Shown one piece after another: positions 1 through 64,000 of a stretch of DNA of 64,000 bases. Positions within the stretch are counted from its first letter, which is position 1, and every line of letters begins with the position of its first letter. The notes below the pieces were generated by a model. That model did not search any database and had not been told where the DNA came from. It was given only the letters and a program-made list of their open reading frames with translations. Source of the DNA: Coptis chinensis (taxonomy: Eukaryota; Streptophyta; Magnoliopsida; Ranunculales; Ranunculaceae). A program made the translations under genes and the position numbers. Location: NCBI GenBank assembly GCA_015680905.1, contig CM027381.1, forward strand, positions 91,227,501-91,291,500, written 5' to 3'.

Positions 1-232
1 GGAAATATCGGATTTATATTTTAAAATGGTCAAAAAGTCAACCGATATATATCGATTATATCGGCGATATAAAGTTTCATATCGGAAATTCCGATATATA
101 TCGGAAAAAAAAGAGTTCTATATTCGGTGGATATATGTCGGAAATATCGATGTCGGTGTACCAAAACACCGATATATATCGGCGATATATCGGATATATC
201 GGCGATATTTTGGTCCATGATTTGAACAAACA
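1..232. repeat. GATATATCGG-type low-complexity repeat
   Basis: Short variants of GATATATCGG and CCGATATATATCGG recur, many of them self-complementary. Open frames across this stretch on both strands translate to Tyr/Ile/Arg-rich low-complexity peptide and are not taken as genes. Similar tracts occur in plant retroelement spacers, but the parent element cannot be named. Confidence 0.75.
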
Positions 233-254
233 ATTTGTTAGAAAAATCGATTTG

Positions 255-830
255 TGATATGAATGAGTAATTTGTCTCCCAAGTTACCCCACTTGAGATG
301 AAATGGGTTTTTCTTGAAACAGTACGTAAAGTGAGAAAAACCTTTTCAAAAGGATGCTTGATTGTTCAAAGCGGTGCATTATGCGAAAATGTGCGACCTT
401 TTGAAATGTGCACGGTTCAAAAAAGGTGCATAATGCGAAAAAAGGTGTGACCTTTTCGAAATAAAGCGGTTCAAAGCGATGCTTTATGTCGAAATGGTGT
501 CTTTTCGAAACATGTGACTTTTCAAAGAGTTGCTTACTTTTTTCCCAAGAGTCACTGTGGTGTTTCGAAGAAGCATCGTTCACCTATAAATAGTGGATGA
601 ATTTAGAGAGAAAGACAGACCAGATCATACAAAGTTCTGATCTTTCTCTTCTCCCTCTGTTCTTAGTCAAATATTATGTTGTGTTCGCTGAGTCTATAGA
701 ATTGAAGTTCTAGCTTTCTATAAAAGGAATTTCATTCTATCTTGGGAGACAGTTTCTCATCAACCTTCAAGCACCGTGAGGGGGAAAATCTGTCTTAAGG
801 ACATAGTGAATCTTCACTAGGCTCGGATTT
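255..830 (+). mobile_element. LTR-like promoter fragment
   Basis: A block of imperfect subrepeats built around TTCAAAGCG, GTGCATTATGCGAAA and CCTTTTGAAA (about 360-520) precedes a good TATA box, CTATAAATAG, at 584-593. A purine-rich then CT-rich leader follows (600-665). Upstream tandem enhancers, a TATA box and a short leader are typical of the U3-R part of plant Copia-type LTRs. No internal retroelement genes are seen next to it, so it may be a solo or broken LTR. The exact ends were not found. Confidence 0.4.
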
Positions 831-1240
831 AATCATTGGAAAATTAAGTTCATTAGTTGAACTAAAAGGTTAATTTGTTTGTTTTTTGAACTGAAAGTTT
901 GTTCATGATATATTTGTTATATCAATTTGATTTTCTTATTTACTTAACAATAAGTATATTTTTGGAATAAGTTTCCTACACAATTAACATATTAAAACAA
1001 TAATATAACAAAATGCCCAAAATTTGTGAAGTATTTAGTTTTAACTATCAACGCCACATACTGAAGAAGTGGACACATGTTGAAGTATCTACTACAAATG
1101 GTGAGATATTTTGGCTATCAAAATTTTAAAACATATATTTTTAATACTAAAAACAGTGCACACATGAAAGCTTACATTCCACATATGTGTACTTCTGCAC
1201 AATTGTGTAGGCATACCACAAGTACTATGTGTGTAAGCAA
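831..1240. other. AT-rich spacer
   Basis: This stretch is AT-rich with no convincing coding exon. It lies between the LTR-like block and the MITE. Nothing further was recognised. Confidence 0.5.
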
Positions 1241-1249
1241 TATCCTAAA

Positions 1250-1596
1250 GGAGATTAGGGTTAAGTAGTATTACCCACCACTAGATGAGCCAATTAGAAT
1301 TCCCTCCCCCCCCCCCCCCTCTTCCCCCTAGATGAGCCAATTAGAATCCCCCCCCCCCTAACACACAGTCAACTTGGTTTGACTGTTAACTTTTAAGTCA
1401 AATGGCTGAAAATGACACAATTGCCCCCACCTAATTAAAATTGAACATTTGTTTTTTGAAAACAATGAGGGCATTTGTGTAATTTTTAGTTACTTGACCG
1501 TGTGTTTAGGGGGGAGACCCTAATTGGCCATCTAGTGGGGAATCCTAATTGGCTCATCTTGTGGGGGGACAGGGGGTAATACTAGTTAACCCACCC
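1250..1596. mobile_element. MITE with 9-bp target duplication (family copy 1)
   Basis: The terminal inverted repeats read GGGTTAAGTAGTATTACCC on the left and, reverse-complemented, GGGTTAACTAGTATTACCC on the right. They continue inward as GATGAGCCAATTAG. The 9-bp sequence TATCCTAAA flanks the element at 1241-1249 and 1597-1605. A 9-bp duplication is the usual Mutator-superfamily signature, so this is probably a MULE-derived MITE. The left arm carries long poly-C tracts (about 1305-1360). Related copies lie at 24347-24488 and 39779-39861. Confidence 0.75.
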
Positions 1597-2317
1597 TATC
1601 CTAAAAGTTCTCATTTTGAAAATTTTAAAGCAACACTCAATAGTAGTTAAGACCTCCTTACATGGTTAATCAAAAGGAAGTATCACACTCCTTTTTAAGT
1701 AGTTTCCTCAATGCAAAATGAGACACTCAAGCCATATATTATGACTATGTAAACCAGCAATATAATAGTGACTATAGTATTCTAGACTAAGTTTATATTT
1801 TGTTATGCATATAATAAAAAGAAAAACTAGAGAAAACTTACATCAGCGTTGTGCTCTAGCAAAATCTTAACTGCCTCATGTTTTCCAGCACCCACTGCTC
1901 TTTGCAGTGGGGTTCCAATGTTGGAGAGGTCATTAATAGTAGAGCTTCTCAAAATCAACAAGACTATTATGTTGTTGTTGTTTTCTCTTGTAAAATCAAT
2001 CGAATCAAACATCAAAAACTTCATTACCTACTTCCAATCTATATCACATTCAAGATTTGTTAGAAATTCCCTTGTTAGAAAACATAAATGTGATTACTTC
2101 CTTGTTTTCATCATCACAAACAAATTCTATCAACACTGTTCCAACACAAATACATTCTCCTCAGTTTCAAACAACACAAAATTCACAACATAATCCTTTA
2201 TCAAATAACACAAATACATTGATTTAAACCTTGATGACGTACCTTTTTCAGAGGCAGCATGTAGAGGACTGAAACCGTGCTTGCCTTTTGTATTTGGATT
2301 AGCACCATAGATAGATA

Positions 2318-3453
2318 TAGGGGGTGCGTGTGGGGGCGGTCGCACCCCCCCTGAGATTAGAAAAGCTCCACTACCACATAACTAATTGCCTAGAAAAATC
2401 TTCAAACTGTAAGGACTTGCACCCCCAATTCTTTTTAGCAAACTTCCACTACTACACCCCCAAAATTTTCACAACTATAGTAAGAATATTATCAACAAAA
2501 AAAATAGTATTAAAAAAAAACTAATAAACCAACTTTTTTTTTACTTCTCTTTTTACCCTTACAAAATTATCATTTATCATTTATTTTGAGTTCAAAACCA
2601 TTAAAAAGATAAATGTTTCTTTAAATGTTTGATGGGTTGATGAGACTAAAACAAATAACCAAAGGCCCAAAGCCCAACCGATCAGTTTGTATAATTCTAA
2701 TCGCCAATAACAAACTTGTATGCTCTCCTTCCTTTATTTCACTCTCAATTCTTAAACAAACAGTCAGACCTCAACCTAAAAAAAAAAAAAAAACAAAAAA
2801 AGTAAAAAACACAAAACACAAATTCAGAAAGGACTTGCGGCAGCTTGTTGCACGTTTGTCCTAATTATTTATAAAACTCATTATCATTATCAATATCAAT
2901 AAAATTTCTACGTAAAAACAAAACAAAACAAAACAAGGTACTTTTTTATTTTCAATGTTAATCTTTTATAAGTCTATATAATATTATATGTACATTATAT
3001 ATAATGTTATTTCACTCTCAATTCTTTAACAAACGGTCAGACCTCAACCCAAACAAACAAACAAACAAACAAACAAAAATTCAGAAAAAGGACTTGCAGT
3101 GCAGCTTGTTGCACACTTGTCCTAATTTTGTCCTAATTATTTGTAAAACTCATTATCATTATCAACAAAATTTCAACTTAAAAAAAAAACAAAACAAGAT
3201 AATTTTTTAGTTTCAATGTTAATCTTTTATAAGTCTATATAATATTATATATTATATATAATGTTATATATAAATAACATTATATATAACATATAAATAA
3301 CATTATATATAACATATAAATAACATATAATGTTATAATGTTATATATAAATAACATTATATATAACATTATAAGTCTATATAATGTTATATAGACTTAT
3401 AACATTATAGGAAGTTAACAATTTGTTGAATCTCGCACCCCCTGGCTCCGTCC
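2318..3453. mobile_element. Non-autonomous DNA transposon inside the ankyrin exon
   Basis: Termini are GGGGGTGCG... at the left and ...CGCACCCCCTGGCTCCGTCC at the right, so both ends share an inverted GGGGGTGCG. The GGAGCCAGGGGGTGCG end resembles those of plant hAT-like elements, but the family is not certain. Inside are poly-A/AAAC runs, a tandemly duplicated block and a TA-rich palindromic tract; no transposase is seen. It splits the ankyrin reading frame between the KYLLDMG and GANPNT parts. A clean target duplication could not be read. Confidence 0.55.
2735..3418. repeat. Internal duplication and TA-palindrome tract of the insertion
   Basis: The block at about 2735-2990 (TTTCACTCTCAATTCTT ... 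GACTTGCGGCAGCTTGTTGCA ... TAAGTCTATATAATATTATA) is repeated with changes at about 3008-3245. It is followed by alternating AACATTATATATAA / TTATATATAATGTT motifs to about 3418 that can fold into long AT hairpins. Confidence 0.7.
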
Positions 3454-3966
3454 ATGATCATCACCCATATCCAGAAGGTATTTAACCATCTTGAAATCCC
3501 CAATCCTTGATTTGCAAATCAAGGGAGAAGCACCTGAAATCATTTAGATATCAATTAGAAATCATTTTGAAATCATTGTGAAATTGAATACCTGACCGAT
3601 CTTTGGAATCGACATTCCAACAAAGGTCGTTAATCAAGTAGTCGCACATGTCTACATCTCCTTTCTTAGTAGCAAAGTGTAGGGCATCAAAGCATGTTCC
3701 AGTTTTATATCCAACAATGGTCTTAACCAATTATGTGTAAACTTTCGTATCTTTTACAACATCTAATTAAAACAAAACCCACAAACAAACAAATTCAAAT
3801 TCGGATTCAAAAAATCAAAAGCATAATTCGGATTCGAAACCCTAAAACATACCTTTTAAATTCTAGACATTTCCCATTATCATCGATAAAAGTACATTTG
3901 ATTTTTCTGTTTTTAGATTTAAAAAAAAAAAAAAAAGGTAGAAACGAACGAACCTAAAGAATCCAT

Positions 3967-6723
3967 GGGTTGTATTTCTTTTGGATCTTTGGAGATGAAT
4001 GTTTCAGTGTTTTGGCGCCAAGAATGACGTGTTTTAACTTTTAATCATTAGTGTGGTGGCGGTGTGAGATAATGGGATGTTGGGCCTGCTTAAAGTCAAT
4101 GTATATGTATAGGCAAGCCCATTGAAAATATGAAACGATTCACATGAACCTTATTGAATTGGAATATATTGTGTGAGTCTTGAATTATGTAGGAAATGAC
4201 AATTACTCCAATTAGAATAAGATCTTATCTTTTTTTCATGGTGCTTTTAAGTTTATTAACAAGGAGCTGTTGCAGCTATCTGTCTGAATCGAGATGGAAA
4301 ACTGATTTCAAAGCTTCAGATGGCATGGACACTGAAATAGTTGTTCTATAACAATTCACGTCTATGTTTAGTATCATGAAGACTGTCGTAACCATTTGAG
4401 ATATATAACATTGAAAAATCCATAGAAGGAAAAAAGAAAACTACAACAACAAACAATGTGTAAAGATTTTTTACCAATAATGCAAGAGAAACAATTAATT
4501 GTAACTATAATGTACAATAGAGATACAAGAAATTGGGCTAGAGAGTCACATTTATAAAAAAAAAAACAACTCAAAAGCCCGACCAATAATTTTTTTGGGT
4601 TTTAATACCCCCTGCATTGTTTTTATCTGCGTAAGTTTTTTTATAGAAAATCTTTAGAATCTAAGCTTTTGACTCAAGACCAGTCCACCACATGTTATTT
4701 TTTAATATAATTTATTTTCTTTTTCACCCTTGCAAGATAACTGCCTGCAGATATTTTCTTTCGAAGAAGGGGGAAAAAAAAACTACATGTAGATAAGAAG
4801 TTTCGAACCGCCCCCATATTTGTTTCCTTCTTTACATGCTATTTTTTTTTTCTACAATCATCATTATCTTAATCACTTCTAAATTTTATTGTTAGAGATT
4901 GACTAAGAAAATGTTAGATTATTTTTTGCTATAGAGTATGTGTTTCTACCTTCATTCTTTTGTTAAATTAAATTTCATTAGGTGTTGTTGTGTTAGATTT
5001 GTTAGTGTCTTTTCTGATTAAAGATGTTTATCGCTCTTAATTAGTTGTTTCTTCTTTGATATTTGAGTTTTACTAGTTTTAATTAATAAACTCTTTTCTA
5101 TGTCAACATAATTTTATTCCTTTTAAAATACAGTTGTGTTATGGAGATTTTTGTAAGGATTGACAAATGGCTCCAATATTTTTTTTTTATTTTTTTATTT
5201 TGTGTTCAACAGTATAGCTTTTTTTATTTCTGCATTAAATTTGCGACAATGACCAGATAACTAACATGTTTATATTTGGTTCAATTTACATTACACAACA
5301 ATTTTATATATCCATTTTTTTTCGGTGCTGCAGTTTAATGTGAAAATCGGGCTGTTAGTGGTTTCACACAGTATGGATACAATCATACACTTTAAGTTTG
5401 CATTGCGTAGGATTATATGGTTAGTGAAGTTAAACGCACGCGTGAAAAATGGCGTTGGGATTTTGTAACCAAGCTTTTTATTGAGATGGGTTCAGTTGGA
5501 GATGGGAATCAACTTGCCTTACGTACACTCTTCAAGTTGAATATTTAGTGTTAAAAGAACAATCGAAGAGTCACTAGTTTCAAATATGTAACATGCACTT
5601 TGAAATGCACTACGTGTTCACTACTGTTGCTTTGATTCCCAAAAAAAGTGGATTTTGCGTTTGAATAGAATTTAGATTTATAAATTGACAGCTATATGTA
5701 TTCATATTATATGACAAGAATAAGAAATCAATATTACATCTCGACCTTTTATGTTCGACTTTCAATCACTTGAGAGTGCATTCATATTTCCCAAATGAGC
5801 TACTTTATGCATATTTTTCTACTCGTATTTGAATCTTTTTTTGAACTTTCTATTTTGGATCATCTTTAAAATTAGAGTCACTGCTAAAATGAAATACGAA
5901 ATGAATTGCATTTTTAAATGTATAACATCATATGAATTTGTATTTCTAAATTTGGAGTACGGCCAATACAAGAGATTTTACATTCTAAAATGTTAAATAA
6001 TGATTTCACATTTTAAAATATTGGCATACACATTCCTAAAAAAAAATTGTAACATCTATCTACTCAATTACAAAACAATAATGCTAGACCGACCCACTTA
6101 TTTGACCTACTATTTGGACCTACTGATGTGTCAAAAGTCATAATCATTGATTTACATAGAGATACGTGTCCATGTATATTGCAATGCAAACCAACGTTAT
6201 CTAAATAGTGAGTCACAATAGTAGGTCCGTATTATCCAAGTAATGCTAAATAATTAAGTTTCCTTTTCTGGTAGCTTAATGTAATAATGTTAACCAATTA
6301 AATAAAAGATTTATAAGGAATGAGATAAACATTTACCATAAGCTTAGAAACCTTTTCCATAAAATATGAATTCTGATTGTGGAAATGAAAGAAAGTTAAA
6401 TAGAAGATGTTATTCTAAGGGCGTTGAATTCATTAGTTAATGAATTTCTATGTCATATCTAATAAAATTAATATTTGTTAAAATTGGAAATAAATTTATT
6501 ACATATATTTGATCACGTTTCAGAATTGACGTCGATCTTTCCATTTTTTATTCCTTCACAAGCTTAATTTTAGTTCGAGAATTTAGTTGTCTAAATTTAG
6601 TAACTGTTCTTATCTTAAAAGATTTTCTTTTTAGTTATGTAGAACCACCACATTTTGAGTAGCTAGTCGGTTTTGGTTGTTTGCAATATAAGGATATTTT
6701 CATCTACTTCTTGTAAAATTGGG
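3967..6723. other. Intergenic DNA, no supported gene
   Basis: AT-rich sequence with many homopolymer runs. On the plus strand at about 4270-4345 a short translation (AVAAICLNRDGKLISK) resembles the RNase H-like tail of plant LINEs but is too short to call. A pair of loosely inverted segments around GACCTACTATTTGGACCTAC (6105-6245) may be an old MITE. Nothing else was recognised. Confidence 0.5.
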
Positions 6724-7146
6724 TGATGTGTGGACCCTTCTTTTGGCTAGGTCCATTTACTGCAGGGTAGACATTTAAGAAAATTAAAGAGATAAAGATG
6801 GAACCATAAATCAAGGGATTTGGTCATAAAATAAGGAACAGGTTCCTTATCCCCAAAAGGATAAGAACCCCATTCTCAAGAGGATCACACACACTCTCAT
6901 CATGTACAAAGAAAGATTATCATTCTCAAGGGAGATCTCAACTCTTGTAACCAACTAGAAATCAAACACCATTAATGAAGATCAGTGTGGATGTAGGCAT
7001 CTTTTTTGGCCGAACCACGATAAAATTTGTATCTTGTACTATTTATCTTTCTTGCCGTTTTACGTATTATTTGTGGCGTTGTGTGAAAAATGGATTATCT
7101 TCATCAACAAAATATGTGTCGGACCAGTTTAAATTTGGTCCTGACA
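6724..7146 (+). mobile_element. LTR copy A
   Basis: The sequence starts TGATGTGTGGACCC and ends ...GGTCCTGACA, giving the TG...CA ends expected of an LTR. A primer-binding-site-like sequence follows directly. A ~400-bp part is present again in inverted orientation at 7832-8247, which helps define the unit. A short Met-initiated frame through the end of this LTR is taken as chance. Confidence 0.65.
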
Positions 7147-7165
7147 GTGGCGCCGTCTGTGGGGA
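7147..7165 (+). other. Retrotransposon primer-binding site
   Basis: TGGCGCCGTCTGTGGGG immediately follows the LTR end. TGGCGCC-type sequences at this position are tRNA primer-binding sites of plant LTR retrotransposons, often Ty3-type. The tRNA partner was not confirmed. Confidence 0.6.
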
Positions 7166-7831
7166 GAAGACGAGAAGTCAATGTTCTATCCATGATTTAT
7201 CAAATAAAAAATCGAAATCTTCATTAATGCCTTTTGGATCAGATCAAATACTCTAGTATATATCCAAATTGTTATCTATCAGTATTATGGTCTACATGTT
7301 ACTGGGCTACATGTGAGTGGTACGGTAACGATTTGCTACTTTGAAATGGAGATGCGAAATCTTGCATCATGCTTTACTGATTCAAACCCGAGAACTCGAA
7401 ATTGATCTCAAGTACCAGTAACAAGATAGGCAGATAACTTTAATGTGATCCATGGTTCTTGGGTATAGGTGCAAGTGTTATCATATCAGATAAGTACCTC
7501 ATTCTCCAATCATAATATTTAGTATGCATGCTACCAAGTGACTTATTGTTGATATTCAAGTACGCTTGATTTCTGTCACTATTATTGTGTGATGTCCCGT
7601 AGCTTGTTTATTCAAAATATAGAAAATTTCGTATTCATTGTCAAATATTAAGGAGCCTTAGTTCAAATCCACCTGCATATGGAGAGCCCCATTCCATAAA
7701 CTTTTCCAAATATTTGAGTATGTAAATTATAATAATGTGGATTACATTTCCTGTTTTGATATAAAGCATTACTGTGTATTCTTGTGATTAAGAATTTAAA
7801 AAAAAAAAAAAATACTCCGTGTTTTGATATA
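7166..7831. other. Spacer between the two opposed LTRs
   Basis: No gag or pol coding sequence is visible. The ~670 bp could be non-coding internal sequence of a TRIM/LARD-like element plus later insertions. A poly-A run lies at 7798-7812. Confidence 0.5.
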
Positions 7832-8247
7832 TGCATATTTTGTTGATGAAGATAATCCATTTTTCACACAACGCCACAAATAATACATAAAACAGCAAGA
7901 AAGATAAAAAGTACAAGACACAAACTTTATCGTGATTCTGCCAAAAAAGATGCCTACATCCACATTGATCTTCATTAATGGTGTTTGATTTCTAGTTGGT
8001 TACAAGAGTTGAGATCTCCCTTGAGAATGATGATCTTTCTTTGTACAGGATGAGAGTGTGTGTGAGCTGAGAACCCTCCTCTTGAGAATGGGGTTCTTAT
8101 CCTTTTGAGAATAAAGAATCGGTTCTTTATTTTATGGCCAAATCCGTTGATTTATAGTTTCATCTTTATCTCTTTAGTTTCCTTAAATGTCTGCCTTGCG
8201 GTAAATGGACCTAGCCAAAAGAAGGGTCCACACAGGTGACATGTGTC
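7832..8247 (-). mobile_element. LTR copy B, inverted relative to copy A
   Basis: The reverse complement matches copy A over about 400 bp. Shared blocks include ACCCTTCTTTTGGCTAGG, CAAGGGAGATCTCAACTC and GAAGATCA-TGTGGATGTAGG. Differences are scattered small substitutions and short indels. The copy stops at ...CAACAAAATATGCA, before the 3' end of the LTR, so no primer-binding site adjoins it. Confidence 0.65.
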
Positions 8248-9026
8248 AGTTTCCTATTTTGGTCAAATTGAAGTATTAAATCCTATTTTTTTTTACCCGA
8301 GTCTTAGGACTACTAAATATTCTTAACTAACCCCTCTAGCCTAATTTTTTGAATAGAGATAACAACTTTTACACGAGCTCCGTCAAATGTAATTGAAATT
8401 ATGGGGGTGTTTGGCAACTAATAAAAAGCCATAAGCTACCAAGCTAAAAAGTCCTTACTTGATTTTTCATTCAATGTAAAGTATAAACAATAATTTCCAT
8501 TGCTTATACTAGTGTGATACATATCATTTTGTTTTAGATACGATACATATCGTGTATCGTACAATATTGAATATATATAGACGTGTTGCGGTGTTGCCAA
8601 ACACTTTCTAACAGCATCATCAACGCATTGCCAAATCCCATTTCTAATGTGACAGATGGAAATGAATTTGGCAATCTTGACCCCCAACGCGCTGCCAAAA
8701 CACGATTTGGATTATAACAATTGTCAAATTCCAAACCAAAATACTAAGAAAAATATAAATGAGTCGCACGGGACAAGTTGTCTCGTCCAAGAGGGGGATG
8801 CGACAAGTTTTGCCGTAAGCATTTTTTTCTTTTTTTTTTAATAAAAAATTATAACGGCTCAATTTTGTAATGTTGGGCTTTTCTACCGTTGGGAACGGGA
8901 CAAAACCCCAAATTTTGTCCAAATGTGTTAGTACTTGACTTGTTTTTAAGAATTTTAGACTAAAAACGCTGAGGTGTCACAAAAAAAATATAGCAGCGCA
9001 TTGATGATGCTCTAAATAGTTTACAT
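8248..9026. other. Intergenic DNA, no supported gene
   Basis: Overlapping short frames exist on both strands (8436-8922), but none has codon structure or domain similarity that I recognise. The translations include simple poly-Phe/Lys runs. Left unannotated. Confidence 0.5.
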
Positions 9027-9194
9027 GAACTAAATTAGCATATGTCAAGTTTTGAGATAAAACAATTTAGTCCTTTCTTCCGAACTAAATTAGCATATGT
9101 CAAGTTTTGAGATAAAACAATTCTAGTCCTTTCTTCCGAACTAAATTAGCATATGTCAAGTTTTGAGATAAAACAATTCTAGTCCTTTCTTTCT
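9027..9194. repeat. Tandem repeat, ~56 bp x 3
   Basis: Three near-identical units start at 9027, 9082 and 9138 with GAACTAAATTAGCATATGTC and end in TAGTCCTTTCTTCC. The first unit lacks one base in its ATTCTAG part. The array sits about 330 bp beyond the 3' end of the F-box gene. Confidence 0.9.
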
Positions 9195-9522
9195 TTCGAA
9201 AAGATCTGATGAGGGTGTTTTTTTTAAGTACCTAGCGAAGGTAAGGTTGGAATATTGGATTCATCTAAGAGTAAACTGCCAAGCCGAAATGCTATTATTA
9301 CATGTGATGTCGCAATTTTAACCATTGAAAAGTCATTAAGGAAACTTAAAAAAGATAGTGCTTAAATTGATGTCAACAATACACCTGAAGCCACATTTAG
9401 TTCATAAAAAGTTCACAACACGAAGAAGCAGATAGATTATGAAAAGAACAATATATTAAACGTTCAGGAGGAGAAAACATGGAGACATAAATAGAGGGAA
9501 TCGTCCCATTGTGTGTCTCTCA

Positions 9523-10635
9523 CTATACAGCAACTAGGCTCTCTGAGTAGTCTGTTGCTTGACAGCAATAAGATCCTAGGTATTTGTGTCCATCACGTGT
9601 AGGAGCAAACTGCCGTCTCTTCAAAGTTTGGGTTTTCAGTTCAAAGAAATACAGATTGCTTTTGTTGCTCAGTACCAGAGTTGCACCTTTGTTCAAAAAG
9701 CACAATGGCAATAAAAAGGTTGATGTTCGAAACTCAATTCCAATAGATAGACGTCCTATGATAAATAGCTTGGTCCATGACTCTCTTGCACCATACTCTT
9801 TCATCACCCACAGTTCAAAAGATGCTTCACCAGAAGATACTAGACAAAGATTACCATCTAATATTGCGACTCTTAAGCGACATGAACTATCAAATGTATT
9901 GTCAGGATATGCCAATTCACGGAAACTTTCACCCCCAACATCATAAGCAATTATGGCTGAGTTCAAAGATAAACCATTCTTCCGTGATCTCTGTGCTACC
10001 CAGTGAACTGCGCCATTAGTAAATGCTCCTTCCCATCGGAAAGGAATACCGTAAGGGAAGTCTTGGATCCTTCGCCATGAGTTTCTTTTAACAGAGTAAA
10101 CTCCGACTTCAAAACAATTCGATAAGCTCCCAATATTTACAACTTCATAATCTTGGAGAGTTGCATTGTAACCAAAACCATAGATATTCATCACTGGTTT
10201 CTCCTCAAATAGTGCAGTTGGTAACATCTTATGTTTCTGAGTAGCAGGATTCCATAAGCAGTTGTTTTCGGATGAGGTGATGAGTACAAGTCCATTACAA
10301 GATCCCCAAAACGAGATTCCAGACATTCCAGAAACCCAAGTCTTCAGTGGATTGTCAATCACTCTCGAATTAAGTGTTTCGAAATCTAAGGAGTATATGC
10401 TATTAAGTGGATCAAGAAATATAGCGCTTTTATTAAGACAATTTCTCTCCATTGATTGATTATTAAAGTGCCTATCCACGAAAGCAGGATCGTCAAGTAA
10501 CGCATACCATGCTTTTGATACGCACCTGAATCGCATAAGAGACTTGACCGGAAATAGTGAGAGTATCAACTCAATGATCTCCCGTGGGAGATCATTGTTT
10601 GCTCTCTTCTTCTCCTTCTCCTTCTCCATTCTCAT
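9523..10635 (-). CDS. F-box protein with F-box-associated (FBA) domain
   Basis: This is an intact 370-residue frame without an intron. Residues 14-60 form an F-box (NDLPREIIELILSLFPVKSL, then RFRCVSKAWYALLDD), which in this family binds SKP1 in SCF ubiquitin ligases. From about residue 100 an FBA type 1 domain follows: WGSCNGLVLI, LWNPATQKHK, YGFGYNATLQDYEVV, FPYGIPFRWEG, GAVHWVAQ, AYDVGGESFRELAYPD, FELWVMKEYGARESW. Length and order match CPR1/CPR30-like plant F-box proteins; the substrate is unknown. The N-terminus is Lys/Glu-rich, and a second Met two codons later could also serve as the start. Two damaged paralogues lie on the same strand at 37740-40062 and 41950-43124, showing a local F-box family in which only this copy is open. 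Confidence 0.93.
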   Translation of the reverse strand: MRMEKEKEKKRANNDLPREIIELILSLFPVKSLMRFRCVSKAWYALLDDPAFVDRHFNNQSMERNCLNKSAIFLDPLNSIYSLDFETLNSRVIDNPLKTWVSGMSGISFWGSCNGLVLITSSENNCLWNPATQKHKMLPTALFEEKPVMNIYGFGYNATLQDYEVVNIGSLSNCFEVGVYSVKRNSWRRIQDFPYGIPFRWEGAFTNGAVHWVAQRSRKNGLSLNSAIIAYDVGGESFRELAYPDNTFDSSCRLRVAILDGNLCLVSSGEASFELWVMKEYGARESWTKLFIIGRLSIGIEFRTSTFLLPLCFLNKGATLVLSNKSNLYFFELKTQTLKRRQFAPTRDGHKYLGSYCCQATDYSESLVAV

Positions 10636-11224
10636 CTTCTTTTTTTGGTTTGGAAGTGTGGCTGTTTGGTTTCTTATTGAGATTAAAACTCCGTATTGGT
10701 GAGAAATTTAAATTTAGAAAAAACTACTGAAGGAACACAATTCTAAAGCCGTTAAATTAAGTTAAACTTACCATTTACAAGCTCGATATTTCCGGAACGT
10801 ACTGGAAGAAGAGTTAAGGCCCGAAAACAAAAAAAGTTTCAATGAAGCAAAACCTTCTAAGGTTTTTGCCACCATTGACGAACTTGTCTGTTTTTTTTTC
10901 AAAATGACAACTGGCTTACGTACCGACCCAAATACCCAATATACACGACCCTATAAGCCTGTAGAAAGTCCAAAATAGCCCAAACATTGAAAGCCCAAAT
11001 AGCCAAACTACGACCCTAAAAAGCCCATAAAATTCTTTATAATTGCAACTTTGCAATTATATAAGGTGATTCCATAGGGCATTCATCAAATTGGATTGGG
11101 CAACCCCTCAAAAAAAAAAGAAATTTTACAAATTTGCCATATTACAAGTTTGCCATCAAAGCCCAAGCCCAGCAACCAATTCAACCGGTATCGCCAAAAC
11201 GAACCCTAAGATTCGGTTACATTT
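10636..11224. other. F-box upstream region and approach to the MULE
   Basis: The presumed promoter of the F-box gene lies just above 10635, though no convincing TATA box was picked out. The rest is AT-rich spacer with a poly-A run near 11110. No gene was recognised. Confidence 0.5.
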
Positions 11225-12015
11225 TACACTCAAACGATTTGGCCAAGTCGTTTGAGTGTAAACAGAAACGACTTGTCCAAGTCGTTTGAGTGTTAGTTTG
11301 AGTTTGAGTTACACTCAAACTACATGGCCAAGTCGTTTGAGTGTATACTCAAACGATATGGAAGTCGAAGTCGTTTGAGTGTTACTCACACTAACACTCA
11401 AACTGGCGGCCATGTCGTTTGAGTGTGCACTCAAAACATGACCAACGTTTGAGTGACCATGGCGTCGTGGTTTGAGTGTTACTACTCTAACACTCAAACT
11501 ACGCGGCCATGTCGTTTGAGTGTACACTCAAACTACGCGGTCATGTAGTTTGAGTGTACAATCAAACTACGCGGCCATGTCGTTTGAGTGTATACTCAAA
11601 CTACATGGACACGTCGTTTGAGTGTTACTCACACTAACACTCAAACTACGCGGCCATGTCGTTTGAGTGTACACTCAAACTACACGGCTATGTCGTTTGA
11701 GTGTATACTCAAACTACATGACCGCGTAGTTTGATTGTACACTCAAACGACATGGCCGCGTAGTTTGAGTGTTAGTGTGAGTAACACTCAAACGACGAGT
11801 TCATGTAGTTTGAGTGTACGCTCAAACGACATGGCCGCTTAGTTTGAGTGTACACTCAAACGACATGGCCGCGTAGTTTGTGTGTTAGTGTGAGTAACAC
11901 TCAAACGACTTGTCCATGTAGTTTTTGAGTATACACTCAAACGACTTGGATATGTAATTTGAGTATACACTCAAACGACTTGGTCGCGTGTTTGAGTGGA
12001 CACTCAAACGGCGTG
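11225..12015. repeat. Palindromic hairpin-unit array 1
   Basis: About twenty units of the type ACTCAAACGACATGGCCGCG followed by TAGTTTGAGTGT, each able to fold on itself (ACTCAAACGAC / GTCGTTTGAGT). Orientation flips near 11704: GAGTGTTACTCACACTAACA at about 11619 is mirrored by its complement at about 11790, so the array is also a large imperfect palindrome. Stem variants CGAC...GTCG and CTAC...GTAG both occur. Open frames through it are products of the repeat. Confidence 0.9.
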
Positions 12016-12179
12016 AACACGACTCAAAGCGATTCCAAACGACTCAAAGCGATTTCAATTGAATTAGAAAAATTGAAATCCGATTTAAAAAATTGGGTTA
12101 GAAACAACACAATTACATCAATAAAATTACATGCACTCTTTATCTGTTATGACATAGTATCTTTATAACCAAGTTAAAA

Positions 12180-12835
12180 CATGTAATCAAACATGCTAAA
12201 ATCTAAAATAATAATTTGTTTCATATCTAAACTTATTATTATTATTATTTTTTCAATTGTGAATCATAAACTAGTTTGGGGTTTGGGGTTTGGAGTTCAG
12301 GGTTTAGAAATTTCGTACTAACATATTTCACTTAATCATTTGAAATAATAATTTGTTTTATATCTAAACTTGTTATTTTTAATTTTATTTTTAAAATTGT
12401 GAATCATAAACTAGGTTGGGGTTTAGGGTTTAGGGTTTAGAGTTGTTTACAAATTTTGTACTAACATATTTTACTTAATTATTCAAAATAATAATTTGTT
12501 TTATTTATAAACTTATTATTTATTATTTTCTTTTTCAAATTTTGAATCATAAACTAGTTTGGGGGTTTGGGGTTTGGGTTTAGGGTTTAGGGTTTACAAA
12601 TTTCGTACCGACATAAAAAAAAATTTAATTTCAAACATATTTCACTAAATTATCTAAATCTAAAATAATATTTTGTTTTATATCTAAACTTGTTATTTTC
12701 CATTTTTTTTATTCAATTGTAAATAATAAACTAGTTTGGGGGGTTTACAAATATATTTCACTCAATTATTCGAAATATATCAAAATTTCAAATATATATA
12801 GAATACTCATTCACTCAGTTTAGAGTTTAGGGTTT
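12180..12835. repeat. Degenerate repeats with telomere-like GGTTTAGGG blocks
   Basis: Units of about 140-180 bp recur. Each carries AAACTAGTTTGGGG followed by runs of GGTTTGGGG or GGTTTAGGG, then TTTCGTACTAACATATTTCA. The G-rich blocks start near 12277, 12416, 12558 and 12736. The short telomere-like runs sit between spaced AT-rich segments, so this is an interstitial repeat rather than a telomere. Confidence 0.8.
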
Positions 12836-12843
12836 ACATAGAA

Positions 12844-12897
12844 TACTCAAGTTTCTCTACATACTCAAGTTTCTCCACATACTCAAGTTTCTCTAAA
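12844..12897. repeat. 18-bp x 3 repeat before the transposase exon
   Basis: TACTCAAGTTTCTC(T/C)ACA is repeated three times directly before the first Met codon of the transposase gene, probably within its leader. Confidence 0.8.
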
Positions 12898-13490
12898 TGA
12901 AACATGAAGATGAAGAAGAAGTATTTGAGGTAATGTTTGAGGTACAACAACAAATTAGAGAAGAACAACAAATTAGAGAAGGAGAAAATAGAAGATATGT
13001 TGAAAGTGAAGAAGTGAAACAAAATGTTGAAGGTCAAGGTGAAGAATTTGAAGATGCGACAAGTCGAGCAAATGAAATTCCGAGAAATCGTCGACGACAA
13101 AGTGCAAACCTAAATAATGAGGTAACACTTGATTAAAATGAATACAAAACACTTGATTGATTGAATGAATGAATGAATGGATGCAAAATGAATGAATGCA
13201 AAACCCGAGCCCAAACGACATGGCTGGGTCGTTTGGGAACACTATCAAACGACATGGGCATGTAGTTTGAGAACACTACAGAACGACATGGCGGTGTAGT
13301 TTGAGAACACTATAGAACGACATGGCCGGGTCGTTTTATTACACTATAGGACTACATGGCTGGGTCGTTTGGTAAAACTATAGAACGACTTCTCCAGGTC
13401 GTTTGGGGACACTGTAGAACTACATGGCTGGGTCGTTTGAACTCTCGATGAAACTACATGGCTGGGTCGTTTGGACTAAATTTAATTAAA

Positions 13491-13527
<37 letters not shown>

Positions 13528-15884
13528 TGACTTTGAAACTAAATACAAATTGTTTGAGACTCTTGTTTTATTCTTCTATATGTAGAATTCTTTGCCGCTA
13601 TCCGGGAACCGATTCTCTGCAAACTCGAATGATGTGGATTGTCAACCGATTTTAAGTGATACAACATAAATTTTTACTACGGAAGAGGTATGATTGAGTA
13701 GGCATTGATTTCATTTTTTTTTAAAATTTTCTAAATATAATTTTATTAGTAGTGTATTAATAATAGTTGTTGTTTTTTATGTGTTTAGGTTTTTCATACA
13801 CGTAGCGAGGCAATCGATTGGGCAACCGCTAGAGGAAGACAAGTTAATGTTGTTGTGGTCATTGAAAAGTCGGAGTGTGCCAAAGGAAACTGAGTAGCAA
13901 GATTGAATTTGGCTTGCGAGTGCTTCGGGTGTGTATTGGTCACACAAGAAGAAGGCGAAGAGAGGGCTAATAAGAGAAGGTCGGGAACCAAGAAATCGGG
14001 ATGTCCATTTAAGTTAAAAGGTGTTTTCAAACGGCAATTGTCGATAGTTGGAAAATTATGGATTCTTAATGGTGTTCACAACCATCCATTGGCGAAGACC
14101 CTTGAAGGACATGCATTTGCTACTTTCGACTAACCGTTCGAGTTCGAGTATTTGTCGAGATGAGTAAGTGTGGAATAAAACCTAAACAAATATTGGATTC
14201 CATCAAGAATAGGCATCATGATAACATCTCTAGTATATCCCAAGTCTCTACTTGCAAGGCGAAGGTGAGGAAATGGATATGAGCGGTCTCACACAATTCG
14301 CGAGATTGCGTGAGTTGTTAGCAAAAGAACATTATTTTGAGGAGTTGAGGCGGGATGAGAATACCGAGGAGATAGCGGGATTGTTATGGGCCCATCCGAG
14401 GAAGGTGTTAAGTTGGCTCGGACTTTTCCAACAGTTTTTTTTCATGTTAGGCGCTACCTACAAAACTAACGGTATCGGTGGCTTTTCGTGCAGTTTGTTG
14501 GGGTGACTTCAAGCGTGGAAATCTTTCACCGTGTGTCAGTCTTTGCCGATCCGAAACAACGATCGACTATGAGTGGGCCCTGCATCATTTTAGTGGCTTG
14601 TTTGGTGACATAAGCCCATCCGTGATCGTGTATCCGCGGGGACTTAGCCACGATGAGTGCGGCGCCGCCGAGTTTTCCCTAACGCACACAAGCATCTATG
14701 TAGATGGCATATCGCTTACGTCGTCCTTTCAAAATGTTACGATATTTTTCCAACTACTGAGAACTTGTAGAAGGCCGGTTCTCGTGGAACACCGTAGTCA
14801 AATCGAAAACGAGTTTATTTTCGGCGTAGATGGGATGCTTTGGAAAAATATTACGGGGTTGAGTACTCAATTTTGTTTGTTATTTGCGAGAGACTTGGTT
14901 TCCTCGCGGGGGGATCGATTCGTATGTTGTTGGGACCAACACATTCACTTTGGGGAGTACAACGACCAATAGAGTTGAAGGGTCTCATGCTTTCGGTGAA
15001 GCGTGTACTAGGAAATGCAAACTGTCATGATTTTTGAGTATGTTTAGCTTAATCCACCCGATTCTAGAGATCCGGATGTCGAGATTAGAGCTACGCCCGA
15101 GAAGTATGATTGTAACTTCGGCACCACCACCACGGATTCCTTTGTTTCGTGAACTTCGAGAGGCCTTGTCTCACGCAAGTGTTTAGACTTGTTTTTTGAA
15201 GAAATAGATACCAGCGTAAAGCGTGTTAAAGATGGAGAGATAAGGTGTTGGTGCTATTTGGCATACGAGCCATGGACTGCCATGTGCTCATGAATTAATT
15301 GAGTTTGAAGAGCAAGAGCGGTCCATCCCTTTGACTGCTATCGACCCCTTTTGGAAAATATTGTCTACTTCTCCCAATGTGTCAGTGGGTGTTGGTCCCG
15401 ATGTTGCACCTTCGATGGACTTGTTCATGAATAGGTTTGCAATGGTTTCTGAAGAAGAGCAGAGGGTTATGATTAGGAAGCTTATGGAGATTGCCATACC
15501 AGAAAGTACATGGCTAGTACCGCCTTGTGAGGAAGCAAAAACCAAAGGTCGGCCGAAAGGTAGCTGCAGTAGAAAGCTTCAAATTGGAGATGATAACTCT
15601 TCAAAGCGAGATCCATCTCATTTTGAACATTCTCAACGTGACCATGAAGAGTGGGTCGTCACAACCAAACACTTCCCCCCAAAACACCCACACTACACCA
15701 AGAAAGAAGTCTTCTCCAAAACTACCAACCCAAAACATCCACACCACACCAACAAATAAGCCTTCTCCAAAAACACCAAAACAACCACACCAAGAAATAA
15801 ACCTTCTCCCAAAACACCAAAAAACAACCACACCACGAAATAAGCCTTCTCCAAAAAACAATCCACACCTTTAAATGTGAGAGA
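12897..15884 (+). pseudogene. FAR1/MURA-type MULE transposase, degenerate
   Basis: Exon 1 (12897-13121) encodes a Glu-rich, probably coiled-coil N-terminus and ends at a GT donor. A likely exon 2 spans about 13587-13688, with ...FTTEE. Exon 3 from about 13789 gives VFHTRSEAIDWATARG, LACECFG, GTKKSGCPFKLKG and NGVHNHPLAKTLEGHAFA, the Cys/His WRKY-GCM1 zinc domain of FAR1-type transposases. The catalytic-core region follows in shifted frames: EIAGLLWAHP, ATYKTN, VGVTS, DYEWALHHFSGLFGD, RGLSHDECG. The C-terminus has PLTAIDPFWKILSTSP, TKGRPKGS and KRDPSHFE. Damage includes in-frame TGA at 13891-13893, TAA after EGHAFATFD, and several frameshifts. Repeat array 2 and a ~32-bp poly-T tract lie in the first intron. 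Transposition function must be lost. Confidence 0.85.
13205..13475. repeat. Hairpin-unit array 2, in a transposase intron
   Basis: Direct repeats of about 40-45 bp: AACGACATGGCTGGGTCGTTT followed by GRNAACACTATAG-like linkers, roughly seven units. The AACGAC/GTCGTT pair keeps the stem seen in array 1, but the outer ACTCA arms are lost. Confidence 0.85.
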
Positions 15885-16492
15885 TGGCTTAGACTTTGGA
15901 AAGACGAGGGGTCTAAGGATTACGGGTTGGATATTCTGAAGAAATGCATAAATACATTGTTAGAGTCCATGACCACGTTGGCGATGGCGACTACGGTTTA
16001 TAGAGCTTTCTGCATTGCATTAGGAAGAAGTCAAGAAGAATGGCCACGGATGAGAAGGGAGTTATGCGAAGAGCTTATCGACAACCTCCCCTTTATTGTA
16101 CTTTGTACAATCAAAGTGAGGTTTTATATTCGATGAAGGAAATCCTACATGAAGAAGGTTCGCACCCTTAAATAAGTGGATGAGCATGCCTTTTCTTTGG
16201 ATACTTATTTGCTTCAAGATTTAATGTTGTCCTTATGCATTTAGGAGCTCGTCGGTGCTTCCTTCTCATGCCGTGAGAACCCAAGCAAATCTGAGAGAGT
16301 GACCCAAGTGTTGGGTAAGCACATGTTGGTGGAAATCATTTTGTTAATGTTGAACTTGTTGAAGATTGTCCGGTTCCTCCAGTAATGCGCCAATGGCTTA
16401 GAGCTCGATATGATATTGCTGAAAGTTGGAATTTGGCCTTGACAGTAAGGCAATTGCAATTTATGGCATTGAACATTCCCAATTTAATATGA
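15885..16492 (+). pseudogene. OTU-like cysteine protease domain at the transposase C-terminus, degenerate
   Basis: After the Pro/Lys/Thr-rich tail of the transposase, the translation shows GDGDYG (15980-15997), then in the next frame YRAFCIALGRSQEEWPRMRR, then WMSMPFLW, and near the end ENHFVNVELVED, CPVPPVMRQW and ALTVRQLQF with a stop at 16490. This order (GDGNCG ... W..R..L ... NHFV) is that of OTU domains fused to plant MULE transposases; OTU enzymes cleave ubiquitin links. The catalytic Cys position is Tyr (TAC at 15992-15994), while the His of NHFV remains. There is at least one frameshift just after GDGDYG and a stop further on, so this is a relic. Confidence 0.72.
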
Positions 16493-16554
16493 AAAAAGGA
16501 GCTCATTGAAGACCCAACAGTACATGTTATCGACTAAGTTGTTTGTATGTTATC

Positions 16555-17010
16555 GATATGATATTTTGATGTAATTTGGAACAAGTGTAATTTGATTTGA
16601 TTTTTATGTTATCAATGTTAGGGCTTTTATTTGATTTGATTTGGAAATCGAGTAATCGACTAAGTTGATTCGGATGGCAATCGAGTGATTTTGAAATCGA
16701 GCAATCGACTAAGTGATATATTGATGTAATTTGATATTTTGATGTAATTTAGAACAAATGTAATTTGATTTGATTTTTTTGTTATTTGGAAATAATGTTA
16801 GGGCTTTTATTTGATTTGATTTGGAAATTGAGTGATCGATTAAGTTGATTCGGACGGCAATCGAGTGATTTGGAAATAGAGCGATCGACTAAGTTGATTC
16901 GGACGTCAATCGAGTGATTTTGAAATCGAATGATCGACTAAGTTGATTCGGATAGCAATCGAGTGATCGACTAGTTGATTCGGACCGCAATCGAGTGATT
17001 TGAAATAATG
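16555..17010. repeat. ATCGAGTGATCGACTAAG-type tandem repeats
   Basis: Two long units share TGTAATTTGATTTGATTTTT and GTTAGGGCTTTTATTTGATT. They are followed by short repeats of GACTAAGTTGATTCGGA and GGCAATCGAGTGATTTGGAA. They form the spacer after the OTU stop codon. Confidence 0.85.
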
Positions 17011-17027
17011 TTCGTATGTTGTCAATA

Positions 17028-17295
17028 ATGACCGAAACTACACGGTCAAGTCGTTTGGCTTTAATACGAAACGACCCAGCCAGATCGTTTGGCCTTTAGA
17101 CGAAACGATGTGGTCATGTCGTTTGGCCTTTAGACCAAATGATGTGTCCATGTCGTTTGGCCTTTAGACCAAACGATGTGGGTGGGTCGTTTGAGATTAA
17201 AAGAGAACGATCTGCCGTGGTCGTTTGGTATAAAGGAAAAACGATCTGCTGAGGTCGTTTGGCTTTTATGCCAAACGATGCGGCTGGGTCGTTTG
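17028..17295. repeat. Hairpin-unit array 3, between the convergent genes
   Basis: Six to seven units resemble AAACGATGTGGTCATGTCGTTT joined by GGCCTTTAGACC linkers. Several linkers are themselves palindromic (GGCCTTTAGACCAAA). The array shares the AAACGA...TCGTTT stem with arrays 1 and 2. Confidence 0.85.
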
Positions 17296-17329
17296 GAAAA
17301 ACAAATTTTCAAAATTCGTTTTGTTTTTA

Positions 17330-17690
17330 CAACACTTTCATATTCATCAAATTCCACTTTTCCATTCAAACATCAAATATCAAACACTCTCATTCATCAA
17401 ATTCCACTTTTCCATTCAAACATCAGATATCAAACACTTTCATTCATCAAATTCATCCATACATAAAATTCCATTCAAACATTAAACCTAAACCAAAAAC
17501 AAATTACATTCAAACATTAAACCCTAAACCTTAAACATTAAATTCCATTCAAACATTCATGCAAACATCATATCCATCAATTCATTCGAAGTTAACAAAA
17601 TTACAAACTCTAAACTGAAACAAATTACATCCATCAAACTAAATTACAAAGTTACAAACCCTAAACTGAAACAAATCAACTATAAGCCCA
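17330..17690. repeat. TTCCATTCAAACAT repeats
   Basis: CATCAAATTCCACTTTTCCA and TTCAAACATCA units recur, giving way to ACAAATTACATTCAAACATT and AAACCCTAAAC motifs. This probably corresponds to the 3' untranslated or spacer region of the PMD gene on the minus strand. Confidence 0.7.
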
Positions 17691-20384
17691 CCAATGTACT
17701 TGCACCTAGTCAAGTTATGCGCTGTTCGAAGGAGGACCTTGCTTCCTCACGGCATATCATTCCCACCAATTGCAGACTTCTCTCTAGCAAGCGACTGGTT
17801 TCATCGATGGCGTGGACGTCATTGAAAAAAGAAAAATCAAGATAAGTTACCAATCGAATGCAAAAATCCGCAGTTAGAAAACTTAATTAAAAATCACAAT
17901 ACTTACAATCGGTGAGCGGTTAGGCGGTGTCTCTAGGGAGGGATGAATAGGAAGAAGCTCGGGATTCACCAAAACTACATGAGAATTCCTCGCATACCAA
18001 GTCATGTAGTTTTGATGACACTCCCATGGATAAGGCGAAATAGGTCCTCGGTTGCGAGAGTTGGATCGCGTGATTACGCCATGATTCGAAGTAAAAGTGG
18101 CCCAATATTGGTCCGGCTCACCTCATACCGCGTGGCGTCGAAAACGACCGGTTTCATCGATGGCGCCGCTTACGAAAAAGAAAAATCAAGATAAGTTACC
18201 AATTGAATGCAAAAATCCGCGTTAGAGAAAACTCAATTAAAAATCACAATACTTACAATCGATGAGCGGTTAGGTGGTGTCTCAGGGGAGGGATGAATAG
18301 GAAGAAGCTCGGGGTTCACCAAAACTACATGAGAATTCCTCGCATACCAAGTCATGTAGTTTTGATGACACTCCCATGGATAAGGCGAAATAGGTCCTCG
18401 GTTGCAGAGTTGGATCGCGTGATTCTGCCACGACTCGATAAAAGTGGCCCAATATTGGTCGGCTCACCTCATACCCGTCCCCGCCACGGTTCTTGTTCTC
18501 AATTTGGCATTGGAGGATCTTTAGGTACAAGTTGCACGTGACCCAACCGACGCGACTAATGCGGCAGCAGTAAAGCTCGACAATGTTGAAAAAAACATAG
18601 CAATCCCTCAAAAATGCAATGTCATCGATCGGGTTTGTATCTACGATATTTTTGTAGGGATGCCAAACAACTGAAACAAAATCAAATGTGTCATTAACAA
18701 CTCTAATGATCAATTACTAAAAATAAATATAAACAAAATTAAATACCAAATTGTCATTGAATTTAATACTTACATTGAACTCATTCAAATCATCAATTAT
18801 CGCATTTCGATAAAACTGCAATGCATCGTTATTGTGTCGTAATAGTGTGGAGCGATTTGGGATGTGTCTATGAGCACGCCTTGTGGTGAGGCGAGATATA
18901 GTTGAAGTTTGGGGACTGTCATGAATACCGGAAAATACTCATAGATCCATGCCTAGATATACACAAATAGTTAACATATTGATAGAGTAATAAAATTAAC
19001 ATTAAAAAAATAAACTCTAAAATACTCAAGTTTTACGTAGAAGAGTCATATAGCTGTAACCCCTTTCACCTTCGCACATGTGGCGGCCCGAGACCTCTAT
19101 ATAAAAGCGCCAAAATTGCTGCACCCCATGCATACTCTTCTATCTCTTTGAATTTCAACAACGGCCTCGGATAACATATAGGCACTCCGGTCCCGGACTT
19201 GTCGATAAAAGCGGCACATCCAAAGAAAAGCGAATAAAAGCTCTAACGGTCCGTTGAACATCCCGGAAACTTCGAGGCCTTATCTACCACATTCCAAAGC
19301 GGCGTCACATATAGGGCTATCATGAACCTTGTTAGCAAAATGCTTCGGATGAATTCTAGCCTTACTTTTGAAGTGAACTTGCTAGCTTCCATCTCCGCCC
19401 TAATCAAATCGATAGGGAGCCCCAGACCAAGATGTAAGAGATTTATCGATTCTTGTAAGTTGAAGCTTTGTCCCCTTGCACCGCTCTTCCTCTAGCTGTG
19501 ACTCCACAGATTTGGACAACATCGTCCAAAGTCACAGTCATCTCCCCAACTGGCATATGGAAGGTGTTGGTCTCCGGATGCCATCTCTCCACAAACGCAG
19601 AGAGATCAATGGTGGATCCATATGCTCGTGATAACCTTCCACGAGATCAAAACAAATGATCCTTCTTCTCAACCGCGGCAAATCTCGAAGACCTTTCACA
19701 TTCATTTTGAAATTCCATTGGGATAACTTCGCTAAGTGTGAAACACACTTCAGCGCTCAGCGATCCTCACGAAACAACCGAAGCACGCATTAGATATATA
19801 TGAAGCGAAACAAAAGATTTTGTAAAAGAAAATCAAAGTACACAAGAAAAACAAAATATTACCCTTCTCTCCAAAAACATCGAAGCGACATGCACGCGTG
19901 ATAGTCATACAACAACTCGACTCATACGGGCCTCCCCATACACACCTCTTTGAAACTCCAAATCATCATTGGATTTTCTTACGAAATCCAATACCGGAGG
20001 TGCTTCTTCCACTGGTGGTACGTCTTCTACCACATATTCTTCAACATCATCATCCTGCTCATCCTCCTCCTCACTCTCCTCCTCACTCTCCTCACTCTCC
20101 TCTTCTACTATATTCTTCCCTTTGTCTAAACCTACATCTAAACCTACATTAGTATCACTATCTACACTATCTACACTATCTTCACTAAACGAATCAACCT
20201 CAGGACCCTCAGGAACCTCTTTTTCCAAATGGTCCCCTCTACGCGCTGATGCCATTAAGCCGTCTGCCCTATGTCTTTTTCTTCCAACTGCATCACCGCT
20301 AGAGGAACCGCCACCAAACAATTTCTTAACACCCTTGAATGTAGTTTTCGCTACATTCTTCACATTCTTTGATCGAGGACCCAT
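17690..20384 (-). pseudogene. Plant mobile domain (PMD, MAIN-like) gene, degenerate
   Basis: On the minus strand a Met at 20384 starts MGPRSKNVKNVAKTTFKGVK, followed by a long acidic Ser/Glu/Asp segment and PVLDFVRKSNDDLEFQRG; this frame is open to 19905. The PMD signature follows in separate frames: SAFVERWHPETNTFHMPVGE and MTVTLDDVVQICGVTARG (about 19630-19480), PLLKFKEIEEYAWGAAILAL (about 19160-19080), then VVWHPYKN and WYARNSHVVLVNPELLPIHP (about 18680-18280). PMD proteins (MAIN, MAIL1) act in transposon silencing in Arabidopsis, and many PMD genes are carried by plant MULEs and Ty3 elements. Frame changes and stops show it is broken. The C-terminal part is duplicated (17790-18115 and 18142-18470). 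Confidence 0.78.
17790..18470. repeat. 350-bp tandem duplication of the PMD 3' part
   Basis: Two copies offset by 350 bp share GGTTTCATCGATGGCG, AATCAAGATAAGTTACCAAT, GAGCGGTTAGG and AGTCATGTAGTTTTGATGAC. They include coding sequence for WYARNSHVVLVNP, so the gene's C-terminal exon and its preceding intron were duplicated. Confidence 0.88.
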
Positions 20385-20400
20385 CGCTACAAAGAAAAAT

Positions 20401-21229
20401 AAAATAAGTATTAGTAAACCATATTTAAATAAACAATGTACAAAGAAAACCACTAGAAGAAAGAGATCATCCCAGTCGTAAAACTAATATACTTATAAGC
20501 TTGCTATGATAACTCCAAGTATATATGAAGAAATAGAATGAAGTTACACTATCCAAATTCTATCGATTTTTTGGGCAAAGTTTCCTTTGTTTAGTCAACA
20601 TTTAGTATACTTAAACTGTCATAACACGGAAATCAATAATGACATCCTTCCAACAACCATATGTACATATAACACCCTATAAAATATTCAACCCACAATA
20701 CAATTCTGTCCCTCGTCAAGCATAGGGGAAACCACCCAAAAACCACCTTGATTGTACATTCAGTAAATTTGATAGCCAAAGAAAAAACTTCTCACCTATA
20801 ATGCTTTACAGCGGTTTTGTTCCCCCGTATCCGGACCTAAAGCAAGTACTCGTAAAAGCTGCATGTAATCAAGGTCATTACTCATTAGTCAAGACTCAAG
20901 AACATAAGCAATATAAAAGGTGAGTAATGAATGTCTGAGACACTAATCATAAAATGGTAAAAGTATCTTCTCTTATAACATCAAGCCCTAAAGGAAAATA
21001 CTAGGTATGAAAGATGAGCACTATGAAAGTTTAGCAACAAGATGTAAAGCAACTCATTTTTCAATTTTCAAGCGGGGCTCTAAATCACATGTTTGGGGGT
21101 ATCACCATGCTACCCCCCTCTAAGGGGTAGCATCGCTAGTATTTCTCTAAAAGCGTATTATTACTAAAATGGAGAACTTTATAGAATGTAAAATAATCTC
21201 TAACAAAAGTAGCTTCAAGTCTTGACTTT
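20401..21229. other. Intergenic DNA, possible isolated exon
   Basis: No gene is supported. On the minus strand at about 20815-20880 a short stretch reads DYMQLLRVLALGPDTGEQNR before a GT, which looks exon-like but is not identified. A small perfect hairpin is listed separately. Confidence 0.4.
21107..21133. repeat. Perfect 10-bp-stem hairpin
   Basis: ATGCTACCCC (21107-21116) and GGGGTAGCAT (21124-21133) enclose a 7-base loop. Short of flanking evidence it may be a MITE end or a chance palindrome. Confidence 0.7.
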
Positions 21230-23268
21230 ATGCAAATTAAATGCGAGTCCAAGTCATATTGCAGCTTATCTTTGCAATATGACTCCTCGTGTCATTTACT
21301 CGATCATACTATAGACCAACTTAATAGCATCCTAGATAGTAAAACAACAACCCCAAGTCCAGATGATACCCAAACATGGCTAAGCACTGCGATCACCCAT
21401 CAAACTACATGTTTAGATGGTCTTCAAACTCACAAGTTTTTTAAAGAAAAAGAACTTATTCACGCTACTTTACAAAGCAATATTCAACATGTTAGTAACT
21501 CACTAGTCATACACAAATCAATAGTTTCAGTGAAGGCGTTGAAAGTCGATCTTGCAGGCGGAGACTCTTGTCGGATGATTTTCCGACTTGGGTATCAACC
21601 AGGAGAGCGAAAGCTTCTAGAATCTTCTATTAAGGAGATTGAGGTCAATCTTTGTGTAGTTGCTATGGATGGAACAGGTACACATAGGACCATTAGTGAA
21701 GCACTTGCATTTGCTTCTTTTTTGGTAGGGCGGTGGCGAGAACAATAATTCACGTAGCTGGCTTTGGGACTTATAATGAAAACAATATTATGGTTTTACG
21801 CCAAGCGAGTAACGTAATGTTGGTTGGAGATGGAAAGGGCATAACAATTATTACAGGTTCTAAAAGTCTTTGGTGGTGGTTCCACTACCGCCCGATCTGC
21901 ATCTTTTGGTAAGGAACTAGTACATAAAACTTTATCTAGCTCTTGAAAACTCTAAAGCAAATTTCATGGTGATATAACTTTAGGCTATTCTTTATTGACA
22001 TCACATAATTTTATGTGACAAGTTAATATTTTGAAGACTAGCTAATCCTATCTTATCAATGAAAGAATCTATCTAAGACATCGAATTAGCTGGTCTTAAC
22101 TTATTCAATGGTATTTTTTAAACAAACCACACATCCATGTCAGTGACATCTGTTTAAAATAACCATTGAATAAGTTAAAGTTAAAGGTATGAATGTACAT
22201 CCGTACATAAATATATCTTTAATTACCAAAAAAAAATAAACATATAGTATATGTGAACGTTTCATTATAGGCATCCCATTCGATCTATAAGTAACATCAA
22301 GACCGAACCAGATCATCTAACGTTTGACTTTCTTACATAAGGTCGTACAGGTCATACAAACACATGCTTGTATAATACGCAATAATTCTTTTATTTTTAT
22401 TTGTAAATTTTTTTCTTTCAATCTCTTCTGCAATGGCATGCTCGGAGCTCAAAAGGAGATGTTGTTTGCCCAATACCTACACCAAACTTTCTCTTAAACG
22501 GACGGTCCATCGGAAACTTATATAGTGTATTTGATTATTAGCTTATATAGTGTCGTTCGTTAAACAAATTAATAAGACTGTAAACTAAAAGGTTTTGAGA
22601 CTACACTGTGTAAGCTTATGAAGATATTATATAAGTTTTCGACGAACATGTCCATTTAAGAGAAAGCTTGATACCTACACTATAATATAAACACATATTA
22701 CAATATAAAGATTCTCAAATACTAGAACTACTATATTTTTTTTTATGTCAGCTGACTAAGGAATGAGCAGCATTTTTGTTGCCCATCCCACATGACATGA
22801 TATGAATGGGCTTATAACTAATAAACACCAAAATTCAACAGTATCCAATTATAATATGGATTCATAGGCGGACAGTGGATTGAACTCACAAGTTAGATAA
22901 AGTACCATATCATAAAGGAGAAAAGCGGGCTGTTAAAACCGGTCGCTCTTCTATATGATCAAATATACATGTTTACTGTATTTGTTTTTACAATATTGTT
23001 TTGGTTTAGTATTAATTTTCCACATTGTTAACTAGCTTATTGTGTATATGTTCTACTTAGGTCTTTGGCGGTGATGGCTTTATTGCTCGAGACATATCCT
23101 TTGTCAATCTTGCCGGTCCATCTAAGGGTCAGCGATCGCTCTTGTAGTCACTTCGCAGATAAATCTGTGTTTTATCGATGTTCCATTATTGGTTACCAAG
23201 ACACTTTGTACACCCTCTCGAATCGACAATTTTACAGAGAGACTGATATCTATGGAACTAAAACCTAG
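21230..23268 (+). pseudogene. Pectinesterase with inhibitor (PMEI) pro-region, pseudogene
   Basis: The first part (21230-21748) encodes a PMEI-like helical segment: SSCHLLDHTIDQLNSILDS, DDTQTWLSTAITHQTTCLDG. It is followed by the mature-enzyme start VVAMDGTGTHRTISEAL. In a shifted frame IIHVAGFGTYNENN and NVMLVGDGKGITIITGSKS continue to about 21890. After a likely intron the second exon (about 23062-23268) reads [20 protein letters not shown], then in another frame [20 protein letters not shown] and [14 protein letters not shown]. The GYQDTL motif is the classic plant pectinesterase active-site region; the family de-esterifies cell-wall pectin. Frameshifts, a TAG at the QAV position and loss of the C-terminal third show it is dead. 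No secretion signal is preserved at the start. Confidence 0.88.
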
Positions 23269-24190
23269 TACACTTTAGTTCACACAATCGACACTTAGTA
23301 CACTTTGTACCCTTAAAAAAAAATATTTTGTTGTTCACTTTCAATGCATTGATTCTCTTTTTCAGTTTCTCTCGAAGAAAATATATAGGAAATTCGAGCT
23401 CATTTTCTCATACTATATAAAGATGAACAAGACAAACATCACATTCCCATAACTCATCAAATTAAAATTAAGAAGAACTAACCTGAATTAATTAAAACAT
23501 CACATTCCCATAAGGAGAGACTTGCTGGTCGGGGTGTTCGACGATCGTGGTTTCTGTAGGCGAGCAGCTGGAGCCAAAAAACGTGAGCTCCCCTTTCCGC
23601 TTCTTTCTTCTTTCTGCAGCCACTCAAAGTAAAGCAAGCACCCTTTCTACAAACCTTTCGGGTTCAATTTTGCTATTGTTTATGGAACTGAACTGTTTCA
23701 ATTGGATTGTTTATGGATTGTTTCAATTGGATCGTCGAAGGTTCAATTGGATTGTTTCAATTTCGCGATTGGATTGCTTCAATTCGGATTTTGGATTTTT
23801 TTGGTTAGGTTTCGCGATAATTGGTCGAAGGGTTTTGGCGAGAGAGATGACCGAAGGAATAGGTTTTTCCGGTTTGCGATTTTTGGTGGGGTGTCTTTGG
23901 GATTTCTTGTTTGGACTTTGTTGTTTGGGCTGGGCTGGAGGCTGCCCGATCTAATTTCAGTGGCGCCCAATACAGCACCCTTATATAATTGGTGACCAAC
24001 TGACCATCCTTTTACATGCGTCATACGTGGTAGGGGTTTCATCATCTTGAGTCAATGCGGACATGCCCCATGTTTTAACTTGTAAGGTCAGGTTGCCGAA
24101 AATGAAAAATGTGCAAGTTTGCCACTTCGCATTAGCGACGATTGGGCCTGTTTCCAGCGTAACATTTAAAATGGGTTACTCACTTACTTG
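23269..24190. other. Non-coding region with TTCAATTGGATTG repeats
   Basis: A TATA-like ACTATATAAAG occurs at 23413. ACATCACATTCCCATA occurs twice (about 23437 and 23499). From 23697 to 23790 the motif TTCAATTGGATTG(T/C)TT recurs imperfectly, resembling a plant leader sequence. No protein is recognised in the open frames here. Confidence 0.45.
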
Positions 24191-24334
24191 TCATCTCTTT
24201 ACGATGCCGATGCCTCAACAGTGACTAGTGATTATTATTCATCTCTTTACGATGCCGATGCCTCAACAGTGACTAGTGATTATTATTCATCTCTTTACGA
24301 TGCCGATGCCTCAACAGTGACTAGTGATTATTAT
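24191..24334. repeat. 48-bp tandem repeat x 3, in frame
   Basis: Three identical or nearly identical 48-bp units start TCATCTCTTTACGATGCCGA at 24191, 24239 and 24287. Because 48 is divisible by 3, an open plus-strand frame encodes three copies of SSLYDADASTVTSDYY. No start context, intron or family supports a gene, so it is listed as a repeat. Confidence 0.92.
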
Positions 24335-24346
24335 ATTAAAAAAAAA

Positions 24347-24488
24347 GGTTTTACTAATATTATTCCTGGATGAATAAATTAGAATTTTTCTAGATGGGAA
24401 ATTAGGGTCTCCCTCCAAATACACAAAAAAAAAACACATTTAATCTGAATTGACCCGGATTATGTAGTGGGGTTAATACTGGTTAACC
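24347..24488. mobile_element. MITE, family copy 3
   Basis: The left end GGTTTTACTAATATTATTCC, continuing GATGAATAAATTAGAA, and the right end GGGGTTAATACTGGTTAACC match the termini of the MITEs at 1250 and 39779. It lies in poly-A (about 9 A on the left, over 20 A on the right), so the target duplication cannot be read, although AAAAAAAAA on both sides is compatible with 9 bp. Confidence 0.6.
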
Positions 24489-27400
24489 AAAAAAAAAAAA
24501 AAAAAAAAAAAGAAATACAGTGATCAGTGATGGACCAGAAATTTTCTGGAGGGTATATTCAACCTATTCGAATAGTGAAAAATCCGCCTTCGTGTTTACG
24601 AACAGATCAATATAGGTTAAATATTTTTCAAAATATTGAAGCGTTTAGAAGCTTATCTTTATATATATATATTATAACTCTCCCCTCTTTAATTGAGGAA
24701 GCCTAGCTAGAGTGTCCACGTGTACAGGCTAATTACGATAAATTAGGAGAAAAAAAAAACTGTGGATAGAAAATAAAAATAAAAACGAACTGGCGAGAAA
24801 ACCCACCGTACCTCTTCCTTCCCAAAATCCTTCGTCTTTCTTCCTCTCCCATCCCCATCCCATGGGATTACTAGAAATCAGGAGACTAAATAGGAAATCA
24901 GCCTTTCACAAAACACTAAATTCTCAAGTCAAGTCCTGTCACCAAGGTGGAGGGAAGAGACCCCTAACTTTGTTTTGGCATCATTTGATTCAAACTTATC
25001 CTGTCAAAAGTACAATAACATCCGTATTATTCCTTTACCGAAATGATTCCTGTTATGTGTCATGTTGTCTGCCGATTTGAGGAATGATTCCTGTTTGCTT
25101 GACAGATTTGAGGTTGGTTCTTTCTTCCCCTTTTCATTATCCTCAGAAATCTTCAAAGGTCTTCTCTAATAATCTGGCATTACTGAAGCTTTGTTGTCAG
25201 TGCAACAAGAAGCCTTCTTTGTGTCACTGGGGAAGCTTATCCTGAACACTAGGGCACTGGGGCAGCTTTGGTGGAAATTGTTGCAGGGTTGTTTGGCTTT
25301 AAAAGGAAATCACGAAGTCATCAGTTCCAACACCATTGTCGAATGAGATTATTTTTGGGCCACTTCATGAGAAGTATATGACTTGCTTGATGCAGCCTCT
25401 CATTATCCGGACATGATTTGGCGTGGATATGTTCTCCTCACTATATGGATTATCTCCACACAAGATCAGATTCATCCAAAATATATAGCATAACCAAGGA
25501 TACTCCACTTTAAGGTGAAAATGAGTGACCCTGAATTCTCCAATTGGTACTTAACCTCCGGTGGGTGTAGACATTGCAGATTGTGTGTGTAGACATTGTA
25601 GATCATTCCATAAACAATCAACCAAAACCAAAATTTCAAATTGTGCCGATGATCCTGAATTGTTTGTGTCCCTCCATTGTAATTATGTTATGATTGGATA
25701 ATGGATTTATGTGTTAATGCTATCGCTCAATTTTGTCACAGTGGAGTAATTGGTTTCATGCTTTGCTCTGGAAGGGGCGGTGATTGATTTCAAAGCGCCC
25801 GGTGAACCCACTAGATGAGAATGAGGACCATAGCAAAGCAAAGGGACCCTTGAAGTTCTACAACCCAGAGGTAGATTTCCCTTATTTGGTTCTTTGGATT
25901 AGTATATGAGTTTATATTTTCTCATCTGTTATGTTCTTAATCCCGTCTAGATACATTCACGGTTTGCATTACGTTTGCCATCGTTCATGAAGGTGATCAA
26001 CAATCAGAGTATGTAATAAAGCTTCCAATAGCATTAAGAAGCAGGATTAGCTGTTGAAACTCACTCAACACATTTCAAATAGTAAATAAGTTGAGGTTAT
26101 AGTTGGTTCCTGTTAGCGTAGGTTGAATGGGAAGAGAGATGAAGATCAATTGTCAATTGGAACTTGGACAGGTTTTGTACCATCTGATCAGTGTTACATT
26201 GTTATAACAATGGTATTCAGTTTGTGGTACCCTCAAAACTCAAAAATATTTGTTAAAGAAATCCTTCTCTATATTCTCTTTGAAATCCAAACTTATTTCT
26301 AGCAATCCCCGTCGGTATGGTTTGTATGGTTTTCGAAGTTACATCAATCGTTTATAGATTTTTTCAATTATGATTTGAAATTGGATTAGGCCATTGTGGG
26401 AAGGTACTAACAAGATTAACGATTTGTAAGCAACTGAGCAATAATAATTCTCTTCATTGATAATATCCATCTTTAGCTTTGTGAGGAAAGTTGGGAGTCT
26501 TTGTTAATTGTAGTAAACTTAGAAAGATGTAACTATTTCTTTATCTTTAAGTTTGTGTGACCCTTCATTTGTCTCACATTGACTTCTGTTCTTTCACACA
26601 TTTTTACCTCTGGCACATTGGTTATACTATTTAGATCATTCATTTTCATCTTTGTACACAGCGTGTTCTCTGGTTTGTTATATGTTTTTCAGAATATCAT
26701 GTATCTATGTCCAAACTTTTTATTGCTGATGTCTACAATGGGTTCAGACTTTACGTGATAGGGGATGTTGTAGAAGATTTGAAAGCCTTAATAGTTTTTT
26801 CGTTACTTTTGCCCAACAAGTGAATGAATGGGGCAAGTGCTTATCATGGACATACACTCTTTCTGTTTACAGGTATTTTAATATTTATACCCATTTGGCT
26901 GCTTTCATTGTCACAAAATCCTTCATATAAACCTACACAATAAAGCTAGAACATGTAAATTATGCACTATATTCCATGTAATATAAGTCTGACTTATAAA
27001 AGTTGGAGTGGAAATATATTATAATACAATTATGAAACGCAACCCGTTCATAGGTTGTTCCACATGACATAGATGGCTATTGGTTTTATAAATCACAATT
27101 TATATTGTGTTTTTTCATTAACTATAATTTCTCTTATCTGTAGACCAAGTTAAAATTTACTTGCGTCAAGATTGATGGTTGTGACTAACAAGAAAGTTGG
27201 ACCATTTGACGAAACTTCCAATCTTCTCCCCATGCTCCAGTTTCTTTCTGTAGAAGAGGATTGTTTATCATGTGTTTGTTAGCATAGGAAATGAAACTTG
27301 CTTCATCAAATCAATAACTTCTTTTTCAATGTGTTTAATGTTGTGAGAATGTGTGAAAGTCAACAACTGACAGGGTCTAAAACTCAATGTTGCCTCACCT

Positions 27401-27641
27401 CATGCAAAATCATCTTTAGCTCTTTCGAAAATATGCTAGACCTACAAGATGTATAAACATCTCTTTGTGCATATTTGTATACATCTCTCTTTTAAAAGTG
27501 GAATTTTTAGAATGAATTTATGAATGTTGATCTGACAGAACATTTCATAACAGACATATTACTTTTCCTTCTTATAAGTTTTAGTTTTTCTCTTTATGAT
27601 TTGTTAAAATTATATGTTTTTTGTTTGAATTGTAGGTCTTT
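24489..27641. other. Unassigned stretch with possible exon remnants
   Basis: A CT-rich leader-like stretch (24805-24865) precedes a short Met frame at 24862. At about 25755-25870 a plus-strand segment reads GAVIDFKAPGEPTR and, in another frame, PLDENEDHSKAKGPLKFYNP before a GT, which looks like a captured exon of an unrecognised protein. The rest is AT-rich, intron-like sequence leading to the transposase exon at 27642. Confidence 0.4.
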
Positions 27642-28055
27642 GAGAGTCGTGAAGAACTTATCGGATGGGCTGGGCGAATAGGGAAGGAAACTAGTTCCAT
27701 TATTGTGATCAAGAAATTTGATCATTCTTCAAAGGAAGGACACCCAGGTTGTTCCTTGGTTGTGAAAGGGCTGGGCGTGATGATAAGTGGAAGGTGGGGG
27801 TCATACATATGGGGGTAGGCTAACACCTGAGGAGCAAAAGGTTTTGTTTCAGATGACCTTACGTGGAGTCAAGCCAAAACAGGTTCTTAATGTCATCAAA
27901 GAGCGAGATCCAAATAATTTTTCTAAGTTGCAACACATATACAATGCACGCGCCAGATTAAGAAATGTTGAAAAGAATGGAAGATCACAGATGCGACAAC
28001 TGATGCAATTGATGGATGAGAATGACTACATTGAATGGAATATCTTGCAGAGTTA
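27642..28055 (+). pseudogene. Second MULE transposase fragment (FAR1 type)
   Basis: After a TTGTAG acceptor the exon reads VFESREELIGWAGRIGKETS, then SIIVIKKFD. From 27820 it reads GRLTPEEQKVLFQMTLRGVK, PKQVLNVIKERDPNN, YNARARLRNVEKNGRSQMRQ and DENDYIEWN. These match the N-terminal half of FAR1/MURA-type transposases, but the zinc-domain part between them is shortened. The DDE catalytic region is absent. It directly precedes host-like RTF1 sequence, so it may be the end of a chimaeric MULE. The best-preserved frame begins at Met 27787. Confidence 0.82.
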
Positions 28056-28157
28056 ATAGATGTGGTTGGCTGTTGGTATAAAATTTTACTCCTATGGACA
28101 ATACAGAAGGCAATCAGTTATGTTTACTCATCGGAAACTGTGAAAATAATGTTGCAG

Positions 28158-28885
28158 GAGAAGAAATCTGTGTCGTCGAGGCCATTGAACATTGCAGCTG
28201 AAAAAGAACGCCTGAGGAGAGAAATGGAGGTGGCAGAGAGCAAAGCGGAATAAAGGCGGAAGTGGAGAGGATCCAGGCCGGGCTAAAGGAACTGGAGACA
28301 ATTTTCGAAAGCGAAAAAGGGATTGGACACCAAGGCTGTGAGGTTGGCGGAAATGAACAAGAAAAAGAGGGCGGTGAACTTCAAAATGGCATCTGAAAAG
28401 AAGGCAATTAACACGGGCTTGAAAGAGGGTGAAGAAGGATATGATCCATTCTCTAGGAGATGGATGAGGTCAAGAAACTATTATGTATCAAACACCGCAG
28501 GAGGAGATGAGGCCGCAACTTCGCAAATGGGGACGTTCTTTCTTTGAATCGAGGATTAGGTGTAGGTAGTGGATCAAGTAGTAGCGAGGGGTCACTAGAG
28601 TGGGCTGGCTTGAGAAATGCGACAGATTGGCATCTTTGGAAGTAGTAGCCAATGCAGGAAAATTGGTAGATACAAATGCTCCCTGTTGATCAAGGAACCG
28701 TGTCAAATTCCTTACACGCAGTTTTTCAGCTTGAAATCTCATTTGGATAATTTTGAAGCGATTTGCGGGATTCCACAAGGGATATATGGGAAGAAAGCAA
28801 AGGATAGAGGCCACCATTGGACGAAAGTCCCCAGAGAATGATGGTAAGAGGCACGCGATCCTGCGACGGTTAGTGACGCAGAGGT
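28158..28885 (+). pseudogene. RTF1/VIP5 (Paf1 complex) C-terminal gene fragment
   Basis: Following a TTGCAG acceptor the translation reads EKKSVSSRPLNIAAEKERLR. In shifted frames it continues LDTKAVRLAEMNKKKRAVNF, SEKKAINTGLKEGEEGYDPF and SRRWMRSRNYYVSN, then VVANAGKLVDTNAPVDQGTV, RKQRIEATIGRKSPENDG and KRHAIL. This is the conserved C-terminal part of plant RTF1 (VIP5), downstream of its Plus3 domain. RTF1 is a Paf1-complex subunit acting with RNA polymerase II in transcript elongation and histone modification. At least three frameshifts or stops are present, so it is a relic. The start at an intron acceptor suggests genomic capture, possibly with the transposase fragment just upstream. Confidence 0.85.
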
Positions 28886-29024
28886 CTTCGTGAAGTATGA
28901 TAACAAGGAAGTATTGTATGAGTGACTTCTACTAGCTCAACTAAACATAAATGAATATCGGTTGTGTTCATTTTAGCCAAACAAGTCATAGAAAGTACAT
29001 TTTTTCTCTACAGCCACCATGTTG

Positions 29025-29665
29025 TTATGAGTAATCATACAATGATATGCTCTTATCATCGGACACGCTCACAAGCTGGCCACCCTCCGCCATCGATCAC
29101 TCACGGTGGAATAAATGCCACCCCCATACTTGGTCTTTGTGGCTGCTCATTGTCTGGACAGCAGCTCTCATGCTTAAATCCCAAAGTCGGACGGTCCGGT
29201 CACTTGATCCTGTAGCAAGTGCAGTACCATCTGGGCTCACATCCATGCTTAACACCCAACTCGAATTACCTGACATAGCTCCAACCAAGCTCTTCCCTTC
29301 TGCATCATACATATGTATGTGTGCATCGTCAGAGGCTGAATAGAGCACACGTGGATGAATAGGAGAGTATGCAAGTGACCTAACAGGCATAAAGTGGCCC
29401 TCAAGGTGGTGTAGGAATTTAGCTCGCGCTACGTCAAATACAGAAATTGTGCCATCCATGGACCCACATGCTAAATTTCTCCCATCAAGACTCCATGCGA
29501 TGAGAGGACGAACTTGCTTAACGCCACCCTTATCGAGGGCTTAGATGATTCGAGGACGAGGGACTAACAGAGTCACAATCAATTGCCAAATGGTGGTGTC
29601 CCACAACTTGACTCGATGTACTTCCCCTCCAAAGAATCGCCGAGCAAGTACCTCGAAGGAAATGA
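29025..29665 (-). pseudogene. VIP3/SKI8-like WD40 gene fragment (Paf1 complex)
   Basis: The minus strand reads VKLWDTTIWQLIVTLLVPRP, then after a stop WSLDGRNLACGSMDGTISVF, DVARAKFLHHLEGH, VLYSASDDAHIHMYDAEGKS, GNSSWVLSMDVSPDGTALAT, GSSDRTVRLWDLSMRAAVQT and MSSHKDQVWG. In another frame GGQLVSVSDDKSISLYDYS ends at TAA (29025-29027), a natural C-terminus. WD40 repeats with this wording match plant VIP3, a subunit of the Paf1 and SKI complexes. The N-terminal third is missing; one in-frame stop and two frameshifts break the rest. It lies tail-to-tail with the RTF1 fragment, about 140 bp apart. Confidence 0.85.
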
Positions 29666-31686
29666 AATTGTGGCAATGAGTTCGCAAGAGAGAACTACGA
29701 TAAACATAACGAACATGTTACCTTAGGGGTTTGATTAGCAACGTAGATATTTAATGGGATTCACTATACACAGGTGATAGCAAGAATGCAAATGCAGTTA
29801 ATGGTTAGGTTGATACTTATCATGTAGGTTCCTTTTCTTAGTCACGGGAACAATATATCCATAAAAGCAAGTATAGAAAACAAAGTGACGAACAGTAATG
29901 GTTTAGGAGTTCACAGAGATTGACAGTACTAACATTCATCCAATACTTCACGGGAGCTGTGGGCAACTGCACATACATATTTCAGGATGTCTTTTAATGC
30001 TTAAACGAACAAGGCATGACAACTTAAAGGGACAGACTATGGTTTCTGGATTTCTCAATGTATATGTGACGGGCAACTCTTCCCTAAAGCTAACACATCC
30101 ACAACATCACTACAAACAAAACATGATCACAACTGTTTTCTGTTTCATTTCTTTTCTTTTTTCGACCGGTAAAACATGATCACAACTTCAACGGAATACT
30201 TGTTGTTAAGAACCTAAGTTATTCATCTGGGCATATCGAATTAAAATAATGATATTGTTGTTACTATTAATAATGCAGTTCTTCTTTTTCCAGAGTGACA
30301 AACACGTAGTGGGTGCCATCTTTCTTCAGTCATAATACAAACCGATACTTTATAATTGGTCAGAATTCATCAAAATATTCAGATCATCTTTGCTTTTGCA
30401 TAATATTTATTAGTTATTGCCACAGCATACTTCAGTGAAGCATAAAGAAGACAGCATGCGTATTTAAGTATAATCTCACTAACTTCCACGCAAACTACAA
30501 AAACAACAACATTGAACGTGTAAAAGGAAAGATATTTTTTTAACCAATCAAACTTTACAGCATCAAAGTAAATACAAGGATAGGCCTAGGAGCGAGTTTG
30601 TCTTATTCACATCATGATGAGTTACTCTGTCAAAGTTTCTATGCCAGAATTCTTTACTCACATTAACAAACCTTCTCCTTATACGCTAATGCACTGGGTA
30701 TAGCTAGGAGGAACCAAAAGAAAAAAAAAAAAACTAAATGTCTTCATCACCAGACCCATAGGCTACCCTCTCTAAAGCATCAAACATGGGCTTAGCTCAA
30801 CACAAGAGTTGACAGCATTCTAGGGACAGGTGCCTAAATCCGTTCATTGAATCAGGAAGCTTACCCAAGAACCCAAATAGCCAGAAAACTTCTCGATCCA
30901 ATCAAATAAAAAATTGTACACAACCATATAGTGTGAATACATAATTACTTGACTTTAACAGCCATACTGACATCAATAGAAAAATGTTGTTTGAGTCCTC
31001 AGAAAAATTACCTAAATTCTTGCTACTATATACCTTAATCAAAACTTGGGAGTTGATACACAAGAAACAAAACTGGAAGGTTGAGGCAATGATTCAAGAG
31101 TCAAAAAATATAATTGTTCTTCCCTTAAAAGAAGTCTAGGGGATGGAGATTGCAGATCGAAACTATCCCCATATAGTTCGCCGCTCACTTGGCCTCAAAT
31201 TAACAGCTACTACAAATTTTTAATCAGGGTTCACTCTCCAACTTTGCATTGTACAACAAGGTATGTACGCCTAAATGGTACACTCCCACTTAATGTAAAT
31301 TTCAAGGTCATAGTTCATGGGTATCCGTACATCTTATATATAAAATAGGAAGCATTTGAAAGGAAAATCATATAATTGGTAACAAAACTGAAGCGAGAAA
31401 ATAACCATTAAGGAAACCGACTAAATAAGAGTGTGGAAATGTCAGTACTTTAAGGACTCATAAAAAGGGTTGCATCCATACTTTACTTATCCTCAGTCAT
31501 ATAACAAGTGTTTTTCCACCTTTTGTAAAGAATATCATACACTTCTTTCTTTCTTTCTGAAGCAAGGATGATCACTTTCCCAACCTACTACTACATACCT
31601 ATCCCCGATACCGTTGCTACGTTAACATAATATCGTTTCGGACTTTAAAACAATAAAACATACCCGAAAGGAGTTTTTTTTCTATC
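29666..31686. other. Unassigned AT-rich stretch
   Basis: No convincing gene is visible. Several short segments look exon-like, but none gives a recognisable protein. A poly-A run lies at 30719-30735. Confidence 0.4.
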
Positions 31687-32238
31687 ATGCCAGAAAAACA
31701 GTGCATCAAAGTACCAAAACAAGAAGAAAAACGAGTGGAAGGGAAGAATTTGGATGTAGTAGTGATGGGGACTGAAGAATTTGATGTCAAACCAAGGATT
31801 ACTACTTCTCCACAGCTCAAAATTGTGAGTATACGCATACTTTATATGTATATATGTATGAATTTGCTATTTGTTTTACTGCTTAATTTTAAACTTGGAT
31901 TGGATAACATTGCATGACTTCGTGATTTTGTCGTATTTGTCACAAGCTGAATTGTAATTGTGAATGTGTGATAGAGAGGCAGAGCACAATAATATAGAGT
32001 CAGAGTGACTAAATAGCTAACTTTGATTTACTTTGTTAAATAATTCTCGAACCCTACTGGTTGCTCATAGTATTGTGGTTTCTTATTGTTAATCGTCTGT
32101 TTGTTAATGTAGGAGCAAGTTGGAATGTCGCACCTAGAAGTATCGCCATGTGTGACACCTCAGGCTCAGGGCACAACCTTAAGGCTAGACTCTACGACAA
32201 GGGGGAAAGAGATTGTTGAAAAGCCTTATTACAGCTGA
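31687..32238 (+). CDS. Possible small two-exon gene, unknown function
   Basis: A Met at 31687 opens a 46-codon exon ending at 31824 before GTGAGT. An acceptor (TGTAG) at 32112 leads to a second exon in the same phase, 32113-32238, that ends at TGA. The joined frame would be 87 residues, Lys/Glu/Val-rich at first (KQCIKVPKQEEKRVEGK-like) and Thr/Ser-rich later (VSPCVTPQAQGTTLRLD). No domain, signal or membrane segment is recognised. The in-phase GT-AG join with a stop supports a real exon pair. It could equally be the 3' end of a larger captured gene whose upstream exons are lost. Confidence 0.35.
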
Positions 32239-34483
32239 AGTGTTGCACCAGTGAGAGAATCCATCCTGTTTTGAAATTAGCACAAGGCACATTACCCAGG
32301 ATTAGTTCTTACCCTATTACTGGAGCAAATCAGAAATGAGACAAGTGGAGTAATGTTTAGCAAGTTCAGCAAAGGGTCCATGACTGCAGCAAATAAGAAA
32401 TGAGCCAACTAGAAGAATGTAAAACCTCAAGCCAAGTTCATCAACATAGAGAAGCTTTCTTGATAAAATAAAGTTTTTTTGATACTACAACAGGAAGTGT
32501 ATATGTTATGTGGTGTGTTTTCGCGTGATACCCAATAAATTTGTAAAAATTTTCTTTTCTTTGGCTATGTTGTGTTTTTTTTTACTGCTTCTGGTGAATT
32601 TCTTTGGTTGAGTGAAGGGGTTCTTTGCATTTATGATTTTTTTTCAATTTCTACCGTTGTTGAAAATGTTAGAATGTACATCGCAATAAATTTGAACAGA
32701 GTTAGAAAGTCACTTCAATAAAAGGCCACATATCAATGGACTCTTACTTATGTTGACGCACATATTCTGCTTTAGAAAGACAATCCAAATTTGGAAATAA
32801 ACATCATGACTGAATTAGAGTTTTCATAAAAGATAAGTTTAACTGAACTTCTAAAATCATATCACAATAGATCCTTATAAATTTAACAACACAACTTCCC
32901 GTATACGACAATTCAGTAGCAGAAGGTAAAAAAAAACTTTTTATACTGACAATTTTTATACAGCTTATCATAATAAGTATCGTAGTGAATATTGTTTTAA
33001 AACTTACACAATTTTTATTTTCTTTTGCAGATTATTAATAAGAGATAAAATCATCTACGAGGTAATTTCATAATCTACCATGGTATTTATTCGCTGTATT
33101 TGTTCTTAACAATAAAAATAATAGTGCATGTTTTACAACCTAATACGGTTAAAACCCTAATTCGAATAATAAGAAAAAAATAGTTCAGTATCATATTCAT
33201 ATTTTCTGTTATATATGAATCAAATTTTATATTAATTGTGACTAAAATTCTATAAAATAATGCAGGTAAATCACATGGATAGCATAGATGTTGATGAAAA
33301 TAGTTTAAACTGCAATGGAATGGTGATTACTCAAAAATTAAGTGATCCGTGGATTATAATTGAGCAAAACAGACTCTGTTAGTACAGGATACACAAGAAT
33401 AATATTTATTATGAAGACTACAAAGGATTGACAGATGAAGTGGAAAATAAAGTCCAGGGAGATCGTTTAGAAAAAAAAAGAAGAAAAGACGAATTTAGAT
33501 GAATAATTTGGAGAAGAAGATGAAATACTGATGAAAAGGAGCAAATAAAAAGTTGTGATGGAAGACTTACCTTTCGGAACATATTAATTAAGATCTTTTG
33601 TAACCACTACTTCTTCTAAGTTCTTTTCTTGCATTCAGAACTTTTATTGTTTCAACTACATTGCAAAGAATAGGGCTTACAAACAAATAAATAATGTGAT
33701 GTTAAAGGACTAAGGATAAACATGGAATGTATCTAAACTTCCGATTTTCAGTAATTCATTATTACAACATAAACAGACAAAAAACATTTTCGATTTCACA
33801 TGGTTCAGATGGTAACATCACAAATAATAGAACATGTTAATTCGTCATCCATGAGAATAGGATTTAATCCACATAGGTAAGCAATTGTTGAAACCATAAT
33901 CTCTTCAACTTATGTCTAATCAAATAATGGCCCTCTAATTAACCATGGAGAAAATATCAGATAACCAATTAATTTGACGTAATCGCAGGTCGGAGTACTA
34001 CAATTTAATATCTTAGAGAATATGGACTCCAGAAAACACAAAGGATCTAGCAATCTGGACAGAATCGACACCAAAAGTTTTATCTAGACTATACGATGAG
34101 TACTATGACTGAACATTTGAGAAACCGTCAAGCCAAACTATTATAGCTTTACCAGAATGTGTCCTTACTTTCATATATCTATTGTAACCATCACAATAAA
34201 AGGAACGATTTAGATTAAACATGTCAATTGAATGAATGGTTGGATTTACAATGGGGCACTAGAATTACGAGTTATGAATTTGATCTAGACTACTTTGGTG
34301 TCCTAAGAATGCAGGAGGACCATGCATCAAGCCGGAATTATCATGCATGTCTATTACTTAATGTTTAAGAATGATCACACCAAGAGATTTGGTAGGGGGA
34401 TGCCTGATGGAGTATTTGCACTAAATACTATATAGAGTGGGCCAAACTTGGATTGGTCCGGCCTTTACCATACTAAAAACAAT
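32239..34483. other. Unassigned stretch before the small Helitron
   Basis: AT-rich sequence with an intron-like character. A plus-strand segment near 33267-33378 (VNHMDSIDVDENSLNCNGMV) looks exon-like but is unrecognised. A ~45-bp direct duplication, TTCTAATTTAGATAAGTATTGCTT(A/C)ATTCAACTTC, starts near 34507 and again near 34556. The second copy and much of the first lie just inside the proposed Helitron. Confidence 0.4.
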
Positions 34484-34651
34484 TCTATTTTATATAGTTA
34501 TATTCGTTTCTAATTTAGATAAGTATTGCTTAATTCAACTTCTACATACAATCCGTTTCTAATTTAGATAAGTATTGCTTCATTCAACTTCTACATATGG
34601 TACAAGTCCAAAACAGGTATACTTCTAAAACTAGAATAAGACATTTGGAAC

Positions 34652-34660
34652 TTATAAATA
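34652..34660 (+). promoter_or_regulatory. TATA box of the Helitron RPA gene
   Basis: TTATAAATA lies about 260 bp upstream of the first Met codon. A short leader ending ...AGAGAAAAG before GTACAC suggests an intron in the 5' leader. The same arrangement occurs before the Rep-helicase (49923) and the second RPA gene (62615). Confidence 0.5.
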
Positions 34661-34917
34661 TAACACAACAATGCCTCGAGTAATATAATTTTCAGAAAAC
34701 TATAGAGCTACTACAGAGAAAAGGTACACATGACAATATTTTCTTTTTCAATCTTATTAGATTTTTTAATAGTATTAGTAACCATGTGTTATTTTAATCC
34801 ATGAATTCAGCATAAATAATACATCTGTTCATGCATACATAGCAAACGGTTGAATATTCATCATAAATGTGATAAGAAATGTAATTCTAATAGCTATATA
34901 TATTGTAACAGAACATT

Positions 34918-35833
34918 ATGACTGGAAAATTGAATTTTTTCGATGAGGTGAACGACTTCGAGCATGCATAAAGCGAGAATGGGGAAGTTGTTAATCTGAG
35001 GACAAGACACAATCATATGGTCTACACATGCTGCTACTTGACGAAAAAGTAGAACAGACTAAAAAAAAATGACTTCTTTTATATCAAAAAACTTTTTGAA
35101 TTTTAATCCACTTATATTACATTGTGCAGTCGAATCAAATTCATGCAAAGATTTCACTAGGAATCCAACACATGTTTGGAAAAAAAAAACTGATAGAAGG
35201 AGACATATTTGTAATTGATATATTTGAAGTCAAAGAAACAACCGGAAAATATCGTCTAGTAAGATCTAAGTACACTATTTCTTTCACTAAAGATACTATA
35301 GTATCTCCTTCGAAAGAAATTGGGACGACATTCAACAAATATAAATTTTCGTTCGTAGAATTTGAAGATCTTATGATACCTAAATAATACCGTGTTGAAA
35401 TTAATAAAAACTGAACTAATAATACAATATAATTTTTGCAGGGAGAGCAATTCACTTGCAGGACAAAGTTTGTGAAGATATTTGAAAACCAATGGAGCTA
35501 CAAATCATGCAAGAACTGCACTTATAAGCATGTTGACAAAGGATCAGAACCTTTTTGCACTAACTGTGAAACAACATACAAGACTCCACAAGACAGGTAA
35601 AGAAATCACTAATAAATACTCCATCTTCGGTTTTATAATTCATTACTAATTACAACTTTAAAAATTAAACATGTACCTACTTAAACTATGCGTACAAGAT
35701 GAGAGTGGAGAACAAACAACTTTTGTCGTCTTTGGTAAATAAGCGCAGAAAATAGTAGTGTTTCCTATCCAAAAAATAATGGAGCTGACTTTTGAGGCAA
35801 CTACGAAATAGCTTCCAGTTGACATATTTACAG
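34918..35833 (+). pseudogene. RPA1-like ssDNA-binding protein, Helitron-encoded, degenerate
   Basis: A Met at 34918 gives MTGKLNFFDEVNDFEHA before a TAA. After a TGCAG acceptor (about 35128) exon 2 reads SNQIHAKISLGIQHMFGKKK, LIEGDIFVIDIFEVKETTGK and YKFSFVEFEDLM, the first OB fold (DBD-A type) of RPA1-like proteins. Exon 35442-35596 reads FTCRTKFVKIFENQWSYKSC-KNC ... FCTNC, a CX2C...CX2C zinc ribbon as in DBD-C, and ends at a GT donor. Next comes LCVQDESGEQTTFVVFG, to about 35830. The second OB fold (DBD-B) appears missing. RPA1-like genes are a known extra gene of plant Helitrons, presumed to coat single-stranded DNA during replication. Stops and the missing domain make it a pseudogene. Confidence 0.75.
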
Positions 35834-35876
35834 TGAGCTCTTATGTAGAAGAAAAAAACATGCCGATAATCCGAAG

Positions 35877-36275
35877 TCATTCACATGCTGGTTTGGTATC
35901 AAAGCTGCTCAAGCAAATTGCAAAGGCTTGGAAGGCTGAGAGTGGGTAACAATAATCCATAGTGAAGATATCTTTCCCTATTTTTCCAAATTGTAGTATT
36001 ACTTTCTCTTGTTCTTCCTGTGTAACATTGTGGGAAGGCTCGACAGCTGCCACTAGCTGGAAATTCTTAACAGAAGCAATTGTAACACATCCTCGAAAAT
36101 TTAAGCACCAACATTGTAGCTGCTCATGCCATCGAGGTGCTTTGTTCTTCAAGATAAGTGGTTCATTTGCACCCCGTACTGGTAGTAGTGGTTCTGATAG
36201 GTTTTTAGAGCTGAAATCAACATGTTGATCGATCCTTGGAGATCGGTGTTGGCAAGAGACAAAATTGTTCTTCAA
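35877..36275 (-). CDS. Tubby-like protein C-terminal domain fragment, captured
   Basis: The open 132-residue frame ends [14 protein letters not shown]-like: it reads [52 protein letters not shown] and [20 protein letters not shown], then stops. This is the C-terminal end of the Tubby domain of plant TULPs, a beta-barrel that binds phosphoinositides. Full TULPs are about 400 residues with an N-terminal F-box, so roughly the last third is present. Its first ~35 residues are less conserved ([16 protein letters not shown]). It lies on the opposite strand to the RPA relic, 43 bp from its end and inside the Helitron limits, so it is probably a captured host fragment. It is unlikely to make a working TULP, but the frame is unbroken. 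Confidence 0.85.
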
Positions 36276-36500
36276 GAGACTGAGGGAAAATATTAGCTCG
36301 AGTATAGTTTTGCAATTAAAATGGTGTGTTTATCATGTCCCTATTGATATAATCGTGGACGCATTGGTAAGTTGCTATTCAAGTAGTTTCAATACGATCT
36401 TCATTTTGTCGTAACTAAAAGTTACTGAATAAATTTAATATTCATATCTCATAACTCTGCATAATTATAAATATTTTTCCGAACAATTTAATATAAGGGC

Positions 36501-36530
36501 ACCCGTTCGTAGGACGGGTTCGAAAACTAG
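36501..36530 (+). other. Helitron 3' terminus (hairpin plus CTAG)
   Basis: ACCCGT (36501-36506) pairs with ACGGGT (36514-36519), and 7 bases later the sequence ends in CTAG followed by T. This matches the Helitron 3' end rule of a short GC-rich hairpin about 10 bases before CTRR. Confidence 0.75.
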
Positions 36531-37019
36531 TACCATACTAAAGGATATTTCCAGACACGTGATCACACTGCATTGGTGATTGTGCTTGGATTTTCACGCT
36601 TCCTCTTGAACATGGTAATGTAAAGCTTGGTATAGATCATAGATGATTCCCTATCCACAGAAAGAGCAGCTTATACTAATGCACACTTTGTCTGGAAATT
36701 TACAGGCTTTACAGCAGAGTGTAGTTGAGATTCAATCCTAAATCACAAACTTAAAGCAATCCTCACGGACCGTAAGCTTTCAGTACAAATGAATTTCAAG
36801 AGAGCAGACATGCACAATCTTTTTTTTCCTTGCGATGTATTATAAGAACAATGAAGTAAAGGGTTAGTACTAAAAGTGTATGCCTAAAGATCCCCTTTTT
36901 TTTTTCTAGGTAAGCGAAACGTATTATAAGATGAAGCGAAACGTATGCCTAAAGATCCCTTAGGCTCTGCAAGAGTGCAAGCCTTGCAAGGTCTAAACTG
37001 GAGGTCAGCCAGCAAAATT
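36531..37019. other. Flank shared with the F-box 3 locus
   Basis: About 36550-36830 is similar to 41270-41500 (for example GTGCTTGGAT, ATGGTAATGTAAAGCTTGGT versus ATGGGAATGTAAGGCTTGAT, and GGACCG-AAGCTTT). It is therefore part of the duplicated F-box unit. A 17-bp direct repeat, GTATGCCTAAAGATCCC, is found near 36877 and 36944, with poly-T between. Confidence 0.55.
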
Positions 37020-37690
37020 CATTCCAACATTCAAGCCTAATTTTACACCAAAGTTTGCCATACAATCAGCACAAGAACTCACCTCTCTCCATGTAGAAGT
37101 AAATAGTACATGGTTGAGGGAAGGCATTGCTTTCTGCCACCTATCCTCATGCTCCAAGGGATCTCTGTTACCAAAACTTTGTACTGCAGAAGTGGAATCA
37201 GCTCCTATCCGCAGGTGTGTCCACCCCTGATTAGCATTTTAGCATCCCACTCTAAAGCTTAAGAAATGGCCCAACATTCAGATAGGTAACTAGTTCTAGG
37301 AGCAAATCCCTTGCTTAAAGTACCTTCAAAGTTTCTGCACATAGCTCCAATACCTGCGCAGGACCTGGCATGGATTGCATTTTGCAGGTCCATCCTTATT
37401 GTAAAACATTTATCAAAAGAAGGGTTATCATTTGCGTTGCCTAATTGTAGCTCCTCTTGGTGCCCTTGAGTTTATTTAAGATCTGAACTTCTACTTGATC
37501 CCTTTGACAAACAATTAGTGCAATGGAGCCATTTCCAGATACAGATCAGATCTTGTATTAGCTTCAGAGAAAATAATATTGTCAAAGGCCAATATATTCC
37601 TTCCTTTACACATTTCCACCATATCAGCTGCGCACCAAAGATCCTTCATAAAAATACTGGGCAACCTTACCGCACCCACTGCTTGTTGGA
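37020..37690 (-). mobile_element. LINE 3' fragment with RNase H-like domain
   Basis: On the minus strand, SCAGIGAMCRNFEGTLSKGF, APRTSYLSECWAIS and LEWDAKMLIRGG match the RNase H-like (RVT_3) tail typical of plant non-LTR retrotransposons. Upstream on that strand, KDLWCAADMVEMCKGRNILA and FDNIIFSEANTRSD fit the short linker before it. Stops and frame changes are present. A poly-T run at about 36894-36904 (poly-A on the minus strand) may be the tail. It sits directly at the 3' end of the F-box 2 relic. Confidence 0.6.
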
Positions 37691-38528
37691 AGTTGGTGAA
37701 GCGAACATGCATAAACATAAATAGAGCCTATCGCCCCTGTGTGACTCTCACTCTACAGCAACTAGGCTCTCAGTGTAGTTTGTTGCTTCGCAACAATATT
37801 TTTTAAATTTGGACCGATCAACATGCCCATAATGTGAAGGAGCCAGCGGCCATCCCATCAAAGATTGGCTTTTCGGTTCAAAGTGAAATAGAAACTGAAA
37901 GTCGTGCACTGCGAGAGTTTCACCTTTGTTTATAAATTAAGCACAACGGTTCCAAGAAGCATGATAGTCCCAACTCAAGGTCATAAGTTTCATGTCTTAT
38001 GATTAACTGCTTAATCCATGACTCTCTTGCACCATACTCTTTCATCATCCACAATTCAAAAGACGCTTCATCATACGAGACTACACATAGATTCCCATCT
38101 AATGTTGCGACACTTAGGTCACATGAATTGCAAATCAGATGGTCATCAGGATAGGGCACTTCACGGAAACTTTCACCCCCAACATCATAAGCAATTATGA
38201 CCAACTCCACAGATAGTTTGCCATTCTTCACTGATCTATGTGCCTTCCAATGAAGCGCACCACTATTAAATGCTCCTACCTTTCCCGTAGGAACACCGTA
38301 AGGGAAGTCTTGTATCCTACACCATGAGTTTCTTCTCAGTGAGTAGACTGTGACTTCGTAACCACGATTGGAACAATAATGCGATACCCTCCTAACCTTT
38401 ACAACTTCATAATCCTTGCCAGTTGCATTATAACCAAAACCATGTACGTTACGATTCGGTCTATCACCACATAATGTAGATGGTAAGATCCTGTGTTTCC
38501 GAGTAGAAGGATTCCATAAGCACATGAC

Positions 38529-39582
38529 CTCGCTGATGTTTATGCAGATGAGTCTAACATTTCAGCAACTAAATCATCCTCACTGATGGTTGAGAAGGCT
38601 GCAGAAAGCACCGAAGTTGAGGGGGTTGAAGTGATTAATGTTGCAGACAACCTGGTTGTAGAGAATGAGCAATTTGTTCAAGCTTCAGCAGGAAAATCTC
38701 TGTGTCAAGACGGAAGTGAAAACTTTGCTGGTGCACTGGAAGATGTAGAATATGGAACTGATAATGAGGGTAAATAGTGGCTCTGAACCAGAATACTCGG
38801 ATGCCCTCAATGCACCAGTTGAAACTCTAGTCCCTACGCAGCAATGAGGCAACTGCTAACTTGGCTGAAAATCTTGTTACTACATATAAAGATTTGTTAG
38901 ATGATGTTGACAAGGGGGGATATGAGATGAATCAGATATTAGTGGCTCCTAACCCACCCCACCGATATAGATAAAGGCACTGCAGTTGGGAGCCCGAATA
39001 GTTGAGTAGACTCCTATTCTTCTTCATCTACAAGATATGCAGATCAATCTTCTTCCATTACTGGAGATGGAAACAGACTCAAATTATTGAATGAGGTAAA
39101 TTCACTGCTAAGATCGGTTAATTGGGCTGACCTCACAGATGATGAAAATGCCAAAGATGGTAAAGAAGTAGTAAATAACCATGGCAGAAGATAGCAATGA
39201 AAAAGTATAAGCTTGCATGGATGTAGTAGGAGCATGTTGATGACGAGGATAACTCACAGGATGGTGATGAACCATGGCAGATTCAAAAGAAAAAAGGAAG
39301 CAAGGAACCATGGCAGATTCAAAAGAAGAAAGGAAGCAAGACAAAGGGGAAAGATGTGGATTTGACTCCTCTACCACCCAGGGCTAGAAAAATTCCAGCA
39401 AGATATAAATGAATTACTTTTACGGGAAATACACATGGTTTAGACATTAGACTAAAGGCTTTATGACCTTCATGGAATTTATTTTTTGGTTTCAAAGTGG
39501 GAACTTAATGGGTGGTGCTTAACTCCTAAATTGTAACTTTATTATTATATATAATATATTCACATTTTGTCTGCAAAAAAAA
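38529..39582 (+). mobile_element. Polyadenylated retrocopy inserted in F-box 2
   Basis: An 11-bp duplication, AAGCACATGAC, flanks the insert (38518-38528 and about 39582-39592), and the insert ends in a poly-A run (about 39574-39582). These are marks of LINE-type target-primed insertion. The plus strand carries coding-like sequence: VEKAAESTEVEGVEVINVAD to EDVEYGTDNEGK (open 38586-38777). In other frames a Lys-rich end follows: GSKTKGKDVDLTPLPPRARK, then IPARYK and a TGA (about 39411). Next comes an AT-rich, 3'UTR-like stretch of ~160 bp. A ~42-bp tandem repeat (ACCATGGCAGATTCAAAAGA) lies at 39268-39330. The parent protein is not recognised; it may be a processed pseudogene of an acidic host protein. 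Confidence 0.78.
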
Positions 39583-39778
39583 AGCACATGACGGTGTTAT
39601 CCATTGTCGACATACATACAAGCCCGTTGCAAGATCCCTACAATTTAATTCCGCTAAACCCAGTTTTCAGTGGATCGTCATCAATCACTCTTTAATGAGA
39701 TGTTTCCAAATCTAATGAGTTTAAGCTTTTATGTGGATCAACGAATATAACATACTTATTAAGATGGTTTTTGCCCTT

Positions 39779-39861
39779 GGGTCAACTAGTGTTACCCCTA
39801 CTAGATGAGCCAATTAGGATTTCCCCCCACATGGGGGTGGGGGTGGTAATGTTGGTTAACC
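39779..39861. mobile_element. MITE, family copy 2 (83 bp)
   Basis: The termini GGGTCAACTAGTGTTACCCC and, reverse-complemented, GGTTAACCAACATTACCACC match the other two MITE copies, including the inner GATGAGCCAATTAGGAT. It is flanked by the 9-bp duplication TTTGCCCTT (39770-39778 and 39862-39870). It interrupts the F-box 2 relic after its LSKGK segment. Confidence 0.82.
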
Positions 39862-40274
39862 TTTGCCCTTTGATAAATTCTTTAAGTGCCTATCAACAAA
39901 AATAGGATCGGAACGAGCACCATGATTTTGATATGCACCTGAATCGTAGAATAGACTTGACCGGAAGCCTTATATTAAGAGTATCGACTCAATCATCTCA
40001 TATGGGAGACCATCGTTTGGCCTGTTCTTCTCCACTCTTATCCGTTTCTTCTCCGTTCTCATCTCTTTTTTTTTCTTGAATCTTCTCTTTTTATACTTTG
40101 TTTTGAAGTTCTAGGCAGCTACGCGGTAATTTCTTGTGAAACCAAACGATAGATCTTTTCTTGTGGTGCATGGCTGCATGGATTGCATGGTTGGCACGGT
40201 ATTCACTGGACGGCCATATGGTTGTGTCTTAACTCTTAACCAAGCAGAGCAGTTGCACAATGAGCGAAGAAAGA

Positions 40275-40541
40275 CTATAATTCAAAAGTCATACGCTGCA
40301 ACCATACATTGCGAAATACAGTAAGCGTTGGCGTTGCTAGATACTTGACCAACTGATAAATCCCGTCATCTGAAGTGTGCCTTCGGCTGTGGAACCATTG
40401 CGCTGTGTGCAGGTTTGCATCCCAGCAATCAGCGTAGGCGTGTGATTCACGGGCACAATCACTCATGGCTGCGAGTTGTACGTGACCAATTAATTTCAAA
40501 GCACTACTCTTGGTGACCATCTCCTTTCCATATACCGACAT
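40275..40541 (-). pseudogene. Unidentified coding-like fragment
   Basis: An open 88-residue frame reads MSVYGKEMVTKSSALKLIGH, VQLAAMSDCARESHAYADCW, DANLHTAQWFHSRRHTSDDG and IYQLVKYLATPTLT. The even amino-acid mix and lack of low complexity suggest a genuine protein exon, but I do not recognise the family. No start context or neighbouring exons were found. It is probably a captured or relic exon. Chance is possible. Confidence 0.3.
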
Positions 40542-41069
40542 CCGGAATGGATTTAATTATCTCAATGCTAATAACCATCCCATGCAGCCATGCTCAATAT
40601 TACAAAAGGTTGGTTCCATGTGCAACACCTAAAGTGGCTTATTATCTCTTCAGCATGCCATATTGCTCATTTTGTTTGTACAATAAGTGGAGCACGTTCG
40701 TAGCCATTTTTGTTTTTTTGCTAAGAGTTTATATCCGACCTTGTGTGACACCTAATCTATCTATCTATAACAAAACAGAACGGTGTGGAGCCCAAAGGGC
40801 CATCCGAGCGGCTACAAATCTTCCTCACAAAATATGATATGGCGAATCCAAGTGATTTAGGGGTTTGTGCAATTTTGTTAAACCAAATCAGTATCCATGT
40901 GATCTATCTAAAAATCACTCAAACGTAAACAATTGCAGCTCGACTTATAAACACTGGGTTAGCCTATAAACTGTTGGGTCTCCAAATTTAACATGGTACT
41001 GCATATAGGGCTAGCCCAATTGATGCTATTGGGCTTACGGATAATGACCAATTGGGCTGGTAGAGGAGA

Positions 41070-41104
41070 TAGATAGCGCCGAAGGCGCATTGAGTTCATG
41101 CTAG
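41070..41104 (+). other. Possible Helitron 3' end
   Basis: GCGCC-GAA-GGCGC (41076-41088) forms a tight GC hairpin, followed 12 bases later by CTAG (41101-41104), matching the Helitron 3' rule. The next base is G, not T. A degenerate second copy of the hairpin (TGCCGAAGACGCG) follows directly. No 5' partner was found. Confidence 0.35.
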
Positions 41105-41949
41105 GTAGTGCCGAAGACGCGTCGAGTTCATCAGTGTCGTACGCCACGGGCATACCCTAGTAGTAAACAAAATAGAGATCGAAACCTACATGATATCCTA
41201 GTGCCTAAGTAGTAAATACAAGTTTAACAGAAAAGAATTAGGAAGTTCATACTAATAGATTATAGATGCTCCAAATTATGCAAAAACATGTCGGTGCTTG
41301 GATCTTCAAGCTTTCCCCTGCACATGGGAATGTAAGGCTTGATAAATATTATTTGTTGTCATACAAAGAACAGCCTATACGAATGGTTGCCTCAAAATTT
41401 ACGGCACTGTAGATGAGATTCACTTGGCTTGAAGCAGTCCAAATGGACCGGAAGCTTTAACTATGAATGAATTTTAAGAGAGTAGACCTAGCATTAGGAT
41501 TCTCTAATCGCTGCAAATAACATTCCAAGAAAGGGGCAAGTGCAGTGCAGGTACGTAACAATTACTGCTAAAACATAGAAGGATCAACGGTACACATGCA
41601 CTATGCTAAAGATTTCTTTATGAGAGGTACCTAGGTCATACGTTGCTCCTAAAAGTTCCCAAGATATTTAGTGCCATGCGATACTAAGGTTCGATTCATT
41701 TAAGAGTTCACTGTTAATCCAAATGCTACGATTACACACGATGGTGCAATTTCAACCACTGAACAGTCATTGGAAGAACCATAAAAACGAAGAATGCTTA
41801 TATTGATTTCGACAACATATCTAAAAGCACATTGAGTTTATACAAGTTGACAATATGAAGCATAATTATTATGAAGAAAATAAAATAAAACGTTCAGTAG
41901 GAGGGAAAAATGCACATACATTAGTTAGAGGGTATTGTACAATTGTGTG

Positions 41950-43124
41950 ACTCTCACTCTATATCAACTAGGCTCTCTATGTAAGTTGTGGTTTCGTAGC
42001 AATAAGTTGTAGACTTGGACCAATCATTTGCCACATTCTGAGAAGGAGTGAATGGTTATCTCCTCAAAGTTTGGCTTTTCAGTTCAAAGAATAATAGATT
42101 GCATCCATTGTCCAGTACAAGAGTTTCACCATCGTCTATAAAGCATAATGGTGCTAAGAAACATGATATTCGCACCTCAAGCTCATGAGCATGGCGCCCT
42201 ATGATGAACTGCTTGGTCCATGAATCTCTCGCACCATACTCTTTCATCACCCACAATTCAAAAGTGGATTCATCGAGCGAGACTACACATAGATTCCCAT
42301 CTATGTTGCGACTCTTAAGCCACATGGACTGCGAATCAGATGGTCAGGATATGGCACTTCACGAAAACTTTCACCCCCAGCATCATAAGCAATTATGACT
42401 GACTCAAAAGATTGTAGTAAGCCATTCTTCCGTGATCTATGTGCCTTCCAATGAAGAGCGCCATTAATAATTACTCCTCCCCTACCGGTACGAATAGCAT
42501 AAGGGAAGACTTGGATCCTTTGCCATGAGTTTCTTCTTAGGGAGTAGAATGTGACTTCTGATTCACGTTTCAGAAACAAGCTAATCTCTACAACTTCATA
42601 ATCCTTGACATATGCATTACTACAAAAACCATATACGCTGCGACTTGGTTTGCCATGAAAAGATTTGGATGGTATGATATTGCGTTTCCGAGTAGAAGGA
42701 TTCCATAAGCAGATGAAGTTGTTATCCTTATACATACAAGTCCGTTGCAAGATCCCCACAAATTAATTCCATTAAACTTAGTTTTGAGTGGATCGTCATA
42801 AATAACTCTTGATTGATATGTTTTGAAATCTACTAAGTTTAAGCTTTTATGTGGATAAAGAAATACAGCTTTCTTATTATTATTATTAAGATGGTTTGAT
42901 AAATTCGTAAAGTGACTATCAATAAAAACAGGATCGTCAATTAATGAACGCCATGATTTCGATACGCACCTGAATCGTAGAACAGACTTGACCAGTAACC
43001 TTGTTAGTATCGACTCAATGATCGACCATTGTTTGCCACTCTCATCTTTTTCTTCCCCATCCCCATCTCTTTTTTGTTTGCCCCGCTTATCTTTCTGAAA
43101 CGCCCTAATATAAGAGTTGAACAA
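41950..43124 (-). pseudogene. F-box/FBA paralogue 3, frameshifted
   Basis: Three minus-strand frames make up the gene in order. First, 43124-42720 has SIIESILTRLLVKSVLRFRC, VSKSWRSLIDDPVFIDSHF and INLWGSCNGLVCI. Then 42720-42301 has ICLWNPSTRKRNIIPS, VYGFCSNAYVKDYEVVEI, FYSLRRNSWQRIQVFPYA, GALHWKAHRSRKNG and AYDAGGESFREVPYPDHL. Then 42318-42056 has GNLCVVSLDESTFELWVMKE, YGARDSWTKQFIIGRH and FFELKSQTLRR, followed by a stop; homology to the intact copy goes on to about 41950. Two frameshifts and an early stop make it a pseudogene. It is closer in wording to F-box 2 (KAHRS, EVPYPD) than to the 9523 gene. Confidence 0.92.
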
Positions 43125-45227
43125 AGTTTTGATTTTTATTGTTGAACAAAGTTTTGATTTTTATTGGAAAATTGAAGGGCAATGTTTTATATGACAATTG
43201 TATTTTTTGTCTCAAATCCCAACCCGTATCATATGTGATATGGAACACGCACACCCATAAAAGAAAGATTTCCACACTTAGAACATCCATCATCAACCAT
43301 GTAGAGCTAATTGGCTTTTAAAAGCACGTCCATATAGTAATCGATCTACTTTGAAATGGTTTTTTTTCAAAGACCATTAATACTGAGTAGTTGAGAATGC
43401 TACCAGTGAACCTACGTAAGTCTCTTTTTTTACTCTTAGACTGACACATCAGATTTTATATAAAAAAAGGAATTCTATGCCCTTTTTTGCCGATTTCAAT
43501 TGTTTCGTAACCCAAAATAGATAAAAACCTCTTTCTATATTTTTTTTTTCAATTCTACAAAGCATTCCCAACTCTCCAAAAAAAATTCATCTCTTCGAAC
43601 CCTCTCTCTTATTCTTCTTTTCTTCCAAAATTAAACGAGATCAAAACGTATCATCTTTCTCTCAATTCATTTTCTTGTACTTCTTCTCCTCATCTCAAAT
43701 CCAAGTTGCTTTGTTGGTAGAAAAAAGAAGACAAGATCGATGAATCCTCCAATTGGGTAACTCCTCTTTACTTTTTTCTTCTTCTTCTTTTTCTATAACC
43801 CCTTTTCATCAATTTGACGAGTTTTGATATCGTTACCTGGGTAAGTAGTATAGGTCACCGCTTAGGGAGACAAAAACAACTTCCTATCATCTATAGAAGA
43901 CGAGAGTTTCAAACTATAACCCGTCCGTTAGTGTTCGTTGCCTTCCATCCAATGACATAGCACTGCCTTGCTTGATAGCCTCAAACAATTTTTATATGTA
44001 ATAATTTTTGTTTTTGGGTTTTTTTATCATTTCACAAACAAAACCATGATATGGATTCTTTTCTATTTTGATTATCGTTGAATATTTTGTTTCGTGTGTA
44101 TTTTATAATAACTATTCTTTATCCTGGTGGTGCACGCAAGGCTCTTCATCATAAGGTGCTAAGCTCTTCTATTTTAGTTTTGAGTTTAATTCTTCTTCTT
44201 TTCAAAGTAATTTATTTATTTTTAGTTTTCTTTTAAAATGCTCTCCACCTATTAACTAGATGATGATATCGATTGCTGAGATGATACCATGGACAAAATA
44301 ACCTGTAAGTCTTTTTACTTTATTATCCGATAATTTTTGGTTGGCCTGTCTGTTGCTACGTAGATTATTGGCTATTGTTCACTCATTAAAGGGTTTGAGT
44401 TGGAGGTTGCAAGGAAATATGTATATGTACTACTTCAACCAGTTATCGATCCCACTATATAGGAGGGTTGAACTTCTACTTGAAAATTTATAATAATATG
44501 TTAAATATTAATGTGGAAATCCACATACCAAACTCCTAAGTCCCTATCCCGAGAATCTAAAGTAAGTCATGGTTGCACAGTAAATCCACATCCCTGTTAC
44601 AAATTTCAATCTACTTTAAATGAAAAGTCCTTATCGATTTCTTAGTAAGTCAGAGTTAAGTATTGCAATTGACAATAACAATCTGAAGTCAGAAAGCCCT
44701 GAAAATCTCGAGCTTAGGTCCAACGTCAAACCCATTTTCTTTTTCAATATCAAGTCATTGTTCCCGTGGATGCAGACAATCGAATACGGCTCCATGTGCA
44801 GTTGATTTCATAACTGATATACAGCATATTAATATAAAAAATATGGATTTCCTCCGTCTTTGGGTTTTTATTCATAGAGTTGGAAGCGGATTGTTATGTA
44901 TTTATCTTATTCTCCATTACTGATTGATCCAATTAATGCACAAACATGTTGGTAATCATTGCTTGAAGATGTGTAATCTCTTCCATTTTTTTTTTGTCGT
45001 TTCCATTCCTCTTTTATTTAATTAGGAAGTTTTTGATTAAATGCTTATTTTATGTTTATGTCTTCTCACCAGTTTTCGATTCTGGCGTTTATCAATGTTT
45101 GGGTAACATCGATCTCCGAATTGAAGATTTTCTTCTCATTCGCTTCTTAAATCTTATTCTTTGTTATTATTATTTTTTCCAATTTTATGGCGCTATGATT
45201 TTCTATGTAATATGGATAGCAGATAAT
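43125..45227. other. Leader-like and intron-like stretch
   Basis: A CT-rich stretch at about 43560-43735 with an ATG at 43740 (ATGAATCCTCCAATTG before GGTAAC) looks like the 5' leader and first exon of a plant gene. Possible small exons follow near 44250-44305. No protein family could be read. A 36-bp near-exact duplication, GTTGAACAAAGTTTTGATTT, occurs at about 43122 and 43141. Confidence 0.4.
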
Positions 45228-45296
45228 GCCAAGTGTTGAACGGCTTCGTTGCCAAGTGTTGAACGGCTTCGTCGCCAAGTGTTGAACGACTTCGTA
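45228..45296. repeat. 23-bp tandem repeat x 3
   Basis: GCCAAGTGTTGAACGGCTTC plus three bases, at 45228, 45251 and 45274. The third copy has one change (GACTTC). Confidence 0.95.
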
Positions 45297-45510
45297 CACA
45301 TCAACAATGAATCCCTGAGAGTGAACAGTGACGACATACCTGTATGATTAGGGATAGATATCGCTATCACCGGCGTATAAACCAAACTGAAGGTACAACT
45401 CTACTACTCTGTCATGGCCTTCTTATTAAAAGATTATTTAGTTTTACTTTTTTTTTTTTCCTAACATGCATTTTATTTTTAAGAATTCATTATGCTTCTG
45501 ATGTTGTTAG

Positions 45511-45998
45511 GTTGTAAGGCATTGTCGAAATGGTGAAATTGGGAGAACATTTGCAAATTCCACTAAGGAAAGTGATGCTGCTGAAGCAGTAGCAGTCCTG
45601 GCTGAGTTGGCAATGGCTCAGGGTAGTAAGCACAACATTAGTGTAGTGATAATTGAGTTGAGCAAATCAAGTTGAAAATATGTAAGCAGTAATTGTTCTG
45701 TTTTGTTCATATAGATGCCGAAGTTTTAAAATTTTCTTCTACTTGAGCTTTTCCATGGATTGGCTAGAAGAGAGAAAAGGATTGTAATATAACATTCCTT
45801 CTATAATTATTTCTTCAGATATTCTAAACCATGATGAAATGAGATTAGTTGTTAAGACTCTTTCGCATTGAACAGGTTCACCAGGATGAACAAAGATGTA
45901 AGCAAAATTAGAACTCAGAATTGGGTTTCAGAGATTAAAAAGAAAGCAAAGGAGATAGCTTTAAGATACAAACCTCCTAGGGATCATGGAACTTATAA
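45511..45998 (+). pseudogene. Unidentified exon remnants
   Basis: Two plus-strand segments look like exons. About 45511-45625 reads VVRHCRNGEIGRTFANSTKE and SDAAEAVAVLAELAMAQG. About 45877-45998 reads FTRMNKDVSKIRTQNWVSEI and KKKAKEIALRYKPPRDHGTY, cut off where the LTR-like sequence starts. The family is not recognised. They may belong with the leader-like region at 43.6-43.75 kb. Confidence 0.35.
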
Positions 45999-48330
45999 CA
46001 CCCCGTCTTGTATTTTATTTTTCCTATAATAATAGTAAAGATAATAATAATAAAGATAATAATAATGAAAATAGATAAAACAGATATAGGATATCCAGTA
46101 GTTACGGATAAAAGACCGTAAGTAAGTAGATAAGTTTCAACCCTTGTTTTTCGGGGGAAGTTTTAAAAACTAGAAAATAGAGTATTCTCATGTAGAGTTT
46201 TAAGAAAGAAAAAAAAAAACCCCAGCGAGAGTTTTAGAAAAAAAAAGGGGGACTTTTAATGAAAGAAGAAAGGGTTTTGAACGAGAAAGATCGTCCTTTC
46301 GCGCAGCAGTCGACTTCAGTCTTTCGGGTTTTTATCGCTGTTCGGTTTATATGCAGTGAGTAGATATTTTACGTTTTTATTTTTGTTTACTGTAGATTTC
46401 ATGATACGAGGTACTGTTCACATGATGATTTGTTTAGTCAGTACGATATACTAATTTGTCTTAACTTAGTATATAACTTTGAATAAACCTAAATTGATTG
46501 CTGGCTATAAACAAATTGGACGATTATGTATTCATGAATTGGTTGGATGGAGAGTTGTGGGTTCAGAAGTTGTCAAAGCCTTGAAAACGGTTGTTACTGG
46601 CGTCAACTCAGAACCCAAAACGTCCTTTTTCTTGTGTGTCATTTGAAGTCAGTCCTGTATAAATGTTTACTGAACTCTTTTAAGTTGTGTTTGTATATGT
46701 TGTGGAACTGTTAAACTGTGATAGGGTTGAGGTTTGGTTGATTGGTGTTTGGGTGGGTGCTGTTGCAAGTGGCAGAAGGCCGTTAATGGCAGCGCCATCT
46801 AGTGTGGAGGAAGGGTCGATCAAATGGGTATGGTAGTTGTTTTTGGTGGTATGAGAATTGATTGTAGGGGGTATGGTGGAGAGGTGAGTGGTGTTCCGGC
46901 GAGTGAGGCTTTCGCAGACCATTAATGGCGTCGAATTGGGATTTTTACAGTATAATGGAATCATGAATTGTTGGTATAGGTATATAGGGGTTTTCTCATA
47001 GAACCAAACCGCGGGGTTCATTAGTGGTGGCGAGTGGCTGATTGGTGGTGGCTGGAGGTGGTGACGCTGGTGGAGGCGTTGGTGAGGAAGATGAACAGTG
47101 AAGTTAAAAATTTTGTTTTGTTGGGCTTGGGCCCGAATTTCGTGGGTGGGCTTATGTTCTAAATTTTAGATTTTATTTTTTGAATTAAGTTTAGACTATG
47201 GGCCTTAGGCTTTGGGCTTTTGGGTTAGAGGAGTTTAGGCCTGGTTGACCAGAGTTGACTGTTGACCAGGGTTGACTTTGACCAGTTGACCCAAATTTGA
47301 CTTTTTCCTAAAATTATGATTCGGTCTATTAGGATAAGTCTAGGACTATTAGTATGTTTGACTTAGGCTAAGATCTTTCTAAATATATTTGTGTACTTGT
47401 ATTTACTGCTTTATGATTTTCAGTTTTTTACGATACACAATGTTATGACACTTATACATCCATGAAATTAATAGCGCGTAAACCAAAATTAATTGAATCA
47501 AGATATTCCTTCGTTCTCTGAAATAATATATGCAATAAAGTTCAATAATACGTAAACAAAATTTACCGCACCCTTTTAGAACTCTCCACGCCTCAAGTTT
47601 TGGAATTGAGTTTTATGACTGAAGATGTCATATGATAGGTGGGCATTTATTGAATGTGCCATAAATGGCCCGTTAGCGTTATATAAGGGTATTCATTGAA
47701 TATGCCATGAATGACCCGGGTATTCATTGAATGTGCCATGAATGACCAGATTGTTTGGACTGCCCTAAAGAGGAACTAAGGTATTCGCCTTGCAGGTTAG
47801 TTGTATTCCTTGAGTGTACGGGAATGTAGGATTGGGTATTCCTTGAATGTGGCAGGAATGACCCAGGGCATTCATTGAATATGCCATGAATGGCCCGTTA
47901 GTGATATGATAAGTATTCCTTGAATGTGGCGGGAATTACCTAAGGTATTCATTGAATGTGCCATGAATGACCTGAGTTTTTGTGCCCAATGAGGCTGTGA
48001 AATATGTGTATGAAAGCCAGAGGTGGCTATGATATTGTGGTATTCGGTGGGAAAGAGGCACACAGAAATGTGTGATTTGGCAAATGTGTGGAGTGCAAAT
48101 CGTGGAGTAGGTACTAAAGGGTGGGTGTATAAGAAAAGTAATTTATTAATTGATAAGAGAAATCGATTTGATTATGCGAGTGTGTTTGGGCTTACTTTTG
48201 AATACATATAGGATATCTACATATGTTATATACAAGTTCTAACTTTCTTTTGTAGGAGGGTAGGACTTAATAATATTTTGTGCAGGGACGCGGTCCTACC
48301 CTTATACAGCAGTGGATATCGGTAAGTTGT
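45999..48330 (+). mobile_element. LTR-like retrotransposon sequence
   Basis: ATAACACCCCGTCTTG at the left matches the common start of plant Ty3/Gypsy LTRs (TGTAACACCCC type). It contains runs of TTGAC-rich repeats (GGTTGACCAGAGTTGACTGT, 47243-47305) and GGGCTT repeats as in such LTRs. No gag-pol follows, so it may be a solo LTR. The 3' limit and target duplication were not settled. Confidence 0.4.
47640..47975. repeat. Degenerate ATTCATTGAATGTGCCATGAATG repeats
   Basis: At least seven units of GTATTCATTGAATGTGCCAT plus GAATGACCC with short variable linkers. Each core is itself a partial inverted repeat (CATTGAATG / CATGAATG). They lie inside the LTR-like region. Confidence 0.85.
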
Positions 48331-49034
48331 AATTCAATTATTTAGATGTTAAAACGAGTTATTAAAATGAGTTAATATAATGGAAGTTTTGCTTGAGAAG
48401 AAACTATGCCGGTTGAGATGACGGAACTACCTTTCTTCTAAGCTGAGAATGATTAGGTTATGATAGAGTTAAAGTGTTAGTTGGATAAGAAAAGATTTGA
48501 AATGTTTATATGTGGTTAGTCTACTCATACCAGCAAATTCCATTTTGCTGACCCATGTTTGCTTTGTTTTGGCAACGTGGGTGTGTTCTTGGGAACATAG
48601 GTGGAAGGCAGTGGAACCGCGACGTGTGATTGGGATTCTTGCCTGGAGCAGTCCGTTAGTTTTCTTTTAGGTCTGATTCTTATTGGAAGGATGTAATAAC
48701 GTAGTTTACTTTTTTTCATGGCATGAGAACATGGTAGTAAAGACTATAATTCAGAGAGTCTGTTTGATGTTTTGTTTGGACGGGATGATATTTTAATAAA
48801 GCAATGGTGTATAATTATTGGGATTATTTTAATTTAAGTTGATTCTTGAATGATATGGCTGTTAGGGTTTTGTATGTGTAGTATCCCCCGTCATAGTCTG
48901 GGTTTTTAAACAAGTGAACCTAGTGATGTTTGAGATATTTATATTTCAAATTCAGTACGCGGATGAGAACTTCTACACGATCTTTGCATGTATTAATTCG
49001 ACTCACTTGAGATTGATTTGGGCAAAACCAAAAG
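48331..49034. other. Unassigned stretch before the JmjC fragment
   Basis: No gene was recognised. A short GTATCCCCCGTCATAGTC motif at about 48880 resembles the CACCCCGTC start of the LTR-like element and may be a second element end. Confidence 0.35.
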
Positions 49035-49520
49035 TCATGCAAGGCTGCTTTTCAAGTAGATTCGAACGACAACTATTTGTACTATCTGTCAACTAGAGAT
49101 AAACAATACAGTGACTTGAACCATTTCCAGAAGCACTGGATCAAGGGTGAGCCAGTAATTGTCCGCGATGTGCTTGAATTTACATCTGGATTGAGCTGGG
49201 ATCCATTGGTGGTTAGTCGTGCCATGCATGAGAAGAAAAATTCTAGATTAATCAGTCAGAAAAAGAATAAACAAATAATTGAGGGTTCCTCTTATTTGGA
49301 AGTGTCAGCTATTGATTGCCTGGAGTGTCTTGCAATTTATGTGTTACTTCATGTCTATTATGATGTTTTTGTAAAACCGAAAGGGTTACGACCACAAAGA
49401 TTCCATGACCATCACACATTCACCTTAAAGATCAAAAATTATGATGAAGATCTCCCATGTTGGGAGAGGGAAAAAAGAGTAATCTTATGGTCCAACTCGA
49501 AGCAGCACGTAAGCGTTTAG
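49035..49520 (+). pseudogene. JMJ25/IBM1-type JmjC gene fragment, with DC1-like tail
   Basis: The open frame reads SCKAAFQVDSNDNYLYYLST, RDKQYSDLNHFQKHWIKGEP, VIVRDVLEFTSGLSWDPLVV and YLEVSAIDCLE. This is the start of the JmjC domain region of plant JMJ25/IBM1-like H3K9 demethylases, up to the AIDCLDWC motif but before the Fe(II)-binding residues. It then switches to RPQRFHDHHTFTLKIKNYDE and DLPCWEREK, which resembles a DC1 Cys/His domain start and does not belong to JMJ25. The enzyme core is missing, so no demethylase activity is expected. 49521-49919 holds no recognised gene. Confidence 0.75.
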
Positions 49521-49922
49521 AAGAGATTTGCCCTATTAGCAATACTGATAGTACATCCCAAAAATGCAAATAATGATTGAATGTCCTTGACTCCTAGGTG
49601 AACGTATAATTTTCATTATTCCTTTTCCTAAGCTTTCATGCTTTGGTAGGACTCCAATATAAGAGTTCACAATTAATTCACGTTGTTTGTTTGTTTTAGA
49701 AAAAGGACGAATATTACAAATATGGTTCGCTCACAACTGCTGTGGTGATGGAGATTTTCAGCAGACCCACCAAGTAAACCAAGGCCGATTTGCTTAATTT
49801 AAGATAATTGAAAAAAAAAATGTTATTTAAGATATATACAAATCATGCCTTATCTCCTATATCTATACAAATCACGTAGTAATTGAAGCAACTCCTAAAA
49901 AAAAAAAAGGAATGCTAAATAA

Positions 49923-49930
49923 TTATAAAT
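49923..49930 (+). promoter_or_regulatory. TATA box of the Rep-helicase gene
   Basis: TATAAATA is followed by a leader rich in CAACCAAAACC. The leader ends CACCAAATCAG before GTACTC at 50073, suggesting a 5' leader intron that runs to the ACAG acceptor at about 50697. Confidence 0.5.
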
Positions 49931-50389
49931 ACCTCCCTAGATTTGGTTAATTCTCCATACTTTACTATTCACTTATACACATTCAACCAAAAACCTATTA
50001 CCATACTCAACCAAAACACTTCCTTACCGTCTCTATACTCAACCAAAACCTGTACATTGTTCACCAAATCAGGTACTCTTCTTACTGTTTATGTTATGTT
50101 TGATTCTATTTTTTTTTTGCTTGGAGATGGGGACTTAGAAATGCCACAATACTGTTTAGGAATGCGTAGGCATCAAGGGTAGAAAGTAGGACTAAAGCCT
50201 CTTTGCCATTATTTTGTTGCTTTGGAAATTGAAAACCCATGAGATTCAGTGTGCTGAACTGTCCTCCTAAATCATCATAGTGTGTGCTTGAAGGACCTAA
50301 CCTCTCTACCTATCTAAAAGAATGGTCACCTAACTTTAATAAAAAACAAACCACATTACTCCTTCATCTGCAGCAACTCAGCTACTAAC

Positions 50390-50600
50390 TCAATTATTCA
50401 AATGACAATGAATTAAATTGATCACGGAAGCATCGACAAATCCATAAGCATTTGCATGGAGAACATCCACAGCCTCACATACTTTCTTCTTCAGTGCATC
50501 TGGGGCCTCTATGAGATGCAGTACCTCCCTCTGGTCCATCTCCAGCAGCATTCCTGTTATCTTAGAAACTGGTGACTGTGGTTGAAGTTGTTTCACTAGC
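50390..50600 (-). pseudogene. Poly(A)-binding protein MLLE domain fragment
   Basis: The minus strand reads LQPQSPVSKITGMLLEMDQR, EVLHLIEAPDALKKKVCEAV and DVLHANA. The KITGMLLEM core followed by EVL.L.E.P..L..KV.EA is the C-terminal MLLE (PABC) domain of poly(A)-binding proteins, which binds PAM2 motifs. Only this piece of about 50 residues remains; the RRM domains are absent. It lies inside the presumed leader intron of the Rep-helicase on the opposite strand, consistent with capture. Confidence 0.8.
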
Positions 50601-53600
50601 GGGAATAGACCTCTTGCTTTTATTGATAGCTATTATATTTGTTTTAGTAAATTTTAGTAGTTCTTAATAATAATTTTATGTCTTATGCAACTTACAGTTC
50701 TAATATGGTTGCAAGAGGGACAACAAAGCGTACTACAAATAGTGCAGAGCAAAGACATGAATGCAGCTAAACCTAGAGCTGCAAGAAGATCAAGAGCAAA
50801 CGTATCTGACCCTAAAAATTGTTTGGCAAAAAAACCAATTCTTAGTACTCCGGTACTAAGTAAAGAAGAATGTAAATTTAATCGATCTAATCGGATGTCT
50901 TCTTTAGCAAAAAAGAGGAATAGACCTCTAGGTGTTGGTGATTTGCAAAATCAGTTAAAGAAGGATTTAATAAAAGAAATTCCCATAAAAAAAAATAGAC
51001 CTCAAAAGAAAAAGAAATTGTTTTGATTCGCTCAGAGACGATGATTACTATTCACAAATCAGTGGATGTGAATCAGATGGTGATGAAGAAAGCAATTCAT
51101 ATAAAGACATGATGCTTGGAGAAAGTGAACATACAAGTAAGAATTTAAATATATGTTATTTTGATATTTAGAATGTAAAAATTTTAACTGTGTTATTTTG
51201 TTATTTTTTTACATAGGAAATTTTCAAGAAGCATGGAATTTTGGAGAACCAAACTGTGTGTGTTCTTTTTGTGGAGCAATATTATGGTATGAAGAAAGGG
51301 TTGGGTGAACAAGACAAACCAAAAAACCACAGTTTGGAATATGTTGCCTACATGGAAAAGTTCAACTTCCTGTTTTGGCTAATGCACCTCCATTCCTAAA
51401 CCAACTACTAGATTATGAAAGTGGTACAAGGTCAGCAAATTATAGAGAAAATATACGGGCGTATAACTCGATGTTTGCTTTCACATCAATTGGAGGAGTG
51501 GTTGATAAAAAAAATAAACAACGGAAAGGGGCCATATGTTTATAAGATAAGTGGGCAAAATCATCACAAAATTGGAACCTTGCTACCAATTCCAGGTTAG
51601 CTTTTAAATTTGGTCAGTTATACATATATACAGCAAATGAAGTGCAAAATATTAGATTGTTTTGGTATGTATAATTTTCTTTAATGAACAATGCAGAAAA
51701 TAATTTGACATTTGATTTTTCTTAATAATTTTGTGATTACATGTCATTTACCTGTTAATTTCGTTTTTGTTCTTTACGCCAGGTCAGATTCCTAAATTTG
51801 ACCAGTTATACGTATATGATATAGCCAATGAAGTGCAAAACAGATTGAACTCTTTTAGTAAAAAGATTGAAAAGAAAAAACCGTTAGATCCAAACATTAT
51901 AGCAGGACTCATTGAAATGTTAAATGAAAACAACATAATAGCCGAGAGTTCTGAGAATGGCGAGGAGATAGATTCTGAGAATCTGAAATCGCTGATGTTA
52001 GTATAAGACTCATTAGTACAAGACGTGATCGACGGAAGAGTATACAACATGCCTACTTCTAATGAGGTAGCTGGTCTCATTGTTGGTAATGGAGATGAAT
52101 CTCAAGGTCACCGTGACGTTGTTGTTGACAAGAAAGGATACGGCTTGAAGAGGATCGATGAGACTTTTCCAAGTTTTATGTCAATGCAATACCTTCTCTT
52201 ATTTCCTGATGGAGCTGATGGGTATAGACCTGAAATAAAATACAGAAATGGTAGTAAAGTTGGTAAGAAACAACATGTTACCATGAGAGAGTATTATGCT
52301 TTTAGAATGCAAATGAGAGCAAATGAAGGACTAACAATATTTAGAGGTGGTCGATTGAAGTAACAATTTTGGGTTGATGCATACACTGCTGCTGAGGAAA
52401 TGAGGCTTTCGTGGGTTAGAAATAACCAACATACGATTCGTGCTATACCAAGGTTCGGTTGATGATTTTGTTTCTGGGGACACTAAACCTGCATCTGTTG
52501 GTAGGCGATTAGTTTTACGGTTTTACCATCGTCTTTTACAGGTAAGTTCAATCAAATCCCAAATACTCACTTGGAACCTTTGAAAATGAATATATAATGA
52601 CAAATGATTAATTTTACCATTGTTTTTTATAGGTGGTCCAAGATATATGGTTCAAAATTATCAGGATGCCATAGCCATTTCCAGATGGGCTGGAACTCCT
52701 GATATTTTCACCACATTTACTTACAACCCCAAATGGCCTGAAATTCAAATGGCATTGGACAAGGCTTCTAAGGGACTAAAACCTGAAGATGCCCCTGAAA
52801 TTGTTGCTCGGGTATTTGAAATAAAACTGCATGAGTTAATGACTGATTTGCAACGGCGTAAACATTTTGGTAAAGCTTGGGCAGGTCAGACTTTATGTTT
52901 AATTCTTTTGCCTATAATTTATAAAATGCATAAGCGTAGTTCCATTTGGGATTAACGAACATGTATATATACATTTCAATAATAGTGGTTCATACATAAT
53001 TAACCCAAAAATATTTGGAATAATGGGAAACTTAGAATGAAGAAAGAGTGTTATAGTTCAAAGAGTCAATTTGCACCTACTATAGATTTTCAAATCTACC
53101 AGTTTAGTAAGCCATCAGTTGGTGGCATAAACAAAGGAAACTTAGTACATACCTCTTGCTTGGATCAACACTCCATATTTAACACTAGGCCAAATACGAA
53201 ATCGACACACATTGAAGATCATATGCCTCACTTCTTGCTATATCGCCGCGTTGCATTGGATACTTCTTATCCGTTCAATTTACATGTATAAAAAAGAAAT
53301 AATGGATCGACTCTAGACTCCATGCCGTGAATTTAGCATTGGAACTATACCAAAACACAACAACATCCTTAATCCCCTAAAAGCTTAATACTGAATAGAA
53401 TTGATCAAATGTGTACCACACACAACTTAGTAAGAAATCTTGAAGACGCAACAACCAATAAAACTCTTGGTCTATACTAATTTGTTTTACTATTGTCTAC
53501 GTTTAGTTTGCACGAATTGGTGAGGATATAAACAAAGTTCTGGGAAGCATTTTGTTCTGGTGTTTGGTAATGGTTAAAAATGAGATGGATATAGACAGAA

Positions 53601-53831
53601 AACATAACAAGCAATAAAATACAAGTAGAAAATAAAACCATCAAATCTTACCACAGCTTGATCAATGATCACGTCATATCAAACAATGGATCACTTTAGT
53701 TCAGAAAAAGAAGCAACCTGAAAGAAAAGGCCCCATGCTAATCACTTAAATTAAACTTAAGAAAAAATCATAGTAACAAGAAGCTGTAAAGGATAAGAAA
53801 AAACATATAAAAGGAGCTGGCAAAAAACATA

Positions 53832-54003
53832 CCTTTGAGGGGGTTGGTAAAGTAATGAAGAGAAGATAATGTTGGGATAGATGAGAGCATGTCTCCTTTC
53901 TTCAAACCTTCTCTCTCTGCTCTCTTCTCGATATGATATCTCCTTTTCTTGACTTTCTTTGCTGCTTTTTCGCTAAAACACCGCCCTTTGTTCAACGAGA
54001 TAT
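53832..54003 (-). pseudogene. Unidentified basic exon
   Basis: Between a TGCAG acceptor and a GGTATG donor the minus strand reads ISLNKGRCFSEKAAKKVKKR, RYHIEKRAEREGLKKGDMLS and SIPTLSSLHYFTNPLKG. The splice signals and open frame suggest a real exon. I do not recognise the protein. It lies downstream (on this strand) of the DUF4079 exons but need not belong to the same gene. Confidence 0.4.
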
Positions 54004-54638
54004 CTGCAGAGACAGGAGATTTAAGCTATTTATCAAAGATTCTAAGACAAAAGATGTGTGCAAGTCAATGCTATGTACAATCTCGAGAAATGTGTATTTG
54101 TTATTAGATGTCTCTTCTCTTTAAATAGATTCTGCCTTCAGTATTTTTTGTAAAATAAGGTTAGCCTTTGAGAATCTTCCTTTCATCAGACAACTGAGAT
54201 ATAATGTAAATAATAGCTGCCGCCACTGATATAGGGCTCCTCCTATAAACAAGAAAAGAAACATATCAGCTTTACATTTGAGGCAAAACATTGGTTAAAA
54301 ACCACAACAAGAACAATTCAATAAAATGAGGCAAATAAGCAGATAAATGAAACCTGCAAGGTGCAATAGATTTATTCCAGCCGAACATCACATGTGAACC
54401 TAATATGCTGTGATTGGATGATTACTATTTGTCTCGAATTTCTACGAGAATGTAGACAAGTGTAGCTTAGCTCCGTCTACTTTTGTGATCCTCATTCTCT
54501 TATTAATATATTATATTTACCAGTTATAAATAAAATAAAATAAGAAAAACTAGTGCTACCTTATATCAAGCTCCTCGATTTCTCGAATCGCTTCTTGGCG
54601 GCTTTAACAGATTGATTTGCCATGCCAAGATGAACTAC

Positions 54639-55262
54639 CTCAAATAATGTAGGTAGAGTTGTCTGTATAGTCAGAAGAGGGGCCAATAGGACCAGTAACA
54701 GCATGAGGGCTGCAAGCAAATACAAAAATAATTGTCAGTATATGTATGTAATTACACAAATTATGAAATTATTTAGAGAATTTGGACAAATTCTAATGAG
54801 CATATGATAAGAAGAGGACATAAATTTCAAAGAAAAGTGGTGCGTTGGACAAAGTGACAAACTAAGATATGATTATAACTGTACTCAAGTTACTAGACAT
54901 CTTAGGTATCAAAAATAAGATGAATTGATATCAGTACAAGAACAAACAGATGAGGGATAAGCCTTGAGGTCACCTCTCAAATATAGGTTCATCAGATGTA
55001 AGTAAAGATGTCACTCCACCAGTTGCCCTGGGAGTAAAGAAGACAAACATTCCAGCTAGAAGCTTTGGATGCAGATCTTTTGCATTGGCTTTCTCCTCCT
55101 GAAACGAAAAGCGGTTAGATATAAGAATGAAACTGGAACTAAATGACAAAGTTATATCAAGAGCTGATGGTGACCGATACAAAAAATATGTACAAATACT
55201 GGACGACTTACCACATCATCTGAGTACCGTATCCGGAACCCTAAATACATTCCATAACCACC
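54639..55262 (-). pseudogene. DUF4079 membrane-protein gene fragment, three exons
   Basis: Three exons with good GT-AG borders: 55262-55212 (GYGMYLGFRIRYSDDV), 55098-54974 (EEKANAKDLHPKLLAGMFVF, FTPRATGGVTSLLTSDEPIF) and 54709-54639 (PHAVTGPIGPLLTIQTTLPT, LFE). The order and wording match plant DUF4079 proteins, small multi-pass proteins predicted in the chloroplast. Function is not known to me. Retained introns show it came from genomic DNA, not from an mRNA. The N-terminus and last transmembrane part are missing. It lies antisense inside RepHel. Confidence 0.7.
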
Positions 55263-58200
55263 CAACTAAAATTAGTTAGCAGCTGTCTAACGAATTCAAA
55301 ACTAACATGACCATCATAATAATCACTAAGCCATGTCACTAAGCCATGTCAATAATGACCATCAAAAATTAGTTAGCGCATATAATCTGTTCCAAAGCAA
55401 TAATAATATTCTTTTGTACACCAAAGTTTCTACTCAATTTGTTTTTCCAAGTTTTGACTATGCCAGAGAAATAATACTTTCCAACATTTGTTATGCAACA
55501 ATATACACAATAGAGTTTCAGAAGAGGGGTTTACCAGACGCTCATATGTTGCTTTTCTTGGATAATGGTGCCAAGCCAAAGACCCCTACTCAGATCAATA
55601 AGTTAATATCAGTAGAGTTTCCAGACCCAGAAGATAAAGTTGCATATGAAGCAGTCACACAGTTTATGATACATGGGCCCTATGGAGATTTAAATTCAAG
55701 ATCGCCATGTATGTTGGAAAATAAGTGCTCTAGACACTATCCTAAGGCCTTTTGCAGTGAGACTTCTATTGATCACAATGACTTCACCGTTTATAGGAGA
55801 AGAAACAATGGTCGTAAAGTCACGGTTAAAGTTTTTGATAAAACTGAAGAACTGGACAATAGGTGGGTGATACCACATAATGTCGATTTGTGTGTGAAAT
55901 TTCAAGCACACATAAATGTTGAGCACTATATAAGGCGAGGTCGATCAAATATCTTTTCAAGTATATTAACATGGGCAAAGACAGAGCCACTGCCATTATT
56001 GTCGAAAATGTTGCGACAGATTTAGGCACAGGGAAACAAACCATTAGAGATGTAGACGAAGTTGAACATTTTCTTGATTGTCGTTATCTTTCTGCTTCTG
56101 AAGCATGTTGGAGGTTATTGAATTTTGAAATTCAATACAGAAACCCAAGAGTAGAAAGGTTGCCATTCCATCTTGAAGGAGAGCAAATGGTCTATTACGT
56201 TGATAAAGATCTACCGGAAAGAAGTCATAGAGCGAGAATGTATCAAAGACAAAGTTTACAGAGTGGCTTAAAGCAAATGCCATGTACCCATCTGCTAGAG
56301 AACTTACTTATATGGATTTTCCAACTAAATGGGTTTGGCAAACCAAAAGTAAAGAGTGGACTCCAAGAAAAGGTGGTGGTAAAAAAAAATCGGCCGCGGT
56401 CTACTATGCTCACCCTACATCGGGGAGAAAGATTTTACTTGGCGTGATATTGCTTAATATTGTCAAAGGCCCTAGAAGCTTTGAAGAGATCAGAACAGTA
56501 AATGGAACTACTTATCCTACTCTTAAAGCGGCATGTCAGGTAACTTATAAAATGAATGTTCCAATAAATTTAAAAGATTTTCATAATTAGAGACACATCT
56601 ATTATGCATGTATATTATTTGATTTCATTTAGCACATTTTTTTATGCATATATATTAAATTAAATTTACCTATTAGGCACTAGGTTTGCTTGATGATGAC
56701 AGCGAGTGGGATGATGCTCTGAAAGAGGCCAGCGGATTTCAAAGCCCTAAAGCGTTACGTGAACTGTTTGTGACATTAATGTTGAAGTGCGAGATATCAT
56801 TTCCTAAAAAATTATGGGAAAAACATCATCATGCTCTTGGAGAAGACATCTTATATCGATATAGAAGAAACAATGGGAATCAGACATTGAATTTATCAGA
56901 AGAGAAAATAAAAATTACACTCTGTGTGAGATTGAAAATATCATGCTCAAAAGAGGAAAAACTTTGGCAACTGTGAAAGACTTTCCATTTCCAGATATGA
57001 AGGACCAAATGCCAGCTGGGAATAAAATAATTGCAGAAGAACTTGACTATAACTGTCGTGCATTACGTGATGAATACGTTAAATTGCATGAAGCCCTTAA
57101 TACTGAGCAGCGGGAAGTTTTCCAATCAGTTACAGAAGCAGTATATTCATAGAATGGAGGTGTATTTTTCATTTATGGCAGTGGTGGGACTGGAAAAATG
57201 TATTTGTACAAGACTATCATTTCAAAGTTGAGATCAGAAGGTAAAATTGTACTTGTAGTTGCTTCTTCAGGAATAGCATCACTCCTTTTACTAGGAGGGC
57301 GAACAACACATTCGAGGTTTAATATTCAAATTCCTACCAATGAAGATTCAACTTGCAACATCTCAAAACATGAAGCACTGGCCAAGCTCATACAGAAAGC
57401 CGATCTTATTTTATGGGATGAAGCACCAATGACTCATAGGCACGGTTTTGAAGTTGTTGATAGAACTTTAAAAGACATAATGGATGAAGAAACCAAACGT
57501 TTTGGTGGCAAAACATTTCTAATGGGTGGTGACTTCAGACAAATTTTGCCAGTTATTCCAAGGGGTAAAAGAGGTGACATTGTTGACGCTTCAATAAATA
57601 GGTACGATTTTAGATATATCAAAAAACACAATTTTATCAAATAATTTGCTTAGTAACTTTGAACAATTTATTTTTTTTACCATATTTATCTATATTTGAC
57701 AGGTCCAAAATCTGGGAAGAATGTAAAGTATTTCATCTGACTCAAAACATGAGATTACAAAATGACATAGTAGACCCTAAAACAGTTAGCTCTATAGAAG
57801 ACTTTAGCAAGTGGGTTTTAGATCTTGGAGATGGAAACTTGTCAGCAATTGCTATGGAGAATGATATTGAACGAACATGGATACAAATTCCAGAAGATCT
57901 CCTTATTCCAGAATCCGATGACTCTATCCAAGATATTGTGTCAACTATTTATCCAGATTTTGCCAGAAATCATAACTCGGTTAAGTACCTCAAGGAAATA
58001 AGTATCTTGGCCCCTAAGAATGAAACAGTTGATGAGATTAACTCATACATTATTTCATCACTGCCAGGAGATTTACAGAGTTACTTGAGTGCAGACTCAC
58101 TTTGTCCCATAGAAGGTTAGCACATCAAATAAATAAATAAATAATTGTTTTCCTTTAGACATTTTTTACATTTCTTATAAGATTATTTAATTATTTTGCA

Positions 58201-58677
58201 GGAAAGTCTGCTGAACAAGACGTTCTCTATCCTATAGAATTTTTGAATACTCTTCAATTTTCTGGAGTGCCAAACCATAACATTGAGCTGAAAGTTGGTG
58301 TTCCCATAATGTTAATGCGGAATTTGAACCAGAGTGCAGGGCTTTGCAATGGAACTAGGTTGATTGTGACCAGATTGGGATCCAAAGTTATTGAAGCAAA
58401 AATTATAATAGGTAGTAATATAGGAGATCCAGTCTACATTCCAAGAATCATCCTGTCTCCGAGTGACACCAAGTGGCCATTTGTCTTCAAGAGAAAACAA
58501 TTTCCTATCAGAGTGTGCTATGCAATGACTATAAACAAGAGCCAAGGACAAACTTTCAACCATGTTGGTGTTTATTTACCACGGCCAATTTTCACACATG
58601 GCCAATTATATGTGGCTGTTTCAAGAACAACATCTAGACAGGGACTAAAATTTCTAATAAAAAGTGAAGACGATTAG

Positions 58678-60154
58678 CCAAAAGGATATACACAGAATAT
58701 TGTATATAAAGAGGTTTTTCAAGCAATTTGATTAAGGTACTGTTCTTATGATTAAACTTATCAACATCATAATACTTAATGTTTTTTGTAATATTATTAT
58801 TAATATTTTTTGTTGGCGTTGGAAATTCCTTTGCACGTGATTGTAAGGCTCTATTACTATCTGATTTTTGCAGTGAAGGACTTACCACTAAAATCGTATA
58901 CATGTTTTTTTGCAGAAATACTATGTGTGAATGCTGGAATGGTGATTTGATGATCTTTGCATTAGAAGCCGAGAAGATTGCGTTTTTTCTTTGTCTATTT
59001 CATACCAACTTTGTCTAATTTCTTTTGTCCTATATTCATTATGACATTTATGAAAAAACCTTATCTTTGTCTCCACTTTTTTTTTATTAATATTGACTGG
59101 ACACTCAACATCATTCAGTGTGATCTAATGTAGGAACTTTAGATCTTACTCTTGCCCAGGGTCGATCTTAGGAATCAGGATTCTATTTTGTGGAAAATTA
59201 GACCATTCAATGGTGGGCTGGTTTGGCAAATGTTTGTGCAAGTTATATGCCTATTACCTCTGATAAAAAAATATGCCTATTGCCTAAACTGGATCATTAT
59301 CACCCAGGGTTCTTGCACGGTATGCCGGTATGCTTACTTTTGGATAAGAAGTATTGATTTAGCGTGTTTTGCTTTGGTAGTTGTTTTCGTGCAAGTTAGC
59401 ACACACTCTCATCTGTTTGTAACTTTGAAGCCCAATTCTTTGCGACATAATGTCATGTGTGGTAAGTTGGTATTGAACTTATTCCCCCTGTGCTTTGGAT
59501 TATATTTACTGCGAGATTTGTTTTCATTGTTATCCTCCTTCTGGTGAGAATAATATACTATCTTTTGTCCATTGATATTGCAAGGTTGTCAAGTCCTGTC
59601 TAGATACTGGTTAATGCGACTTTGACAGGAGAATATAGGTATTAAACTGGTCAGACTTGAGCTAGCCAAGAAAAAGGTGAGTTGTTGACCAGTTCTAACT
59701 GACAATACCATATTACGGTATCGCACATTCGCACAAATTAAGCAAACTACAACTATACTTGCATTTGGTGTAAGCTTTGAATAACTGTTTATCTTTGGAT
59801 GAAGAAACTTCCCTCCTAAGTTTGTTGAGCTAACTTACTTATCGTCTTGATATTGGTAATTCTTTTTGTAGTGCTCGAAATAACACAGAGCATGTGATAT
59901 TGGATGAGGTTGCTCACGTGTTTGTGCTTAATGGAGATTCTGTTAAAGCAGTATCTGGTATTATGGTCATATTGCAGAGACGAGTAGTAGAGCCATTGCA
60001 TACATCCATCAGACCATGAGCTTTATAAGTTTGAAGTGTTTGAGTGCTTACTCAAACCACTCAACACAGTATCTGGTCTTTATGGTCATGTTGCAGAAAC
60101 AACAAGTAAGACCTTTGCCTACATCCATGACCTTTAAAAGTTTAAAGTGTTTCA
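58678..60154. other. Unassigned sequence downstream of RepHel
   Basis: At about 59871-60010 a plus-strand segment reads ARNNTEHVILDEVAHVFVLN and VKAVSG. A repeated piece encoding (Y)GHVAETTSKTFAYIHDL-like sequence occurs at about 59955-60010 and 60068-60130. The family is not recognised. The frame at 59152-59547 is open but unconvincing. Confidence 0.4.
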
Positions 60155-61461
60155 GGTAGGAGGGACATAATTATGCCTACATCCATGACCTTATGATTTT
60201 CTACTAAGGGATACAGTTTCCAAGAAAATGATAACACAAAACATTCAGAGAATAATTTATTCAATCAAAGACATGAGAGGTCATTATAAGTGTATGAAAA
60301 TGCTTACCTCGAAAAAGGTGTCACCGTATCTTGAAAAGTTAAGGTCTGCAGATTCGTTGCTCTTGGCTGTAAGTTCCTTTGATCAATGTAGTTTAGCATA
60401 CAGTATTTATGTCCTTCAATTTGGTGCATTGTTAAATTTAAGTTTGATAGCTATATATCTCACACTTTGGTTCAGCACTCTGTCCTTCATAGAAGGTTAC
60501 AGTTAATGCAGTAATATCCATTTCAGTGGTGAATTGCCTATTTGAAACATAAACTAACATTTTGGTTAATTAGGGTGGTCAGGAGCAAAACTAGCGCATC
60601 TACTCCAAGAGGCTGCATTGGTGGCAGTTCGGAGAGGGCATGGTTCTATCCTTCAGTCAGACATAGATGATGTTGTTGACCGCCAATAACTCTCCCACCA
60701 AAAATCTCATTCACTGCTATAGCTGCAACGGCAGCACTCGCCACACTCAAACCCAAACCACTCCCTTACGGCAACCCTTTCTCAAGCGAAAGCAACCACT
60801 CTCTTCGAACACTGCTAGGTAAATTTGTAAAGGAACACACTCACTCTCTCAAGTATAGATCGAGAGTAAGACCAAATTGAAAGGAAACCTATTGTTAAGG
60901 CATATGCATTTTGTTAAGTGGGTTTCAATGGTTAAGGTAGGAGGGACATAATTCTGCCTACATCCATGACCTTATGATTTTCTACTAAGGGATACAATTT
61001 CCAAGAAAATGATAACACAAAACATTCAGAGAATAATTTATTCAATCAAAGACATGAGAGGTCATTATAAGTGTACGAAAATGCCTACCTCGAAAAAGGT
61101 GTCACCGTATCTTGAAAAGTTAAGGTCTGTAGATTCATTGCTCTTGGCTGTAAGTTCCTTTAATCAGTGTAGTTTAGCAAAAAGTATTTATGTCCTTCAA
61201 TTTGGTGCATTGTTAAATTTAAGTTTGATAGCTATATATCTCACGCTTTGGTTCAGCACTCTGTCCTTCATAGAAGGTTACAGTTAATGCAGTAATATCC
61301 ATTTCAGTGGTGAAGTGCCTATTTGAAACATAAACTAACATTTTGGTTAATCGGGGTGGTCAGGATCAAAACTGGCGCAGCTACTCCAAGAGGCTGCATT
61401 GGTGGCAGTTCGGAGAGGGCATGGTTCTATCCTTCAGTCAGACATAGATGATGTTGTTGTT
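60155..61461. repeat. ~525-bp direct duplication, offset 781 bp
   Basis: 60155-60680 and 60936-61461 are nearly identical, beginning GGTAGGAGGGACATAATT and ending GACATAGATGATGTTGTTG. The 255-bp spacer holds an unrelated piece (PPKISFTAIAATAALATLKP-like coding). The duplicated part carries an unknown exon (SIKDMRGHYKC, VSPYLEKLRS) and an FtsH-like exon. Confidence 0.92.
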
Positions 61462-61575
61462 GACTTTAACTGTGGGACCAAAGCGTGTAGGGATTGAGTT
61501 GGGTCATCAAGGGCAATGTCGTAGAGCAACTACTGAGGTTGGAACTGCAATGACATCTTATTTACTGAAGGCGCT
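60574..61575 (+). pseudogene. FtsH/FTSHi-like chloroplast protease C-terminal fragment
   Basis: Exon copy 1 (from about 60574) reads GWSGAKLAHLLQEAALVAVR and RGHGSILQSDIDDVVDR. Copy 2 (from about 61355) repeats it with GWSGSKLAQLL and, in a shifted frame, continues LTVGPKRVGIELGHQGQCRR and ATTEVGTAMTSYLLK. This is the AAA-lid end and the start of the peptidase-like domain of plant FtsH-type proteins. GIELGHQGQCRRA lacks the HEXXH zinc motif, which points to an inactive FTSHi member. Only about 70 residues remain. The adjoining sequence changes abruptly to a phospholipase D fragment, so this is a chimaeric captured piece. Confidence 0.7.
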
Positions 61576-61597
61576 TGATTTATATTACTAGTTGGAC

Positions 61598-61755
61598 AGT
61601 GTACAACAAAGTCTGATTAGTTCGAGATGTAGCTTCTGGATCAGATGTCACAATAGAGGATTTTCTCAAGTCCAAGTCGCAGGAAGGTGTGAGGGTGCTG
61701 CTTTTGATATGGGATGATCCTACTTCAAGAAGCATCTTGGGTTTGGATTCATGAT
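61598..61755 (+). pseudogene. Phospholipase D fragment
   Basis: The plus strand reads VYNKV, a stop, then LVRDVASGSDVTIEDFLKSK, SQEGVRVLLLIWDDPTSRSI and LG before losing similarity. LLK(S)KSQEGVRVLLL.WDDPTSR is a conserved stretch of plant phospholipase D (beta/gamma/delta type), upstream of the first HKD motif. No catalytic HKD motif is present. Confidence 0.72.
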
Positions 61756-62610
61756 TGTACCCGAACTTCACTGCCTGAGGAAGATCTCCTGGAATAGCAA
61801 GGAAGTATACGGTCTAATTCCCAGGCCTACATAACGACTTCTTCATTATTAAAAATGGTAGAACAGACACCATCATTATACATAATAAAGCAAAATGCCA
61901 AGAGCATTGGCATTTTGATTCGGTAACCTGTACAGAAGTTTAAGAAGAGTACTTCATCTCAAAGTACTTTTTAAATAGTTCGTTTTTGATTTCTTACTGT
62001 AAATGTTTTTCTCGATTTCGAGTAAATGTGGATTGTTCTATTGAAAGATATATGCAATGAGATTCTTAGTATTTGTTTCCTGAGCTTTGTTGTCACTATT
62101 TTCATGTGTGTGAGAAGATTGCAACTCAACAGATAGTCTTATTTGGTAGTAGTTTAGTTAAACCACCTGGCCTAGACATAGTCATATTGGTACTTACTCC
62201 AATCATATTTCAACTTCGTCTCTAAGCAAGAAATTACTTGATACGACTGAAAAAAAGACAAGGTACGGCACTATAAGGGTTAATGTTTATCTTCATACCA
62301 ATAGAATCTACCACTAGATAGGGTTAATGTTTATCTTCATACCAATAGAATCTGCAACTAGATTACTATAAGGGTTAATGTTTATCTTCATACGATTTCT
62401 CAGACAATAACAATTACGAATTACGTTCAGAATATAAACTAATTTCAAAGTTTATCTACCACGACTAATGAAATGAAGACTATATTAATGTCAAAGTTTA
62501 TCTTATTTAAGAAAGATTTACTTACTAAGTGTTTTGTTCAACATTAAATTCCTATTAGCTACGTTTCTGAGAACAATAGTTTAATTCAAACTCTAATTCA
62601 TACTAATACT
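61756..62610. other. Spacer with a threefold repeat
   Basis: No gene is seen. AGGGTTAATGTTTATCTTCA recurs at 62276, 62320 and 62371 with the linker ACCAATAGAATCT. The spacer separates captured fragments from the RPA promoter. Confidence 0.6.
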
Positions 62611-62614
62611 AAAC

Positions 62615-62624
62615 CTATAAATAC
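62615..62624 (+). promoter_or_regulatory. TATA box of the second RPA gene
   Basis: CTATAAATAC lies about 140 bp before the first Met codon. A leader ending CAAAAGAAG before GTAAAA (about 62669) suggests a leader intron, as in the other two Helitron genes. Confidence 0.5.
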
Positions 62625-62760
62625 AATATCAATATACAATTGTCATTCTTAACCCCTAAACAAAAGAAGGTAAAATCTTAACTAATCTATTTATACTCAA
62701 TGAACTACATGCTTTTAACAATATTTTGATATTGTTAATGGTTTACTGAATCGATTTTAA

Positions 62761-64000
62761 ATGGCAAGGAAGTGCAAAACTTTTGACGAACTGAACCTTA
62801 ACTCAGGATTTTGCAAAATAAGAGCACGAGTAAGTAGACTCTGGATATCACGGTTTAAGGAAAGACTCTTTGGAACTGAGATGATATTAATTGATGAAAA
62901 GGTAAAATTTATTTGTTTAGGCTATTGAAATTAAAATTCAAGTTTCATTGTTTGATAATTTTAAATGTTTTTGTTGCTACAAATAATTAGCACTATTTTG
63001 ACAAAAACAAAGTTGTTATACTGCTGAGATTTTCAAGATTGTTGACAAGAAAACCAAATTCATGCTAAAATCGATAAAGTTTTGCAAAAGGACTTTGACA
63101 CAAAATTGAAACAAAGAGAAGTTTATTATTTTGAAAATTTTGAGGTAAAGGCAGACTCATTTAAATTTCAACCTGTGAGATTCAACTTCACAATATCATT
63201 CAAAAAAGAAACAGTCGTGACTACTTCAAAGGAAGACACATCAATATTCAGGCACCACAAATTTTCATTTGTTGAATTTGAAGAATTCATGGAGAAAAAA
63301 GATTACTATGTCAAGGCGATCAACACAGTTGGTATATATGTTATTAATTACTTAAAGTTTTGTTTTGTACATGTATTTTTTGTAATAACATTTTCTACTA
63401 AACAGATTTTGTAGGGCTTCTAAAAAAAGTATCAGCTCAAAGCCCATATGGTTTCAGAGATGTTACACTAATGAATGAGAGGTAACATACGAAAAAAAAA
63501 AAAATAATTCGACAATTTTTTTTACAAAATAAATTCTTATTTCTGATCTCTTTTCTCTTTTTGCAGGAACTATGAACTGGATATTGCTCTATGGGGTGAA
63601 GATTCAGAAAAAAATTGATGGACTAAACAATTCTAATGGAATTGTCATAGTCATATTAACGTCACTCTATATGAAAAAAATTGGACGTATGCAAATTATT
63701 CAATAATACTCGATGTTTATATGTCTAATTTTATTATTTTAAAAAACTTAATTTTTATTATTATCTAATTTGACTCCATAGCTGTCTTTAAAGCATCCGT
63801 CACATCAGCAACATAAGTATACTTCAATTTGGATATCCCTCAGTCTAATGAAATGAGAAAGAGGTAAAAATAATCTAATATGTTTATTATTTAATAATTA
63901 ATATATATTGACATATAAATCTAATCTAATGCAGCTTTGAGACCGAAAACATTCAAATAGAGTTTGAGGAACATAAAGAAGGTGAACCTACTTCACTTTT
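62761..64000 (+). pseudogene. RPA1-like gene of the large Helitron, runs off the window
   Basis: Exon 1 starts at Met 62761: MARKCKTFDELNLNSGFCKI, RARVSRLWISRFKERLFGTE, MILIDEK, then GT. Exon 2 (about 63040-63330) reads NQIHAKIDKVLQKDFDTKLK, REVYYFENFEVKADSFKFQP, FTISFKKETVVTTSKED and FSFVEFEEFM, the DBD-A OB fold. Exon 3 (about 63406-63481) gives DFVGLLKKVSAQSPYGFRDV and TLMNER, followed by NYELDIALWGED, opening DBD-B. Exons from about 63782 give AVFKASVTSAT, a stop, VYFNLDIPQSNEMRK and FETENIQIEFEE. The TGA after EKN and a TAA after SAT break the frame. It shares most wording with the RPA relic at 34918 (NQIHAKI, FSFVEFEE) but keeps DBD-B, so the two Helitrons carry related RPA genes. Confidence 0.78.

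Follow-up and report, generated by a model that had tools for sequence, protein, structure and literature searches.

VANC, a protein of transposable elements, binds arrays of tandem motifs in non-coding DNA (PMC5735166, PMC10398659), and Table 1 of PMC6446971 gives a PMD and/or a DUF for one half of the VANDAL group. The use of PMD captured by MULEs for anti-silencing has been called a 'tempting' speculation by Ikeda et al. in 2017, in a passage that leaves the target unnamed (PMC5418596). The window analysed here, a stretch of 64,000 nucleotides from Coptis chinensis, carries a MULE that resembles the VANDAL/VANC system in having an accessory gene beside the transposase and non-coding arrays of short motifs which differ between related families. 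Motif arrays were found in non-coding regions, as in VANDAL/VANC, whereas the 9-bp duplication listed for VANDAL was not, 8 bp being found in 3/3 copies. VANDAL has VANC genes; the present element has a PMD gene and an OTU-like end, and its arrays consist of dyad 22-bp sites with a 34-bp period.

A PMD gene inside the element and antisense to the transposase is shared with MUDR, MUDRAVI2, and MULE-Solanaceae_1 (PMC6446971 Table 1). However, the duplications given for these three are 9-10 bp or unstated, against 8 bp here, and no FAR1 is listed for them; arrays and OTU are not named for them in that source but are present in this family, the OTU at motif level. Compared by listed features, the dicot/monocot subgroup of Jittery group 36 has an N-terminal FAR1, where this family has a FAR1-like zinc finger, and shares the 8-bp duplications, whereas PMD and OTU, the latter an OTU-like end in this family, are not listed for that group (PMC6446971 Table 1). 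The mosquito Muta families are likewise MULEs, with duplications of 8-9 bp and with subterminal tandem repeats that their non-autonomous members retain, but these repeats are 9-15 bp long and lie inside the inverted ends, and the description in PMC5225508 makes no mention there of PMD, internal arrays, or OTU. A peptidase-like domain related to ubiquitin/SUMO pathways is also carried by the Kaonashi (KIU) MULEs, in the form of Ulp1 (PMC13317346), whereas here an OTU-like motif stands at the transposase C-terminus and no Ulp1 match was obtained among the scanned pieces. As in Pack-MULEs (PMC6431247, PMC13317346), host gene fragments are carried, namely a pectinesterase fragment and, in copy c5a, a kinase piece; unlike Pack-MULEs, the present element carries its own transposase. 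No MULE design combining OTU with PMD, or featuring palindromic arrays, was found in the open-access literature searched. The features of the window are as follows.

11057..11064, no strand: left 8-bp target-site duplication TTATATAA, identical to 23981-23988
11065..23980, + strand: whole MULE element, 12,916 bp, with left end GGTGATTCCATAGGGC and right end GCGCCCAATACAGCACCC
11225..12015, no strand: array 1, subterminal on the left, built of 34-bp units with 22-bp cores and linker GAGTGTACACTC, cores at 11232-11960
12205..12745, no strand: AT-rich tandem repeat lying upstream of the transposase and including telomere-like GGGTTTA tracts, also read in compared copies
12897..16490, + strand: gene for a FAR1-like/MULE transposase with OTU-like C-terminus, its frames broken in this copy, Pfam matches in copies c8b and c5b
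13213..13474, no strand: array 2, in the putative intron 1 of the transposase, cores at 13213-13472
15860..16490, + strand: OTU-like region, Cys motif GDY in the window copy
17035..17300, no strand: array 3, flanked by the 3' ends of the two convergent genes, cores at 17035-17294
17789..18475, no strand: tandem duplication of ~340 bp within the 3' portion of the PMD gene, 91% self match, overlapping matches in other copies
18260..20383, - strand: PMD gene in convergent orientation with the transposase gene, PF10536 matched in copies c8b and c4a
19905-20383, - strand: acidic N-terminus, part of the PMD gene
21197..23270, + strand: captured fragment of a pectinesterase gene, with a PMEI exon, an intron, and a pectinesterase exon
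23981..23988, no strand: right 8-bp target-site duplication TTATATAA, identical to 11057-11064

The element is a MULE DNA transposon of a high-copy family with at least a few hundred copies. Both a MULE-type DDE transposase domain and an 8-bp duplication at inverted ends were found, the inverted ends of the window element being short and imperfect (a weak end-to-end inverted match). An earlier sequence-only reading had correctly recognised a real element, but its limits, 11225..20400, were too small, the element running from 11065 to 23980. It had also expected a 9-bp target duplication; 8 bp was found instead, matching at 8/8 bp in all three family A copies with both ends located among the 11 compared, one of these duplications being the low-complexity TAAAAAAA. 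The left end is common to 11/11 compared copies, whose flanks are unrelated. Sites resembling ends in copies c8a and c4c were rejected as right ends, since shared DNA continues past them and no duplication fits. The captured pectinesterase fragment matched Pfam PF04043 at 1e-11 and PF01095 at 5e-15 and, under the cut-off, 0.00029.

The exon limits of the transposase, judged by eye, are about 12897-13122, 13587-13690, and 13789-16490. The MULE domain PF10551 was matched with E=4.4e-10 in copy c5b, 3.8e-23 in the related family B, and 2.2e-5, below the cut-off, in copy c8b. The N-terminal zinc finger matched AFT (PF08731) over the cut-off in two scans (1.1e-6 and 1.5e-5), with FAR1 (PF03101) as the second match under it (0.0016 and 0.0052). 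OTU peptidases are marked by an Asp-Gly-Asn-Cys motif and a catalytic His. The Cys motif GDGNC is present in copy c9 and in the family B copies L049 and L052, and together with a downstream His (H141) it is unchanged in a comparison of c9 with one family B copy; it is lost in the window copy (GDY), and Ser replaces Cys in L051. Moreover, a single 532-aa frame of L052 spans the transposase end through the OTU motif. The best Pfam match of the OTU-like part was Peptidase_C65 (otubain), with E=0.056 and 0.27, both under the cut-off. The match at 0.27 stood beside CDC45 at 0.34, and a further Pfam scan, of L052, gave no OTU match. Against the PDB, no match was obtained for c9 or for the 532-aa L052 frame; the family B OTU piece and a two-row profile returned solely two OTUB2 entries (one at 0.87) and 5jze, with E 0.59-1.1. 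Entry 5jze carries an RNA polymerase label, and we take it to be a viral OTU. The OTU-like C-terminus is thus proposed at motif level only (GDGNC, His), the Pfam matches being under the cut-off.

The PMD domain is used by plants for silencing (MAIN/MAIL1). Two family A copies matched PF10536 at 3.1e-14 and 8.9e-17, the family B copy L052 at 7.1e-42, and the PMD gene sits inside the duplication-bounded element; the ~340-bp stretch duplicated in the window is single copy in the compared elements. Parts of both genes were present in 17/17 scored matches with constant order and orientation. Additionally, an exact PMD probe lay 3.6-5.4 kb downstream in the same orientation at 53/94 exact transposase-probe places and in the opposite orientation at 0, the 53/94 being a lower bound because exact PMD probes were counted and inexact partners fall outside that list. 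Of 19 motif places hand-picked from the listing, 18 had the array core within elements of this clade, the 19th being located only indirectly. PMD sequences are very common in this genome (3775 first-look candidates), and at 41/94 transposase-probe places the list shows no exact PMD probe in the vicinity, inexact partners again being outside the list; both points favour adjacency by chance, through nested or neighbouring elements. However, this explanation has a vanishingly small probability and is already contradicted by the linkage results, with order and orientation constant at the 17 scored matches, at the 53 exact-probe loci, and in three family B elements, and with both genes enclosed by one target duplication. 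The suggestion that transposase, convergent PMD gene, and arrays are joined in one element family is strongly supported, and neither of the outcomes named as refuting it, the genes in separate unrelated elements or the arrays in unlinked places, was seen at these loci. The earlier reading is supported in part, the roles it gave to the arrays, the OTU-like domain, and the PMD protein being putative. The transposase with its OTU-like end, the convergent PMD gene, and the three non-coding array sites almost certainly travel as one unit.

The arrays share a dyad-symmetric 22-bp core, AAAC[G/T]A[C/T]-8-[A/G]T[A/C]GTTT (in family A, AAACGACATGGCCATGTCGTTT), and the 34-bp period is predominant in all three. 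Their sites occupy identical non-coding places in 11/11 compared copies, arrays 2 and 3 starting about 2.1 and 5.9 kb inside the element. In the 11 compared stretches, a single-strand scan allowing <=4 mismatches found 337 cores, all of them inside array sites. Across the genome, the core pattern was matched 3428 times in forward and 3477 times in reverse orientation, while its reversed control gave 0 and 1. Between arrays, 18-19 of 22 core letters but 3-6 of 12 linker letters are shared, and array 1 varies in length and unit number between copies. The three right ends located in family A lack a core, and none was found close to that of the family B element; hence the core is not simply an end-recognition site.

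The units had been described as hairpins, which might act in RNA or single-stranded DNA, for instance by giving rise to small RNAs or by serving as structural signals. Each 34-bp unit is nearly palindromic, and array 1, taken as a whole, forms an inverted repeat. Nevertheless, paired cells of the arms numbered 854 against 866.8 expected, 321 against 328.2, and 286 against 285.3 in the three arrays, and the totals over 11 pairs were not above shuffles in any array. Two single pairs exceeded shuffles (array 1 1/22, z 3.0; array 3 8/15, z 3.3), whereas three fell below (z -2.6, -3.1, -3.2); positions 5/18 are paired in 58/69 array 3 units but unpaired in 83/124 array 1 and 39/57 array 2 units, the units not being independent. 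The dyad symmetry is real, and the lack of overall arm covariation makes the units look like dyad protein sites rather than hairpins; a hairpin function, unsupported overall by this test, is quite improbable.

Family B, whose transposase is 74% identical to the window copy (family A), agrees with it in gene order and in the 34-bp period of its arrays but has altered site letters. Its core is AAACGGTGTGGCCACACCGTTT, half-sites AAACGAC and AAACGGT are mixed, and B-type sites numbered 2656 against 0 in the control. Gene order and orientation are shared by three family B elements, and the family B target duplication is CAAAAGTA. In four short members examined (705-1069 bp), the genes are absent and the ends and cores are retained, with 4-12 recognisable cores each; two have 8/8 duplications, one has 7/8, and one is without duplication. 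In 100-base windows, the two families are 50-81% identical in the PMD gene and 66-92% in the transposase. A PMD identity of only about 33-37% was discarded as an artefact of broken frames; with better frames, one piece was 58-60% identical and a second, partly broken piece 46-49% (OTU 67-72%), so that the faster change of PMD between families is moderate.

The frames were at first taken as truly decayed throughout. Short deletions are biased to error-prone sequence contexts, which suggests that a good part of the frame breaks are sequencing errors and argues to that extent against true decay; this bias leaves the insertions and over half of the deletions unexplained. Frame-based gene calls in the transposons of this assembly may accordingly be unreliable. 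Deletions at error-prone contexts also served as a crude proxy for methylation relief at the arrays, an idea set aside after a mixed outcome (observed against expected, 6 vs 8.8 in array 1, 11 vs 7.4 in array 2, and 0 vs 8.4 in array 3).

By analogy with VANDAL/VANC, the arrays are tentatively regarded as candidate sites bound by an element-encoded protein, most likely for unsilencing in cis. The protein, either PMD or the transposase zinc finger, would bind the putative double-stranded sites on the promoter side, in intron 1, and between the genes, and would thereby keep the element in, or return it to, an expressed, unsilenced state. Non-autonomous members may retain ends and arrays because both aid mobilisation in trans. 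This proposal is consistent with the constancy of the three sites in 11/11 copies, the 34-bp period despite differing linkers, the unchanged gene order and period of family B with its shifted site letters, the cores retained in its four short elements, the lack of overall pairing excess, the absence of cores from the right ends found, the greater divergence of the PMD gene than of the transposase between families, and the precedent of VANC arrays. Against it stand the mixed methylation proxy and the moderate size of the PMD acceleration. A VANC-type domain (DUF1985) gave no match among the scanned pieces, a weak negative that covers part of the element with broken frames.

The main rival holds that the arrays are sites of the transposase, through its FAR1-like zinc finger, which serve transposition alone, comparable to subterminal motifs in other DNA transposons, while PMD acts elsewhere. 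The FAR1/AFT-like finger, the subterminal position of array 1, and the cores kept in short elements dependent on transposase in trans favour it, as do the mosquito MULEs with 8-9 bp duplications, whose non-autonomous members keep subterminal tandem repeats, so that array retention does not need anti-silencing (PMC5225508). Arrays 2 and 3, however, begin far inside the element and no core marks the three family A right ends, leaving this rival on the unlikely side. Tandem repeats are prone to expansion, and the variable length and unit number of array 1 would suit functionless selfish or slippage-made satellites hitch-hiking in the family. Yet the core is retained while linkers diverge, the 34-bp period recurs in three arrays and two families, and cores are kept in elements that lost all genes, which makes satellites distinctly unlikely.

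Returning to binding by an element-encoded protein, a broader and rather doubtful extension, also drawn by analogy, is that MULE PMD proteins might be sequence-specific anti-silencing factors, each PMD-MULE family having its own dyad-site arrays as targets and protein and site letters drifting together, as a VANC-like system built on a silencing domain. Both families supply a concrete candidate target for PMD, the 22-bp dyad site in the arrays. Furthermore, two families with shifted site letters offer a natural comparison, and the short elements provide ends and sites without genes. With this candidate target, the two-family comparison, and the gene-less short elements, the role of PMD in transposons becomes directly testable.

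In the 935.6-Mb plant genome searched (116 contigs; the window is C5:91227501-91291500), the window MULE was compared with 10 further copies fetched with their flanks. The left end is sharp in all 11 copies, reading GGTGATTCCAT[T/A]GGGC, and the aligned flanks are unrelated between copies. The right end was located in three copies, each with a target duplication of exactly 8 bp (window, TTATATAA; c9, TTTGTTAA; c5a, TAAAAAAA), instead of the 9 bp expected by the sequence-only reading; it was not located in the other eight. The range 11225-20400 proposed earlier lies inside the element, 160 bp short at the left end and without the right third, where a captured gene fragment is located.

11065-23980: MULE element of the window, delimited by its left end and by its right end with the 8-bp duplication
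21197-23270: captured pectinesterase gene fragment with an intron (Pfam: PMEI PF04043, 1e-11; PF01095, 5e-15)

Seven of the 10 other copies retain parts of this fragment, and their deletions differ. A receptor-kinase-like piece in c5a (C5:4133206-4133739; 1e-26, Pfam) is matchless among the other fetched right-hand stretches. Upstream of its transposase, the window copy also features a 143-bp tandem repeat (12205-12615) containing telomere-like GGGTTTA tracts, and about 340 bp of its PMD gene are duplicated in tandem (17789-18475). Among its neighbours are minus-strand pieces of F-box or F-box-associated genes (9526-10707, 37923-38561, and 42591-43160), the first being an open 394-codon frame adjoining the transposon. 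A likely Helitron lies on the plus strand at 55330-58674, with a Helitron-like N-terminus (below cut-off) and Pif1 helicase pieces.

The proposal that transposase and PMD gene form one element is borne out genome-wide. A search with window 11225-20400 gave 2647 first-look candidates, and in all 17 scored matches (window counted) the transposase and PMD halves, each at least partly present, were adjacent in the same order. Because such a ranking is biased towards complete copies, a more even-handed test used one 36-base probe each for transposase and PMD; with up to 3 mismatches they matched 191+177 and 123+109 places, respectively, and their reversed controls none. Linkage was counted among the first 100 places listed per probe, all exact, leaving out six transposase places beyond the last PMD place. 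In at least 53 of the 94 transposase places, an exact and equally oriented PMD probe followed 3.6-5.4 kb downstream, a lower bound because inexact PMD partners are not among the places listed; in none of the 94 did an exact PMD probe of opposite orientation lie within 10 kb. The PMD domain is very abundant genome-wide (3775 first-look candidates, 117 scored) and may also be carried by families unrelated to this element.

Pfam recognised MULE, AFT/FAR1, and PMD domains in open stretches of copies from family A (that of the window copy) and in family B, a second family with the same gene order; the FAR1 match itself is below its cut-off, as are PMD (1.9e-6) and AFT (0.031) in the first family B element. 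An OTU-like identity for the adjoining region is suggested by GDGNC and His common to both families (72% identity over 157 residues), weak Pfam otubain matches (E 0.056 and 0.27, the latter beside CDC45 at 0.34), and weak PDB matches to OTUB2/5jze at around E=1; two PDB searches gave no match for this part. The transposase-OTU fusion is real in family B copy L052, since the end of the transposase and the OTU motif are read there in a single 532-aa frame; Pfam gave no OTU match on this frame. Neither the window copy nor L051 retains the motif Cys. According to Table 1 of PMC6446971, antisense PMD genes are already known in MULEs, half of the VANDAL group carry PMD, there are FAR1 MULEs with 8-bp duplications, and one OTU entry is MuDR-6_HM (Cnidaria). 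No description of the joined FAR1-like, OTU, PMD, and array design was found among the open-access papers searched.

A whole family B element on C2 (10.4 kb, duplication CAAAAGTA) carries MULE, OTU-like motif, and convergent PMD, and its arrays, one set inside intron 1 and one separating the two genes, intermix half-sites AAACGAC and AAACGGT. L051 and L052, near PMD matches, are collinear with it at 85-95% identity in long matches. By window, DNA identity between the families is 66-92% in the transposase and 50-81% in PMD; one short transposase intron agrees at 68/84 and two PMD introns at 42/76 and 49/68. The family B end probe matched 187+174 places (control 0), including at least 12 facing pairs spanning 606-948 bp among the places listed, counted by eye. 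Four short elements of 705-1069 bp hold 4-12 recognisable cores each, with target duplications exact in L029 and L043, 7/8 in L045, and absent in L044.

The three arrays with a shared core noticed in the window recur in 11/11 copies (core of 22 bp): next to the left end, where some copies have two clusters, in the inferred intron 1 of the transposase, and between the convergent genes; no core lies outside these sites in the 11 compared stretches. Spacing is mainly 34 bp, and also 45 bp in array 1 (left end). Between arrays, the core agrees at 18-19 of 22 letters and the 12-bp array-specific linkers at only 3-6 of 12. Half-sites mostly read AAAC[G/T]A[C/T]. The supposed hairpin nature of the units is not supported overall, as arm pairing totals were not above shuffles in any array (854 vs 866.8, 321 vs 328.2, and 286 vs 285.3), with two single pairs above and three below. 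Positions 5/18 are unpaired in 83/124 array 1 units and 39/57 array 2 units (intron 1), and paired in 58/69 array 3 units (between the genes). A dyad site for a protein dimer would fit the units better than a hairpin.

Genome-wide, the core matches about 3400 times on each strand (reversed control 0 and 1). Nineteen listed places, hand-picked rather than random, were fetched (13 without mismatch, 6 with one): eight belong to arrays of family A, six adjoin transposase or OTU DNA 73-78% identical to the window family, and four are short elements. The core lies inside elements of this clade in these 18 of the 19, and L034 is assigned only through DNA in common with L030. Of the 67 core places listed (as typed, after merging most neighbouring rows), six have at least one of the 117 scored PMD places no more than 12 kb away, against a mean of 0.2 and a maximum of 3 in 2000 random draws; in these draws, three of the PMD rows, all from C7, were placed along a length that was too short.

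That the arrays are cis-acting protein sites is made likely by the conserved core, the constant period and non-coding location, the drift of site letters from one family to the other, and the persistence of cores in elements devoid of genes. A somewhat less likely alternative is that they serve the transposase only: non-autonomous mosquito Muta MULEs retain subterminal tandem repeats (PMC5225508), much as the short elements here retain cores, which fits transposase sites, yet the arrays lie deep inside the element and the right ends found have no core, which disfavours a role in end recognition alone. The precedent that fits best is VANC, an accessory protein acting on the motif arrays of its own VANDAL element (PMC5735166, PMC10398659), to which the array-bearing MULE is likened, and anti-silencing was suggested for MULE-borne PMD by Ikeda et al. 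(PMC5418596). We tentatively favour the possibility that the arrays, as putative sites of an element-encoded protein, would serve anti-silencing or expression control.

Relative to the majority, each of the 11 copies carries 19-50 frameshifting indels across the transposase region and 22-47 across that of PMD, and indels are more numerous in GC-rich coding than in non-coding DNA. Per site and copy, the central base of CAG is lost to short (1-2 bp) deletions at a rate of 9.3% and that of CTG at 7.1%, compared with 0.2% at GAC and 0.1% at GTC; rates are also raised at GCG, CGG, CCG, and TCC. CG- and CHG-type sites constitute 13.8% of bases in the two regions and account for 118/274 deleted base-copies in the transposase region and 92/230 in the PMD region. 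We know of no mutation process that would give this bias. Nanopore errors caused by base modification have been described (PMC10687267). Base-calling errors at methylated sites are the likely source, so the broken frames are unsafe evidence of element death; insertions and over half of the deletions are left unexplained by such bias. The element copies are perhaps methylated, and the 1-2 bp deletion bias at CAG/CTG and CG-type sites could be usable as a crude methylation map of the assembly's repeats.
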